DNA of 43,095 bases from Rhodovibrionaceae bacterium (GTDB taxonomy: Bacteria > Pseudomonadota > Alphaproteobacteria > Kiloniellales > DSM-21159). Below are positions 1 to 43,095 of this stretch, piece after piece. The notes under the pieces were generated by a model that did not search any database, had not been told where the DNA came from, and saw nothing but the letters and a program-made list of their open reading frames with translations. The DNA is taken from assembly GCA_028285215.1 (NCBI GenBank), contig JANQPZ010000011.1, positions 1 through 43,095 on the forward strand, read 5' to 3'. The position numbers were made by a program, and so were the translations under genes. Each line of letters starts with the position of its first letter. Position 1 is the stretch's first letter.

Positions 1-1462
1 CCAGAAAGCGCTCGGGGCGCTCGGCATCCTGCATCAGGCTCCAGTGGTAGGCGCCATTGCGCCGCCGGGCCTCGGCCAGGTTCTGCATCAGCGCGACGAA
101 AGCGGGCCGGTCGTTTTCGGCCACCTCGTAGGCGATCTGGGTCATCACCGGCCCCCGTTCGCCCGACGCGTCCTCCGCCACCACGGGTGCCGGCCAATGC
201 ATGGAGGGGGCGAGGTCCAGCGCTTCGCCCTGGCCCAGCTTGGCGCGCCAGGTCACGGGTATGAAAAGCGCTGCCCCGGCCGCCGCCACGATCAGCGCCG
301 CCGGAATGCCGGCCAGGCTGGCAACCTGCCCCCAAACAAGGCTGCCGCCGGCCATGGCGCCGAAAAAGACCGTGAGGAAGATCGAGAGGCCCCGCGCCCG
401 CACCCAGTCGGGCAGAGCCGTCTGGGCCGAGACGTGCAGGCTGGAGAGCACGGCGATCCAGGAGAGACCGGCCAGGGCCGAAGCAAGGCCGGCGACGACC
501 GGATTGGGTACCAACGCGAAGAGCAGCAGCACCAGGGCCGTCCCCAGGCTGCCGGCCGCAACGGTCCGGTCGGCCCCGAGCTTGCGCTTGATCCGCGGCA
601 GCACCAGCGCCCCGGCCACGGCACCCCCGCCGACACAGGCAAGCAGCAGGCCATAGAGCGTCGGCCCGCCGTCCAGCACCTGACGTGTGATCAGAGGCAA
701 CATGGCCCAGTAGGCGCTGGCGAAGGCAAAGAAGCCGGCGGCACGAATCAGGGTGGCCTTCAGCGGCCGGCTGTTCCAGGCATAGCGCAGTCCGGCGCGT
801 ACTGCCGAGACGACGTGCTCCGGCGGCAGGTCGCCAGCCGGCCGCGGCGGCGGCCGCCACCAGAGCAGCGCCGCGATGATCCCGAGGAAGCTGAGGGCGT
901 TGAGGGCGAAGGGCGCCGCCAAGCCGAGCGCAACGATCAGGAAGCCGGCCAGCGCCGGCCCGATGGCGCGGCTGACGTTGATGCCCATGGAATTGAGGGC
1001 AATGGCCGGCCCCAGCTCGCTGCGCGGCACGAGGCTGGGCACGATCGCCTGCCAGGCCGGCGCCATGAAGGCGGCGCCGGTGCCGAGCAGGAAGGTGAAG
1101 AGGATCAGGCCGAGGGGCGTCATCAGGTCGAGGCTGACCAGCAGCGCCAGCGCACCGGCCGTCACCCCCATGGCGGCATTGACGCCGATCAGCAGCTTGC
1201 GGCGATCGACGATGTCGGCGACCGCACCGGCCAGAAGCGCGAAGAGGAAGATCGGCAAGGTCGTGGCCGCCTGTACCGCGGCCACGACGAAGGGCGAGGG
1301 CGAAAGCTCCGTCATCAGCCAGCCGGCCCCGACGTCGTGCATCCAGGTGCCGACGTTGGAGAGAACCGTCGCCGTCCAGAGCACGGCGAAGGCGGAATGC
1401 CCGAAGGGCGCCCAGGCCGACACCGTTGCCCTGGGACCTGCCGAGGCCGTACCGACCGCCAT
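1..1462 (-). CDS. MFS exporter (EntS/MFS_3-like), C-terminus cut by window edge
   Basis: Secondary transporter of the major facilitator superfamily, probably a 12-TM drug or siderophore-type exporter in the inner membrane. Translation from ATG at 1462 gives about 487 residues with no stop before the window edge. The N-terminus (MAVGTASAGPRATVSAW) leads into alternating hydrophobic segments. The loop after TM2 carries the MFS signature region (GAVADIVDRRKLL). A second part resembles the EntS/MFS_3 group, with SRAIGPALAG and RARGLSIFLT. After the last membrane segment (about residue 425) the frame continues into a soluble extension containing PVMTQIAYEVAENDRPAF and AYHWSLMQDAERPERFL, which looks like a small alpha+beta (antibiotic-monooxygenase-like) domain. 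That last assignment is inference. It is followed closely by the amidohydrolase on the same strand (15 nt between the two). The substrate is unknown. Confidence 0.88.
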   Translation of the reverse strand, partial: MAVGTASAGPRATVSAWAPFGHSAFAVLWTATVLSNVGTWMHDVGAGWLMTELSPSPFVVAAVQAATTLPIFLFALLAGAVADIVDRRKLLIGVNAAMGVTAGALALLVSLDLMTPLGLILFTFLLGTGAAFMAPAWQAIVPSLVPRSELGPAIALNSMGINVSRAIGPALAGFLIVALGLAAPFALNALSFLGIIAALLWWRPPPRPAGDLPPEHVVSAVRAGLRYAWNSRPLKATLIRAAGFFAFASAYWAMLPLITRQVLDGGPTLYGLLLACVGGGAVAGALVLPRIKRKLGADRTVAAGSLGTALVLLLFALVPNPVVAGLASALAGLSWIAVLSSLHVSAQTALPDWVRARGLSIFLTVFFGAMAGGSLVWGQVASLAGIPAALIVAAAGAALFIPVTWRAKLGQGEALDLAPSMHWPAPVVAEDASGERGPVMTQIAYEVAENDRPAFVALMQNLAEARRRNGAYHWSLMQDAERPERFL

Positions 1463-1477
1463 TGCCCCCGCCTCCCT

Positions 1478-3343
1478 CTAGACCGCGAAACAGGAGCAGC
1501 CGAGCGCGCCCCAGAAGGCCTTGAGGTCGCGCACCGGGATCGGGTTGTTCCAGGCGATCCCGTGATCGTGCCCGTGGATGCCGCAATGATTGCCGCAGCT
1601 GTCGTGGCACGCCCGGGCGACCTGGTTTGCGCCGGCGTCGCCGGCGGTCGCCGCCCGCATCGCCGGGCTAGGCTCGGCATTCACCGGGCTCCAGGACGGC
1701 GAGGCCGGCGGCAGCGGCGGCGAGAGCTCGCCGTAGTCGCCTTCGCCATAGACCACCTCACCGCCGACCAGTGTCAGCACGGCGTTGATCTGCCGGATTT
1801 CCTCCGCGGGCACGCTCAGATAGTCGGCGGAGAGCACAGCCAGATCGGCATACATGCCGGGGACCAGAGTGCCCTTGACCTCCTGCTCGCCGGAGAACCA
1901 GGCAGAGCCCTGGGTCCAGATCCGCAGCGCCGTCTCGCGGTCGAGGATGTTCTCATTGCCGTAAAGCGACAGGCCGCCGAGCGTCTGCCCGGTGGTCAGC
2001 CAGTGCAGCGCAACCCAGGGATCGTAGGAGGAAACGCGCGTCGCATCGGTCCCGGCCCCGACCGGCACTTCCATCTCCAGCATCTTGGCCACCGGCGGCG
2101 TCTGCCGCGCCGCCTCGGCCCCGTAGCGCTGGACGAAGTACTCGCCCTGGAAGGCCATGCGATGCTGCACGGCGATACCACCGCCCAGTGCCTTGATACG
2201 CTCGATATTGCGGGAGCTGATCGTCTCCGCATGGTCGATGATGAAGCGCGTCTCAAAAGGCTGGCGTCCGTTGACCCGCTCGAAAACCGTCAGGAAACGG
2301 TCGATGGTCTCGTCGTAGGTCGCGTGGATGCGGAAGGGCCATTTGTTGGTGGCGAGCAGCTCGACGATAGGCTCGAGCTCGCTCTCCATCACCGGCGCCG
2401 GATCGGGTCGTGGCTCCAGGAAGTTCTCGAAGTCGGCGGCCGACCAGGTGAGGTTTTCGCCGGCTCCGTTCATCCGCAGCAGCCCGTCGCCCGCGCCGGG
2501 CTCCGTCATGGCGATCCAGCGCTCGTAGTCAGACAGCTCCTCGCCCGGTTTCTGGGCGAAGAGGTTGTAAGCGATGCGGACGGTCAGATGACCGTCGTCG
2601 TGCAACCGCTGGATGACCTCGTAGTCATCCGGAAAGTTCTGGCCGCCGCCGCCGGCGTCGATCACCGAGGTGATGCCCAACCGGTTCATCTCCCGCATGT
2701 AGTGGCGGGTCGAGTTGATCTGATCCTCGACCGGCAGGTGTGGCCCCTGGGCCAGGGTCGAATAGAGAATGAAGGCCGAGGGCGTTGCCAGCAGCAGGCC
2801 GGTCGGATTGCCCTGGGCATCCCGCTCGATGGTGCCGCCAGGCGGGTTGGGCGTATCCTTGCCGAAGCCCAGTGCGGTCAGGGCCGCCCGGTTCAGCAAG
2901 GCCCGGCCGTAGAGATGCAGGATGAAAACCGGCGTGTCCGGAGCCGCGGCATTGATCTCCTCCAGCGTCGGCATGCGACGCTCGGCGAACTGGAACTCAG
3001 ACCAGCCGCCGACCACGCGCACCCACTGCGGCGCCGGAGTGCGATCCGCTTGCTCCTTCAGCATGCGCAAGCAATCGGCCAGCGACGGCACGCCTTCCCA
3101 ACGCAGCTCCATATTGTAGTTGAGCCCGCCGCGGATCAGGTGCGTGTGGCTGTCGTTCAAGCCGGGGATGACACGCCGGCCTTGCAGATCGATGACCCGG
3201 GTATCGCCGTCAGCCAAGGCCCGGACTTCCGCCTCCGACCCCGTCGCCAGGATCCTTCCGTCCTTGATCGCCAGCGCTTCAACCTCCGGGGTTGCCCCAT
3301 CGAGGGTGGTGATCTTGCCATTGACCAAAATCAGATCTGCCAT
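1478..3343 (-). CDS. Amidohydrolase family 3 (YtcJ-like) with Cys/His-rich C-terminal tail
   Basis: Metal-dependent hydrolase of the amidohydrolase superfamily, YtcJ group, 621 residues, a little longer than the usual 530-580. The N-terminal beta-sandwich (MADLILVNGKITTLDG) is followed by the metal-site motif GLNDSHTHLIRGG. Later come FRIHATYDETID, IDHAETIS and GAGTDATRVSSYDPW, the usual metal and catalytic positions. Family substrates are amides or N-acyl compounds, and the true substrate here is not deducible. ATG 3343 has an AGGA/AAGGGA ribosome site just upstream. The last 50 residues are unusual, with CHDSCGNHCGIHGHDHG and a final GCSCFAV. This could be a metal-binding tail. The downstream MFS gene on the same strand may form an operon with it. 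Confidence 0.9.
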   Translation of the reverse strand: MADLILVNGKITTLDGATPEVEALAIKDGRILATGSEAEVRALADGDTRVIDLQGRRVIPGLNDSHTHLIRGGLNYNMELRWEGVPSLADCLRMLKEQADRTPAPQWVRVVGGWSEFQFAERRMPTLEEINAAAPDTPVFILHLYGRALLNRAALTALGFGKDTPNPPGGTIERDAQGNPTGLLLATPSAFILYSTLAQGPHLPVEDQINSTRHYMREMNRLGITSVIDAGGGGQNFPDDYEVIQRLHDDGHLTVRIAYNLFAQKPGEELSDYERWIAMTEPGAGDGLLRMNGAGENLTWSAADFENFLEPRPDPAPVMESELEPIVELLATNKWPFRIHATYDETIDRFLTVFERVNGRQPFETRFIIDHAETISSRNIERIKALGGGIAVQHRMAFQGEYFVQRYGAEAARQTPPVAKMLEMEVPVGAGTDATRVSSYDPWVALHWLTTGQTLGGLSLYGNENILDRETALRIWTQGSAWFSGEQEVKGTLVPGMYADLAVLSADYLSVPAEEIRQINAVLTLVGGEVVYGEGDYGELSPPLPPASPSWSPVNAEPSPAMRAATAGDAGANQVARACHDSCGNHCGIHGHDHGIAWNNPIPVRDLKAFWGALGCSCFAV

Positions 3344-3503
3344 GTTCCCTTGTCCTTCCTAGCCGATCCCCTGCGCAGGCCCAGCGCCAGCAGCCCCGCT
3401 GCTGCGCCGGTCGTTTGAAGTGTCCTGCGTCTTGTGATGCGCATGGCCTACTCCACCGCCACCGTCATAATCGGGCTACCCCTGCTCACCTGATCCATCC
3501 CGA

Positions 3504-3566
3504 GCCTCTCGTTTTTTCCCGTTGCAGAGGCGAAGGGGCCGCCGCCGGTGAAAACGGCCGCCCCTT
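3504..3566 (-). terminator. Tandem hairpins downstream of the first isochorismatase gene
   Basis: Just beyond the stop of the leftward hydrolase gene (3577) lies an inverted repeat AAGGGGC (3533-3539) / GCCCCTT (3560-3566), with an inner GCCG/CGGC pairing. A second repeat follows, GCCTCT (3504-3509) / AGAGGC (3526-3531). There is no good U-tract, so calling it a terminator is tentative. Confidence 0.4.
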
Positions 3567-3576
3567 ATCAAGTTCG

Positions 3577-4236
3577 TCATTCGGCGGCAGCAGCTCCCGC
3601 CTCGCTGGCGTGTTCGCCGAGGGCCCATTTGGAGAAGCGGACCTGGATGCCGTAAGGCGAATGGGCCTTGAGAATCCCCATGACACCGTCGTAAGTCACA
3701 CCGCGCGCCCAGTCCTGTTGCAGTTCGAAGATGTACTGCAGCGCAGTCATCGGCACCGCGCCGGCCTGAACGAGACGCTGCATGGCACGCTCATGGGCCT
3801 CGGGCGTGACATCGCCGCAGGCATCGGCGACGACATGAACGTCGTAGCCCTCGCGCAGCATATCGAGCGTCGGGAACATCACGCAGGCTTCGGTCCAGAG
3901 GCCGGCCAGCACGATCTTCTTCCGGCCGGTCGCGGCGACCGCTTGGCGGAAATTCCCGTCGACCCAGGAGTTGATCGAGGTCCTGTCGACGATGTCGTGA
4001 TCGGGGAAAAGCTCCGTCACTTCCGGCATGAAAGGGCCGGAAAAGCTGTCCTGCGCCACCGTCGACAGCACAGTCGGGAGGCCGAAGAGCTTCGCACCCT
4101 TGGCGAGGATCTGCACATTGTGCATCACCGACAGGCGGTCGTGGCTTTCAACGCCCTGATACATGGCGGGCTGGAAGTCGATCAGAACCAGCGCGCTGTT
4201 TTCCGGAGCAATCATCTCAAGTTTGCCGTCAGTCAT
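3577..4236 (-). CDS. Isochorismatase-family cysteine hydrolase (YcaC-like), copy 1
   Basis: Cysteine hydrolase of the isochorismatase fold, 219 residues, cytoplasmic. It most resembles the YcaC subgroup, whose natural substrate is poorly known. Visible motifs are Asp20 in LVLIDFQPAM, the SINSW segment near 88-91, and the nucleophile Cys118 in AGLWTEACVM. The usual third residue of the Asp-Lys-Cys triad cannot be placed with confidence, because the candidate segment reads VDRTSINSW with Arg. The frame is open far upstream, but ATG 4236 is chosen because GGGAG lies about 8 nt before it and the family similarity begins there. It is divergent from the AraC-type gene, which probably controls it. 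A clear paralogue lies at 6622-7323. Confidence 0.9.
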   Translation of the reverse strand: MTDGKLEMIAPENSALVLIDFQPAMYQGVESHDRLSVMHNVQILAKGAKLFGLPTVLSTVAQDSFSGPFMPEVTELFPDHDIVDRTSINSWVDGNFRQAVAATGRKKIVLAGLWTEACVMFPTLDMLREGYDVHVVADACGDVTPEAHERAMQRLVQAGAVPMTALQYIFELQQDWARGVTYDGVMGILKAHSPYGIQVRFSKWALGEHASEAGAAAAE

Positions 4237-4563
4237 CTTCAATCTCCCAAAGCTGGCCAAGTTGGCTTCGAGTCCCCGCTCAGTCGCGTCACCCGCGGAG
4301 CCGGAGGCCGTCGACTGAAAGGCCGCCAAGGCGCCAGGATGAGAGACCGCGTGCAGGGCAGAGCTTGCCAACTTCCGTTGGCACCGGCTCCTCGGCTTGG
4401 CTGACGTTGACGAGCCGTCGCCCGCGTCGCTTCGCTTAATGGAAAGATGATCTGAATTCGCCTCCGGCGCTTTCACGATTGCGCTGGCCTTTACAGGAAT
4501 GTGCGCAAATCTGCGGTCCCGTGCTTGAACACTGCCGGAACCGGCATCAAACTCCTTGTCGAC
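4237..4563. promoter_or_regulatory. Divergent intergenic region between hydrolase and AraC-type gene
   Basis: 327 bases between divergent starts. The GTG at 4501 is an alternative start for the AraC-type gene and would shorten it. It must hold both promoters, but I see no convincing -35/-10 pair or strong palindrome. The most AT-rich part is around 4435-4460. No small gene is convincing. Confidence 0.4.
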
Positions 4564-5508
4564 ATGAAAAAAGAGATCGACATCCCAGACAGCGGCGCAC
4601 AGCGTTTCGTGCTCAAGGCTGCGGAGGAGCGGAGCGTCGCCTTCGACGGCCCGCCGGTTTCGCAGCTGCCCGAGTGGGGCGGCGTCGCCAACACAGACGG
4701 CGTGCGTTTTATTCTGCACCCGCCGCTCGATTTCGAGATCGCCTATCGGATCCCCGACTATCTCATCTTTACCCCTTACGCGCGGGCGGTTGTCGATGTT
4801 GCGCTGAAGGACGGGCCGACGAAACGCAGGACGTGGAGCGCCGGTGCGGCCATGGTCGTGCCGCCGGAGACCTGCGTACGCGCCCGCATGGCCGAGCCGG
4901 TGGAGTTTCTCTGCATCATCGTCGCACCGGAGCGCGCCGAAGCCGTGATCGCGCGCGCCGCGCACGGCCGGCTGTGGGCTCCGGAGGTGATTGAGGACTT
5001 CGGCGACGCCGGTTTCGCCGCGCTTCAGCAGGAGGTGCGACGCTCGCTGCTTGGCGACCCGCTGGTCGAGCCTGCCTACCTCGAAAGTCTCGCCGATGCG
5101 ATGTTGGCGCGGATTGCCTGCCGGCTGCTGGGCCGGCCGACAGGACCCCAGAGAAAGGAGGCTCTGCCGCCTTTCGTCCTGCGCAGCGTCACAGAGCAGA
5201 TCGAGGAGACTCTCGCCGAGACGATCCGCGTTGAAGAGATCGCCAAACAGGTCGGCCTCAGCCGCTCGCACTTCTCGCGCGCCTTTCAAGCGGCAACCGG
5301 ACAAACGGCGCAAGAGTTCATCATCACGCGGCGCATTTGCCGGGCACGGGATCTGCTCGTCGAGACGGACCGGAACGTCGCCGAGATCGCAGCGGCCACC
5401 GGGTTCTCCAGCCAGGCGCACCTGTCGTCCGCCTTCAAGAAACGGCTGGGCGTCTCTCCGGGCCGCTATCGCGACGCCTTTCAGAGGGACGGGCTGCAGG
5501 CCCCCTGA
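4564..5508 (+). CDS. AraC-family transcriptional regulator
   Basis: DNA-binding regulator, 314 residues from ATG 4564. A GTG at 4501 in the same frame would add 21 residues, and neither start has a strong ribosome site, so the start is uncertain. The C-terminal third carries two helix-turn-helix motifs of the AraC/XylS type: VEEIAKQVGLSRSHFSRAF, and VAEIAAATGFSSQAHLSSAF followed by KKRLGVSPGRYR. The N-terminal 200 residues look like a cupin-type sensor domain (FAEDG-like hydrophobic strands, ILHPPLDFEIAYR), ligand unknown. It is divergent from the YcaC-like hydrolase at 3577, the most likely target. Confidence 0.9.
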   Translation: MKKEIDIPDSGAQRFVLKAAEERSVAFDGPPVSQLPEWGGVANTDGVRFILHPPLDFEIAYRIPDYLIFTPYARAVVDVALKDGPTKRRTWSAGAAMVVPPETCVRARMAEPVEFLCIIVAPERAEAVIARAAHGRLWAPEVIEDFGDAGFAALQQEVRRSLLGDPLVEPAYLESLADAMLARIACRLLGRPTGPQRKEALPPFVLRSVTEQIEETLAETIRVEEIAKQVGLSRSHFSRAFQAATGQTAQEFIITRRICRARDLLVETDRNVAEIAAATGFSSQAHLSSAFKKRLGVSPGRYRDAFQRDGLQAP

Positions 5509-5787
5509 CGCAGACGCGTCGCGATAGGCCTGCGTGTTGGCGACGCTTCGCCCGCTTGCCCGTGAACAAACTCGCCGGGGACCCGGCAGTGCCTCAGGTA
5601 TGGCGGCTAGACGGCTCCGTACCCCGCCATGACGAGCGACGATCGGATAGCCGTTCGACCCTTGCGGGTGCGGCGCCCCGTCTGCCATCTGCCCTCACCT
5701 CCCTGAGTCGACTCGGTCTTTGAGGAACTGCTCGCTAACCGCCGGCCCGGTCACCGATGCGCCCGAAGCACACCAAGCCGCCTTCGG

Positions 5788-6534
5788 TCAAAGCTCCGAC
5801 ATGCCCCCGTCGACGACATACTCGGAGCCGGTCACATAGGCGGCGTCGGACGACAGGAGGAACGTGGCCACCGCTGCTACCTCCTCCGGCGTCCCGAAGC
5901 GGCCGAGCGGCACCTGGGAGAGGATCATCTCGCCCATGCCGGCGATCTCCTCTTCGTTCATCCCCGTGCGGGCGAAGAAGCCGGTGCCGATCGGACCCGG
6001 GCTGACCGCGTTGACGCGGATGCCGCGTGGCGCCAGCTCCCGGGCGAGGCTGCGAACGAGCGTGCGGGCAGCCCCCTTCGCAGAGGCGTAGACGGCAGAG
6101 CTCGGCAGCCCCATGACATTGACGACGGAGGTGGTGAGCAGAACCGCCCCGCCATCGGCCATCAGCGGCGCCAGGGCCCGGGACTGCAGCAGCGGCGCCT
6201 TGACGAGCACGTCGTAGTGCGCGTCGAACTCCGCCGCCGTCACACTTTCCAAAGGATGGAAGCGTCCGAAGCCGGCGTTCAGAAAGGCTGCGTCCAGGGG
6301 CCGTGCGAGCGCGCGAACCGCTTCGGCGAGTCCGTCCGCAGCAGCGGGATCGGCAGCATCGTTCTGCAGCAGCGTCGCGTCCGGCAACTCGGCTTTTGCG
6401 GCCTCCAGGCTACTCGGTCGGCTGCCGGTCACGATCACCTGACCGCCCTCGGCCTGCACCCGCTTGGCAGTCGCCAAGCCGATGCCGCTCGTGCCGCCGG
6501 TGACGAGCACGAGCTTGTCATGGAAACGAGACAT
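5788..6534 (-). CDS. Short-chain dehydrogenase/reductase (SDR)
   Basis: Classical SDR, 248 residues, an NAD(P)-dependent oxidoreductase of the cytoplasm. The nucleotide-binding motif TGGTSGIG is at 12-19, the NAG motif at about 86-88, and the catalytic Ser136, Tyr149 and Lys153 (YASAK) are all present. The substrate-side loop PGPIGTGFF and the C-terminal end TGSEYVVDGGMSEL are typical. ATG 6534 follows GGAG about 9 nt upstream. It lies downstream of the second isochorismatase-family gene on the same strand. A strong hairpin (6559-6576) separates the two, so co-transcription is uncertain. Substrate unknown. Confidence 0.92.
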   Translation of the reverse strand: MSRFHDKLVLVTGGTSGIGLATAKRVQAEGGQVIVTGSRPSSLEAAKAELPDATLLQNDAADPAAADGLAEAVRALARPLDAAFLNAGFGRFHPLESVTAAEFDAHYDVLVKAPLLQSRALAPLMADGGAVLLTTSVVNVMGLPSSAVYASAKGAARTLVRSLARELAPRGIRVNAVSPGPIGTGFFARTGMNEEEIAGMGEMILSQVPLGRFGTPEEVAAVATFLLSSDAAYVTGSEYVVDGGMSEL

Positions 6535-6558
6535 GGCTTGCGTCTCCGGGAATTGGGA

Positions 6559-6576
6559 GCGGCCGGAAGCGGCCGC
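6559..6576 (-). terminator. Perfect 7-bp hairpin with CTTC loop between hydrolase 2 and SDR
   Basis: On the minus strand GCGGCCG, loop CTTC, CGGCCGC. It lies 45 nt after the stop of the isochorismatase gene and 24 nt before the SDR start. No U-tract follows. It could terminate or attenuate the upstream transcript, or stabilise its 3' end. Confidence 0.45.
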
Positions 6577-6621
6577 GCCGGGTTTACGGAGAGGAAAGGA
6601 AAGAGCCCTACCGGGCGGCGC

Positions 6622-7323
6622 CTATTGAGCGGCCGCCGCCGTGCCGTCGGCGGGAACCGGATCCAACCGCGGACCGTGGGTCACCCGCTCGTCGGCCTTG
6701 TGCACGTGGGTGTAGGCGTAGTCGACACCCATGCCGTAAGCGCCGCCATGCTCGCGAACGATCGTCATCAGTCCGTCGTAGGTGTCGCGCCGCGCCCAGT
6801 CGCGCTGCCATTCCAGCATGGTCTGAAGCGTGGTCATGGGAACGACGCCGGCCTGGATCATGCGCTGCATGGCCATGTCCTGAGCCAAGGTCGAGGTATC
6901 GCCCGAGGCATCGGCGACCATGTAGATCTCGTAGCCGCCTTCATCCATTGCGGAGAAGGCGAAGGTGTTGTTGCAGACACTGGTCCAGAGGCCGGAGACG
7001 ATGACCTTCTTGCGACCGGCCTTGGCCAGCGCGTCGCGCACCTTCTGGTCGTCCCAGGAGTTCATGGAGGTGCGCTCGAGCAAGGGATGCTCGGGAAAGA
7101 CCTCCAGCAGTTCGGGGTAGGTGTGACCGGAGAAGGTGTCGGTCTCGACCGTGGTGATGCTGGTCGGAATGTCGAAGAGCTTAGCCGTTTTGGCGAGGGC
7201 GACGACGTTGTTCTTCAGCGTCTGCCGGTCGATCGACTGCACTCCGAAGGCCATCTGCGGCTGGTGATCAATGAAAATGAGCTGGCAGTTGTCTGGTGTC
7301 AAAAGATCCGGTCTGGTGGTCAC
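6622..7323 (-). CDS. Isochorismatase-family cysteine hydrolase (YcaC-like), copy 2
   Basis: Cysteine hydrolase of the isochorismatase fold, 233 residues. It is a paralogue of the 3577-4236 product, with shared segments such as TDTFSGHTYPEL against QDSFSGPFMPEV, TSMNSW, GRKKVIVSGLW, and an MQRMIQAGVVPMT-like end. The nucleophile is Cys117 in GLWTSVCNN, and the general base is probably Asp19 in IFIDHQPQM. The frame is open to 7371, but the start is set at GTG 7323. A perfect AAGGAGG (7329-7335) lies five bases before it, and the family alignment begins there. It has a longer C-terminus than copy 1, with an Ala-rich end. It is divergent from the HxlR regulator, whose palindrome lies between the two genes. 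Confidence 0.9.
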   Translation of the reverse strand: MTTRPDLLTPDNCQLIFIDHQPQMAFGVQSIDRQTLKNNVVALAKTAKLFDIPTSITTVETDTFSGHTYPELLEVFPEHPLLERTSMNSWDDQKVRDALAKAGRKKVIVSGLWTSVCNNTFAFSAMDEGGYEIYMVADASGDTSTLAQDMAMQRMIQAGVVPMTTLQTMLEWQRDWARRDTYDGLMTIVREHGGAYGMGVDYAYTHVHKADERVTHGPRLDPVPADGTAAAAQ

Positions 7324-7328
7324 TTGCC

Positions 7329-7335
7329 CCTCCTT
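7329..7335 (-). promoter_or_regulatory. Ribosome binding site fixing GTG start at 7323
   Basis: Perfect Shine-Dalgarno AAGGAGG on the minus strand, 5 nt before GTG 7323. It rules against the in-frame ATG further upstream. Confidence 0.75.
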
Positions 7336-7463
7336 GTTTACAGGCCGTCGTATCTGTTGGCATACAGTCAAGCTGCTGCGGCACCTCTGGTTTTTTTGTT
7401 TGCTCAGAAGTGATCCTGAGGTAGGCAGAGAAGCAAGTGGCCTTTCCGGACCAATCTTAAAAG

Positions 7464-7483
7464 TAGTTACTTGAAGGTAACTA
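7464..7483. promoter_or_regulatory. Palindromic operator candidate before the HxlR gene
   Basis: Perfect inverted repeat TAGTTAC, spacer TTGAAG, GTAACTA, 20 bp in total, ending 9 nt before the HxlR start codon and 140 nt from the divergent hydrolase start. HxlR proteins are dimeric winged-helix regulators that bind short palindromes near their own promoters. The role as an autoregulatory operator is inferred from position and symmetry. Confidence 0.65.
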
Positions 7484-7492
7484 GGCGCACCT

Positions 7493-7846
7493 ATGGTTCC
7501 CCAAAAATTCGACCCGACGATTCCGAAGGGTTGCCCGATGGACGTCGTGCTCCAACGCCTCTCGGGCCGCTGGACTCCTCACATCCTCTGGGCGCTTGCC
7601 AACAACGGACCGACCCGCTTCGGCGAGCTGCGGCGGCTGATGCCCGGCCGCGTATCGGCCAAGTCGATGAGCGAACGCCTGCAGATCCTGGAGGCCGACG
7701 GTCTGGTGGACCGCCGTGCCGAGCCGACCACTCCGCCGGAAGTGACCTACAGCCTGACCGAGCGCGGCCAGGACATGGACGAGATCCTCCGCGCGATGCA
7801 CAGCGTGGCGGAGCGCTGGGAGGCCTCGCAAGGGCCGGAGACCTGA
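7493..7846 (+). CDS. HxlR-family winged-helix transcriptional regulator
   Basis: Small dimeric DNA-binding regulator, 117 residues, the usual HxlR length. The family signature is clear: the GCPMDVVLQRLSGRWTPHIL start, then LWALANNGPTRFGELRRL, the recognition helix VSAKSMSERLQILEADGLV, and the wing VTYSLTERGQDMDEIL. HxlR members often sense electrophiles, quinones or aromatic compounds through a Cys. One Cys (residue 14) is present here before the first helix. It is divergent from the second isochorismatase-family gene, and the intervening palindrome suggests control of both genes. Confidence 0.92.
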   Translation: MVPQKFDPTIPKGCPMDVVLQRLSGRWTPHILWALANNGPTRFGELRRLMPGRVSAKSMSERLQILEADGLVDRRAEPTTPPEVTYSLTERGQDMDEILRAMHSVAERWEASQGPET

Positions 7847-7852
7847 GAAACG

Positions 7853-7880
7853 CGAGCGCCGCGCCTTCGCGCGGCGCTCG
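7853..7880 (+). terminator. 12-bp perfect hairpin with CTTC loop after the HxlR gene
   Basis: Inverted repeat CGAGCGCCGCGC (7853-7864), loop CTTC, GCGCGGCGCTCG (7869-7880), starting 7 nt after the HxlR stop. It lies between convergent genes. No U-tract follows, but the stem is very stable. Probable terminator of the HxlR transcript. Confidence 0.6.
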
Positions 7881-7940
7881 GCTTCAGGGTCCGGCAGGCG
7901 GCCCCATCGTGTCCGCTGCGTCGCCTGAGACGATCGTGCT

Positions 7941-8861
7941 CTATTGCGCGGCGACGTCCTGCAGCAGTCCGGCGCGTTGCAACACGGCGTCGAGACGGGG
8001 CTCGAGCTCCGGCGCTGCGGGCATCATCGGCAGGCGGTGGGTGTTCTTGGGAAGCTGACCCAGCCGCCGCATCATGTACTTGATGGCAATCGGGTTGGTG
8101 TCGAAGAAAACCGCCTTGTTCAGCTCCCAGAGCTTGAAATGCAGCGCCCGTCCGCGCGCCATGTCGCCGGCCGCCGTCGCCTCGTAGAGCTCGGCGACCG
8201 CCTCCGGCCAGACGTTGCCGACCGCGTTCATCATGCCCGCGGCGCCGATGCAGAGCATGGGAAAGCTCAGCTCCTCAAGGCCGACGAAGATGCGGAACTC
8301 CTCGCCGAAGGTCCGCAGCATCTCGCTGACCAGGGCCAGCTCGATGACGGCATGCTTGATGCCGACGAAATCCTCCGAAGCGCTTGCGACCTCCTGCAGC
8401 GTCTCCAGGGTCACCGAGACCGCCGTGCGGCCGGGGATGTGGTAGATCATCCAGGGTTTGTCGGTGCGCTTGGCCAGCTCCCTGTAGTAGGCAACCAGGC
8501 CGCGCTGCGGCGGGCGGATGTAATAGGGCGTGACGATCAGCAGTGCATCCGCCCCGGCGTTGCTGGCATGCTCGGTGAGTGCCGCCGACTCCGCAAAACT
8601 CTGCGAGCCGGTCGCCGCCACCACGGGCACGCGCCCGGCGGCCGCCTCGATCCCCACGTCGACGAGCTTGTTGCGCTCCTCGACCGTCAGGGTCGAAGGC
8701 TCCGAGGTCGTGCCGTTGACCACGATTCCGTGGGTGCCGGCCGCGATCTGCTGATCCACGAGTGCCGCGTAGGCGTCGTAGTCCACGGCACCCGCGTCCG
8801 AAAAGGGCGTCACCAGCGGCGGGTAGCTGCCGCGCAGGAAGCTCTTGTCCAGCGATCTCAT
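7941..8861 (-). CDS. DapA-family (dihydrodipicolinate synthase / N-acetylneuraminate lyase) aldolase
   Basis: Class I aldolase of the DapA family, 306 residues, TIM barrel. The Schiff-base Lys169 sits in FVGIKHAV, Tyr140 and Arg145 in IYHIPGRT, and the substrate loop reads NGTTSEPST where biosynthetic DapA has GTTGE. The family covers DapA itself, keto-acid lyases and hydratase-aldolases that split ring-cleavage products. As the last gene of a catabolic operon with a bicupin dioxygenase, a degradative lyase role making pyruvate is more likely than lysine synthesis. That is inference. ATG 8861 overlaps the preceding stop (ATGA), and GGGAG lies 8 nt before it. The longer open frame upstream is a shadow inside the cupin gene. 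Confidence 0.9.
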   Translation of the reverse strand: MRSLDKSFLRGSYPPLVTPFSDAGAVDYDAYAALVDQQIAAGTHGIVVNGTTSEPSTLTVEERNKLVDVGIEAAAGRVPVVAATGSQSFAESAALTEHASNAGADALLIVTPYYIRPPQRGLVAYYRELAKRTDKPWMIYHIPGRTAVSVTLETLQEVASASEDFVGIKHAVIELALVSEMLRTFGEEFRIFVGLEELSFPMLCIGAAGMMNAVGNVWPEAVAELYEATAAGDMARGRALHFKLWELNKAVFFDTNPIAIKYMMRRLGQLPKNTHRLPMMPAAPELEPRLDAVLQRAGLLQDVAAQ

Positions 8862-9982
8862 TCGGCCGCTCCCGCCAACTTCCGGTTGGTGCCGAAGCCC
8901 GGCTGGCTGCCCAGGATCGAGGCCGGCAGCTTGAGGTCCTCCTGCCACAGCAGGGATTCCATCCAGATGTTCAGCGGCTGATCCTGAACGGTGAGTTCGT
9001 AGACGTAGTCGTCGTAGCTGGCGTGGTTGTGAACGGCCCAGCCCGGCGCCGAGAGCATCAGGTCGCCGGCCTTCCACTCCAGCACTTCGCCTTCGACCGT
9101 GCTCCGACCGCTGCCGCTGAAATAGTAGTTGATGGCTGCCGAAACGTGGCGATGCGGGCGATCGACGATCTTCGGCGGGCGGATCGTCATGGTGGCGAAG
9201 AAGCTGGGGGTGGTGCCGTTGGTTCGCTCGGTCCGCGGGTTGTAGAGCAAATAAAGACGGCGGCCGACGTAGTCCTTGCCCAGAGCCTCCAGCTTGTCGA
9301 TGTTCTCCTTCACCAGCTCCCAGGGCCAGTGCAGCACGGGCGACGGGACCGACGCGGGATTGATCAGCGTCTCATAAGGCATCAGCCAGGCCCCGTCGTC
9401 GGTGAGCTGGAAGGTGCCGTAGGGACTCGCGCGCCTGGGATCCTCCCGGCCCTTCTCCTCGCCGTAGTCGTAGCCCTCGCCGTCGACCGCCCGAATGTCC
9501 GTCGGTGCGTTCTCCTCCGCAAGGTAGACGTTCATCTTGTCCAGCAGGGCGGCGTTGGAATAGGTCAGCCGCACCTGCAGATCGCTGGTGTCGTTGACAT
9601 GCCAGTAGGTCACGTAGGAGGGATGATTCCAGACGTCGTACTGTCCGAAGTCCACACGCTTGCCGCCGGAGATCGAATGGCCGCCGCCGCGGATGCAGAA
9701 GTTCACCTCGGTCGCGTTGTGGCGGAAGGGCGCGGTCTTCTCGCCCGGCTTCAGGACGTCGAGGCTGACGCGGATACCCGGCGCCAGACCGAGCCCCGGC
9801 GCCTTCGAGCGCGGATGCACGATCCAGGACTGGCGGCGGCCGTTCGCCGGCATCGGCAGGTCGGCCAGACGCTCGATCTCCGCGTCGATCGCCTCCTTCG
9901 AGATCACCGTGGCGGGCCAGAAATCCAGCGGCTGCTGGTGATCGGCGCCCGCCTTGTCCACGAAAAACCCATTGCTGCTCAT
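8858..9982 (-). CDS. Bicupin ring-cleavage dioxygenase-like protein (gentisate 1,2-dioxygenase family)
   Basis: Double-cupin protein, 374 residues, length and layout as in gentisate, salicylate and 1-hydroxy-2-naphthoate dioxygenases, which open aromatic rings with Fe(II). Cupin 1 (about 70-145) reads PFRHNATEVNF, with Phe86 where the first His of the HxH motif is expected and His128 later in VTYWHVN. Cupin 2 (about 262-335) has the full set: His277 and His279 in RPHRHVSAAI, then PGWAVHNHAS. The metal is therefore likely to sit in the C-terminal cupin. ATG 9982 has GGGAGGAG 6 nt upstream. It is third in a four-gene operon, and its stop overlaps the DapA-like start. The exact substrate is unknown. 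Confidence 0.85.
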   Translation of the reverse strand: MSSNGFFVDKAGADHQQPLDFWPATVISKEAIDAEIERLADLPMPANGRRQSWIVHPRSKAPGLGLAPGIRVSLDVLKPGEKTAPFRHNATEVNFCIRGGGHSISGGKRVDFGQYDVWNHPSYVTYWHVNDTSDLQVRLTYSNAALLDKMNVYLAEENAPTDIRAVDGEGYDYGEEKGREDPRRASPYGTFQLTDDGAWLMPYETLINPASVPSPVLHWPWELVKENIDKLEALGKDYVGRRLYLLYNPRTERTNGTTPSFFATMTIRPPKIVDRPHRHVSAAINYYFSGSGRSTVEGEVLEWKAGDLMLSAPGWAVHNHASYDDYVYELTVQDQPLNIWMESLLWQEDLKLPASILGSQPGFGTNRKLAGAAE

Positions 9983-10019
9983 CTGAGCTCCTCCCTCGTC
10001 GTCTGACCTTCCGGGCCGC

Positions 10020-11027
10020 TCAGGCGGCGCGCGTCAGGCGCGGTTTCACTTTCGTCGGATGCGGGACATGGCGGCCCAATCCCTGCACCTCGGCCTCGTG
10101 CAGCACCGCCAGCCCCACCGCCAGGTCGGAAATGCCCATGCCCATGGCCTTGAACAGAGTCAGGTCCGCAGCGGCCGGACGGCCTGCACCCTCGGCCACG
10201 ATCTCGGAAAGCGGCCGAGCGGCCTGCCAAGCCGCGTCGTCGTCGCCGAAGCATGTGCGGAACTCCTTCGACAGGCGCCGCACCGACGCCACGCTGTCGA
10301 CGCCGATGGCGCCGCAGCGTGCGAAGACGTCCTGGCTGAACTCCTCGCGTTCGGGCGAGATCGCGCCGACGGCATTGAGGTGCGTGCCGTGTGCCAGCTC
10401 GGCAGACCCGACGATGGGAGCCCGCGCCCGGGTCACCAGGGTCACGACATCGGCATCGGCGACGCAGGCCGCGGCGGTCTCCACCGCCGCCACCTCGACC
10501 CTCAGGCCGGCGTTCCGAACACTCTCGGCAAACCCCTTGCGTCGCTCGGCGTCGCGACCGAACACACGGACCTCCGAAATCGGGCGCACGGCGCAAACGG
10601 CGGCAACCTGCGTCAGCGCCTGTTTGCCTGTACCGACCTGACCGAGCACGGCGGCATCGGGCCGCGCCATCCAGCGCGTGGCCACGCCCGTAACGGCGGC
10701 GGTGCGCATCTGCCCGAGCGCAAAGGCCTCGATCACAGCACGCAGCCGCCCGGTCTCCGAGTTCCAGATCAACAGCAGCGGCGTCGCGCCGCCCGCCGTA
10801 TGCGCCCAGGTCTTGGTGCCCACGACCTGCTCGCCCTCGATCGTGGCGCCGATGGCATGCAGCGTGTGACCGCCGCCCCAGAGAACCTGGGTCTTTTCCA
10901 TGTTCATGGCGCGGCCCTGTGCCTGCAGCGCCAACCCGTACTCCAGAGCGTCGATCGCATCCGGCAGACTGATCGCCTGCACCACATCGGCCTCGCTGAC
11001 CCAGAGCGTGAAGTTCTCGGCGCTCAT
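10020..11027 (-). CDS. Ornithine cyclodeaminase / mu-crystallin family protein
   Basis: NAD(P)-binding protein of the OCD/mu-crystallin family, 335 residues. Members convert ornithine to proline, reduce imines, or dehydrogenate amino acids. Visible features are Lys72 in VVGTKTWAH, Arg108 in GQMRTAAVTG, the Rossmann turn GQVGTGKQALTQ at 129-140, and Asp244 in GVDSVASVRR. In ornithine cyclodeaminase the equivalents of these residues contact substrate. In an operon with ring-cleavage genes, imine reduction or deamination of a nitrogen-bearing intermediate is plausible but unproven. Its ATG overlaps the stop of the CMD-like gene by 4 nt, and 37 nt separate it from the cupin gene. Confidence 0.9.
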   Translation of the reverse strand: MSAENFTLWVSEADVVQAISLPDAIDALEYGLALQAQGRAMNMEKTQVLWGGGHTLHAIGATIEGEQVVGTKTWAHTAGGATPLLLIWNSETGRLRAVIEAFALGQMRTAAVTGVATRWMARPDAAVLGQVGTGKQALTQVAAVCAVRPISEVRVFGRDAERRKGFAESVRNAGLRVEVAAVETAAACVADADVVTLVTRARAPIVGSAELAHGTHLNAVGAISPEREEFSQDVFARCGAIGVDSVASVRRLSKEFRTCFGDDDAAWQAARPLSEIVAEGAGRPAAADLTLFKAMGMGISDLAVGLAVLHEAEVQGLGRHVPHPTKVKPRLTRAA

Positions 11028-11605
11028 CCTGTGAATCCGTCCTCGAAGATGGAGGGCACCGGCGGCTCCAGTGCCAGCGTGTTGACGATCAAGGCGTGCA
11101 CCAGATAGCGCCCCGCCACCATCATCACCGCGACGGCCTGCCGGTGGCCGAGCCGTTCCACGAGACGCTCGAAGGCGACCTGCGCCGCCTCCGAGCGGCC
11201 ATGCGATGCCAGCGCGGCGAGCAGGTAGCGCTGCACCGCCCGCTCGGCGTCGGAAAGAGATCGAGCCCCCGCGGGCAAGGCCTCATCAGGATTCAGACGC
11301 TCGACCGCCTCGACCCAGTCGCGACCGAGTCCGAGCCGCACAGAGAGGCGCTCATGCTGATTGCGCTCGTAGGCGTTGCCGAGATGAACCGCACAGGTCA
11401 GAGCGATCACCTCGACCAACTCTTTGGGCAGATCCGACTTGGCGCTTTCGGTGAAGGCCACGAAGGCTTCGAGTGCCCGGGGCTGATGACCGGCCACCCG
11501 GAAAAACTCACCGAGATAGCCCAAGCGCTCGACGCGCGGGCCCAGCGCCGCCGCCAAGCCACCGGGCATGTCCTGCAGATCCAGTCGCGGAATAGCTTTA
11601 CTCAT
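11024..11605 (-). CDS. Carboxymuconolactone decarboxylase (CMD/AhpD-fold) family protein
   Basis: All-helical CMD-fold protein, 193 residues, first gene of the leftward catabolic operon. The core reads PKELVEVIALTCAVHLGNAYERNQHE. Cys71, Glu80 and His84 fit the E-x-C-x-H pattern of the CMD domain, and there is only one Cys rather than the CxxC of peroxidase-coupled AhpD. Relatives act as decarboxylases in protocatechuate breakdown or as hydroperoxide-linked reductants. Which applies here cannot be told. ATG 11605 lacks a strong ribosome site. A 20-bp palindrome lies 20 nt upstream. Its stop overlaps the next gene (ATGA). Confidence 0.85.
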   Translation of the reverse strand: MSKAIPRLDLQDMPGGLAAALGPRVERLGYLGEFFRVAGHQPRALEAFVAFTESAKSDLPKELVEVIALTCAVHLGNAYERNQHERLSVRLGLGRDWVEAVERLNPDEALPAGARSLSDAERAVQRYLLAALASHGRSEAAQVAFERLVERLGHRQAVAVMMVAGRYLVHALIVNTLALEPPVPSIFEDGFTG

Positions 11606-11871
11606 GAGAGGCTTTCTAATTTTTCTATTCGCACTTTAGCGAATAAACTTCTCCTATCCAAGCGCTAAGGCTCTTCGGTTTTTCAAGTCATATCACACTG
11701 ATAATAAATAATATTTATAGGTTTTATGGAAAGTATTTCAATCGGATAATCCTCTTGTGATCGACATAATCTACATATATCGTTCACTTACGAGCAAAAT
11801 CTGCCGACACCCCACTCAAGGGCGCGACGACAAGACGCCACGGCAGTCGAGAAACATTGGGAGGAATCGAA
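11606..11871. promoter_or_regulatory. Divergent AT-rich promoter region between catabolic operon and TRAP operon
   Basis: 266 bases that control both the leftward CMD-OCD-cupin-DapA operon and the rightward TAXI-TRAP genes. About 11690-11790 is strikingly AT-rich, including ATAAAT (11704-11709) / ATTTAT (11713-11718). It contains the operator-like palindrome listed separately. A GGGAGGA ribosome site ends it. Confidence 0.6.
11626..11645. promoter_or_regulatory. Palindromic operator candidate upstream of the CMD-first operon
   Basis: Perfect inverted repeat TATTCGC, spacer ACTTTA, GCGAATA, in the leader or promoter of the leftward operon. Size and symmetry fit a MarR-type site, and the MarR gene at 14853-15347 is the obvious candidate regulator. 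The right arm and flank (TTAGCGAATAA) resemble TTAGCGAACAA at 18554-18564, upstream of the M29-like gene. Confidence 0.55.
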
Positions 11872-12855
11872 ATGCGCAAGTTCGCGATCGCGGCGACAGT
11901 GGCGGTCCTTGGCCTCATGGCACCGCCGGCATCTGCCGAGAGCTACAATCTCACCGTTGCAGGGGCCTCCCCCGGCGGCCTCTGGTCGCTTCTAGGGGCG
12001 GGCCTCGACGCGGCGGTCAAGGCAGCTCACCCCGGATCGACGGTCACCTACCAGACCTCCGGCGGCGGCCTGGCAAACGTTGCCGTGCTTCAACGCAAAG
12101 ACGCGGACATGGGCATCGTGCACGATGCGGAACTGCAGGTCGCAAAACAGGGAAGCGCGCCCTTCAGCGAACCGGTCGAGGACCTGCGGGTCCTGAGCTA
12201 TCTCTATACCTGGGCGCCCATGCAACCGGTGATCCGAGCCGACTTCGCCAAGGAACACGGCATCGACACCTTTGCCGATCTGGCCGCCCGGCAGGTTCCG
12301 GTGCGCGTGGCCATCAACAAGCGCGGCAACATCGCCTCCGAGGTGGCGCTGGCCATGCTGGAAGCGATCGGCGCCGGTCCCGACGAGATCGAGGCCTGGG
12401 GCGGCGACGTGATCTATGCCGCTTCGGGCGAACAGGCGACGCTGATGCAGGACCGCCGGGTCGACATGACCCTCAACTCGATCTTCGTGCGGCACCGTTC
12501 CATCATGCAGCAGGCCGATGCCATCGACCTGAAGCTTCTGCCGATCGCGCCGGAAACGCAGACGGCGGTCAACGAGCGCACCGGAACCGGCGATTTCGTC
12601 ATTCCGGGCGGCAGCTACGACTGGGCGCCCGACGACACGCCGACGGTGACTCTGGGAGCCGCCCTGGTGGTGCGGGCCGATATGGACGAGCAGACGGCCT
12701 ACAACCTGACCAAGGCGCTGTTCGAGAACCATGACAAGATTGCCGGCGTGCACAAGGCCATGAACGCCCTGACGCCGGAGATCATGGCCGCCCAGACGGT
12801 CGTCCCCTATCACGCAGGCGCCCGGCGCTATCTCTCCGAAGCCGGCCTGATGTGA
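11872..12855 (+). CDS. TAXI-family TRAP transporter solute-binding protein (system 1)
   Basis: Periplasmic substrate-binding component of a tripartite TRAP transporter, TAXI type, 327 residues. A cleavable signal peptide is seen (MRKFAIAATVAVLGLMAPPA, then SAE, with the cut probably after ASA). The mature part begins YNLTVAGASPGGLWSLLGAG, the family's usual start, and has TSGGGLANVAVLQRKDADMG. ATG 11872 is chosen over an in-frame start 15 nt earlier because GGGAGGA lies 6 nt before it. The fused permease follows after 7 nt. TAXI systems typically import organic acids, and co-location with dioxygenase genes suggests an aromatic acid. Confidence 0.93.
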   Translation: MRKFAIAATVAVLGLMAPPASAESYNLTVAGASPGGLWSLLGAGLDAAVKAAHPGSTVTYQTSGGGLANVAVLQRKDADMGIVHDAELQVAKQGSAPFSEPVEDLRVLSYLYTWAPMQPVIRADFAKEHGIDTFADLAARQVPVRVAINKRGNIASEVALAMLEAIGAGPDEIEAWGGDVIYAASGEQATLMQDRRVDMTLNSIFVRHRSIMQQADAIDLKLLPIAPETQTAVNERTGTGDFVIPGGSYDWAPDDTPTVTLGAALVVRADMDEQTAYNLTKALFENHDKIAGVHKAMNALTPEIMAAQTVVPYHAGARRYLSEAGLM

Positions 12856-12862
12856 GGCCGAG

Positions 12863-14824
12863 GTGGCGCTTGCGACCATCGAGGTAAGGCGCACGCTGGC
12901 CGGGTTCGCGTCCTCCGGCCAGCGGCGCAAGCTTCCGGGACCGCTGGGTCGCGTGGTGCATGGCTTCGCGGCCCTGATTGCGATTGCGGTGATCTATACG
13001 ACGACCATCGTGTTCGTCGATCTCTTCGCCATGACGATCGTGTTCCTCGCCGCCATGCTGGCGCTGGTGTTCCTCACGGTGGGCGCCACACCCGACAGCC
13101 CGACCGACCGTCCCTCTGCCGTCGACTGGCTGTTTGCGCTCACCGCGCTGGCGGTCGGCGCCTACTTTCTGATCGAGAGCGAGCGGATCATCACGCGGAT
13201 CACGCTGCTGCATCCGCTGACCGGTCTCGACATGGTCTTCGCGCCGGCGCTGCTGATCCTGACGCTGGAGGCAACGCGCCGCACCGTCGGCATGGGGCTG
13301 ACGACGATCGTCGCCATCTTTCTGGCCTACAATCTCTGGGGTCACTGGCTGCCCGGCAAGCTGAGCCACGGCGAGATCAGCTTCAACCACTTCCTCGACA
13401 TCATGATGTTCACCACGGACGGCCTGTTCGGCGTGCCGATCCGGGTGGCCGCGACCTACGCCTTCCTCTTCGTGCTGTTCGGCACCTTCCTGGCGAAGGC
13501 CGGCGGCGCCGAGTTCTTCTACAACTTCGCCGCCGCGGTCGCCGGACGACGCCCGGGCGGGCCCGCGAAGATCGCCGTGGTCTCCTCCGGGCTCTACGGA
13601 ACGCTGTCCGGCAGCCCGACCTCGGACGTGGTCACCACCGGCTCGATCACCATCCCGATCATGCAGCGCCTCGGCTACTCGAAACGCCTGGCCGGCGGCG
13701 TCGAGGTCGCGGCCTCCACCGGCGGCAGTCTGCTGCCGCCGGTGATGGGCTCGGCCGCCTTCATCATGGCCGAGTTCACCGGCATCGAGTACCGCGAGAT
13801 CGTGATCGCCGGCCTGGTCCCGGCCTTGCTGTTCTACATCTGCGTCTACACCCAGGTGCATCTGCGCTCGCTCAAGCTGGGCCTGCGGGGGCTGCCGGGG
13901 GACGAGCTGCCGGTGCTGACCGCGACCCTGAAGAACGGCGGGCTGTTCCTGGTGCCGCTGGTGGCCATGACGATCGCGCTCCTGATGGGCTACTCGCCCA
14001 CCTACGTCGCCGTCTTCGCCACGGCCACGGTGCTGGCCGTTTCCCTGGTCCGTCCTTCGACCCGCATGGGCCTGCTGAAGATCTGGGACGCCCTCGGCGA
14101 GACCACGCTGCGCATGGTTTCGGTGGTCGCGGCCTGTGCCGCCGCCGGCCTGGTGATCGGCGGCATCTCCATGACCGGCCTGGCCAACAAGTTCGCGGAC
14201 CTGGTGTTCCTGCTGGCCGGCGACAGCGCCGCCCTGGCGCTGGTGATCGCGGCGGCCCTGTCGATCCTTCTCGGCATGGGGATGCCGACACCCTCGGCCT
14301 TCATCCTGGCCGCCGTCCTGGTGGGGCCGACGCTGCTCGAGATGGGGTTCAGCCTGCTGCAGGCGAACCTGTTTCTGCTCTACTTCGCCGTCCTTTCAGC
14401 CATGACGCCGCCGGTCGCCGTGGCCGCCTTCGCGGCGGCGGCCATCGCCGATGCCAATCCGCTGCACATCGCCTTCACCGCGGTGCGACTGGCCATCACC
14501 GCCTTCATCGTGCCCTTCGCCTTCATCTATGGCGACGGTCTGCTGCTGCAGGGCGACGCGCTCAACGTGGCCGTGGCCTGCACCACAGCGCTGGCCGGCG
14601 TGCTGATTCTCGCCGTGGCGGTCGAGGGTTACCTGAAGGGACCGCTGGGCCCGCTGCCGCGCCTGCTGTTCGCCGCGGCCGGCCTGCTGCTGATCGTGCC
14701 CACCATCGTCTCCGCAGCGGCAGCGCTGGGTCTTCTGATCCTGGCGCTGATCCTGACGCCCGGTCTCGTGGCCCACCTCACCGGACGGGCGAAGACGCCC
14801 GTTTCCCAAACAAACGCCGACTGA
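12863..14824 (+). CDS. TAXI-type TRAP transporter fused permease (DctQM), system 1
   Basis: Integral membrane part of the TRAP transporter, 653 residues, with the small (4-TM) and large (12-TM) subunits fused in one chain, as is usual for TAXI systems. Diagnostic stretches are GSPTSDVVTTGSITIPIMQR, STGGSLLPPVMGSAAFIMAE, LGMGMPTPSAFILAA and AMTPPVAVAAFAAAAIA. Start GTG 12863 sits 7 nt after the binding-protein stop, with GAGG in the overlap region. A C-terminal 100-residue hydrophobic extension (ALAGVLILAVAVEGYL onwards) follows the large-subunit core. It imports the ligand captured by the neighbouring TAXI protein using an ion gradient. Confidence 0.92.
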   Translation: MALATIEVRRTLAGFASSGQRRKLPGPLGRVVHGFAALIAIAVIYTTTIVFVDLFAMTIVFLAAMLALVFLTVGATPDSPTDRPSAVDWLFALTALAVGAYFLIESERIITRITLLHPLTGLDMVFAPALLILTLEATRRTVGMGLTTIVAIFLAYNLWGHWLPGKLSHGEISFNHFLDIMMFTTDGLFGVPIRVAATYAFLFVLFGTFLAKAGGAEFFYNFAAAVAGRRPGGPAKIAVVSSGLYGTLSGSPTSDVVTTGSITIPIMQRLGYSKRLAGGVEVAASTGGSLLPPVMGSAAFIMAEFTGIEYREIVIAGLVPALLFYICVYTQVHLRSLKLGLRGLPGDELPVLTATLKNGGLFLVPLVAMTIALLMGYSPTYVAVFATATVLAVSLVRPSTRMGLLKIWDALGETTLRMVSVVAACAAAGLVIGGISMTGLANKFADLVFLLAGDSAALALVIAAALSILLGMGMPTPSAFILAAVLVGPTLLEMGFSLLQANLFLLYFAVLSAMTPPVAVAAFAAAAIADANPLHIAFTAVRLAITAFIVPFAFIYGDGLLLQGDALNVAVACTTALAGVLILAVAVEGYLKGPLGPLPRLLFAAAGLLLIVPTIVSAAAALGLLILALILTPGLVAHLTGRAKTPVSQTNAD

Positions 14825-14852
14825 GAAAAGGGGGCGACCGACCGTGACCGCC

Positions 14853-15347
14853 TCAGCGGCGTTCGTTCTCTATCTGCTGCCGCAGTTCCTCCCGGATCGC
14901 CTTGAGGGACTGGCGCAAGGAGGCGACTTCGGCCGGCTGCAAGCTCGCGGCCGCCATCCGGTTCACCTCGATCGCATAGGGCAGCAGCTGCCGCTCCAAA
15001 GCCCGCCCCTCGCGGGTCAGAAAGACGTTGTACTTGCGCTTGTCCGACGGGTGCGGCTTGCGTTCGACGAGACCGCGCTTTTCCAGATCGTTCAGCGCGG
15101 TGACGGTCCGGGGGGTCATGATGCCCGCGCGCTTCGAGAGCTCCGCCTGGGTCAGGCCCTCCTGCTCCCAGAGAACGCGCAGGAAGAACCAGTGCCCCAT
15201 GGTGATGCCGCAGGTCTCGATCCGCGCCTGCAGCAGCCGCTGGAAGTAGCGATAGGTGTCGCGCAGCAGATAACCGATGCTGTCGTCCGGGTGAAGAACC
15301 GGCCGCGGCGTCTTTCGACGGGACGGCTTCTTTTCGGGTTCGCTCAT
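14853..15347 (-). CDS. MarR-family transcriptional regulator
   Basis: Winged-helix regulator, 164 residues from ATG 15347. The frame is open further upstream, but the extra residues look like shadow. The core shows GYLLRDTYRYFQRLLQARIE, the helix-turn-helix LTQAELSKRAGIMTPRTVT, ALNDLEKRGLVERKPHPSDK, and the wing RKYNVFLTREGRALERQL. MarR regulators often answer to aromatic acids and repress degradation genes. It sits between the TRAP permease and the divergent Rieske dioxygenase genes, so control of the Rieske and transport genes is likely. A hairpin repeat (15378-15395) and another (15490-15505) lie in its upstream region. Confidence 0.92.
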   Translation of the reverse strand: MSEPEKKPSRRKTPRPVLHPDDSIGYLLRDTYRYFQRLLQARIETCGITMGHWFFLRVLWEQEGLTQAELSKRAGIMTPRTVTALNDLEKRGLVERKPHPSDKRKYNVFLTREGRALERQLLPYAIEVNRMAAASLQPAEVASLRQSLKAIREELRQQIENERR

Positions 15348-15545
15348 CGCGCCTGCTCTGCTCTCGCTCTGATCCTGCGCTCCGGCCCTGGAGCGATGCC
15401 TCCAGCCTGCCTGCGCCTGGGTGCAGCGGCCTGGCAGCTCCATGACCGCTTTTCACAGAACAGCTCGAATCGAGGTGCGTCAACACCTTGCGGCCCGGAG
15501 GCCGCGAACTCGTTAAGCATCGAATGAAAGCAGAGGACCGCTGCA
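15348..15545. promoter_or_regulatory. Divergent MarR / Rieske dioxygenase promoter region
   Basis: 198 bases with two perfect inverted repeats: CGCTCC-GGCCCT-GGAGCG (15378-15395) and GCGGCC-CGGA-GGCCGC (15490-15505). The first is a possible MarR site or leader structure. The second lies about 40 nt before the dioxygenase start. A ribosome site AGAGGA ends it. No clear sigma-70 pair is visible. Confidence 0.45.
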
Positions 15546-16787
15546 ATGGATGAGATGGCCCCTTCGGCGACAGACCGCCGCTGGTCGGAGGAAGGGTACA
15601 GCCGTGTGCCCTACTGGCTCTATACCGACCAGGACATCTACGATCGCGAGCAAGGCCTGATCTTCCAGGGCCCCTTCTGGAGCTATGTGGCGCTCTCGGC
15701 GGAACTGGCGGAGCCCGGGGACTTCAAGCGGACCTTCATCGGCGACCGCTCGGTCGTGATCGTGCGCGACCAGGATGGGGAGATCCGGGGTTTCGAGAAT
15801 CGCTGCGCCCATCGCGGCGTGCAGTTCTGCCGCACCCACCGCGGCACGGCCAAGGACTTCATGTGTCCCTACCACCAGTGGACCTACGACCTGCGGGGCA
15901 ACCTGATCGGCGTGCCGTTCCGGCGCGGCGTCAAACGCCAGGGGGGCATGCCGGCAGACTTCGATCCCAAGAACCACGGCCTGCGCAAGCTGCGCACGGC
16001 CGAGCGGCACGGCGTCGTCTTCGCCAGCTTCGACCCGGCCGTGCCGCCGCTGGAGGCCTATCTGGGCGAGGCGATGCTCGGCTACTTCGACCGCGTCTTC
16101 GATGGCCGCAAGCTGAAGGTCCTGGGCTATCAGCGCCAGCGCACGCCGGCGAACTGGAAACTGATGTTCGAGAACATCAAGGACCCCTACCACGCCAGCC
16201 TGCTGCACGTGTTTCTGGTCACCTTCGGGCTGTTCCGGGCCGACAACGAGTCCAGCGTCGAGATGGATGCCACGGGCCGTCACGCCGTTCTGGTCTCGCG
16301 CAAGGGCGAGCAGAAGAAGACCGAAGATCTGTCCGACATGAAGAGCTTCCGCGAAGCCCTTCAGCTCAACGATCCCCGGCTGCTCGATCCCGTGCGCGAG
16401 TTTCCCGGCACGGCGACCGTGGTGATGCAGACGCTTTGGCCGAACCTGATCGTGCAGCAGCAGTCGAACACCTTGGCGATGCGTCAGCTCGTGACCCGCG
16501 GCCCCAACGCCTTCGACCTGATCTGGACCTACTTCGCCTATGCGGACGACGAGGAGGCAATGGTCACGCGCCGCCTGCGCCAGGCCAACCTGATGGGTCC
16601 CGCCGGCTACGTCTCGCTCGACGACAGCGAGGTCATGGAGTTCTCCCAGGTCGGCATTGCCCAGGCACCGCAGGCCAGCGGCGTCGTCGAGATGGGCGGA
16701 CACGACACGGAGGACACGCCGCACATGGTGACCGAGAGCGCGATCCGCGCCTTCTACAAGTACTACCGCGAGATCATGGGAGTCTGA
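15546..16787 (+). CDS. Aromatic ring-hydroxylating dioxygenase, Rieske alpha subunit
   Basis: Catalytic large subunit of a Rieske non-heme iron oxygenase, 413 residues. The [2Fe-2S] motif is complete: Cys87-x-His89, 17 residues, Cys107-x2-His110 (CAHRGVQF and MCPYHQWTYD). The mononuclear iron site is visible as Asp213-x2-His216-x4-His221 in ENIKDPYHASLLHVF, with a later carboxylate in VSLDDSEVMEF. It belongs with benzoate, anthranilate and salicylate-type alpha subunits. The substrate cannot be read from sequence. ATG 15546 has AGAGGA 8 nt upstream. The beta subunit starts 3 nt after its stop. No ferredoxin or reductase gene is in the window. Confidence 0.93.
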   Translation: MDEMAPSATDRRWSEEGYSRVPYWLYTDQDIYDREQGLIFQGPFWSYVALSAELAEPGDFKRTFIGDRSVVIVRDQDGEIRGFENRCAHRGVQFCRTHRGTAKDFMCPYHQWTYDLRGNLIGVPFRRGVKRQGGMPADFDPKNHGLRKLRTAERHGVVFASFDPAVPPLEAYLGEAMLGYFDRVFDGRKLKVLGYQRQRTPANWKLMFENIKDPYHASLLHVFLVTFGLFRADNESSVEMDATGRHAVLVSRKGEQKKTEDLSDMKSFREALQLNDPRLLDPVREFPGTATVVMQTLWPNLIVQQQSNTLAMRQLVTRGPNAFDLIWTYFAYADDEEAMVTRRLRQANLMGPAGYVSLDDSEVMEFSQVGIAQAPQASGVVEMGGHDTEDTPHMVTESAIRAFYKYYREIMGV

Positions 16788-16790
16788 ATC

Positions 16791-17300
16791 ATGGACGGTG
16801 CCACTCAACTGCGTGCTCTGCCCGAGGATCTGGCTCTGCGGGTGGCGGTCGAGGACTTCTATGCCCGCTACGTCGAGATCGCGAACGATCCACTGCGCCT
16901 GGAGGACTGGCCGGAGCTTTTCACCGAAGACGGGCAGTATCGCGTCCTGCCCCAGGAGAACTGGCAGCAGGGCTGGCCCCTGGCCCTGGTGCGCGCCGAA
17001 AGCCGCGGCATGCTGAAGGATCGGGTCGCTGCCGCCCAAGGCATCAACACCTACACGCCGCGAGTGATGCGCCACCTGGTCTCCAACATCCGCTGCGACC
17101 GCGCCGGCAGCGGGGAGATCGAGACGAAAGCCAACTTCGCCGTGTTCGAGACGATGATCGACGAGCCCAGTCGGGTGTTCGCGACAGGCGTCTATCGCGA
17201 CCGCCTGATCGAAGACGCAGATGGGCTCCTGAGGCTGCAGGAACATGTCGTCGTTCTGGACAACGACTTGGTGCCCAACAGCATCGTCTATCCGCTGTGA
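16791..17300 (+). CDS. Aromatic ring-hydroxylating dioxygenase, beta subunit
   Basis: Small structural subunit (SnoaL/NTF2-like fold), 169 residues, forming the alpha3-beta3 oligomer with the preceding product. Typical stretches are AVEDFYARYVEIANDPLRLE, WPELFTEDGQYRVL, AESRGMLKDRVAA, MRHLVSNIRC and the C-terminal LQEHVVVLDNDLVPNSIVYP. It starts at ATG 16791, and the end of the alpha gene provides GGGAG as ribosome site, so translation is coupled. The end converges on the M29-like gene with a 22-nt gap. Confidence 0.93.
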   Translation: MDGATQLRALPEDLALRVAVEDFYARYVEIANDPLRLEDWPELFTEDGQYRVLPQENWQQGWPLALVRAESRGMLKDRVAAAQGINTYTPRVMRHLVSNIRCDRAGSGEIETKANFAVFETMIDEPSRVFATGVYRDRLIEDADGLLRLQEHVVVLDNDLVPNSIVYPL

Positions 17301-17322
17301 CAGCCGCGCTCCAGCGGGCCGG

Positions 17323-18483
17323 TCAATCGGGCCAGTTCTGCAGCAGGTCGACGGGGTCGCCGTAGCGCGACGCCATCTCCACGACGCTCGGCGCCTCCAG
17401 AGACTTGAGGAAGCCCCCGTCGATCAAGGTCGTGTTTCCCGCGGTGACGGTCATGTTGTAGCTGATCAGGTCCATGTGCACCGGCGGTTCTTCCCACTCG
17501 GGCATGACCCGGCGGATGTAGTCCGAAGGCCTGGCCAGATCGATCCCCCAATGCAAGGCACCCGGGGAGTTGGAGCCGGCAGGATAGACGGTATAGCGGG
17601 GCGCCTTGGGGTTGAAGCCGCAGCCCAGCTCGATCAGCTGACCGTCGGTCAGCATGTCGCGGAAAAGTGCGGCCAGGTCCCCGTCCCCCCTGACGGCGGC
17701 GATGCGATCGCGCGCGAAGACCACCTCGAAGCGCTCGTCGAACGGCTTCTCGAACCCGACCGCCCACTGCGGGATCACCACGCCGTCGATCTCGGCCACC
17801 ACGCTGTCGTCGTTGTCGAAGGCCGTGCGGTCATAGAGGTTCGGACCGTGGGTCGGGAGGTAGTGGACGTAAGCGCCCGGCTCGTTGGGCGTCATCTGAC
17901 CGCGCCAGCGATTGGAGCGCAGGAGATTGGCCCGCATCTCCGGCGTGAACTTGATACGCAGATCCGAGCCCTGCGGACAGGTGAAGCGGAGATCGAAGGC
18001 CTGGCCCTCCGGATAGAGCGCCGCCGTCTGCCGGATGATCTCGCCGACGATGTCGATGGGAAAACGCGCCTGCGGCGTCTTGAGCAGCTCGAGATCGCGG
18101 AAGTAGGTGATCTTGACCCAGCGCTGCCCGCCCTTGCGCAGGGCGATGCAGAGGGGATCGATGATCGAGCAGAACCAGGTGGAGATCACGAAGGTCGCCC
18201 CTTCCAGGAGCGGCTTGATCTCCTCCGGGATTTCCGTGTGCTGGGTCGTGTGGCTCATGACCACCATCGGCTCCGTGCCCCGCGCACGCGCCAGACCGCA
18301 GATCGCATGAATCACCTTCGGATCGATCCCCCGGTCGGCCAGAAAGACGACCCGGTCCTCGCCGGTAAAGCAGAAGGTGCGATTGAAGTTCTCCAGGGCC
18401 TGAAAGTACTCGGCCGTCTGAACCGTTTCGAGGCTCTTCTCCCGCGGCAAGCCGACATAGGGGATCCCACTCGACGTCTGCAT
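17323..18483 (-). CDS. M29 aminopeptidase / NicX-like metalloprotein
   Basis: 386-residue protein of the M29-like metalloprotein fold, which contains thermophilic aminopeptidases and 2,5-dihydroxypyridine 5,6-dioxygenase (NicX). N-terminal half: GEDRVVFLADRGIDPKVIHA and TTQHTEIPEEIKPLLEGA, as in the substrate domain. C-terminal half: the metal-binding positions are seen in LIELGCGFNPKAP, GALHWGIDLARP and PPVHMDLISYN, with the Glu, His and His-x-Asp residues expected. ATG 18483 has GGGAGGAAAG directly upstream. It lies convergent with the Rieske genes, so a role in the same pathway, possibly opening an N-heteroaromatic ring, is an inference. A peptidase role remains possible. Confidence 0.75.
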   Translation of the reverse strand: MQTSSGIPYVGLPREKSLETVQTAEYFQALENFNRTFCFTGEDRVVFLADRGIDPKVIHAICGLARARGTEPMVVMSHTTQHTEIPEEIKPLLEGATFVISTWFCSIIDPLCIALRKGGQRWVKITYFRDLELLKTPQARFPIDIVGEIIRQTAALYPEGQAFDLRFTCPQGSDLRIKFTPEMRANLLRSNRWRGQMTPNEPGAYVHYLPTHGPNLYDRTAFDNDDSVVAEIDGVVIPQWAVGFEKPFDERFEVVFARDRIAAVRGDGDLAALFRDMLTDGQLIELGCGFNPKAPRYTVYPAGSNSPGALHWGIDLARPSDYIRRVMPEWEEPPVHMDLISYNMTVTAGNTTLIDGGFLKSLEAPSVVEMASRYGDPVDLLQNWPD

Positions 18484-18917
18484 CTTTCCTCCCGTTGCGC
18501 AGCACGGCTTTCCACCGCTCTTTCGGCTGCCAGTCTAGCAAATCATTAACGTCTTAGCGAACAACCCAGATCTGCGGCTCATGCAGATCGCAGTTTCGGC
18601 ATCCGCGCGGCCAGATGACAGAGCTGCACCTCGCCCCCCCAACCTGCCCAACAGGCCTGCAACCGGGTGGATGGTCAGGCCAAGGTCGATGCTGGACAGT
18701 GCGGTCCGCTTGACAGGCAGCCCGCTGCGAAAGACCTCCGGCCGCCTTGAGGCACGTCAATGTCGGCTGACGGGGCCGGGATCACTGTTGCGACACAAAC
18801 GGAAGCTCGCCTGCCTGCTCCCGGGCATTGCACGCCGGGCTCGAACGACTGTCCAGCTGAACGCTGCGGCCCTGAGGCTCCCGAGCTGCGGACCGAGTTC
18901 TGAATCGAGGAACACGC
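18484..18917. promoter_or_regulatory. Divergent region between M29-like gene and export operon
   Basis: 434 bases with no supportable gene. Near its left end are TAGCAAA (18536-18542) and TAGCGAA (18555-18561), two direct half-sites resembling an arm of the 11626-11645 palindrome. They would act on the leftward gene. The GAGGAACACGC site before 18918 serves the adaptor gene. I saw no clear terminator or promoter pair. Confidence 0.4.
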
Positions 18918-19913
18918 ATGAGACTATCGACCGGCATCGTGATCGGTCTCGTTCTGGCTGCGGCGTCCGCGGGCACAGGCTGGTACTGGTGGCAGCAGCG
19001 CCAGCAGCTGCCCGACCATATCGCGACCGCGAACGGGCGCATCGAGGCCGAAGAAGTCCATATCGCCACGAAGTACGCCGGACGCGTGGCCGAGGTGCTG
19101 GTTGAAGAGGGCAGTCTGGTCGAGGTCGGCCAGGTCCTGGCGCGCATGGATACGGCAGAACTGGATGCGGAACTCGATCAGGCGATCGCCGACACCGCGC
19201 AATCGCGGGAGGCGGTGAGAGAGGCCGAGGCGCTGATCGCCCAACGCGAAAGCGAGCTGAATTTGGCGCAGCTGGAGCTGAATCGCGCGCTCTATCTGGC
19301 CGAGAGAGGCCATGTGTCACTGGAGCGGGTCGATCAGCGCAGGTCCCGGCGAGACAGCGCCCAGGCGGCCCTCGCGGCGGCGCAGGCCCATGCGGCCAAT
19401 GCCGAACGGGCCGTGGAGTCGACAGAGGCCAGGGCCCGGCGCATTCAAACGCAGATCGACGACGCGGTCCTGACCGCCCCGCGCTTCGGCCGCATCCAGT
19501 ACCGCCTGGCCGAGCCCGGCGAAGTCCTGCCGGCCGGCGGGCGCGTCGTCACCCTGCTCGATCTGACCGACGTCTATATGACCATCTTCCTGCCGACGGC
19601 GCAGGTCGGTCGGGTCTCGATCGGCGCCGAAGCGCGCCTCATCCTCGATGCCATACCGGAGTACCGAATTCCGGCCAGGGTCTCCTTCGTCGCCTCGGAA
19701 GCGCAGTTCACCCCCCGGCAGGTCGAAACCCGCAGCGAGCGCGAGAAGCTTATGTTTCGCCTCAAGGTCAAGATCGACCCGGACCTGCTGCTCGCGCACA
19801 TCGAGCAGGTGAAAACCGGCGTTCCGGGAGAGGCCTACGTGCTGCTTGGCTCCGACAACGGCGTCTGGCCGGACTGGCTCGAGGTGCGCCTGCCCGAGAC
19901 GGCGGCGCGATGA
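18918..19913 (+). CDS. HlyD/YhiI-type periplasmic adaptor (efflux membrane fusion protein)
   Basis: Membrane fusion protein, 331 residues, anchored by one N-terminal segment ([20 protein letters not shown]). The biotinyl-lipoyl half-motif reads [20 protein letters not shown] followed by [19 protein letters not shown] long coiled-coil hairpin (about 75-180, Gln/Arg/Ala/Glu-rich) follows, then the returning lipoyl half [18 protein letters not shown] and a beta-barrel. It connects an inner-membrane ABC exporter to an outer-membrane channel. ATG 18918 follows GAGG by 8 nt, and its stop overlaps the ABC gene (ATGA). The order is that of yhiI-rbbA-yhhJ in enterics. Confidence 0.93.
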
Positions 19914-22717
19914 ATGCGGATCGGGAACCCGCCGCCCGCTTGCAGGGCGTAACCCACCGCTATGGGCGCAAGCTGGCGCTCGAGAGCATTACGATGGAGG
20001 TTCCCCGCGGCCGGACCGTCGGGCTGATCGGCCCGGACGGCGTCGGCAAGTCGACGCTGCTGTCCCTGATTGCCGGCGCGCGCAAGCTGCAGTCCGGCCG
20101 CATCGAGGCCTTGGGCGGCGACATGGCCAGTCGACGGCATCGCCGCCGGGTCTGTCCGCGCATTGCCTACATGCCGCAGGGTCTCGGCAAGAATCTCTAC
20201 ATGGACCTCACGGTCATGGAGAACCTGGAGTTCTTCGGCCGGCTGTTCGGTCAGGACTACAGGGAACGTCAACGGCGGATCGGCGACCTGCTGCGCAGCA
20301 CGGGGCTGGATCCCTTTCCGGACAGAGCGGTCGGCAAGCTCTCCGGCGGCATGAAGCAGAAACTGGGGCTCTGCTGTGCGCTGATCCACGACCCCGAGCT
20401 GTTGATTCTGGATGAGCCCACCACCGGCGTCGATCCCCTCTCGCGGCGTCAGTTCTGGGATCTGATCCATCGGCTGCGCGCCGAGCGGCCCGACATGGCG
20501 GTGCTGGTGGCCACGGCCTACATGGACGAGGCCGAGGGTTTCGACCGGCTGGTCGCGATGAACCGGGGGGCCCTGCTCGCCGTCGGCAGCCCGTCTCAGC
20601 TGAAGGCGGAGGTCGGGGCCGAAAGCCTGGAGGACGCCTTCATCGGTCTCCTGCCGGAAGAGCTGCGCCGCGGCCACCGCGCCCTGCAGATTCCTCCTCG
20701 CCCGACGCACGAGGACCGGCCCGCCATCGTCGCGGAGGGGCTGACGCGACGCTTCGGGGACTTCACGGCCGTCGACAGGGTCAGCTTCGAGATCGAGCGC
20801 GGGGAAATCTTCGGCTTCCTGGGCTCGAACGGCTGCGGCAAGACCACGACGATGAAGATGCTGACGGGCCTGCTGCCGGCCTCGGAAGGTCGGGCCTGGC
20901 TGTTCGGCGAAGAGGCGAAGGCCCACGAGCTGGCGACGCGCAAACGGGTCGGCTACATGTCGCAAAGCTTCTCGCTTTATGCAGAGCTCACGGTCCGGCA
21001 GAACCTGGATCTCCACGCCCGACTGTTCCACCTGCCGCCTGCGGAGATCGGCGGGCGGATCGAGACTCTGCTCGCGCGCTTCGGTCTCACCGCCTACGCC
21101 GACGACCTGACGGCCGGGCTGCCGCTCGGCATTCGCCAGCGCCTGTCGCTCGCCGTGGCCATCATCCACGAGCCCGAGGTGCTGATCCTGGACGAGCCCA
21201 CTTCGGGCGTCGACCCCATCGCCAGAGACGGCTTCTGGGAGATCCTGATCGACCTGTCGCGCAATCAGGGGGTCACGATCTTCATTTCGACGCACTTCAT
21301 GAACGAGGCGCTGCGCTGCGACCGCATCTCCCTCATGCATGACGGCCGGGTGCTGGCCAGCGATACGCCGGCCGGCATCGTGCAAGCCGCCGGTGAAACC
21401 TCTTTGGAGACTGCCTTCGTGTCCTATTTGCGAGCGGCGTCGCAGGAACCGCCCGCAGAGCAGCCGACGAAGAAACCCTCGGCGAAACCGTCGGCGAAAC
21501 CGTCGGCCGGAGCGCCGTCCGGGACGGCGACCAGCGCGGCGACCAGCACGGCGACCGGGGCAGCGACCGGGGCGGTTCAGGCGGCCTCGGCTTTCAGTCT
21601 GCGGCGCCTTCTGGCCTACAGCCGGCGCGAAAGCGTGGAGATCCTGCGCGACCGGATACGGCTTGCCGTCGCCGTACTGGGGACCGCGATCCTGATGCTC
21701 GTCTTCGGCTACGGCATCAGCTTCGACGTGGAGGACCTGACCTATGGGGTGCTGGATCGGGACCGCACGCCGGAGAGCCGCAGCTATCTCGAGGGCTACG
21801 CCGGCTCGCGCTACTTCCAGGAAAGCCCGCCGCTGACCAGCCATGCGGAGATGGATCGACGGCTGCGCAGCGGCGCGATCACCCTGGCCATCGAGATACC
21901 GCCCGGCTTCGGCAGGGATCTGCTGCAGGAGCGCAGGCCGCAAGTCGCCGTCTGGATCGACGGCGCCATGCCCTTCCGCGCCGAGACGATCCGCGGTTAT
22001 GTCGAGGGCCTGCATCTCGCCTATCTGGCGGAGCGCGCGCGGCGCGCGCAGGGCGCCGTGCCCGAGGGCTTGCCGGCCGAGATCGAGTCCCGCTATCGCT
22101 ACAATCAGGACTTCCAGAGCATCTTCGCGATGGTGCCGACGGTCATTGGCCTGCTGCTCGTGTTCATCCCGGCCGTCCTGATGGCCCTTGGCGTCGTGCG
22201 GGAGAAGGAACTCGGCTCGATCACCAACTTCTACGTCACCCCGGTGACCCGTCTGGAATTCCTGATCGGCAAGCAGGTCCCCTACGTCGCGCTCGGCATG
22301 GTCAACTTCATCGTCATGGTCGGCTTGGCGGTCTTTCTCTTCGGCGTCCCGATCAAGGGCAGCTTCGCGACCCTGAGCTTCGGCGCCCTGCTGTATCTCG
22401 TCACCACGACCGGGATCGGCCTGCTGATCTCCTCCTTCACGAAAACGCAGATCGCGGCACTGTTCGGAACCGCCATCGCCACCACGATCCCGGCCGTTCT
22501 CTTCTCCGGCATGATGCAGCCCGTCTCCTCGCTGGAGGGCTCCGCGGCCGTCATGGGCCTGAGCTTTCCGACGAGCTACTTCATGACGATCAGCGTCGGC
22601 ACCTTCACGAAGGCGCTCGGCTTCGCGGATCTGCTGTTCCAGTTTTCGATCCTGGCCGCGTTCATTCCCATCCTGACCGGGCTGAACGTCCTGCTGCTGT
22701 CGAAGCAGGAGCGCTGA
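19910..22717 (+). CDS. Double-ATPase ABC exporter fused to permease (RbbA/YhiH-like)
   Basis: 935-residue fusion of two ABC ATPases and one ABC-2 permease, the layout of RbbA (YhiH). NBD1 (about 10-225): Walker [10 protein letters not shown] at 41-49, signature LSGGMKQK, Walker [16 protein letters not shown]2 (about 265-490): [10 protein letters not shown], Walker [13 protein letters not shown], and a signature of LPLGIRQR instead of LSGGQ. A Pro/Lys/Ser/Ala/Thr linker of about 50 residues, encoded by 12-bp tandem repeats, precedes the permease (about 565-930, six segments in an ABC-2 fold). In Escherichia coli RbbA is also reported as a ribosome-linked ATPase, but here export is the safer reading. 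The next gene starts 2 nt after the stop. Confidence 0.9.
21472..21574 (+). repeat. Two 12-bp tandem repeat tracts encoding the ATPase-permease linker
   Basis: Three copies of a 12-bp unit (GAAACCGTCGGC, one substitution in the first) run from 21472 to 21507. Four copies of another unit (GCGACCAGCGCG and variants) run from 21527 to 21574. All are in frame and encode repeated KPSA and ATxA tetrapeptides. Such tracts change linker length by whole units. They are part of the coding region. Confidence 0.85.
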
Positions 22718-22719
22718 CG

Positions 22720-23847
22720 ATGGGGCGCCTGGAAACGATCTACCGGCTCGGCATCAAGGAACTCTACAGTCTGCGCCACGACCGCGTTTTGCTGATCCTC
22801 GTCATCTGGGCCTTTTCCTTCTCGATCTACACGGCGGCGACGGGCATGTCGCACGATCTCAATCGCGCCGCCATCGCCATCGTCGACGAGGACCGTTCTC
22901 AACTCTCCAACCGTATTCGCGAGGCCCTGCTGCCGCCCTACTTCGAGGAACCGGCGCTGATCTCCTTCGACGAGATCGACTCCGGCATGGACTCCGGGCG
23001 CTACACCTTCGTGCTCGTCGTTCCGAGCGGTTTCGAGGCCGATGTCCTGGCCGGACGCCGGCCTGCGATCCAGGTGAACATCGATGCGACGGCCATGATG
23101 CAAGCCGGCATCGGCGCCCGCTACATCGCCGGCATCCTGACCCAGGAGATCGCGACCTTCGCAGGCCCGGGAATGGAGATACCGCCCGCCGCCGTCGCAC
23201 TGGAGACGCGCTACGCCTTCAACCCCAACATCACCAGCGCCTGGTTCACCAGCATCATGGAGATGATCAACAACATCACCATTCTCGCCATCGTGCTGAC
23301 CGGCGCCGCGCTGATCCGCGAACGGGAGCACGGCACCATCGAGCACCTGCTGGTCATGCCGGTGACGCCGCTGGAGATCATGCTGGCCAAGGTCTGGGCG
23401 AACGCCCTGGTGATCATGGTCGCGACGGGGCTCTGTCTCGGCCTGGTGGTCGAGACCCTGCTGCAGGTGCCCGTTGCCGGCTCCAAGACGCTCTTTCTCC
23501 TGGGCACGGCGCTCTATCTCTTCTTCGCGACGGCGCTGGGTATCTTCCTGGCCACCCTGGCCCGTTCGATGCCGCAGTTCGGACTGCTCTTCATGCTGGT
23601 CATCCTGCCGATGAACCTGCTGTCCGGCAGCGATACCCCGATCGAGAGTCAGCCCGAGCTGCTGCAGCTGGTCATGCAGACCGTGCCCTCGACTCACTTC
23701 GTAAGCTTCGCGCAGGCCATTCTCTATCGCGGCGCCGGCATCGACGTGGTCTGGCCGCAGTTCCTTCTGGTCACGGCGATCGGCGGCCTGTTCTTCGCCT
23801 TCGCCGCCGCCCGCTTCCGCAACAGCGTCGGGGCCCTGCGCTCCTGA
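22720..23847 (+). CDS. ABC-2 type permease (YhhJ-like)
   Basis: Inner-membrane permease of the ABC-2 family, 375 residues, completing the exporter. A first TM segment (HDRVLLILVIWAFSFSIYTA) is followed by a periplasmic domain (IAIVDEDRSQLSNRIREALL, as in YhhJ). Then come about five segments with the family motif ALIREREHGTIEHLLVMPVTPLEI, and a last segment ending VGALRS. ATG 22720 uses AGGAG in the end of the preceding gene. It would form the permease dimer with the C-terminal domain of the RbbA-like protein. The exported substrate is unknown. Confidence 0.92.
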   Translation: MGRLETIYRLGIKELYSLRHDRVLLILVIWAFSFSIYTAATGMSHDLNRAAIAIVDEDRSQLSNRIREALLPPYFEEPALISFDEIDSGMDSGRYTFVLVVPSGFEADVLAGRRPAIQVNIDATAMMQAGIGARYIAGILTQEIATFAGPGMEIPPAAVALETRYAFNPNITSAWFTSIMEMINNITILAIVLTGAALIREREHGTIEHLLVMPVTPLEIMLAKVWANALVIMVATGLCLGLVVETLLQVPVAGSKTLFLLGTALYLFFATALGIFLATLARSMPQFGLLFMLVILPMNLLSGSDTPIESQPELLQLVMQTVPSTHFVSFAQAILYRGAGIDVVWPQFLLVTAIGGLFFAFAAARFRNSVGALRS

Positions 23848-23994
23848 TCTGCCAGAGTAGGAGTCACGCCGCCGCGCCGGAGGTCGGACACTCGGCGGTT
23901 TGACTTCCTGCGGTCAGGGCATAGGTGAATTGGCAGTAAGGCGCACGACCGTCTGCCCCTCTCCGTACTTTCAGTCGTTTTGTCGAGCCGCACC

Positions 23995-24609
23995 ATGACA
24001 CGAGCGCCCTCGTCGGAGACCGACATCAGGCTGGCATTGAAAGCCCTGACGCAGACTGCGCACGAACACACCGAGCGGAGAGTGGAAGCGCTCCTGCCCT
24101 TTTCGAAACCCGACGCCTATCGCAGCTTCCTCTCCCTGCTGCTGTCCATGCATCGCCTCGGAAAGGACGCGGCCGCGCTGATCGGCGACGAGCGCCTGCA
24201 GGCACGGGAGAGAGAGGCGATCGGCCTGATCGCCTCGGATCTGGGTCCAGAGTCGAGCGCGGACCTCGGCATCCCCCTGCCATCGCGAGAGACCGGCTTC
24301 GCCTGGGGTATACTTTACGTTTGCCGCGGCTCCGCATTGGGTGGCGCGGTCCTGGCGAAGCGGGCCCGGGAACTGTCCGACCGGAACCCCGGCCGCCTGG
24401 GCGTCGGCTACTTCAATCACTGCGCGCAGCAGGGAGCGGCCGAGTGGCGAATCTTCTGCCGCGATCTCGAGCGAAAGCGGCCCGACCTGGCTTCCGCAGG
24501 TGCTGGGGCGGCCTTTGCCTTCGACACCTTCGCCCGACTGCTCGAGACAAGGATCGATCTCTGCACAGCGGGGTCCGGCTCTGCCGTCGGCCTAACCGTC
24601 GGCCAGTAA
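23995..24609 (+). CDS. Heme oxygenase (biliverdin-producing, BphO-like)
   Basis: Heme oxygenase fold, 204 residues from ATG 23995, a usual length. The proximal heme ligand is probably His25 (or His23) in TAHEHTERRVEALL. The distal helix has the family's glycine pattern in WGILYVCRGSALGGAVL, and YFNHCAQQGAAEW fits the C-terminal part. It converts heme to biliverdin IX-alpha with loss of iron and CO. Biliverdin is the chromophore needed by the bacteriophytochrome encoded 378 nt to the right on the other strand. The two are convergent, and this gene's 3' end overlaps the response regulator gene by 18 nt. The ribosome site is weak, and a TTG at 23980 is the alternative start. Confidence 0.85.
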   Translation: MTRAPSSETDIRLALKALTQTAHEHTERRVEALLPFSKPDAYRSFLSLLLSMHRLGKDAAALIGDERLQAREREAIGLIASDLGPESSADLGIPLPSRETGFAWGILYVCRGSALGGAVLAKRARELSDRNPGRLGVGYFNHCAQQGAAEWRIFCRDLERKRPDLASAGAGAAFAFDTFARLLETRIDLCTAGSGSAVGLTVGQ

Positions 24610-24984
24610 GGCGTCCGCCAGGACCACCAGTTCGGCCGGCAGGAAGGGTTTCTTGATGCTGCTGCTCGCGCCCAGACGGCGCGCCTGGGTCAGAAACCTG
24701 CTCTCCGTATCGCTCTCTTCCAGAGACGCCGAGGCCCCGGTGACAGCAATGACCGGCGGGGCGTGCGGCCCCAGGGTCCTCAGCGCCCCGATCACCGAGA
24801 GACCGCCTTTTCCCCGAGCGACGAAGAGATCCGAAACGACCAGATCGACCTTGTCGTTCTGCAGAACGCCGATCGCCTCCTCGCCGCTGTGCGTCAGCAC
24901 GACCTCGTAGCCATTCAGTTCGAAGACGTCCCGCCACTCGAAAGCGAGCTGCAGGTTGTCTTCCATGATCAGGATACGCGGCAT
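24592..24984 (-). CDS. Single-domain response regulator (CheY-like)
   Basis: Stand-alone receiver domain, 130 residues, with no output domain. Conserved sites are the acidic pair in ILIMEDN, phosphoacceptor Asp52 in VVSDLFVARG, the Thr in AVTGASAS, and the Lys in SSIKKPFLP. ATG 24984 lies 2 nt after the bacteriophytochrome stop, so it is co-transcribed and very likely the partner of that kinase. Its coding end overlaps the heme oxygenase gene from the other strand. The longer open frame through 26100 is inside the kinase gene and is not real. Confidence 0.9.
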   Translation of the reverse strand: MPRILIMEDNLQLAFEWRDVFELNGYEVVLTHSGEEAIGVLQNDKVDLVVSDLFVARGKGGLSVIGALRTLGPHAPPVIAVTGASASLEESDTESRFLTQARRLGASSSIKKPFLPAELVVLADALLADG

Positions 24985-24986
24985 GC

Positions 24987-27533
24987 TCAGGAGTGCGTGT
25001 AGAGTTTCGTCAGTGTGGACAGAAACCGGGCCACATCGACGGGCTTGGTCAGGACCGTGCAGGTCAAGAGATCCTGTGGCATCTCGTAGTCGGATCCGTA
25101 GCCCGTGGCAAAGAAAAAGGGCACCTTCTTGCTCAGCAGCAGTCTGGCGACGTCGAAACTCTGCTCGGAGCGCAGGCTGACATCCAGCACGGCAAAGTCC
25201 GGGACGGCCGCCTCGATCGAGGCTTGCGCCTGACTCACGGTGGGAAAGGTTCGCACATCGCCGACGCCGAGGTCTCGCAGCATGTCCGTCATATCCATCG
25301 CGACAACCATGCTGTCTTCCAAAATCAGCACGCTCTGCGGAAGAGCCTGGTCCTGCCGCCCTCCTGTCCGCAGGGGCGCGCCGCTGCCGGGCGGCTGGGT
25401 TTCGAGGCGGATAACGGCCGCGGCCGGCAGCCACAGTTCCGCCCGGAGACCTTCGGGCGCGAATTCGAGCCGGCTGTCGCCGTCCATCTCGTAGGGCACG
25501 GCCCGCTCGATCAGCCCCAGACCGAAGCCGCGCCGGTTCGGCGCCCTTGTCGCCGGGCCGCCGCTTTCGACCCAGGTGATCCGAACGCCGCCCCTGTGGT
25601 CGTCGATGTCGATTTCCACGCGGCCCGACCCGCTGGACAGCGCCCCATGCTTCATCGAGTTGGTGGTGAGTTCGTGGACGACAAGCGCGAACATCGGCGC
25701 GAGATCGGCCCTGACCGCGTAGTCGCCGCCCCGGATCGCGAACTGTTCCTGATCGGCAAGGATGAAGGGCTGCATTTCGGTCCGGAACAGCGTGTGAAGG
25801 CTGACGCCGCTGGCAATGCGATTGGCGGCCAGATCGTGGGCCGTTCCCAGCGCGGCGATGCGCTGTTCCAAGGCTCTCGCGTAGGATTCGAGCGAGTCCG
25901 CAGAATCCTGGGCCCGCCGGGAGAGGGAGCGGATGAGCGCCAGGATGTTGCGAACGCGATGGTTCAGCTCGGCGATGTAGAGGCTGCGCTGCCGCTCCTC
26001 CTTGTGGCTCAGTCGCCGGAAAAGCGCATCGTCGGCCTGGGCCAGGGCAGTGCGAACCTCCAGGGCGGCTTCGATGTCCTCCTGCTCCCAGGGCAGGCAA
26101 CGGCCCTTCACGGCTTGCGCGTAGGCCGCAAAGGACCCCCGAGGGATCAGCCGCGGACCGTCGGCATGGTCCACGATCTCCTTCTCCGGAGCGCCAGCCC
26201 AGTGCAGGGATCGCAGCGCTTCGTCGCGGAAGAAAACCAGCTTGCTGGCACTGTCCGGCGCCATGCGAAGGGCGAGCGCACCCGCCGCAGACCCGAAAGA
26301 CGCGGCCGATCCGACCAAACCTTCGCGGATCGTCAGGGCCGCTTTATGGTCGTCGGCTTCCTCGGCCAGCAGGGCGTCGGCCACTGCGGCGGTTGTCGCG
26401 AGGTCCGGACAGCTTCCGAACATTACTGTTTCCTGAGGACTGACCAGGGCCATGCCATCGGCACGCAGCAGGCGACAGTAGGGATCGGCGACGTCTTGCG
26501 CGAGTTCCTTCAAATCCCTGGCGACGTCGGCCGACTTGAGCAGCTCGGACTGATAGGTCAGAATCCTCTCTTTCGACTGACCGCGCAGCCGCTCGAGACG
26601 CTGCTCCATCTGCAGGGAGAAGAACTGCACGAAGACTTCCGCCGCCAGCCGCGCCTCGGAGGTGATGACGCGCGGCGTCCGGTGGTGGAAGGCGATCAGA
26701 CCCCAGAGCCGGCCGCGCACCAGGACGGACAGGGTCATGGAGCCTGCGACCCCCATGTTACGCAGATACTCCATATGGATCGGTGAGGTGCCGCGCAGAA
26801 TCGCGAGCGTCAAATCCAAAGGTTGGGCAGCCGCATCGGCGGCCAGCAAGGGCACCCCGTCGTCGTTGACCGACGCGATCACCCGCAGCGGCACGCGCTG
26901 CATGATCGCTCTCGCCTGGTTCGGGATGTCCCACTTCGGGAAGCGAAGGCCCAGGAAGGGTTCCATCTCCGCGCTGCGGGCTTCCGCCAGGACCTCCCCG
27001 TCGCCTTCCGCATCGAAGCGGTAGAACATGACCCGGTCGAAGCCCGTGAGGTTGCGGAGGCCGATCGCTGCATCGCCCAGGCAGCGCTCCAGGTCCGCCG
27101 TGCCCTGCAGGCGCGAGAGCAGGGCTCGAACCAGAGGGACCGTGGGAGCGACCTCCTGCTCTGCCGCGGAGGACTCCTCCAGCTCGATCACCGGCAAGCC
27201 GTCGCTGAGATGCGCCCAAAGCTCGAATGTACCGCCGCCAAGGGAGAGGCTGCCGACAGGCTCCCGTTGCGATCGCGCGGTCGAGAGACTGAGCGCGTTG
27301 CTGAGATCGTGCAGCGTCTCGGCGCCCAGAAGACGCTTAACGCTTTGCCGAAAAGCCTCTTCAGGCGCGATCCCAAGCAGGTCGCCGGCGTTGGCGCTGC
27401 ACCAGGTGATCCCTTCCAGACGCTCATCCGTCGCCAGCAAGGCGCCGAAGCTCTGGATGCTTCCCGGAATGTGCACCGGCTCCCGGTCGCAGGTCTCCAG
27501 CGAAAGGGCCTCTCGCGACTTCAACTGGGTCAT
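24987..27533 (-). CDS. Bacteriophytochrome hybrid histidine kinase (PAS-GAF-PHY-HWE kinase-REC)
   Basis: Red/far-red light sensor kinase, 848 residues, biliverdin as chromophore. The attachment Cys15 is in LETCDREPVHIPGSIQ. GAF: VMFYRF, the FPKWDIPNQAR segment (classic PASDIP, with the Asp kept), SPIHMEYLRNMGV and WGLIAFHH (His ligands kept). PHY tongue: PRGSF. The kinase is of the HWE type, with ELNHRVRNILALI around residue 525 and an ATPase with RRGFGLGLIE. A C-terminal receiver (about 735-845) has its Asp near 781 in FAVLDVSLRSEQ. ATG 27533 follows GAGGAG by about 6 nt. It is the first gene of an operon with the response regulator. The biological output is unknown. Confidence 0.92.
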   Translation of the reverse strand: MTQLKSREALSLETCDREPVHIPGSIQSFGALLATDERLEGITWCSANAGDLLGIAPEEAFRQSVKRLLGAETLHDLSNALSLSTARSQREPVGSLSLGGGTFELWAHLSDGLPVIELEESSAAEQEVAPTVPLVRALLSRLQGTADLERCLGDAAIGLRNLTGFDRVMFYRFDAEGDGEVLAEARSAEMEPFLGLRFPKWDIPNQARAIMQRVPLRVIASVNDDGVPLLAADAAAQPLDLTLAILRGTSPIHMEYLRNMGVAGSMTLSVLVRGRLWGLIAFHHRTPRVITSEARLAAEVFVQFFSLQMEQRLERLRGQSKERILTYQSELLKSADVARDLKELAQDVADPYCRLLRADGMALVSPQETVMFGSCPDLATTAAVADALLAEEADDHKAALTIREGLVGSAASFGSAAGALALRMAPDSASKLVFFRDEALRSLHWAGAPEKEIVDHADGPRLIPRGSFAAYAQAVKGRCLPWEQEDIEAALEVRTALAQADDALFRRLSHKEERQRSLYIAELNHRVRNILALIRSLSRRAQDSADSLESYARALEQRIAALGTAHDLAANRIASGVSLHTLFRTEMQPFILADQEQFAIRGGDYAVRADLAPMFALVVHELTTNSMKHGALSSGSGRVEIDIDDHRGGVRITWVESGGPATRAPNRRGFGLGLIERAVPYEMDGDSRLEFAPEGLRAELWLPAAAVIRLETQPPGSGAPLRTGGRQDQALPQSVLILEDSMVVAMDMTDMLRDLGVGDVRTFPTVSQAQASIEAAVPDFAVLDVSLRSEQSFDVARLLLSKKVPFFFATGYGSDYEMPQDLLTCTVLTKPVDVARFLSTLTKLYTHS

Positions 27534-27891
27534 GGTCGCTCCTCAACGCTTTGATCGCCCGGGGATGTTCAGGCCCGGAGCACGACACAAGAGTTCGACC
27601 GAAGGCCGGTTTCGGCAATGAACTCGGTCGATTATTTTGCCCAACTCAATAACACCACTTGCTTGCGACAGTGCGCTTTTACTGACGAACCCTAAAAAGC
27701 CAGAGCCACGGGACCGCTCGCCGGACATTCCGTTTTTACGCAAAGCAAATCTTTATATATACAAACGAAATACAAATGGAAAGTGCCGTTAACCTATTGT
27801 GTTTACTTAATTTTAACTGAAAATCGCACATACTTAAAATAAATAGTGCACACTGTACTATACACTATCATTGGTAGAGCGGAACGACAGT
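27534..27891. promoter_or_regulatory. Divergent AT-rich promoter region between phytochrome and REC-kinase
   Basis: 358 bases with no gene. 27740-27870 is AT-rich in otherwise GC-rich DNA. TAGTG and CACTA arms (about 27844-27867) form a short inverted repeat 25 nt before the REC-kinase start. It should hold promoters for both genes. A GAGCGGA ribosome site lies at 27876-27882. Confidence 0.45.
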
Positions 27892-29058
27892 ATGGAGCTT
27901 CAGGCGCTCGCCACCGAGCGATTTGCCCGCCCGAGCTATCGCGTTGTGGTCGTGGACGACGATCCGGACGACTTTCTGACGGTCGCCAGGCTGCTGTCCG
28001 CATCCGGGCAAGCGGACTTCCAGCTGACTCATATCGACAGTGCCGTCTCGGCGGCCGAACGTCTCGCGTCGGAGCGCTATGACGTCGCCCTGGTCGACTA
28101 CTTCATCGATCAGTCGCTCGGCAGCGACCTTGTGTCCACCCTCGGCGGGATGGATTCCGACCTGCCGTTTATCATGCTGACCGGCAGCGAGGGTGCAGCG
28201 CTCGACAACGATGCGCTGAACTCCGGCGTCGTGGATCTTCTGGAAAAGTCCGAGATCTCGACACAGAGCCTGTCCCGCTCGATCATCTATGCGCACTCCC
28301 GCTTTCAGTTCGAGCAGCAGCTGCGGCGAAGCCGGGCCGAGCTGAAGGCCGAAAAGGAGAAGGCCGAGGCGGCCAATAGCGCGAAGAGCGACTTCCTGGC
28401 ACGCATGAGCCATGAGCTGCGTACACCCTTGAACTCCATTCTGGGCTATGCCGAGATGATCTCTCTGGGTATCGGCACGCAGTCTTCGGAAGACGTCAAG
28501 CGCTACGGAGAGCACATCCACAAGAGCGGCAGCCATCTGCTGGCTCTGATCAACGATCTGCTCGACATCAGCCGCATCGAAGCGAACGAGTACAAGATCA
28601 ACCCCGCAACCCTGCGTCTGGACGCAGAGGCGCAGGCGGTAGCCGATCTCATCGGGCCGACAGCGCAAGCCCAAGGCATCCACCTGAGACTCGATCCGTC
28701 GCTGAAGGGTGTTCGTCTGACAGCCGATCCGAGGGCGTTTCACCAGATCCTGCTGAACCTGCTCTCCAATGCCATCAAGTTCACCCCCGCCGAAGGCACG
28801 GTGACTCTGGCGGCGTCTTCAACAGCCGCAACCGTCCGCATCTACATCGAAGACACCGGGATCGGCATCAGTCCCAGGGATATCGAGACCGTACTCAAGC
28901 CGTTCGGCCAGGTGGCGAACCCCTTCTCGAAACCCCGCGACGGTACTGGCCTGGGACTGCCGATCGTCTGTTCGCTGATCGAGCTGCATGGCGGCAGTCT
29001 GACCCTGGAAAGCTCCGTCGGCGAAGGAACGACGGTCGTCGTGACGCTGCCGCGCTAA
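27892..29058 (+). CDS. REC-histidine kinase hybrid
   Basis: Two-component sensor of 388 residues with an N-terminal receiver and C-terminal kinase, without a separate sensory domain or membrane segment. Receiver: VVVVDDDPDDF, phosphoacceptor Asp69 in ALVDYFIDQS, MLTGSEG, LLEKSEI. A coiled linker (about 145-165) leads to HisKA with His174 in SHELRTPLNSILGYAEMI. The ATPase domain has LLNLLSNAIKF, DTGIGISPRDIE and GTGLGLPIVCSLIELHGG. ATG 27892 is preferred over TTG 27871, as GAGCGGA lies before it. Such receiver-first kinases often act as phosphorelay integrators. Partners are probably the neighbouring kinases. Confidence 0.9.
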   Translation: MELQALATERFARPSYRVVVVDDDPDDFLTVARLLSASGQADFQLTHIDSAVSAAERLASERYDVALVDYFIDQSLGSDLVSTLGGMDSDLPFIMLTGSEGAALDNDALNSGVVDLLEKSEISTQSLSRSIIYAHSRFQFEQQLRRSRAELKAEKEKAEAANSAKSDFLARMSHELRTPLNSILGYAEMISLGIGTQSSEDVKRYGEHIHKSGSHLLALINDLLDISRIEANEYKINPATLRLDAEAQAVADLIGPTAQAQGIHLRLDPSLKGVRLTADPRAFHQILLNLLSNAIKFTPAEGTVTLAASSTAATVRIYIEDTGIGISPRDIETVLKPFGQVANPFSKPRDGTGLGLPIVCSLIELHGGSLTLESSVGEGTTVVVTLPR

Positions 29059-29075
29059 GGAGAGGCCGGACCCCA

Positions 29076-29116
29076 GGTCCCAAAGCACGGGACCCCGATG
29101 AACGTCAGATCATCGG
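29076..29116 (+). terminator. Two tandem hairpins after the REC-kinase gene
   Basis: GGTCCC (29076-29081) / GGGACC (29089-29094), followed at once by CCGATG (29095-29100) / CATCGG (29111-29116). Both stems are perfect, starting 18 nt after the stop. No U-tract is present. Likely terminator or 3' structure between convergent genes. Confidence 0.5.
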
Positions 29117-29168
29117 AGAAGAGCAGGGTCGCATGAAGTCGTGAGAGGCGATTTCACCCCTGTCTCAA

Positions 29169-29519
29169 CTAACGTCCGTCGTTCGGATCCCAGAAGGGAT
29201 CGTCCAATGCGCTTTCGCGCCACCCAAGATCGGCCGTGCTTCGCTGCCCGCCGTTGGCCGGATGCCGGTCGGCGAGCAGGATAACATTGCTGTCGTCCGA
29301 GAGCGGTACACCATCGCGGGCCGGAGCAGCTTGCTTCGCCTTGTGTCGCAACGTCATGGCGATCTTGCGGCTGCTCAAGGAAAGCTCGCGCAAGAGCTGA
29401 CTGCACATGATGGTCCGCTGATAGTTGCTCAGCTGGTCGCAGTCGACGACCTCTTCGAAGGCCGCTTCGACGACTTCCTTCTGCTCCCGCAACATCTGGC
29501 GAAATTGATCTGACCGCAT
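29169..29519 (-). CDS. Small hypothetical protein
   Basis: 116-residue protein I do not recognise. The first 65 residues look helical and amphipathic (MRSDQFRQMLREQKEVVEAA, CSQLLRELSLSSRKIAMTLRH), with two Cys residues. The remainder is polar and probably disordered, ending DDPFWDPNDGR. There are no membrane segments and no match to NepR or CheY-like folds. GAGCGG lies shortly before ATG 29519. It fills an otherwise empty gap between two sensor-kinase genes, and the opposite strand offers only a shadow frame. It could be a small regulator of the signalling cluster, but that is only a guess from position. Confidence 0.55.
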   Translation of the reverse strand: MRSDQFRQMLREQKEVVEAAFEEVVDCDQLSNYQRTIMCSQLLRELSLSSRKIAMTLRHKAKQAAPARDGVPLSDDSNVILLADRHPANGGQRSTADLGWRESALDDPFWDPNDGR

Positions 29520-29855
29520 ACCGCTCTAATCTCCAGAGTCGAATAACCACCCGGCCGTCTTTCTTGCGCGACGGCGGCGGCACCGAAATTAGGCGCCAAC
29601 TCCTAAAAAGACCGTAAATACTGAACGTTACCTCGCCGTTCATAACAGCACTCAATACACATAAAACAGCCTAAACAAGAACATTAGCCCTGAAAACAAC
29701 TATTGATGAGGGGGATCGAACTTCATTTTACTTCAAACGATAAGACGGAAAGTAGAAAACAGCGAGCTTTGATCTTTCACAATCCGAGTAAGTATCGGAT
29801 AGTCCCTCCCATCAGCCCGCCCCTTGGAGTCAAGGGCAACCGCTCGAGGGTCACC
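29520..29855. promoter_or_regulatory. AT-rich divergent region before the giant sensor kinase
   Basis: 336 bases between the small protein gene and the preferred start of the CheB/CheR fusion. In-frame earlier starts at 29703 and 29706 lack a ribosome site. 29590-29790 is AT-rich. TGAACG (about 29624) and CGTTCA (about 29639) form a short inverted repeat. No convincing sigma-factor pair was identified. Confidence 0.4.
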
Positions 29856-32800
29856 ATGACGAACCGGACTCGTTCTGCAGGCGCCACGGAAACGAAGCCG
29901 CGAATGGCAACCAAGAAGCGCAAACCCAATGGTTCGGCGGCGAAGACCGCAACGGGAAAGCGCAAGACAAGCGGCGCCGTGACAGCAGATGCGGCAGCAC
30001 AGGAACTGCCGACCTCCAAGGGTCCGGCTTCGGGTCGACGCGGCCGTCAAAAAACAGCGCCACAGGACTCCACGGCAGCGCGACCGGGCGGACTGGCCGC
30101 ATCCGAAGCGGCCCAGCGCTCGACGGCGACGCGCATCGTCGCCATCGGCGCGTCCGCCGGCGGCTTGACTCCGTTACAGCAGTTCTTCGACAGCATGCCC
30201 ACGGACTCAGGGCTGGCCTTCGTCATCATTCAGCATCTCTCGCCCGACTTCCGGTCGATGATGGACGAACTCATGGCACGGCATTCCACCATGACCATCT
30301 GCCGGGCGGAGGATGGCATGCTCTTGGCGCCGAACACGGTCTACCTCAACTCTCCCAGAACCGAGATGACCGTCGCCGACGGCAGACTGCGGCTGCGAAA
30401 GGGAAGCCCCGAAGCGATACTGGAGCTTCCTATCAACCAGTTCTTCGAATCTCTCGCAAAGGAACAGAAGTCCGACGCCATCGGCATCATCCTCTCCGGC
30501 ACCGGAAGCGACGGAACGAAGGGGTGCGAGGCCATCAAGGCCAAGGGAGGCGCGGTCCTGGTACAGGATCCCGGCACGGCGAAGTTCGACGGCATGCCCA
30601 TATCGGTCATCGACCGCGGCCTCGCCGACTCGGTTGATTCACCGGAGGACCTGCCCGCCGTCATCATGGATCTGATGAAGGGGCGTGAAGTCCGCATGAT
30701 GCTGGACTCGGCCGCAGTCAAGCGCGACCCGGCCCGCACGCTCTTCGGGCTGCTGAAGGACCGCTTCGGGGCCGAGTTCAGTCAGTACAAACGGGCGACC
30801 GTCGATCGCCGCATTCGCCGCCGTGCCGACATGTGCAAGCTGCCGGACCTGGAAAGCTACGTCGACTTCCTGATCGGAAATCGCGACGAACTGGAGGCGC
30901 TCTATCACGACCTGCTGATCGGGGTAACCGCCTTCTTTCGGGACGCCGAAGCCTTCCAAACACTGGAGTCCAAGGTCATCCCCGCGATCGCCTCCAAGAT
31001 GTCGATCGAACATCAGATCCGCGTCTGGGTGCCGGGATGCGCCAGCGGAGAGGAGGCCTACTCGATTGCCATCGCCTTCTGCGAATTCGCGCGCCGCAAC
31101 GACATTCCGCTCAATCTGAAGATCCTGGCAACCGACATTCACAGCCGGTCGCTGGAGGCCGCGGGGACCGCCGTCTACACCGCCGAGAACCTGAAACACA
31201 TCTCCGAAGAGCGCCTGAACCGCTACTTCGACCGGGAGGGCGACTACTATCAGATCAAGCAGTTCTTGCGGCGGCTGGTCGTGTTCAGCCCCCACAATGC
31301 GATCAGCGACCCGCCTTTCACACGGATCGACCTGCTGAGCTGCCGTAATCTGCTGATCTACTTCAACGAGATGGCCCAGCAGAAGGCCCTGTCGCTTTTT
31401 CACTTCGCGCTGAAGAAGGACGGCTATCTCTTTCTCGGGCCGAGCGAGTCGGTCAGCAAAATCGACGACGAATTCAACGTCATCGACAAACGCTGGCGGA
31501 TCTTTCAGAAGGCCCGCGACGTTCGCCTCCCCGATGCCTCTTCGCTGCTGACCCGTACCGGTAACGAGGACAACAGCCAGCGCGGACGTGGCGCGGAGCT
31601 CAGCAAGCTGGGCACCACGCAAGAAACGCTTGGCATGCGACTCTATGCAAGGCGCGCCCTCAACGATGCCTTCACGGCGCTGCTCGGTCGCTATGCGCCG
31701 CCAGGGTTTCTCCTGACACGTGACGGAACGATCCTGCATATCTTCGGCGACGCCGCGCGCTACCTGACGCTTCGCGAAGGCGGCTTCAGCCAGCGGATCC
31801 TGGATCTCGTTCAGGAGGAGTTGAAGCTCGTCGTCAGTGCCGGCCTCGAGCGCGCCAAGGGGCGCGGCGTTCAGACCTATTCCCGACGCGTCACCGTTCC
31901 CACGCCGGATGACCGGTCCGTGGTCCTGAACGTCACCATCGACCCGCTTGCCGAAGAAGATGAGCATACAGAGTACCTGCTGCTCGTGCTCGAACCCCAT
32001 CGCGAGGAAGGCACGCCAGCTAGTCCCGCTGCCGCCGCCACGCCCATCTTGACGACGGATCAACGTGAAACGGTCGAGGTCATGCAACAGCGGATCGACG
32101 ATCTGGAGCGAGATCTGAAGTTTACCGAGGAGAGTCTGCAAACGACGATCGAGGAACTCGAGACCAGCAACGAAGAGCTTCAGGCCACCAACGAGGAGTT
32201 GATGGCCTCGAACGAAGAGCTGCAGAGCACGAACGAGGAACTGCACTCCGTCAACGAAGAACTCTACACAGTCAGCGCCGAGCACCAGAGCAAGATCGAA
32301 GAGCTTACGCAGCTCAACAACGATATGGACCATCTGCTCAAGGGCACAGATATCGGGACGATCTTCCTCGATTCCGGCCTGCGGATTCGACGCTTCACGC
32401 CAGCCGCCACGCGGGTCTTCAACCTGATCGCCCAGGACATCGGCCGGCCGATCTCGCACATCACCTATCGCTTCCGCGAACCTGCCCTTCTCGACCTGCT
32501 GCAGGGCGTGCAGCGGACCGCCAAGCCCGTTGAGGCCGAGCTCACCGTCGACGACGATGCCTACCTTCTGCGTGCCCTGCCCTACGTCACGGACCCGGAC
32601 GAGACCGTCGGCATCGTCATCACCGTGATCGACGTCACGGAAGTCAAGGCGGCCAAGAGCAAAGCGGTTCGGATGGACCAGCTTTACGAAAGCATTGTCG
32701 AGGACATGTCCGAGCCGCTCGTTCGCTGGAATGCGAAGGGCGCGATCACCTTCTGCAACGACGCCTATGTGCGCTCCAGACGCTCGACCAGGGAGGCCAT

Positions 32801-35003
32801 CGTCGGCACGCAGATTCGCGACATGATTCCCGAGAAGGAGCACATGGCCTTCTTCAGTGCGCTGGAGGAGCTTTCTCCCGGTGAGTCGAGCGACTTCCGC
32901 ATGCAGGAAGACCCGGAAGGTGGAGCGAACCGCTGGTGGGCGGGGAACGTTCGTGCGATCGGCAAAGGCACGACGGAGGTCGTCGAGTACCAGTCGGTCG
33001 ATCGGGACATCACCGATCTCGTGAACTATCAGGAGGCTCTGGCCGATCTCTTGAAGGTCAGTCGCCAGGACCTTCCGGCCGGTACGTCGGTGATCGACGC
33101 CATCCTGGACGTCGGTTGCCGCTATCTGGACATGCCGATCGGACTCAGGGTTAAGCTGGAGCAGGGTCGCTACGAGGTTCTAAACCTGCGCGGTCGGGGC
33201 CGGAAGGCGCTCAAGGTCGGCCTGGTCGTCGACGCGGCCGACGCAAAGCAGGAAACCGAGCATCGTCCCAAGAAGGTGAGAACCTGCCTCGACATCTCCA
33301 AGACCGCACTCAAGGATCATCCTTGGTACAAGGCCCTAGGCTGTTCGGCCTTTATCAGCGTCCCGGTCTTTATCGACAGTCAGCTGGCGGCGGTCGTCAA
33401 GTTCGCCTCCCCCCGCGGGCGTTCGCAGCACTTCACCAGTGCAGAAGCTTCTTTCGTCCAGTTGCTCGCGCACTTCACGGCAACGGAAATGAAACGTGCC
33501 TGGCAGGAAGAGCTGGTGAGGCGCAGCGAAGAGCAGCTGAATCTCATTTTCGACAACGTGCCGGTCCGCATTTGGTACAAGGACGATAAAAACCGGATTC
33601 TCAGGCTGAACAAGACCGCAGCCGACTCCATGGGATTGACGGTTGCTGAGGCGGAAGGAGCGGACACCTACGATCTTTTTCCGGAGATGGCGGCCAAGTA
33701 CCATAAAGACGACCTCAAGGTCATCAAGTCCGGAAAACCAGAGATCGGCATTATCGAGGAGTATACACCGAAGGACGCCGAGCGAGGCTGGATCAGCACC
33801 AACAAGATCCCCTACACGGACCCGGTTACAGAAGAGCGTTTCCTCTTCGTGGCGGCAAGCGACGTGACGGAGCTGAAACTGGCGGAACTGGAACTCCGCG
33901 AGTCAAACGAGGAGCTGGCACAGCAGCAAGAGAATTATCGGAACCTCTACTGCCGAACCCCGGCGATGCTGCACTCGATCGACACCCAAGGCAAGCTGGT
34001 CGAGGTCACCGACCTTTGGCTAGAGAATCTGGGCTATACGAGGAAGGATGTCATCGGCAGGAAGTCGACGGACTTCCTGACCGAGGAGTCCCGCCGCTAT
34101 GCCCAGGAGGTGGTGCTGCCGCAGTTCTGGCAGGATGGTCGTATGGAGAACGTGCCCTACCAGTTCGTCCGAAAGGACGGGTCTCGGATCGATATCGAAT
34201 TGTCGGGCATCGTCGACTTCAGCAGTCATGGAAGCGAGCGACAGAGCCTTGCCGTGCTGAACGACGTGACAGACCGGAATCGCGCGCTGCTGGCCCTCGA
34301 ACGCAAGAACGAGGAACTGGAACACGCGAACGAAAGTCTGCAGAAATTCGCCTTCGTCGCGTCGCACGATCTGCAGGAACCCCTGAGAAAGATCCGCCAG
34401 TTCAGCGAATACCTGGTCGCCGACTGCGAAGACAGCCTCAGCCAAGACGGGCGCTACTTCCTGAACGTGATCACCGGGTCGGCGAACCGCATGAGCGACC
34501 TGATTCGGGACATCCTGGCCTTCTCCAGAGCCTCCAACCAGACGATCAGCCTGCAAAAGACCGATCTGAACGAGATCTTCTCCCGCGTTCTCGTGGATCT
34601 GGAGATCCAGTTCGCCGAAGCCGATGCCGATATCGAGATCGGCAAGCTGCCGTCTGTCATGGCGGACGACACGATGACGGCTCAGCTCTTCAAGAACCTC
34701 ATTTCGAACGCGCTCAAATACCGTCATCCCGAACGCAAACCTCATATTCGCGTCACCAGCAAGGTGTCGAAAGACAAGCGGCACTGCCAGATCGCCATCG
34801 AGGATAACGGGATCGGATTCGATCAGAAGCACGCCGAAACGATCTTCGAGCCCTTCCGCAGACTTCACAGGAAAAGCGAGAAGGAGGGCTCCGGCATCGG
34901 CCTCGCGATCTGCCGCACCGTTTGCGAGCGCCATGGCTGGTCGATCGAGGCGAAGGGCACAGCGGGCGAAGGGGCTGTCATCAGCGTCGTCGTTATGATT
35001 TGA
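29856..35003 (+). CDS. CheB-CheR-PAS-GAF-histidine kinase fusion
   Basis: Very large cytoplasmic signalling protein, 1,715 residues. A Lys/Ala-rich disordered head (1-90) is followed by a CheB-type methylesterase (93-280, Ser100 in GASAGG, His in QHLSPDF, Asp in GTGSDGTKG). A CheR-type methyltransferase (295-553, VPGCASGEEAYSIA, LATDIHSR, SCRNLLIYF) comes next, then a PAS-like region, a coiled coil with six EELxxxN heptads (766-807), PAS, PAS, GAF (1065-1215), PAS and PAS. The C-terminus is a HisKA/ATPase kinase (SHDLQEPLRKIRQFSEYL, GSGIGLAICRTVCERHGW). The frame is open 51 codons earlier, but ATG 29856 has GAGGG 6 nt upstream. The Rcp1-like regulator follows after 28 nt and is the likely partner. 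No chemotaxis genes are nearby. Confidence 0.9.
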   Translation: MTNRTRSAGATETKPRMATKKRKPNGSAAKTATGKRKTSGAVTADAAAQELPTSKGPASGRRGRQKTAPQDSTAARPGGLAASEAAQRSTATRIVAIGASAGGLTPLQQFFDSMPTDSGLAFVIIQHLSPDFRSMMDELMARHSTMTICRAEDGMLLAPNTVYLNSPRTEMTVADGRLRLRKGSPEAILELPINQFFESLAKEQKSDAIGIILSGTGSDGTKGCEAIKAKGGAVLVQDPGTAKFDGMPISVIDRGLADSVDSPEDLPAVIMDLMKGREVRMMLDSAAVKRDPARTLFGLLKDRFGAEFSQYKRATVDRRIRRRADMCKLPDLESYVDFLIGNRDELEALYHDLLIGVTAFFRDAEAFQTLESKVIPAIASKMSIEHQIRVWVPGCASGEEAYSIAIAFCEFARRNDIPLNLKILATDIHSRSLEAAGTAVYTAENLKHISEERLNRYFDREGDYYQIKQFLRRLVVFSPHNAISDPPFTRIDLLSCRNLLIYFNEMAQQKALSLFHFALKKDGYLFLGPSESVSKIDDEFNVIDKRWRIFQKARDVRLPDASSLLTRTGNEDNSQRGRGAELSKLGTTQETLGMRLYARRALNDAFTALLGRYAPPGFLLTRDGTILHIFGDAARYLTLREGGFSQRILDLVQEELKLVVSAGLERAKGRGVQTYSRRVTVPTPDDRSVVLNVTIDPLAEEDEHTEYLLLVLEPHREEGTPASPAAAATPILTTDQRETVEVMQQRIDDLERDLKFTEESLQTTIEELETSNEELQATNEELMASNEELQSTNEELHSVNEELYTVSAEHQSKIEELTQLNNDMDHLLKGTDIGTIFLDSGLRIRRFTPAATRVFNLIAQDIGRPISHITYRFREPALLDLLQGVQRTAKPVEAELTVDDDAYLLRALPYVTDPDETVGIVITVIDVTEVKAAKSKAVRMDQLYESIVEDMSEPLVRWNAKGAITFCNDAYVRSRRSTREAIVGTQIRDMIPEKEHMAFFSALEELSPGESSDFRMQEDPEGGANRWWAGNVRAIGKGTTEVVEYQSVDRDITDLVNYQEALADLLKVSRQDLPAGTSVIDAILDVGCRYLDMPIGLRVKLEQGRYEVLNLRGRGRKALKVGLVVDAADAKQETEHRPKKVRTCLDISKTALKDHPWYKALGCSAFISVPVFIDSQLAAVVKFASPRGRSQHFTSAEASFVQLLAHFTATEMKRAWQEELVRRSEEQLNLIFDNVPVRIWYKDDKNRILRLNKTAADSMGLTVAEAEGADTYDLFPEMAAKYHKDDLKVIKSGKPEIGIIEEYTPKDAERGWISTNKIPYTDPVTEERFLFVAASDVTELKLAELELRESNEELAQQQENYRNLYCRTPAMLHSIDTQGKLVEVTDLWLENLGYTRKDVIGRKSTDFLTEESRRYAQEVVLPQFWQDGRMENVPYQFVRKDGSRIDIELSGIVDFSSHGSERQSLAVLNDVTDRNRALLALERKNEELEHANESLQKFAFVASHDLQEPLRKIRQFSEYLVADCEDSLSQDGRYFLNVITGSANRMSDLIRDILAFSRASNQTISLQKTDLNEIFSRVLVDLEIQFAEADADIEIGKLPSVMADDTMTAQLFKNLISNALKYRHPERKPHIRVTSKVSKDKRHCQIAIEDNGIGFDQKHAETIFEPFRRLHRKSEKEGSGIGLAICRTVCERHGWSIEAKGTAGEGAVISVVVMI
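32151..32276 (+). repeat. Six 21-bp heptad repeats (coiled coil) inside the fusion kinase
   Basis: In-frame 21-nt units each encode Glu-Glu-Leu-x-x-x-Asn (the last ends in Ser): EELETSN, EELQATN, EELMASN, EELQSTN, EELHSVN, EELYTVS. The protein repeat is near perfect while the DNA has diverged, so selection acts on the helix. It marks the coiled coil joining the CheR part to the PAS/kinase part. Confidence 0.85.
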
Positions 35004-35031
35004 TAAAGGGGGCATGGTTTAGGGGGACAGG

Positions 35032-35493
35032 ATGCAGTCCGACGCGGAACCGGTCGTCGTCCTGATGGTCGACGACGACGACGCCGACGTCTACTCCACT
35101 CGGCGGGCTTTCAAGGAAGGCAAGATCGTCAACGACTTCCGGCATGTTTCGGATGCCGACGGTCTGTTCGACTATCTCGACCGCATGGAGACCGCGGCTG
35201 ACTCCAACCCCCATCCCCGGCCCCACGTCATCCTGCTGGACATCAACATGCCGGGCCTAAGCGGTCTGGACGTGCTGAAGGCGCTGAAGGGAAACGAGCT
35301 CTACCGCTCCATTCCGGTGGTCATCCTGACTACCTCCGACGAGGAACGGGACATCACCGAGAGCTACGCGCTGGGCGCAAGCTCCTACATCACGAAACCG
35401 GTGAGCATTCAAGGTATGCTGGAGGTTGCCCGGCGCTTCGAGGACTACTGGTTTCAGATGGTCCGCGTCCCCAAGGGAGACCGCAACCACTGA
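35032..35493 (+). CDS. Rcp1-like single-domain response regulator
   Basis: CheY-like receiver of 153 residues, of the Rcp1 type found next to phytochrome-like kinases. Conserved positions are the acidic cluster in VLMVDDDDADVY, phosphoacceptor Asp70 in ILLDINMPGLSG, TTSDEERDI, and the Lys in SSYITKPVSIQG. It starts at ATG 35032, 28 nt after the giant kinase stop, on the same strand, so the kinase is its probable phosphodonor. The C-terminal DYWFQMV is usual for the group. There is no output domain, so it acts by protein contact or as a relay. Confidence 0.92.
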   Translation: MQSDAEPVVVLMVDDDDADVYSTRRAFKEGKIVNDFRHVSDADGLFDYLDRMETAADSNPHPRPHVILLDINMPGLSGLDVLKALKGNELYRSIPVVILTTSDEERDITESYALGASSYITKPVSIQGMLEVARRFEDYWFQMVRVPKGDRNH

Positions 35494-35563
35494 TGCCGAC
35501 CCCAGCGGCCTCTGCAAGGCGCCGGCACCTAGAGAGCGCGATCCCACCTGAGGCAATCCTGCT

Positions 35564-37213
35564 CTATAGAGTCGCCGTCACCTCCCCGAGGCGTTGGACG
35601 AGCGCCATGTTCTCGCGATAGTCGATCGGGATGACGATCAGCGACGGGCCCCGGTGCGCCAAAGCGCGCTCGATCGCCGGTCGCAGATCGCGCGCGTTCG
35701 CGACCTGCTGACCTTGCCAGCCGAAGGCGGCGGCCAAGCCGAGCCAATCGGGATTGCCGAAGGCGAGATCCGTGTGCCGCTGGAACTCCTGCTCCTGCTT
35801 CCAGGAGATCAGACCGTAACCGCCGTCTTCCCAGACCATCACGGTGATGTCGCTGTTCAGGCGACGTGCCGTCTCCATCTCCTGAACGTTCATCATGAAG
35901 TCGCCGTCGCCGGCGATGGCGAAAACCTTGCGGTCCGGCGCGACGATGTGGGCGGCAATCGCCCCCGGCAGCGGCATCCCCATCGAACAGAAGCCGTTGG
36001 GGATCAGGCAGGTGTTCGGCTCGTTGCAGTGGAAGTAGCGTGCGATCCACATCTTATGGGCGCCCACCCCGGAGAGCAGGATGTCCGAGGGCCCCAAAGC
36101 CGCCCGCACATCCCAGAGCGCCTTCTGCGGGCGGATCGATCCCTCGGTGTCGTCATCCTTGTGGGCCGCGAAGTCCTCCGCCATACGAGACCGCACCTTG
36201 GCTTGACCCGCGAGCGCGTAGTCCGGGACGCCGTCCCGCGCGACCCGCTCGTTCAGCATCCAAAGACCGTGGGCGAGATCGCCGACCAGTTCGACAGCCG
36301 GATGATACTGGCCGTCGATCTCCGCAGGCAGGAAGTCCATGTGCACGATCGGCTTGTCGCCCCTCGGGTTCCAGAGGCGCGGCGGGTACTCGACCAAGTC
36401 GTAGCCGATGGTGATCACCAGATCGGCGTCGTCGACGGCCAGGGCAACGTAGTCCTTCTGCTGAAGGCCGATGGTGTAGAGGCAGTAGGGTGCGTCCCGG
36501 TCGACCGCCCCCTTCCCCATGAAGGTCGAGATGACGCCGATGCCGGTCGCTTCGCAGAATCGCCGGAGCTGTTTGGCCGCACGCCGCCGGATGGCCCCGT
36601 TGCCGGCGATGACGATCGGGGTGCGTGCACTGCGAATTCTTGCCCAGGCTTCGTCGGCAATCTTGTCGTCGACGCCGGGGCGGCGGAATCGGCGCGGCTG
36701 CAAGGGCGTAGCTGCGGTCTCCTGCTTGGCGATATCTTCCGGAAGCTCGATCAGGACAGCCCCCGGCTTCTCGGTGCGCGCCAGACGCACGGCCTTTCGA
36801 ACGATCTCGGGAATGCTGTCGGCGGCGCGGACGGATTGCGCCCACTTCGTTACCGGCTCGTACATCGCCACCACGTCCATCACCTGGTGGCTTTCCTTGT
36901 GCTGACGCGTCGTGGCCGCCTGCCCGGTCAGCACCAGAACCGGAGCGCGGTCCATATTGGCATCGGCAACCCCGGTGATCAGGTTGGTCGCACCGGGACC
37001 GAGCGTGCCGAGGCAAGCCGCCACCTCGCCGGTCAGCCGGCCGTAAACCTCGGCCATGAAGGCAGCGCCCTGCTCATGTCGTGTCAGAACGAACTCGATC
37101 GCCGAGCCCTGCAGCGACAGCATGAGATCGGCGTTCTCCTCTCCAGGGACGCCGAAGATGTGGGTGACGCCCTCTTCTTCGAGGCAGCGCACAAGCAGAT
37201 CCGAGGCTTTCAT
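35564..37213 (-). CDS. Acetolactate synthase-family ThDP enzyme, large subunit
   Basis: Thiamine-diphosphate enzyme of the acetohydroxyacid synthase/pyruvate oxidase family, 549 residues. The catalytic Glu47 is in LTRHEQGAAFMAE, and the central domain reads GNGAIRRRAAKQL. The ThDP site is AGDGDFMMNVQEMET, then VWEDGGYGLISWK, where biosynthetic enzymes usually have NN in place of ED. No small regulatory subunit (ilvH) gene is beside it, so a catabolic acetolactate synthase or another 2-oxo-acid carboligase is more likely than the branched-chain biosynthetic enzyme. The AT-rich leader holds a candidate promoter. Function beyond the family is inferred. Confidence 0.85.
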   Translation of the reverse strand: MKASDLLVRCLEEEGVTHIFGVPGEENADLMLSLQGSAIEFVLTRHEQGAAFMAEVYGRLTGEVAACLGTLGPGATNLITGVADANMDRAPVLVLTGQAATTRQHKESHQVMDVVAMYEPVTKWAQSVRAADSIPEIVRKAVRLARTEKPGAVLIELPEDIAKQETAATPLQPRRFRRPGVDDKIADEAWARIRSARTPIVIAGNGAIRRRAAKQLRRFCEATGIGVISTFMGKGAVDRDAPYCLYTIGLQQKDYVALAVDDADLVITIGYDLVEYPPRLWNPRGDKPIVHMDFLPAEIDGQYHPAVELVGDLAHGLWMLNERVARDGVPDYALAGQAKVRSRMAEDFAAHKDDDTEGSIRPQKALWDVRAALGPSDILLSGVGAHKMWIARYFHCNEPNTCLIPNGFCSMGMPLPGAIAAHIVAPDRKVFAIAGDGDFMMNVQEMETARRLNSDITVMVWEDGGYGLISWKQEQEFQRHTDLAFGNPDWLGLAAAFGWQGQQVANARDLRPAIERALAHRGPSLIVIPIDYRENMALVQRLGEVTATL

Positions 37214-37628
37214 GAAGATGTCATCCTATGCCGTGTCATTCCGCCGCCGACAGACGGTGAGGGCCGGGTTGCCTTGGCTGGTCTCGGGTGGACTGAAGAA
37301 GACCTGCAGCACATCGGGACAGTGCCCCAGGGAAAGGCCCGGAACCGAGTTCGATCTTTGAACCCGGATCGCGACGCTACGGCAAGCGGTCCAGCGATCG
37401 TCAACCTCCACCAGATCCACAATGAAGAAAAGAAAATTCATGCAACCCAAATAATTCTCATGAAAATCTATACCTACGCACCAAAAATATACAATATAAT
37501 CAAAATCACAAATAAACATAACTCATAAGACCGGAGAGAATTTGGGTGCTCTCGGGTCGTGCGCTATCCAATGTCGACCAGTCTATACCGGCCGACACCC
37601 GAACAGTCGCACCAAGGGTCAGCCTCCG
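37214..37628. promoter_or_regulatory. 415-base leader / intergenic region with AT-rich core
   Basis: No convincing gene. 37430-37530 is AT-rich and lies between the end of the TRAP permease gene and the ThDP enzyme gene, both leftward. If the candidate promoter at 37467-37494 is right, the mRNA leader is about 245 nt. A short open frame in the leader (from about 37453) has no recognisable leader-peptide features. Confidence 0.45.
37467..37494 (-). promoter_or_regulatory. Candidate sigma-70 promoter for the ThDP enzyme gene
   Basis: On the minus strand TTGTAT (37494-37489), a 16-bp spacer, then TATAGA (37472-37467). It is close to the -35/-10 consensus and lies in the most AT-rich part of the region. 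No transcription evidence is available. Confidence 0.4.
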
Positions 37629-39452
37629 TCAGACGACGAGCGGCCAAAGCAGCGCGGCGATGCCGGGGAGGAAGACCGCGATGCGAAGTGCGAGCGGCAG
37701 AGGCCGGCCGAAGTGACCGACCAGAGCCAGGGTCACGGCCAGAACCCCGAAAACGGCGAGCGAGAGGGAGAGCGCGACTGCCTGCCAGCTCCCCTCCAGG
37801 ATCAGGGCCGGGTTCAAGGCGAACGCAAAGGGCAGGACGAAGGCCGGCCAGCCGAACTTCATCGCGGCCAGAGCCGTGCGCATAGGTCCCCCGCCGCTGA
37901 GACTGGCTGCGGCGAAGGCGGCGATGGCGACGGGAGGCGTAATCATGCTCATCATCCCGAAATAGAGGACGAACATGTGCGCCGCGGTCGGATGGATCTC
38001 CAGACGGATCAGGGCCGGCGCCACCAGCGCGGCCAAGAGCACGTAAACCGCGACGGTCGGCATGCCCATGCCGAGCACGATCGAGACCAGGGCGGCCAGG
38101 GCCAGCAGCAACACGACATCCTCGCGCGCGAAGCCGACCAGATAGGCCGTCAAACCGAAACTCAGTCCGGTTTCGTTGAGAACTCCGATGACGACCCCGG
38201 CCGCAGCGGTGATCACCAGGATGCCGGACAGCGCGGCCCCGCCTTGCGCGAGAGCGCCGAGGAGATCGCGCGGCGCCAGCAGAGCGCGCGCCTTCGGCAT
38301 CAGGGGCGCGATCAGCAGCAACGCCAGGGTCGCGAACAGCCCCGCCGTCGCCGGCTGATAGTTGCCCGCGAACAGAGCCCAGATCAGGGCCGCGAAGGGG
38401 ACCAGGAACATCCATCCGGCCTTCAGCGTCGGCGCGACGCGAGGACGTTCCGCCGCACCGATGCCGACGATGCCGTCGCGCGCCGCCGTCAAGTCCGCCT
38501 GCATGAAGATGGCGGCGTAATAGAGCAGCGCGGGCAGCAGCGCCGCCACCACGACGTCGGCGTAAGGAATCTCCAGAAACTCGGCCATCAGGAAGGCGGC
38601 CGCGCCCATCACCGGCGGGGTCAGCTGCCCGCCGGTGGAGGCGACGGCTTCGATCCCTCCGGCCGTTTCCCGGGGAAAGCCCGCGCGGCGCATCAGCGGA
38701 ATGGTAACGACGCCCGTGGTGGCGACGTTCGAGACGGCGCTGCCGGAGATCGACCCGAACAGCGAGGAGCCCAAAACGGCGATCTTGGCCGCCCCGCCGC
38801 GAAAGCCGCCCATCGCGGCCGTTGCCAGATCGGTGAAGAAAGCGGCTCCGCCGAGATGATCCAGCAAGCGGCCGAAGGCGACGAAGACCACGACGACGGT
38901 CGCCGCAATGGCGAGCGGCGTGCCGAGAATGCCGCCGGTGTCGAGCGCGAGCTGGGCCGCCAGCCGATCCGGCGAGACCGGCAAAGCCTGAAGCTCGCCA
39001 GGGAGGTGAGCGCCCCAGATCCCGTAAGCGCCGAAGGCCAGCACGATCCCGGTGAGGGGCCAGCCTGCCACCCGAATCAAGGCCAACAGCAGGGTCGCCA
39101 AGACCGCGACGGCGACCAGACGCGCCGAGGCCGGATCGATCGCCGCGGCCAGCGAAAGATCGGGATAGGCGAACGCCAGCCAGATCCCGCCCGAGAGGGA
39201 CACGGCGGCCAGCACGCCGTCACGCAGCCGGGCCAGACGCACCGGCCATCGGGTCGGGCGTCCGACCAGGAAGCTATGGGCAACGGCAAGGGCCAGCGCG
39301 AACGCCAGAAACTGCTCGGTGTAGACGGCCAGGCGCAGCAACCGCGGCACCCCGGCCGCCCAGAGCGTCGCCAGCACCACCAGAACCAAGGCGAGGCTCG
39401 CAGCAGCGACCGCCGAGGCCCGCCCGATCCGGTCCTCGGCGTCCCGGTTCAC
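37629..39452 (-). CDS. TAXI-type TRAP transporter fused permease (DctQM), system 2
   Basis: Integral membrane TRAP permease, 607 residues, with small and large subunits fused. Motifs shared with the first system are SGSAVSNVATTGVVTIPLM, STGGQLTPPVMGAAAF, LGMGMPTVAVYVLLAALV and SMITPPVAIAAFAAASL. The N-terminal part has four hydrophobic segments (LALVLVVLATLWAAGVPRLL and following). It starts with GTG 39452, whose GTGA overlaps the TAXI stop, so translation is coupled. It lacks most of the extra C-terminal hydrophobic extension of system 1. Substrate unknown. Confidence 0.92.
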   Translation of the reverse strand: MNRDAEDRIGRASAVAAASLALVLVVLATLWAAGVPRLLRLAVYTEQFLAFALALAVAHSFLVGRPTRWPVRLARLRDGVLAAVSLSGGIWLAFAYPDLSLAAAIDPASARLVAVAVLATLLLALIRVAGWPLTGIVLAFGAYGIWGAHLPGELQALPVSPDRLAAQLALDTGGILGTPLAIAATVVVVFVAFGRLLDHLGGAAFFTDLATAAMGGFRGGAAKIAVLGSSLFGSISGSAVSNVATTGVVTIPLMRRAGFPRETAGGIEAVASTGGQLTPPVMGAAAFLMAEFLEIPYADVVVAALLPALLYYAAIFMQADLTAARDGIVGIGAAERPRVAPTLKAGWMFLVPFAALIWALFAGNYQPATAGLFATLALLLIAPLMPKARALLAPRDLLGALAQGGAALSGILVITAAAGVVIGVLNETGLSFGLTAYLVGFAREDVVLLLALAALVSIVLGMGMPTVAVYVLLAALVAPALIRLEIHPTAAHMFVLYFGMMSMITPPVAIAAFAAASLSGGGPMRTALAAMKFGWPAFVLPFAFALNPALILEGSWQAVALSLSLAVFGVLAVTLALVGHFGRPLPLALRIAVFLPGIAALLWPLVV

Positions 39453-40417
39453 TCGGTCCAGATCCCCGCCTCACGGTAGAAGCGGATCGCGCCGGGATGG
39501 AAGGTCGAGCCCTCGACCTGCACGGCCATCTTCGCCGGATCGAACCGGCGGAACGATCCATGGCTTTCGATCAGGGCCGCCTTGTTCTCCGCCAGCGCCT
39601 TGACCACCGCATAGACGGTGTCGGGGTCGGCATCCGCATGGGTCAGCAGCGCATACTGATAGCCGATCAAGTCCACCGGCTCGGCGATCTCCGGCAGGCG
39701 CTCGACCGGTTCGACCCGGCCCACGTAGCTGCCCGGCAGGGCCTCGGCCACCTGGGCTGCGGCCGCCTCGCCGGAGATCACGGTGATGAAGCGGACCGGG
39801 CGCTGCGCATGGGTCTGGCGGACCACGCCCGACCCCGGTGCGAGCATCACGCCGGCCACGCTGCCTTGGGCCAGCAGCTTCGCGCCTTCGACGAAGTTCG
39901 GCACCGGCACACCGTCGAGCTCGCCGACGTCGATCCCGGCGGCGTCGAACACGGCCTGCTGCATGACCCCGACCAGCCTCTGTCTCGCGTAGCCCACCGG
40001 AAAGGGACGCCCCTTGAGATCTTCCAGGCTGCGGATGTCGCTGTCGGCAGCGACCATGATGCCGACCTCGAAGGGCTGGAGCAGTGCGGCGACGCGAATG
40101 TTCGGATTGGCCTGGCCGTCGAAGTTGCCGCTCCCCTGGGTCGCGAAGACCGCTTCGAAAGCGTTCGAGGTGGCGAAGTCGAAATCGCCCCGGTTCAGGG
40201 CCGGAATGAAGACGGAAGACCCGCCCTGGCCGACGGCGCGCAACGTCATTTCGCTGTTCGCGCTGGCGACCTGCGCGACACCCGCCGCGATGGCGTAACC
40301 AAGCGAACCTTGCGGCAAGGTGCCGATGGCCAGGGGACGATCCTGGGCGGTCGCCGAGGTCGCGAAACCCAGCGCGGTGACGAGCGCCGAGAGATACATA
40401 ACCAAGCGGTACTTCAC
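39449..40417 (-). CDS. TAXI-family TRAP transporter solute-binding protein (system 2)
   Basis: Periplasmic binding protein, 322 residues, TAXI type. The signal peptide is MKYRLVMYLSALVTALGFA, then TSATA, with the cut probably after ATA. The mature start PLAIGTLPQGSLGYAIAAGV is the family's first motif, and FIPALNRGDFDFATSN follows. It begins with GTG 40417, overlapping the hydrolase stop as GTGA, with GGGGAG 7 nt upstream. The sequence is quite different from system 1, so the ligands probably differ. Grouping with an arylformamidase-like gene suggests an aromatic amino-acid-derived acid. Confidence 0.92.
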   Translation of the reverse strand: MKYRLVMYLSALVTALGFATSATAQDRPLAIGTLPQGSLGYAIAAGVAQVASANSEMTLRAVGQGGSSVFIPALNRGDFDFATSNAFEAVFATQGSGNFDGQANPNIRVAALLQPFEVGIMVAADSDIRSLEDLKGRPFPVGYARQRLVGVMQQAVFDAAGIDVGELDGVPVPNFVEGAKLLAQGSVAGVMLAPGSGVVRQTHAQRPVRFITVISGEAAAAQVAEALPGSYVGRVEPVERLPEIAEPVDLIGYQYALLTHADADPDTVYAVVKALAENKAALIESHGSFRRFDPAKMAVQVEGSTFHPGAIRFYREAGIWTE

Positions 40418-41319
40418 GTGTCTTCTCCCCGTTGCTGTCGCGTGCAGCCGTCGCCCGCCGCGATGGCCTGCGCCGTTCGGCAGACCGGCGAGGCCGGATC
40501 AGCGAAGGCGTCGTACATGTCGAAGTGATTCTTCCCGGCGCAGATCTCGCGCCGGACGGGCGCGCCTGCGTCCTCAAGAGCATCGGCGAACGCCTGGCCC
40601 TGCCGGCGGAACTCCGGCAAGTCCCCGTCGCCCCAGAAGATCCGCACCGGCGGCAGCTCCGCGGGCAGATGGTGAAGCGCCGTCAGGTCCCCCGCCTCGT
40701 CCGGCGACAGGCCGAGATAGCCGTTGCGGGCGCTCAGCCGTACCGGCTCCAGATCGTAGGCGCCGCTTACCAGGACCAAGCCGGCGAAAGTCTCCGGCGT
40801 CACCCCCTCCCCGGCCCACCAACGGGCGTCGAGCAGGCAGCTCGCCAGATGGGCGCCGGACGAATGGCCCGAAACGACGATGCCGTCCGGCCGGACGGCA
40901 AGAGACGCGGCGTTCCGCGACAGCCACAACAAGGCCGCGCGCACCTGATCCACCATGTCCCGGAGCGGTGTCTGCGGCGCCCTCCCGAAGTCGACCACGG
41001 CCACGCTCGCCCCGCCGGACTTCAAGCCCTTGACGACGAAGCTGGCATCCTCCTTCGAAAGCGCGCGCCAGGCACCGCCATGCAGATGCAGATGAAGGGG
41101 GCCGCCGGCGTCCCCCTTGAAGAGGTGCAGGGTGGTGTCCGAGGTTGCGGCATAGGCCAGGGTCAGCGGCGGGCAGTCGGCCCGCAGATCGGCGCTCCAA
41201 GCCGCCCAGCGTGCCATGTAGTCCTGCACATCGGGCACGGCGGAGCGCTGATCGTACTGCGCATCCAGCTCGGACTGCGTCAGCCCGCGATAGACGGCCG
41301 CTTCGGCTTCGACTGACAA
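40414..41319 (-). CDS. Alpha/beta hydrolase, arylformamidase (kynurenine formamidase)-like
   Basis: Alpha/beta hydrolase, 301 residues, of the hormone-sensitive-lipase/arylformamidase type. The oxyanion motif LHGGAWRA is near 79-86, the nucleophile is Ser153 in GHSSGAHLA, the acid is probably Asp231 or Asp233 in WGDGDLPEF, and the base is His265 in KNHFDMYD. The N-terminus (VYRGLTQSELDAQYDQRSAV) is that seen in arylformamidase-like proteins. It supports the unusual TTG start at 41319, which has GGGGGAA five bases upstream. The likely reaction is hydrolysis of an N-formyl or ester bond on an aromatic amine. Its gene is coupled to the TAXI/TRAP genes downstream. Confidence 0.85.
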   Translation of the reverse strand: MSVEAEAAVYRGLTQSELDAQYDQRSAVPDVQDYMARWAAWSADLRADCPPLTLAYAATSDTTLHLFKGDAGGPLHLHLHGGAWRALSKEDASFVVKGLKSGGASVAVVDFGRAPQTPLRDMVDQVRAALLWLSRNAASLAVRPDGIVVSGHSSGAHLASCLLDARWWAGEGVTPETFAGLVLVSGAYDLEPVRLSARNGYLGLSPDEAGDLTALHHLPAELPPVRIFWGDGDLPEFRRQGQAFADALEDAGAPVRREICAGKNHFDMYDAFADPASPVCRTAQAIAAGDGCTRQQRGEDT

Positions 41320-41555
41320 GACTTCCCCCGATCTTGGCGACTGCCCCCCGCAGCGCGTTGCTCGCGCCTGTCCGCCGCCAGCCTTCGCCCCGCGCGCAAC
41401 CGACGCGCGCCCCTGCCCGATCCAGCCGGGTCGCGGCGACGTCCGCTCATCCTTTCGACCGGAAAAAATTGCATACTATTTCAGAGGTTTCAAACGCGAC
41501 GCAGTCCGACGATCGCGCTCGAGCGCCGGCATACGCCGCGACCCTGCCTTTGCCG
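41320..41555. promoter_or_regulatory. Intergenic region before hydrolase-TRAP operon
   Basis: 236 bases between two leftward genes. An AT-rich patch at about 41463-41495 is the likely promoter area of the hydrolase operon. I cannot point to a well-spaced -35/-10 pair. No gene is seen. Confidence 0.35.
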
Positions 41556-43055
41556 CTAGAGGGACTCGACGGTCTTCAGCGCCCCCTCGAGGTCGCTGCC
41601 CTCTTCGTCTTTCAGAGCCACATCGCGCAGGCGCCGCAGCCAATCGCCGCCGTCGCTGCGGTCGAGCAAGGCCGGAAGACTGGAGAGCACCTTGTCGTAT
41701 TTGGACAGGCCGCGCGCATGGGTGTCGCTGTAACCCTTGATCAAGCGGCGGCAGCGCAGGATCTCGACGGCAAGGGCGTAGTTGCGCGGGGCGGTCGCCT
41801 TGACCCGGTGCAGCCAATCCTCGATGTGCTGCGTTTCATGCGCGTGACGCAGCAGCCGGCGGCGCCAGAGACGCAAGCCGCCGAGCGTATAGAGCACCAG
41901 AAACCAGAACAGCGTGTCGGTGCGCACCCGCCGCCCCCGGTTCACCAGCCGGTCGAGCCGCGCCATCCACTTCGGCCGCGCCTCGAGGAAAGCGCCGAGA
42001 CGCCTCGGCAGCAACCCGCAGACTTCCTCGGCACGGGGGTGCATGTATTCCGTCACCTTGAGAACCTGGTTCTCCCCGACGCCCGCCTCCTCGCGAACCC
42101 GCAGGGCGCGGCTGCCCCGCGTCTTCAGGTCGGCGACCCGAATGACGTCGTCGTAGGCCATGGCATTGGCGACATACTTGGCCGCCTCCACCGTCAGCAG
42201 CGCTCCACGATCGACCGCGTCCAGGGCGGAAACTTCCGCGACCCGGTCGAGATACTGGCGGCCATAGCCGATGTCCTGGTAGTCGACGACCTTCTCCAAA
42301 CCGGCCAGAAGCATGTCCTGCGCGGCTTCCGGAAAGCCCGTCTCGATCCGGTGGACGAGGCGATGGTAGGCGGCACTCAGCTCCGCGGTGCCGACCGGCT
42401 CGGGCCGCGATCGGACCTTCTGCGGTCGCGGCTCGAGCCGGTCCGGGTCCTGCGGATCGCGGACGGTCTGCCAGCCGGCGGCGAAGGCGGCGAGACTCGC
42501 GGTCACGCCCTTGCCGCTGTCCCGGATGGTCTGCTCGTAGGACTCGCGTGAGAAAGGCAGTACGCCGGCAGCGGCCAGGGCACCGAACAGGCTGGCCGAG
42601 ATGACGCTGCCCTTGTCGCGCGCCAATGTCTCCATATCGGCCAGAATCAATCGCTTTGCCGAACGCAGCAGGATCTTAGTCACCGCCGCGGCATCGCCGA
42701 TCCCGTCACCGGGCGCGGACTTCTCCAGGATACCGTACGCGCGGTGCGTCGAGGCGATCAGGGTCGTGGTTTCCGGTGTGACGAACCCGCGCTGAACCGC
42801 CCGCCCGGCCTCCATCAGCTCGGCGGCAACGACGATGTCGACATCGCCGGGCGCGGGCGCCAGAGCCATGACGGGAACCGGCCCTCCGCCCGGCGCCATC
42901 TCGACATAGTAGATCGTCGCGCCAGTCCGCTGCGCGACTCCAGGCACACTGGTCGACTGCGCCAGCCAGCCATTGCGCTCGGCCGTCGCGACGATCCAGT
43001 CGGTAATCACACCGCCGCCCTGGCCGCCGATCGCCAGGATCGCCAGCTTGATCAC
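41556..43055 (-). CDS. iorB: Indolepyruvate ferredoxin oxidoreductase, beta subunit
   Basis: 499-residue protein of the indolepyruvate oxidoreductase beta family. The N-terminal 2-oxoacid:acceptor oxidoreductase gamma domain (about 1-200) begins LAILAIGGQGGGVITDWI and has SVPGVAQRTGATIYYVEM. A long helical C-terminal region (about 215-499) follows, as in proteobacterial members of the family. With the alpha chain it oxidatively decarboxylates aryl-2-oxo acids such as indolepyruvate, using ferredoxin and CoA. Start GTG 43055 has AGGAGG five bases before it. The alpha subunit gene should lie just beyond the right window edge. The frame is also open to the edge, so the start could be earlier. 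Confidence 0.88.
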   Translation of the reverse strand: MIKLAILAIGGQGGGVITDWIVATAERNGWLAQSTSVPGVAQRTGATIYYVEMAPGGGPVPVMALAPAPGDVDIVVAAELMEAGRAVQRGFVTPETTTLIASTHRAYGILEKSAPGDGIGDAAAVTKILLRSAKRLILADMETLARDKGSVISASLFGALAAAGVLPFSRESYEQTIRDSGKGVTASLAAFAAGWQTVRDPQDPDRLEPRPQKVRSRPEPVGTAELSAAYHRLVHRIETGFPEAAQDMLLAGLEKVVDYQDIGYGRQYLDRVAEVSALDAVDRGALLTVEAAKYVANAMAYDDVIRVADLKTRGSRALRVREEAGVGENQVLKVTEYMHPRAEEVCGLLPRRLGAFLEARPKWMARLDRLVNRGRRVRTDTLFWFLVLYTLGGLRLWRRRLLRHAHETQHIEDWLHRVKATAPRNYALAVEILRCRRLIKGYSDTHARGLSKYDKVLSSLPALLDRSDGGDWLRRLRDVALKDEEGSDLEGALKTVESL

Positions 43056-43095
43056 ACCGGCCTCCTGGGTCGTGCCGACCTCGCCGGCGTCGGAG

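Follow-up and report, generated by a model that had tools for sequence, protein, structure and literature searches.

Two ways are known to process the product of the 1,2-cleavage of an aromatic acid, hydrolysis via MaiA and FAH and the direct hydrolysis of fumarylpyruvate. In the degradation of phenanthrene and naphthalene, PhdI and PhdJ are reportedly a bicupin and a DapA-type hydratase-aldolase, respectively. For the mab pathway of 3-aminobenzoate a lower part consisting of a deaminase and a hydrolase has been proposed (PMC9584955). The stretch of DNA from a marine-type bacterium that was analysed here (the window; 43,095 nucleotides) contains a gene set that recalls each of these systems (Table 1). 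We lean towards reading it as an island under MarR control that serves the breakdown of an aromatic carboxylic acid and would resemble the route from salicylate to gentisate, with a different lower part. Gene content, families, linkage and active-site residues, as well as the operator described below for a relative, were taken from sequence or structure.

Table 1. Features of the island, ordered by position in the window
Feature	Position	Strand	Remarks
DapA-family class I aldolase	7941-8861	(-)	DHDPS fold; nearest NCBIfam model TIGR02313
Bicupin ring-cleavage dioxygenase	8858-9982	(-)	Salicylate/gentisate 1,2-dioxygenase fold; triad H277/H279/H318
OCD/mu-crystallin-family NAD(P)H oxidoreductase	10020-11027	(-)	Divergent subfamily; GAI replaces GAD
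CMD/AhpD-fold protein	11024-11605	(-)	CxxC of AhpD peroxidases missing
Divergent promoter region	11606-11871	no strand	Between CMD-like gene and TAXI gene
TAXI-family TRAP solute-binding protein	11872-12855	(+)	TIGR02122 154 bits, cut-off 84; PF16868
Fused TRAP permease (DctQM)	12863-14824	(+)	TIGR02123 585 bits, cut-off 321
MarR-family regulator	14853-15347	(-)	HTH protein; nearest family model HpaR, below cut-off
RieA, Rieske oxygenase alpha subunit	15546-16787	(+)	Salicylate 5-hydroxylase (NagG)/AndAc group
RieB, Rieske oxygenase beta subunit	16791-17300	(+)	AndAd model 115 bits, cut-off 230
M29-like metalloprotein	17323-18483	(-)	Optional island member

The coordinates bear out the operon of CMD-fold, OCD-family, bicupin and DapA-family genes that was proposed in the preliminary description, with 4-nt ATGA overlaps at the CMD/OCD and cupin/DapA junctions and a spacing of around 37 nt between OCD and cupin. 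The operon is divergent to the TAXI-TRAP genes. The same orientation had been assigned to the Rieske, MarR and M29-like genes, which is correct for Rieske alpha and beta; the MarR gene (divergent from RieA) and the M29-like gene (convergent with RieB) both lie on the minus strand and therefore fall outside the rightward operon. The transporter is of the TAXI-TRAP type, combining a TAXI-type solute-binding protein with a fused 4TM-12TM permease, both scoring above the cut-off of their models. The M29-like gene had been counted as a regular part of the island and labelled NicX-like, and neither claim could be maintained. It is part of the island only in the window, in the congener G002 and in the more distant relative L035, and the protein gave no match in Pfam, NCBIfam (even at loose thresholds) or PDB. 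Its AlphaFold model was too poor for use (pLDDT 41). HHalign matched the protein weakly, but colinearly, to NicX (probability 73%, E 3e-5), pairing the iron triad H256/H309/D311 of NicX with E285/H336/D338. Considering that the first iron His is thus a Glu and that family models and PDB gave no match, the identification as NicX (2,5-dihydroxypyridine dioxygenase) was rejected.

Judged from its sequence, RieA belongs to the enzymes of the salicylate-5-hydroxylase (NagG) type. The Rieske CxH-C..H motif is intact and the Fe-binding NIKDPYHASLLH is present; in the comparison of alpha sequences the Rieske motif was intact in 14 of 14, the window included, and the 2-His-1-Asp motif of the Fe site was found in the window RieA and in 12 of the 13 others. 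With NagG, RieA shares 56% identity, versus around 45% or less with AndAc-annotated matches. Its score with the AndAc model (465, cut-off 750) and that of RieB with the AndAd model stay below the cut-offs, which makes RieAB a relative and not an AndAc equivalog. The homologue of Azospirillum (59% identity) is located within a complete ferredoxin-gtdA-maiA-FAH operon, and a homologue with 51% identity within a picolinate/nicotinate-type cluster of Paracoccus. In an unrooted tree the island RieAs branch apart from NagG and Azospirillum (support 0.963). Within the window no ferredoxin or FAD reductase for RieAB was found. Both are present in the islands of L080 and L084, and the reductase in those of the congeners G001 and G002; in the window's own genome a ferredoxin/FAD reductase pair resides on another contig (C235) and may serve RieAB.

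The designation 'gentisate-type' holds for the bicupin at the level of the fold. HHalign connected it to the gentisate/salicylate 1,2-dioxygenases with 99.6% over 307 columns, and its structure model aligned best with SDO (2phd, Z 30.3) and GDO (3bu7, Z 28.7), the next family reaching around 21; the sequence identity to SDO/GDO is only ~15-22%. Matches of phmmer domains to 3bu7 had raised the idea of a circular permutation, which was rejected because the profile and structure alignments are colinear over the full length. The metal triad is confined to the C-terminal cupin, not only in the window but in 19 of 19 island-type cupins, where the usual site is N-terminal; GDOsp-type relatives carry the triad in both cupins. 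The best NCBIfam match was the 5-aminosalicylate dioxygenase MabB (E 6e-19), with a score of 68.6 against a cut-off of 650.

With respect to the remaining enzymes, the DapA-like protein is closest to, and scores below the cut-off of, the TIGR02313 model (2,4-dihydroxyhept-2-ene-1,7-dioate aldolase, 'not DapA'). It has the catalytic motifs of class I pyruvate aldolases (Schiff-base lysine and TT/Y), and the Schiff-base Lys (GIKHAV), YHIPGR and GTTSEP motifs are retained among island members. The CxxC expected of an AhpD-type peroxidase is missing from 10 of 10 island CMDs. In the OCD-like proteins the Asp of the OCD/AlaDH 'GAD' element is replaced by Ile (12/12) and the position of AlaDH R52 is occupied by His or Asn. 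We take this Asp to be catalytic and the Arg to bind the carboxylate of the substrate. To our knowledge there is no precedent for a ketone reductase in the OCD family. The OCD member had originally been read as a sign of a nitrogen-bearing intermediate; with both residues lost, that deduction is not supported.

A substrate with nitrogen (a pyridine carboxylate or an aminobenzoate, for example anthranilate or 3-aminobenzoate) is nevertheless the alternative that survives best. RieAB would then yield a hydroxy-amino acid ring, the cupin would cleave it in the manner of 5-aminosalicylate 1,2-dioxygenase, and the OCD-like enzyme would reduce or deaminate the imine or enamine before the aldolase acts. 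This would agree with the action of the OCD family on imines and amino acids, with the MabB match (although far below cut-off), with the likeness of RieA to AndAc and to the Paracoccus homologue, and with the nitrile hydratase, amidase or nitrilase-like genes that flank the cupin in several relatives. However, the altered OCD residues argue against it, the closest RieA operon of known logic is that of plain salicylate-gentisate degradation, and no deaminase or RidA was seen within the window, so that we consider a nitrogen-containing substrate rather unlikely. Less probable still is a mere variant of the salicylate/gentisate pathway, with ordinary salicylate as the substrate and new lower steps that only substitute for MaiA/FAH. 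Although the 56-59% identity between RieA and NagG-type enzymes and the SDO/GDO fold of the bicupin are in line with such a variant, the separate branching of the island RieAs and the low identity of the cupin to SDO/GDO are not; moreover, the Pht5-type, UbiD or amidohydrolase-type decarboxylases carried by relatives point to a dicarboxylic aromatic. For our own reading it is a drawback that a counterpart of these decarboxylases was not found in the window.

The island set is a conserved unit. The synteny of the nine genes from dapA to RieB is found in the congeners G001 and G002, most flanking genes being different, and the whole set recurs in L035, L080 and L084, which represent three other alphaproteobacterial genera; in the L035 island TAXI is present and the TRAP permease was not found. 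In a fourth genus (G360) both halves are on one contig, 23 kb apart. The preliminary description had taken operons that are mostly apart in other genomes as evidence against a single island. The two halves occur together in 7 of the 13 cupin-bearing alphaproteobacterial genomes and in 5 of 8 genera (once at the said 23 kb), and apart or unresolved in 6 of 13. The clustering of the genes is well above chance. Cupin and DapA are adjacent in 12 of the 13 genomes tested, the DapA beside the cupin showing at least 58% identity and other paralogues at most 48%, and in 7 of 13 the best OCD match is no more than ~2 kb away from a cupin. One congener, ECT2AJA-110-B, is named after a benthic marine diatom culture; it was the one congener checked for the idea of a sponge symbiont, which was dropped.

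The bicupin subfamily as a whole extends over Alpha-, Beta- and Gammaproteobacteria, Binatia and Actinobacteria; in a phylum-wide draw of genomes the cupin appeared in none outside the window's genus. Plasmids of Paraburkholderia carry cupin-dapA-CMD-OCD as a single operon, accompanied by a VanAB-type Rieske gene, and in Cupriavidus N-1 an HpcH/HpaI-family aldolase and an aldehyde dehydrogenase are encoded near OCD-cupin-RieBA. In genomes of family f111 the cupin-dapA pair is remote from the homologues of RieA and OCD, and in Binatia the cupin stands alone. Defluviicoccus and marine alphaproteobacteria have the pair without RieAB, OCD or CMD nearby, which suggests that different upper pathways may feed into this core.

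Regulation may also connect the two halves. In L035 the palindrome TTAGANATCTAA occurs upstream of MarR/RieA, of TAXI and of the CMD operon, thus before all three transcription units (3 sites observed versus 0.23 expected), and would constitute a putative operator common to both halves. Similar sites precede RieA in L080 and G178 (2 mismatches) and the cupin in L036, L051 and L083. The motif was not found in the window, where the candidate operator is another palindrome, TTCGCACTTTAGCGAA, at 11628-11643 in the divergent promoter region, which is conserved in three congeneric genomes. The TTCG-N8-CGAA palindromes of the window are conserved in congeners, but within the window this loose pattern is no rarer than expected by chance. 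Relatives of the MarR protein adjoin RieA in L035 and G178, and the cupin in L036, L051 and L075-L078. That TRAP/Rieske hydroxylation and the cupin-DapA-OCD-CMD module are separate neighbouring systems, the latter acting on some other compound, either non-aromatic or heteroaromatic, would suit the f111 genomes, the solitary cupin of Binatia and the VanAB-type partner in Paraburkholderia, but is very improbable considering that the halves are together in most of the genera, that one palindrome stands upstream of both halves in L035 and, in other genera, of either type of promoter, and that MarR relatives stand beside RieA in some genomes and beside the cupin in others. The co-occurrence of the set in several lineages and the operator shared in a relative are in keeping with one aromatic-acid route with its own transporter and MarR, in which hydroxylation is followed by cupin cleavage and a lyase, as was first suggested.

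For the MarR-controlled aromatic-acid island we infer the order of the steps, the cleavage product and the roles of the OCD- and CMD-like proteins as follows. The TAXI-TRAP system would import the aromatic acid and RieAB, served by the C235 ferredoxin and FAD reductase, would hydroxylate its ring. With Fe(II) bound in its C-terminal barrel, the bicupin would insert O2 at the bond between the carbon that bears the carboxyl group and its OH- or NH2-bearing neighbour, and a C7 chain would result, either a 2-oxo-dienedioate or one similar to maleylpyruvate. Next, the OCD-like enzyme would use NAD(P)H to reduce C4 of this chain, which carries a C=O or C=N, and the DapA-like class I aldolase would then cleave off pyruvate and leave a C4 semialdehyde of the fumaric or succinic type. 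The CMD-like protein might act as an accessory isomerase or decarboxylase. The similarity of the DapA-like protein to a C7-dioate aldolase and the aldolase and aldehyde dehydrogenase of Cupriavidus N-1 are consistent with such a split. A tblastn search with Azospirillum queries recovered no MaiA or FAH in the window, L029, L030, L035 and L080, a partial GST/MaiA-like match in L084 being the sole exception among the islands searched; neither the window nor the conserved islands have GtdA. In the open-access literature we found no described pathway with this gene set. A homarine route was discarded as no link was found in the literature, and a riboflavin/lumichrome route because ring cleavage is performed there by a catechol dioxygenase.

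Tentatively, the island may represent an undescribed lower pathway, in which the product of the C-terminal-iron bicupin is reduced by an Asp-less OCD-derived enzyme and then split in a DapA-type reaction, bypassing the hydrolytic MaiA/FAH steps. Its carriers would be uncultured marine lineages as well as Paraburkholderia, which can be cultured; Cupriavidus and Rhodococcus would have related versions. If true, this would be a third way to process the product of aromatic-acid 1,2-cleavage and would give the bicupin subfamily a function. Since the four-gene module is present in culturable Paraburkholderia, the substrate is directly testable by genetics.

Compared to the salicylate-gentisate pathway (NagG/NagH, GtdA, MaiA, FAH), the island shares the type of Rieske alpha/beta and the subsequent GDO-fold bicupin, but in the island it is the C-terminal barrel, not the N-terminal one, that holds the iron site, and in place of MaiA, FAH and GtdA there are a TAXI-TRAP system and genes like those for DapA, OCD and CMD. 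With PhdI/PhdJ it has in common that cupin ring cleavage is followed by a DapA-family lyase. Plasmids of Actibacterium and Neorhizobium also carry adjacent gtdA and DapA-family genes, but these two short stretches lack OCD and CMD, the metal site of the cupin is N-terminal, and the neighbouring genes, unlike those of the island, suggest polycyclic aromatics. The mab pathway resembles the island in hydroxylation followed by 1,2-cleavage and in a distantly similar cupin, whereas for its lower part a deaminase and a hydrolase are proposed (PMC9584955) where the island has an OCD and a DapA-like aldolase. Finally, the upper part and the ring-cleavage enzyme of the homoprotocatechuate pathway are unrelated to those of the island, but its lower part (HpaG/H hydratase, HpaI aldolase) shares the conversion of a C7 dioate to pyruvate and a C4 semialdehyde, a MarR-type regulator (HpaR) and the aldolase model, TIGR02313, that is nearest to the DapA-like protein of the island.

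The stretch from dapA to RieB is a real, conserved and previously uncharacterised catabolic island and represents a new variant of gentisate-type logic. A search of open-access publications yielded no description of this gene set. The alphaproteobacterial source genome (3.99 Mb, 366 contigs) is 83% complete. Within the four-gene operon, 4-nt ATGA overlaps occur at two junctions (CMD/OCD and cupin/DapA), and the OCD-cupin gap is ~37 nt. The MarR and M29-like genes had been listed among the genes divergent from this operon; both are on the minus strand and so do not belong to the rightward operon.

Genes of the island and their arrangement
Gene product	Position	Strand	Arrangement
DapA-like	7941-8861	minus	gene 4 of four-gene operon
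Bicupin	8858-9982	minus	gene 3 of four-gene operon
OCD-like	10020-11027	minus	gene 2 of four-gene operon
CMD-like	11024-11605	minus	gene 1 of four-gene operon
TAXI-type TRAP binding protein	11872-12855		divergent from CMD-OCD-cupin-DapA operon
Fused TRAP permease	12863-14824		divergent from CMD-OCD-cupin-DapA operon
MarR	14853-15347	minus	divergent from RieA/RieB pair
Rieske alpha (RieA)	15546-16787		opposite direction to MarR
Rieske beta (RieB)	16791-17300		paired with RieA
M29-like	17323-18483	minus	convergent with RieA/RieB pair

The dapA-to-RieB island is a conserved unit: it is syntenic in two congeneric genomes (75-95% identity) with mostly different flanks, and the M29-like gene is retained in one of the two. 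The public-genome scan recovered 20 loci with the island cupin (64-92% identity), one of which (L035) combines RieB, RieA, MarR, TAXI, CMD, OCD, cupin, dapA and the M29-like gene. The cupin was present in 12 of the 385 alphaproteobacterial genomes searched. In two genomes of another family (G271, G169) TAXI-TRAP-RieA-RieB lies beside dapA-cupin-OCD-CMD-CMD, adjoined by genes for ferredoxin, FAD ferredoxin reductase, TauE and a UbiD-type decarboxylase; in a third genome (G360) ~23 kb separates the TAXI-TRAP-RieAB block from dapA-cupin-OCD-CMD on one contig. Among 13 cupin-bearing alphaproteobacterial genomes, 12 carried a cupin-adjacent island-type DapA (at least 58% identity; other paralogues at most 48%), and in 7 the best OCD match and a cupin were no more than ~2 kb apart; in G169 the island OCD scores just below a second copy. 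Such second island-type OCD copies occur in G271 (L106, contig C28) and G169 (L083, where a second cupin lies ~8 kb away). Genomes of one family (f111) have RieA and OCD homologues, but at other sites than the cupin. The proposed linkage of the two island halves holds for most genera, but not for all.

Three further regions of the window lie outside this unit. Left of it (3577-7371) are two isochorismatase-family (YcaC-like) hydrolases, an SDR and an AraC regulator, not kept with the island in either congener. Positions 24592-35003 encode a phytochrome-like sensor kinase, a heme oxygenase-like protein, response regulators and a 1766-aa CheB/CheR-PAS-kinase fusion. At 37629-43055, another TAXI-TRAP pair is accompanied by an alpha/beta hydrolase and by a POR-domain/DUF6537 protein resembling indolepyruvate oxidoreductase; no test made linked these genes to the island.

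RieA scored 520 bits against salicylate 5-hydroxylase (7c8z) and is 56% identical to an annotated NagG. In an unrooted tree, the RieAs of alpha- and gammaproteobacterial cupin clusters are separated from NagG (support 0.963), and the Cupriavidus RieA falls outside this group. An Azospirillum homologue (59%) lies inside a full ferredoxin-gtdA-maiA-FAH operon. The electron donors for RieAB are likely the ferredoxin and FAD ferredoxin reductase encoded outside the island (L095, contig C235 of the window's genome, 6484-9253; L096) with TauE, a TAXI protein and, in L096, MarR, a set conserved elsewhere in the genus. A Paracoccus homologue (51%) lies inside a picolinate/nicotinate-type cluster: on plasmid p420573 of Paracoccus seriniphilus (L086/L088, record 390930-406860), the salicylate-5-hydroxylase-type pair, a candidate Rieske 6-hydroxypicolinate hydroxylase, is accompanied by xanthine dehydrogenase, NicX, alpha/beta hydrolase, maleate isomerase, isochorismatase, amidohydrolase, TRAP and MarR.

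DapA retains the Schiff-base lysine. Among NCBIfam models it comes closest to 2,4-dihydroxyhept-2-ene-1,7-dioate aldolase, with a score below cut-off. The CMD protein lacks the AhpD CxxC. The OCD member had been taken to point to a nitrogen-bearing intermediate, of which it is no safe indicator, given the invariant GAI (12/12 members) in place of the GAD of OCD/alanine dehydrogenase. Likewise, the NicX label of the M29-like protein is unsupported, the resemblance being weak and one iron-ligand position being occupied by Glu.

Regulation appears to be shared: in L035, the promoters of MarR/RieA, of TAXI and of the CMD operon all contain one palindrome, TTAGANATCTAA (3 sites versus 0.23 expected by chance). 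Sites related to it lie ahead of RieA in L080 (with two mismatches also in G178) and ahead of the cupin in L036, L051 and L083. MarR relatives are RieA-adjacent in some genomes and cupin-adjacent in others. The intergenic regions of the window contain other palindromes, kept in congeners, which are putative operators at most.

Beyond the Alphaproteobacteria, Paraburkholderia megaplasmids carry cupin-dapA-CMD-OCD as one operon, Cupriavidus necator N-1 has OCD-cupin-RieB-RieA, and two Rhodococcus plasmids have dapA and OCD within ~10 kb of the cupin. Other versions of the cluster repeatedly include decarboxylases of Pht5, UbiD or amidohydrolase type; the upper substrate therefore seems to differ between lineages and may in some be a dicarboxylic aromatic. 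In marine alphaproteobacteria (L036, 6238-9893; L049, L043, L076), nitrile hydratase alpha/beta, amidase (L036, L049) and UbiD genes adjoin the bicupin, which suggests a nitrile-bearing upper substrate there. In Binatia and relatives (L038-L041 except L040, L045, L048) the same cupin lacks a DapA partner, and after it come genes for a luciferase-like monooxygenase, an amidohydrolase and a nitrilase-like protein, near-identically in genomes of different studies.

The most likely route, whose step order and intermediates we infer, would start with uptake of an aromatic acid via TAXI-TRAP. RieAB would hydroxylate the acid, drawing on the ferredoxin and reductase encoded at the other genome site on contig C235. 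The bicupin would then perform 1,2-cleavage to a C7 2-oxo-dienedioate, which the OCD-like enzyme would reduce and the DapA-like enzyme split aldolically into pyruvate and a C4 semialdehyde. The HpcH/HpaI-family aldolase and the aldehyde dehydrogenase encoded near the Cupriavidus cluster fit this C7 logic, as does the gtdA adjoining a DapA-family gene in Actibacterium and Neorhizobium.

The bicupin model (pLDDT 75) matched salicylate 1,2-dioxygenase (Z 30.3) and gentisate dioxygenase (Z 28.7), the next family reaching ~21, and the profile alignment was colinear. In all 19 island-type cupins compared, the His-x-His...His metal triad (H277, H279, H318) resides in the C-terminal cupin and the N-terminal triad is lost. 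Canonical enzymes have the opposite arrangement (PMC10306065).

Follow-up and report, generated by a model that had tools for sequence, protein, structure and literature searches.

A bacteriophytochrome gene cluster with a PKWDIP-variant photoreceptor and a linked CheB-CheR kinase in a Rhodovibrionaceae bacterium

The window analysed here is a stretch of 43,095 nucleotides from a Rhodovibrionaceae bacterium, and its positions 23995-35493 hold a phytochrome gene cluster, the existence of which is confirmed by Pfam, codon-position GC and relatives in other genomes. We think, with a little more confidence than doubt, that it is a red/far-red light two-component locus, in which shared receivers would serve to compare light with a second cytoplasmic signal and diffusible receivers would carry the output to proteins encoded elsewhere. 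The evidence consists of the identity of the parts, their active-site motifs, a linkage that is conserved in other genomes and the co-grouping of the linked genes in two gene trees. Each half of the cluster is an ordinary module, as CheB-CheR fusion kinases (CheBR kinases) and heme oxygenase neighbours of phytochromes are both common in the class, and the less ordinary features are the joint inheritance of the two halves and the variant form of the phytochrome.

Organization of the locus

The cluster comprises seven genes (Table 1), all of which show the codon bias of genuine genes as judged by codon-position GC. The heme oxygenase gene is convergent with the first lone receiver gene and overlaps it by 18 nt, and only 2 nt separate the stop codon of the phytochrome gene from the start of that receiver gene. 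By inspection, ATG 27892 was preferred over TTG 27871 as start of the receiver-kinase, and 29856 was chosen for the CheBR kinase, the frame of which is open from TTG 29703. As the first-pass annotation had described from the letters, three sensor kinases and two single-domain regulators lie together, both groups being recovered by Pfam, and no DNA-binding domain is found by Pfam in any of the seven genes. All receivers carry the acceptor residues (Asp, Thr, Lys), and all kinases carry the His and ATP-site strings, the strings having been picked by eye.

Table 1. Features of the phytochrome gene cluster and its immediate flanks.
Feature	Positions	Strand	Basis
Two ABC-exporter genes (left flank)	19910-23847	+	
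Heme oxygenase, divergent, BphO-type (predicted)	23995-24609	+	PDB sequence, profile and fold comparisons
Lone receiver	24592-24984	-	PF00072 5.8e-14; acceptor residues; co-located relatives
Bacteriophytochrome, PAS_2-GAF-PHY-HWE kinase-SdrG-like receiver, PKWDIP variant (W201, M211, Y471)	24987-27533	-	Pfam, PDB, tree
Intergenic spacer between the divergently transcribed phytochrome and receiver-kinase genes	27534-27891		Second half A+T-rich, read by eye
Receiver-HisKA-HATPase kinase	27892-29058	+	Pfam
116-aa ORF, no relatives found	29169-29519	-	GC3
CheB-CheR-coiled coil-PAS-PAS-GAF-PAS-PAS-HisKA-HATPase kinase, 1,715 aa	29856-35003	+	Pfam, PDB, tree
Lone receiver, phytochrome-partner (Rcp) type	35032-35493	+	PF00072 5.3e-18; PDB
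Acetolactate synthase-type gene (right flank)	35564-37213	-	

Between 27001 and 35000 the GC content per 1-kb bin is 0.571-0.635, which is less than in most of the window's other bins (0.625-0.712), with low-GC exceptions elsewhere at 11001-12000 (0.596) and 37001-38000 (0.602). This is compatible with acquisition of the region from elsewhere and does not prove it. At some distance, two TRAP-transporter DctM genes flank the region (window positions 12863-14824 and 37629-39452).

A divergent heme oxygenase next to the phytochrome

The product of the first gene is predicted to be a divergent heme oxygenase, an identity that we regard as settled because PDB, profile and fold comparisons agree. 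At the level of family models the match is faint, with PF01126 reaching an E-value of 0.0037 (17.5 bits, below the cut-off of 23), and the longer reading 23980-24609, which starts at TTG 23980, gave no match to NCBIfam and Pfam at default thresholds. Up to an E-value of 10, a PDB sequence search found two matches only, HemO 1j77 (1.1e-6) and pa-HO 1sk7 of Pseudomonas (4.6e-6). A profile made from 11 phytochrome-neighbour proteins matches the heme oxygenase 1iw0 in the PDB at 1.7e-23. The AlphaFold model of the product (pLDDT 78.5) has 1j77 as its top Foldseek match (TM 0.68, probability 1.00, E 1.1e-3) and pa-HO as its second, with TenA proteins of the same superfold following among the heme oxygenases and no match at an E-value of 0.001 or better. 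Across the 11 aligned heme oxygenase neighbour proteins, T19, H23, Y108, G112 and G116 are invariant, of which we take H23 to be the proximal histidine and G112 and G116 to be the glycines of the distal helix. The candidate of an unknown small regulator at the left edge of the cluster was thus rejected. The small unknown protein of the first-pass annotation is this heme oxygenase if the left-edge gene was intended, and it stands if the 116-aa ORF was meant, which has no Pfam match over cut-off and no relative at an E-value of 0.001 in 57 other genomes. That ORF has a GC3 of 0.75, and its single-sequence model shows, at low confidence (pTM 0.47), two long helices and a disordered tail.

Presumably the heme oxygenase makes the pigment of the phytochrome, as such neighbours do elsewhere according to the part of the Agrobacterium study available to us (PMC1552090). 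A six-frame search of the window's own genome for the heme oxygenase family gave no match; as it missed even the known gene at 23995-24609, this null result is no proof against a further heme oxygenase. In a neighbourhood scan, a heme oxygenase was found at the phytochrome locus for 10 of 12 phytochromes of the PxWDIP (W) type described below, the window's own being taken from Pfam and the local profile used for the scan having been built from seven proteins that are themselves seven of the ten neighbours counted. Independent PF01126 support lies above cut-off for L003, L004, L006 and L009 (loci are numbered with L, genomes with G); the window and L005 stay below it, and L002 has no such support. 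The two exceptions, L172 and L173, have no heme oxygenase within 19.9 kb. All ten phytochromes of other types that were scanned (L007, L008, L010, L013, L175-L180) have a heme oxygenase beside them, in a scan that left out many phytochrome loci, such as L011, L012, L014-L016 and L064-L087.

A phytochrome with three altered residues

The red-light input proposed for the locus is well supported by the photosensory core (residues 1-505) and its conserved residues. PF08446 (PAS_2), PF01590 (GAF) and PF00360 (PHY) are all over cut-off in the phytochrome, and they are followed by an HWE domain (PF07536, 4.4e-18) in which the H, N and WxE motif strings are present, and by a fused receiver that scores 26.6 bits, under the Pfam cut-off of 30.2. 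Its best PDB matches are 9rn8 and 6g1y (1e-86), which we take to be Agp2, presumably of the same HWE-receiver order. The window protein retains C15 as putative chromophore cysteine, D202 as the Asp of the DIP motif, H253 and H284 as equivalents of the pocket histidines 260 and 290, and R465 as the tongue arginine. It has, at the same time, W201, M211 and Y471 in place of the usual PASDIP serine, propionate-B tyrosine and tongue tryptophan, the last of which belongs to what we assume is named the WxE motif. Compared with Agp2-type HWE bacteriophytochromes, the window protein thus shares its best PDB match (6g1y) and the heme oxygenase neighbour, which is common in the class, whereas it differs in these three residues and in the lone receiver that follows its gene.

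The accessible portion of the SaBphP2 structure report states that a tyrosine nine residues after the PASDIP aspartate stabilizes the B-ring propionate and is hydrogen-bonded to a conserved arginine, and that this Arg/Tyr contact is one of two proposed signal routes (PMC6748860). Counted from the aspartate, this tyrosine corresponds to M211 in the window, while the two conserved arginines, R167 and R217, and the other tyrosine, Y171, remain. A literature search for these residues by DrBphP numbering found nothing relevant, and searches with the strings PKWDIP, PAWDIP, PHWDIP, PAWDVP and WDIPNQAR matched only two papers, which are antibiotic reviews as judged by title.

The three substitutions occur together in relatives. 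A tryptophan before the pocket aspartate (PxWD[IV]P) is present in 12 of 78 distinct aligned phytochromes (79 rows, one of which was dropped for a gap in a scored column), a proportion that is no natural frequency, since the sample was gathered by similarity to the window protein. Nine residues after the aspartate, all 12 W-type proteins have Met or Gln and none of the 66 others does (Tyr 62, Phe 3, Leu 1). The position of the tongue tryptophan is Tyr or Phe in all 11 W-type proteins that could be scored, the phytochrome of L009 being split into two frames in its assembly, and among the other 66 proteins it is Tyr in two and Arg in one. In a phytochrome tree the window groups with L002, L003, L004 and two copies from genome G821 (100/97), and this inner clade sits in a wider clade of 12 rows (100/100), whose sole member without the tryptophan is L065, on a long branch. 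The tree holds 44 hand-picked rows and left out, among others, L007, L011, L016, L024, L026, L060, L076, L082, L086 and also L009, the twelfth W-type protein. The two G821 copies (L170 and L171), both PKWDIP, are separate heme oxygenase-phytochrome-receiver sets in one small genome. A further W-type protein, that of L006, belongs to the culturable Tateyamaria omphalii.

The PASDIP serine, the propionate-B tyrosine and the tongue tryptophan are usual and not obligatory, and the clade is, by the tree, a variant inside the bacteriophytochrome family. We put forward, tentatively and with more doubt than conviction, that the W-type proteins are a distinct functional subfamily, in which the propionate-B (Arg/Tyr) route from chromophore to tongue, one of two proposed, and the tongue tryptophan have been rebuilt together, and in which the dark state, colour or switching mechanism would be different. 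Its members would signal to an SdrG-like receiver and to a lone receiver of their own, and some lineages would add a CheBR kinase inherited jointly with the phytochrome.

Receivers and the CheBR kinase

The fused receiver of the phytochrome is closest in the PDB to SdrG (5ieb, 5.3e-12), followed by 2lpm (7.9e-12) and, far more weakly, 3n0r (6.3e-4), which we take to be Sma0144 and PhyR, respectively. It carries the string PFFFATGY and is therefore a FAT GUY or SdrG-type receiver, if this motif is defined, as we assume, by a PFxFATGY-like sequence. The PDB search shows the lone receiver beside the phytochrome to be of a general kind (CpxR, 2.2e-11). The lone receiver at the right edge matches best an unnamed receiver, 5te9 (9.2e-29), and its closest named relatives are RcpB 1k66 (7.6e-26), RphyB 4zyl (2.3e-23) and Rcp1 1i3c (1.7e-20), which places it with the Rcp1/RcpA/RcpB type. 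In the large kinase, the CheB and CheR catalytic domains and the kinase form one chain, and it is by this architecture a CheBR fusion kinase; the Ser/His/Asp of CheB and the CheR strings are present and both parts have PDB matches.

In a tree of 47 CheBR kinases, from which one short row (L127) had been dropped, the three from the window, L003 and L004 are joined in one clade (100/100), with the kinase of genome G207 as sister. Identity to the other 44 proteins in the tree is 31-42%, and most of these have a HisKA or HWE kinase and many have receivers. At 1e-100, a CheBR kinase is found in 16 of the 58 relatives and in 24 of the 289 genomes of the class, with the window's own counted. A separate receiver-bearing ORF lies in the 1.5-kb flanks of 14 of 45 CheBR loci (window excluded), and others have fused receivers. 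CheBR kinases are also linked to HWE kinases in 13 loci (L091, L107-L112, L114, L116-L118, L120, L129), 11 of which have a separate small receiver ORF adjoining.

Conservation of the cluster

A genome scan with the phytochrome found 15 loci, three of which are close (48-54%), namely L002 in a Neomegalonema MAG, L003 in a Hellea MAG and L004 in a Caulobacterales MAG. Among the matches listed at an E-value of 1e-60 in 61 genomes of the order and 385 of the class, none beyond the window's own is closer than 38%. In the order of L004, 61 of 398 genomes match the phytochrome at 1e-75; the genomes of L003 and L004 do so at 46-51%, the two copies in G821 at 47-49%, and the next match is at 41%. Since the L003 and L004 genomes match at 46-51% but are not among the 61 genomes of the window's order, they would belong to another order.

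Conserved clustering in relatives had been set beforehand as a check on the first-pass annotation, and it is found: both of these MAGs carry a heme oxygenase (PF01126 8.6e-49 and 2e-46, respectively), a phytochrome and a lone receiver, the opposite strand then holds a receiver, a CheBR kinase and a further two lone receivers, and both gene trees group them with the window. Chance assembly of the cluster was therefore rejected, as the clustering recurs in other genomes. L002 has a heme oxygenase, a phytochrome and a frame-broken receiver near the contig end, and L170 and L171 each have all three genes, with the receiver of L171 cut by the contig end. A lone receiver thus follows the phytochrome in all six inner-clade members, one frame-broken and one contig-cut. 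Three of these six (window, L003 and L004) also have a CheBR kinase in linkage with the phytochrome; around L170 there is none in 15 kb, and the contigs of L002 and L171 end just after or within the receiver gene, so that linkage cannot be judged there.

The correspondence is not perfect throughout. The receivers that follow the CheBR kinase are 25-29% identical between the window and L003 or L004, so they may not be strict orthologues, and the position of the window's receiver-kinase is taken in L003 and L004 by lone receivers, one of which has a weak match (22.7%, 7e-4) to the receiver of that kinase. A relative of the receiver-kinase in G207 (38.6% over 376 aa) adjoins the sister CheBR kinase there, and as the 18 kb covered show no phytochrome, the pair of CheBR kinase and receiver-kinase may predate its link to light. 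The photosensory core finds no match in the two congeners, G001 and G002, of which G002 matches the kinase part only, and the locus is therefore patchy. Between the phytochrome operon and the CheBR module, L003 (12138-14929, 20973-21374) and L004 (5115-6665) have TerB-like and, below cut-off, ParB-like genes, with more TerB-like genes nearby; Pfam finds neither kind among the genes of the interval in the window.

Phytochrome loci with additional kinases and receivers are a known kind. In the available sections of the Agrobacterium work, the Agp1-AgR-ExsG-ExsF locus is described as a phytochrome that has as neighbours two response regulators and a further histidine kinase, ExsG, a homologue of the Agp2 kinase module, and Agp1 phosphorylates its separate receiver AgR (PMC1552090). 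As far as that text goes, both loci combine a phytochrome with an extra kinase and response regulators, whereas the window phytochrome is of the HWE type with a fused receiver and the large extra kinase is a CheB-CheR fusion. The latter has the same core as the CheB-CheR-PAS histidine kinases of Alphaproteobacteria, from which it differs by its linkage to a phytochrome at three loci (window, L003 and L004). The unusual part is the presence of the three altered residues together.

Signalling model and alternatives

From gene fusion, gene order and conserved residues we infer which protein phosphorylates which and where the output of the locus would lie. Biliverdin from the heme oxygenase would attach to Cys15 of the phytochrome, and light would then set the activity of the HWE kinase, which could phosphorylate its own fused SdrG-type receiver as well as the lone receiver encoded by the adjacent gene. 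The adjoining second module would consist of the CheB-CheR-PAS/GAF kinase and the Rcp-type lone receiver, and the receiver-gated kinase (REC-HisKA-HATPase) could take phosphate from another kinase or be gated by it. As three cases of joint inheritance of the two modules are known, a comparison of light with a second cytoplasmic signal through shared receivers seems the most likely arrangement, and the diffusible receivers may then act on targets outside the cluster. A light-gated HWE kinase with dedicated receivers is thus probably, although not certainly, joined to a CheBR kinase module, and phosphotransfer may then run between the two halves.

The strongest competitor, to which we grant an appreciable but minor share of belief, is that two unrelated systems stand side by side, a heme oxygenase-phytochrome-receiver set and a CheBR-PAS kinase with receivers, without any signalling contact. 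Many CheBR kinases of the class have a receiver beside them or fused to them and lack a phytochrome in their 1.5-kb flanks, and the second module may accordingly be independent of its phytochrome neighbour. In G207 the CheBR kinase and the receiver-kinase occur with no phytochrome in the 18 kb covered; this genome, presumably part of the class sample, is not among its 25 phytochrome matches. Moreover, the two halves of the cluster are transcribed in opposite directions. Against this stand the linkage in three genomes and the co-grouping of the two gene trees, which favour the joined, light-gated arrangement.

Slightly less probable than mere adjacency is that the locus serves as light input to the alphaproteobacterial general stress response, in which the HWE phytochrome and the SdrG-type receiver would phosphorylate PhyR, directly or via a PhyT-like relay, and thereby free EcfG from NepR. 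The energy or stress input of the first-pass annotation would derive solely from PAS and GAF domains, and the likeness of the fused receiver to SdrG, which is a receiver of the stress response, including its FATGY string, is a hint towards stress. The parts of two reports available to us describe an HWE photoreceptor kinase, Brucella LOV-HK, that acts on PhyR (PMC8092228), and a Pak-SdrG-PhyT-PhyR relay (PMC5898713). With the latter, from Sphingomonas melonis, the window shares HWE/HisKA_2 kinases and an SdrG-type receiver as far as that portion of the report describes them (PMC5898713), and it differs in its light input, in the fusion of the receiver to the kinase and in that PhyR is not found in its assembly. 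In G006, of the same family, phyR directly follows an HWE phytochrome gene, with both on one strand. PhyR and NepR both occur in G441 (the genome of L002) and G443 (that of L004), as well as in G002, G006 and G010. However, neither PhyR (at 1e-30) nor NepR turned up in the assembly of the window (82.8% complete), in the complete congener G001 or in G442, the genome of L003; NepR was found neither in G821 nor in G207; and no EcfG-type promoter pattern (GGAAC-N16/17-CGTT) occurs in the window, where 0.61 would be expected by chance. As PhyR was found in only three of eight other family genomes searched (G002, G006, G010), its absence here would not be odd. The stress response is therefore a possible output of the locus, and as a demonstrated one it was rejected. 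The gene pair on G006:C105 (phyR 156720-157484, HWE phytochrome 157698-160229, L177) gives, in its own right, a direct lead on whether light feeds the general stress response.

An adjunct to photo- or chemotaxis, in which the CheB and CheR domains would modify chemoreceptors and the Rcp receiver would act on the motor or on CheA/CheW, so that light biases motility, is improbable, since, although the CheB and CheR catalytic motifs are present and the Rhodocista photoreceptor Ppr binds CheW according to the accessible text of PMC2993699, Pfam finds no chemoreceptor, CheA or CheW within the interval and the CheB unit has no receiver in front.

Significance

Many phytochromes of non-photosynthetic bacteria are without a known output, and the co-inherited kinases and receivers of this locus provide a short list of partners to test. 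The part that deserves a second look by a phytochrome specialist is the W-type clade, which is a natural multi-site variant at positions that lie structurally in or beside the light-switch path, and spectra of one or two of its members would directly test the need for those residues.
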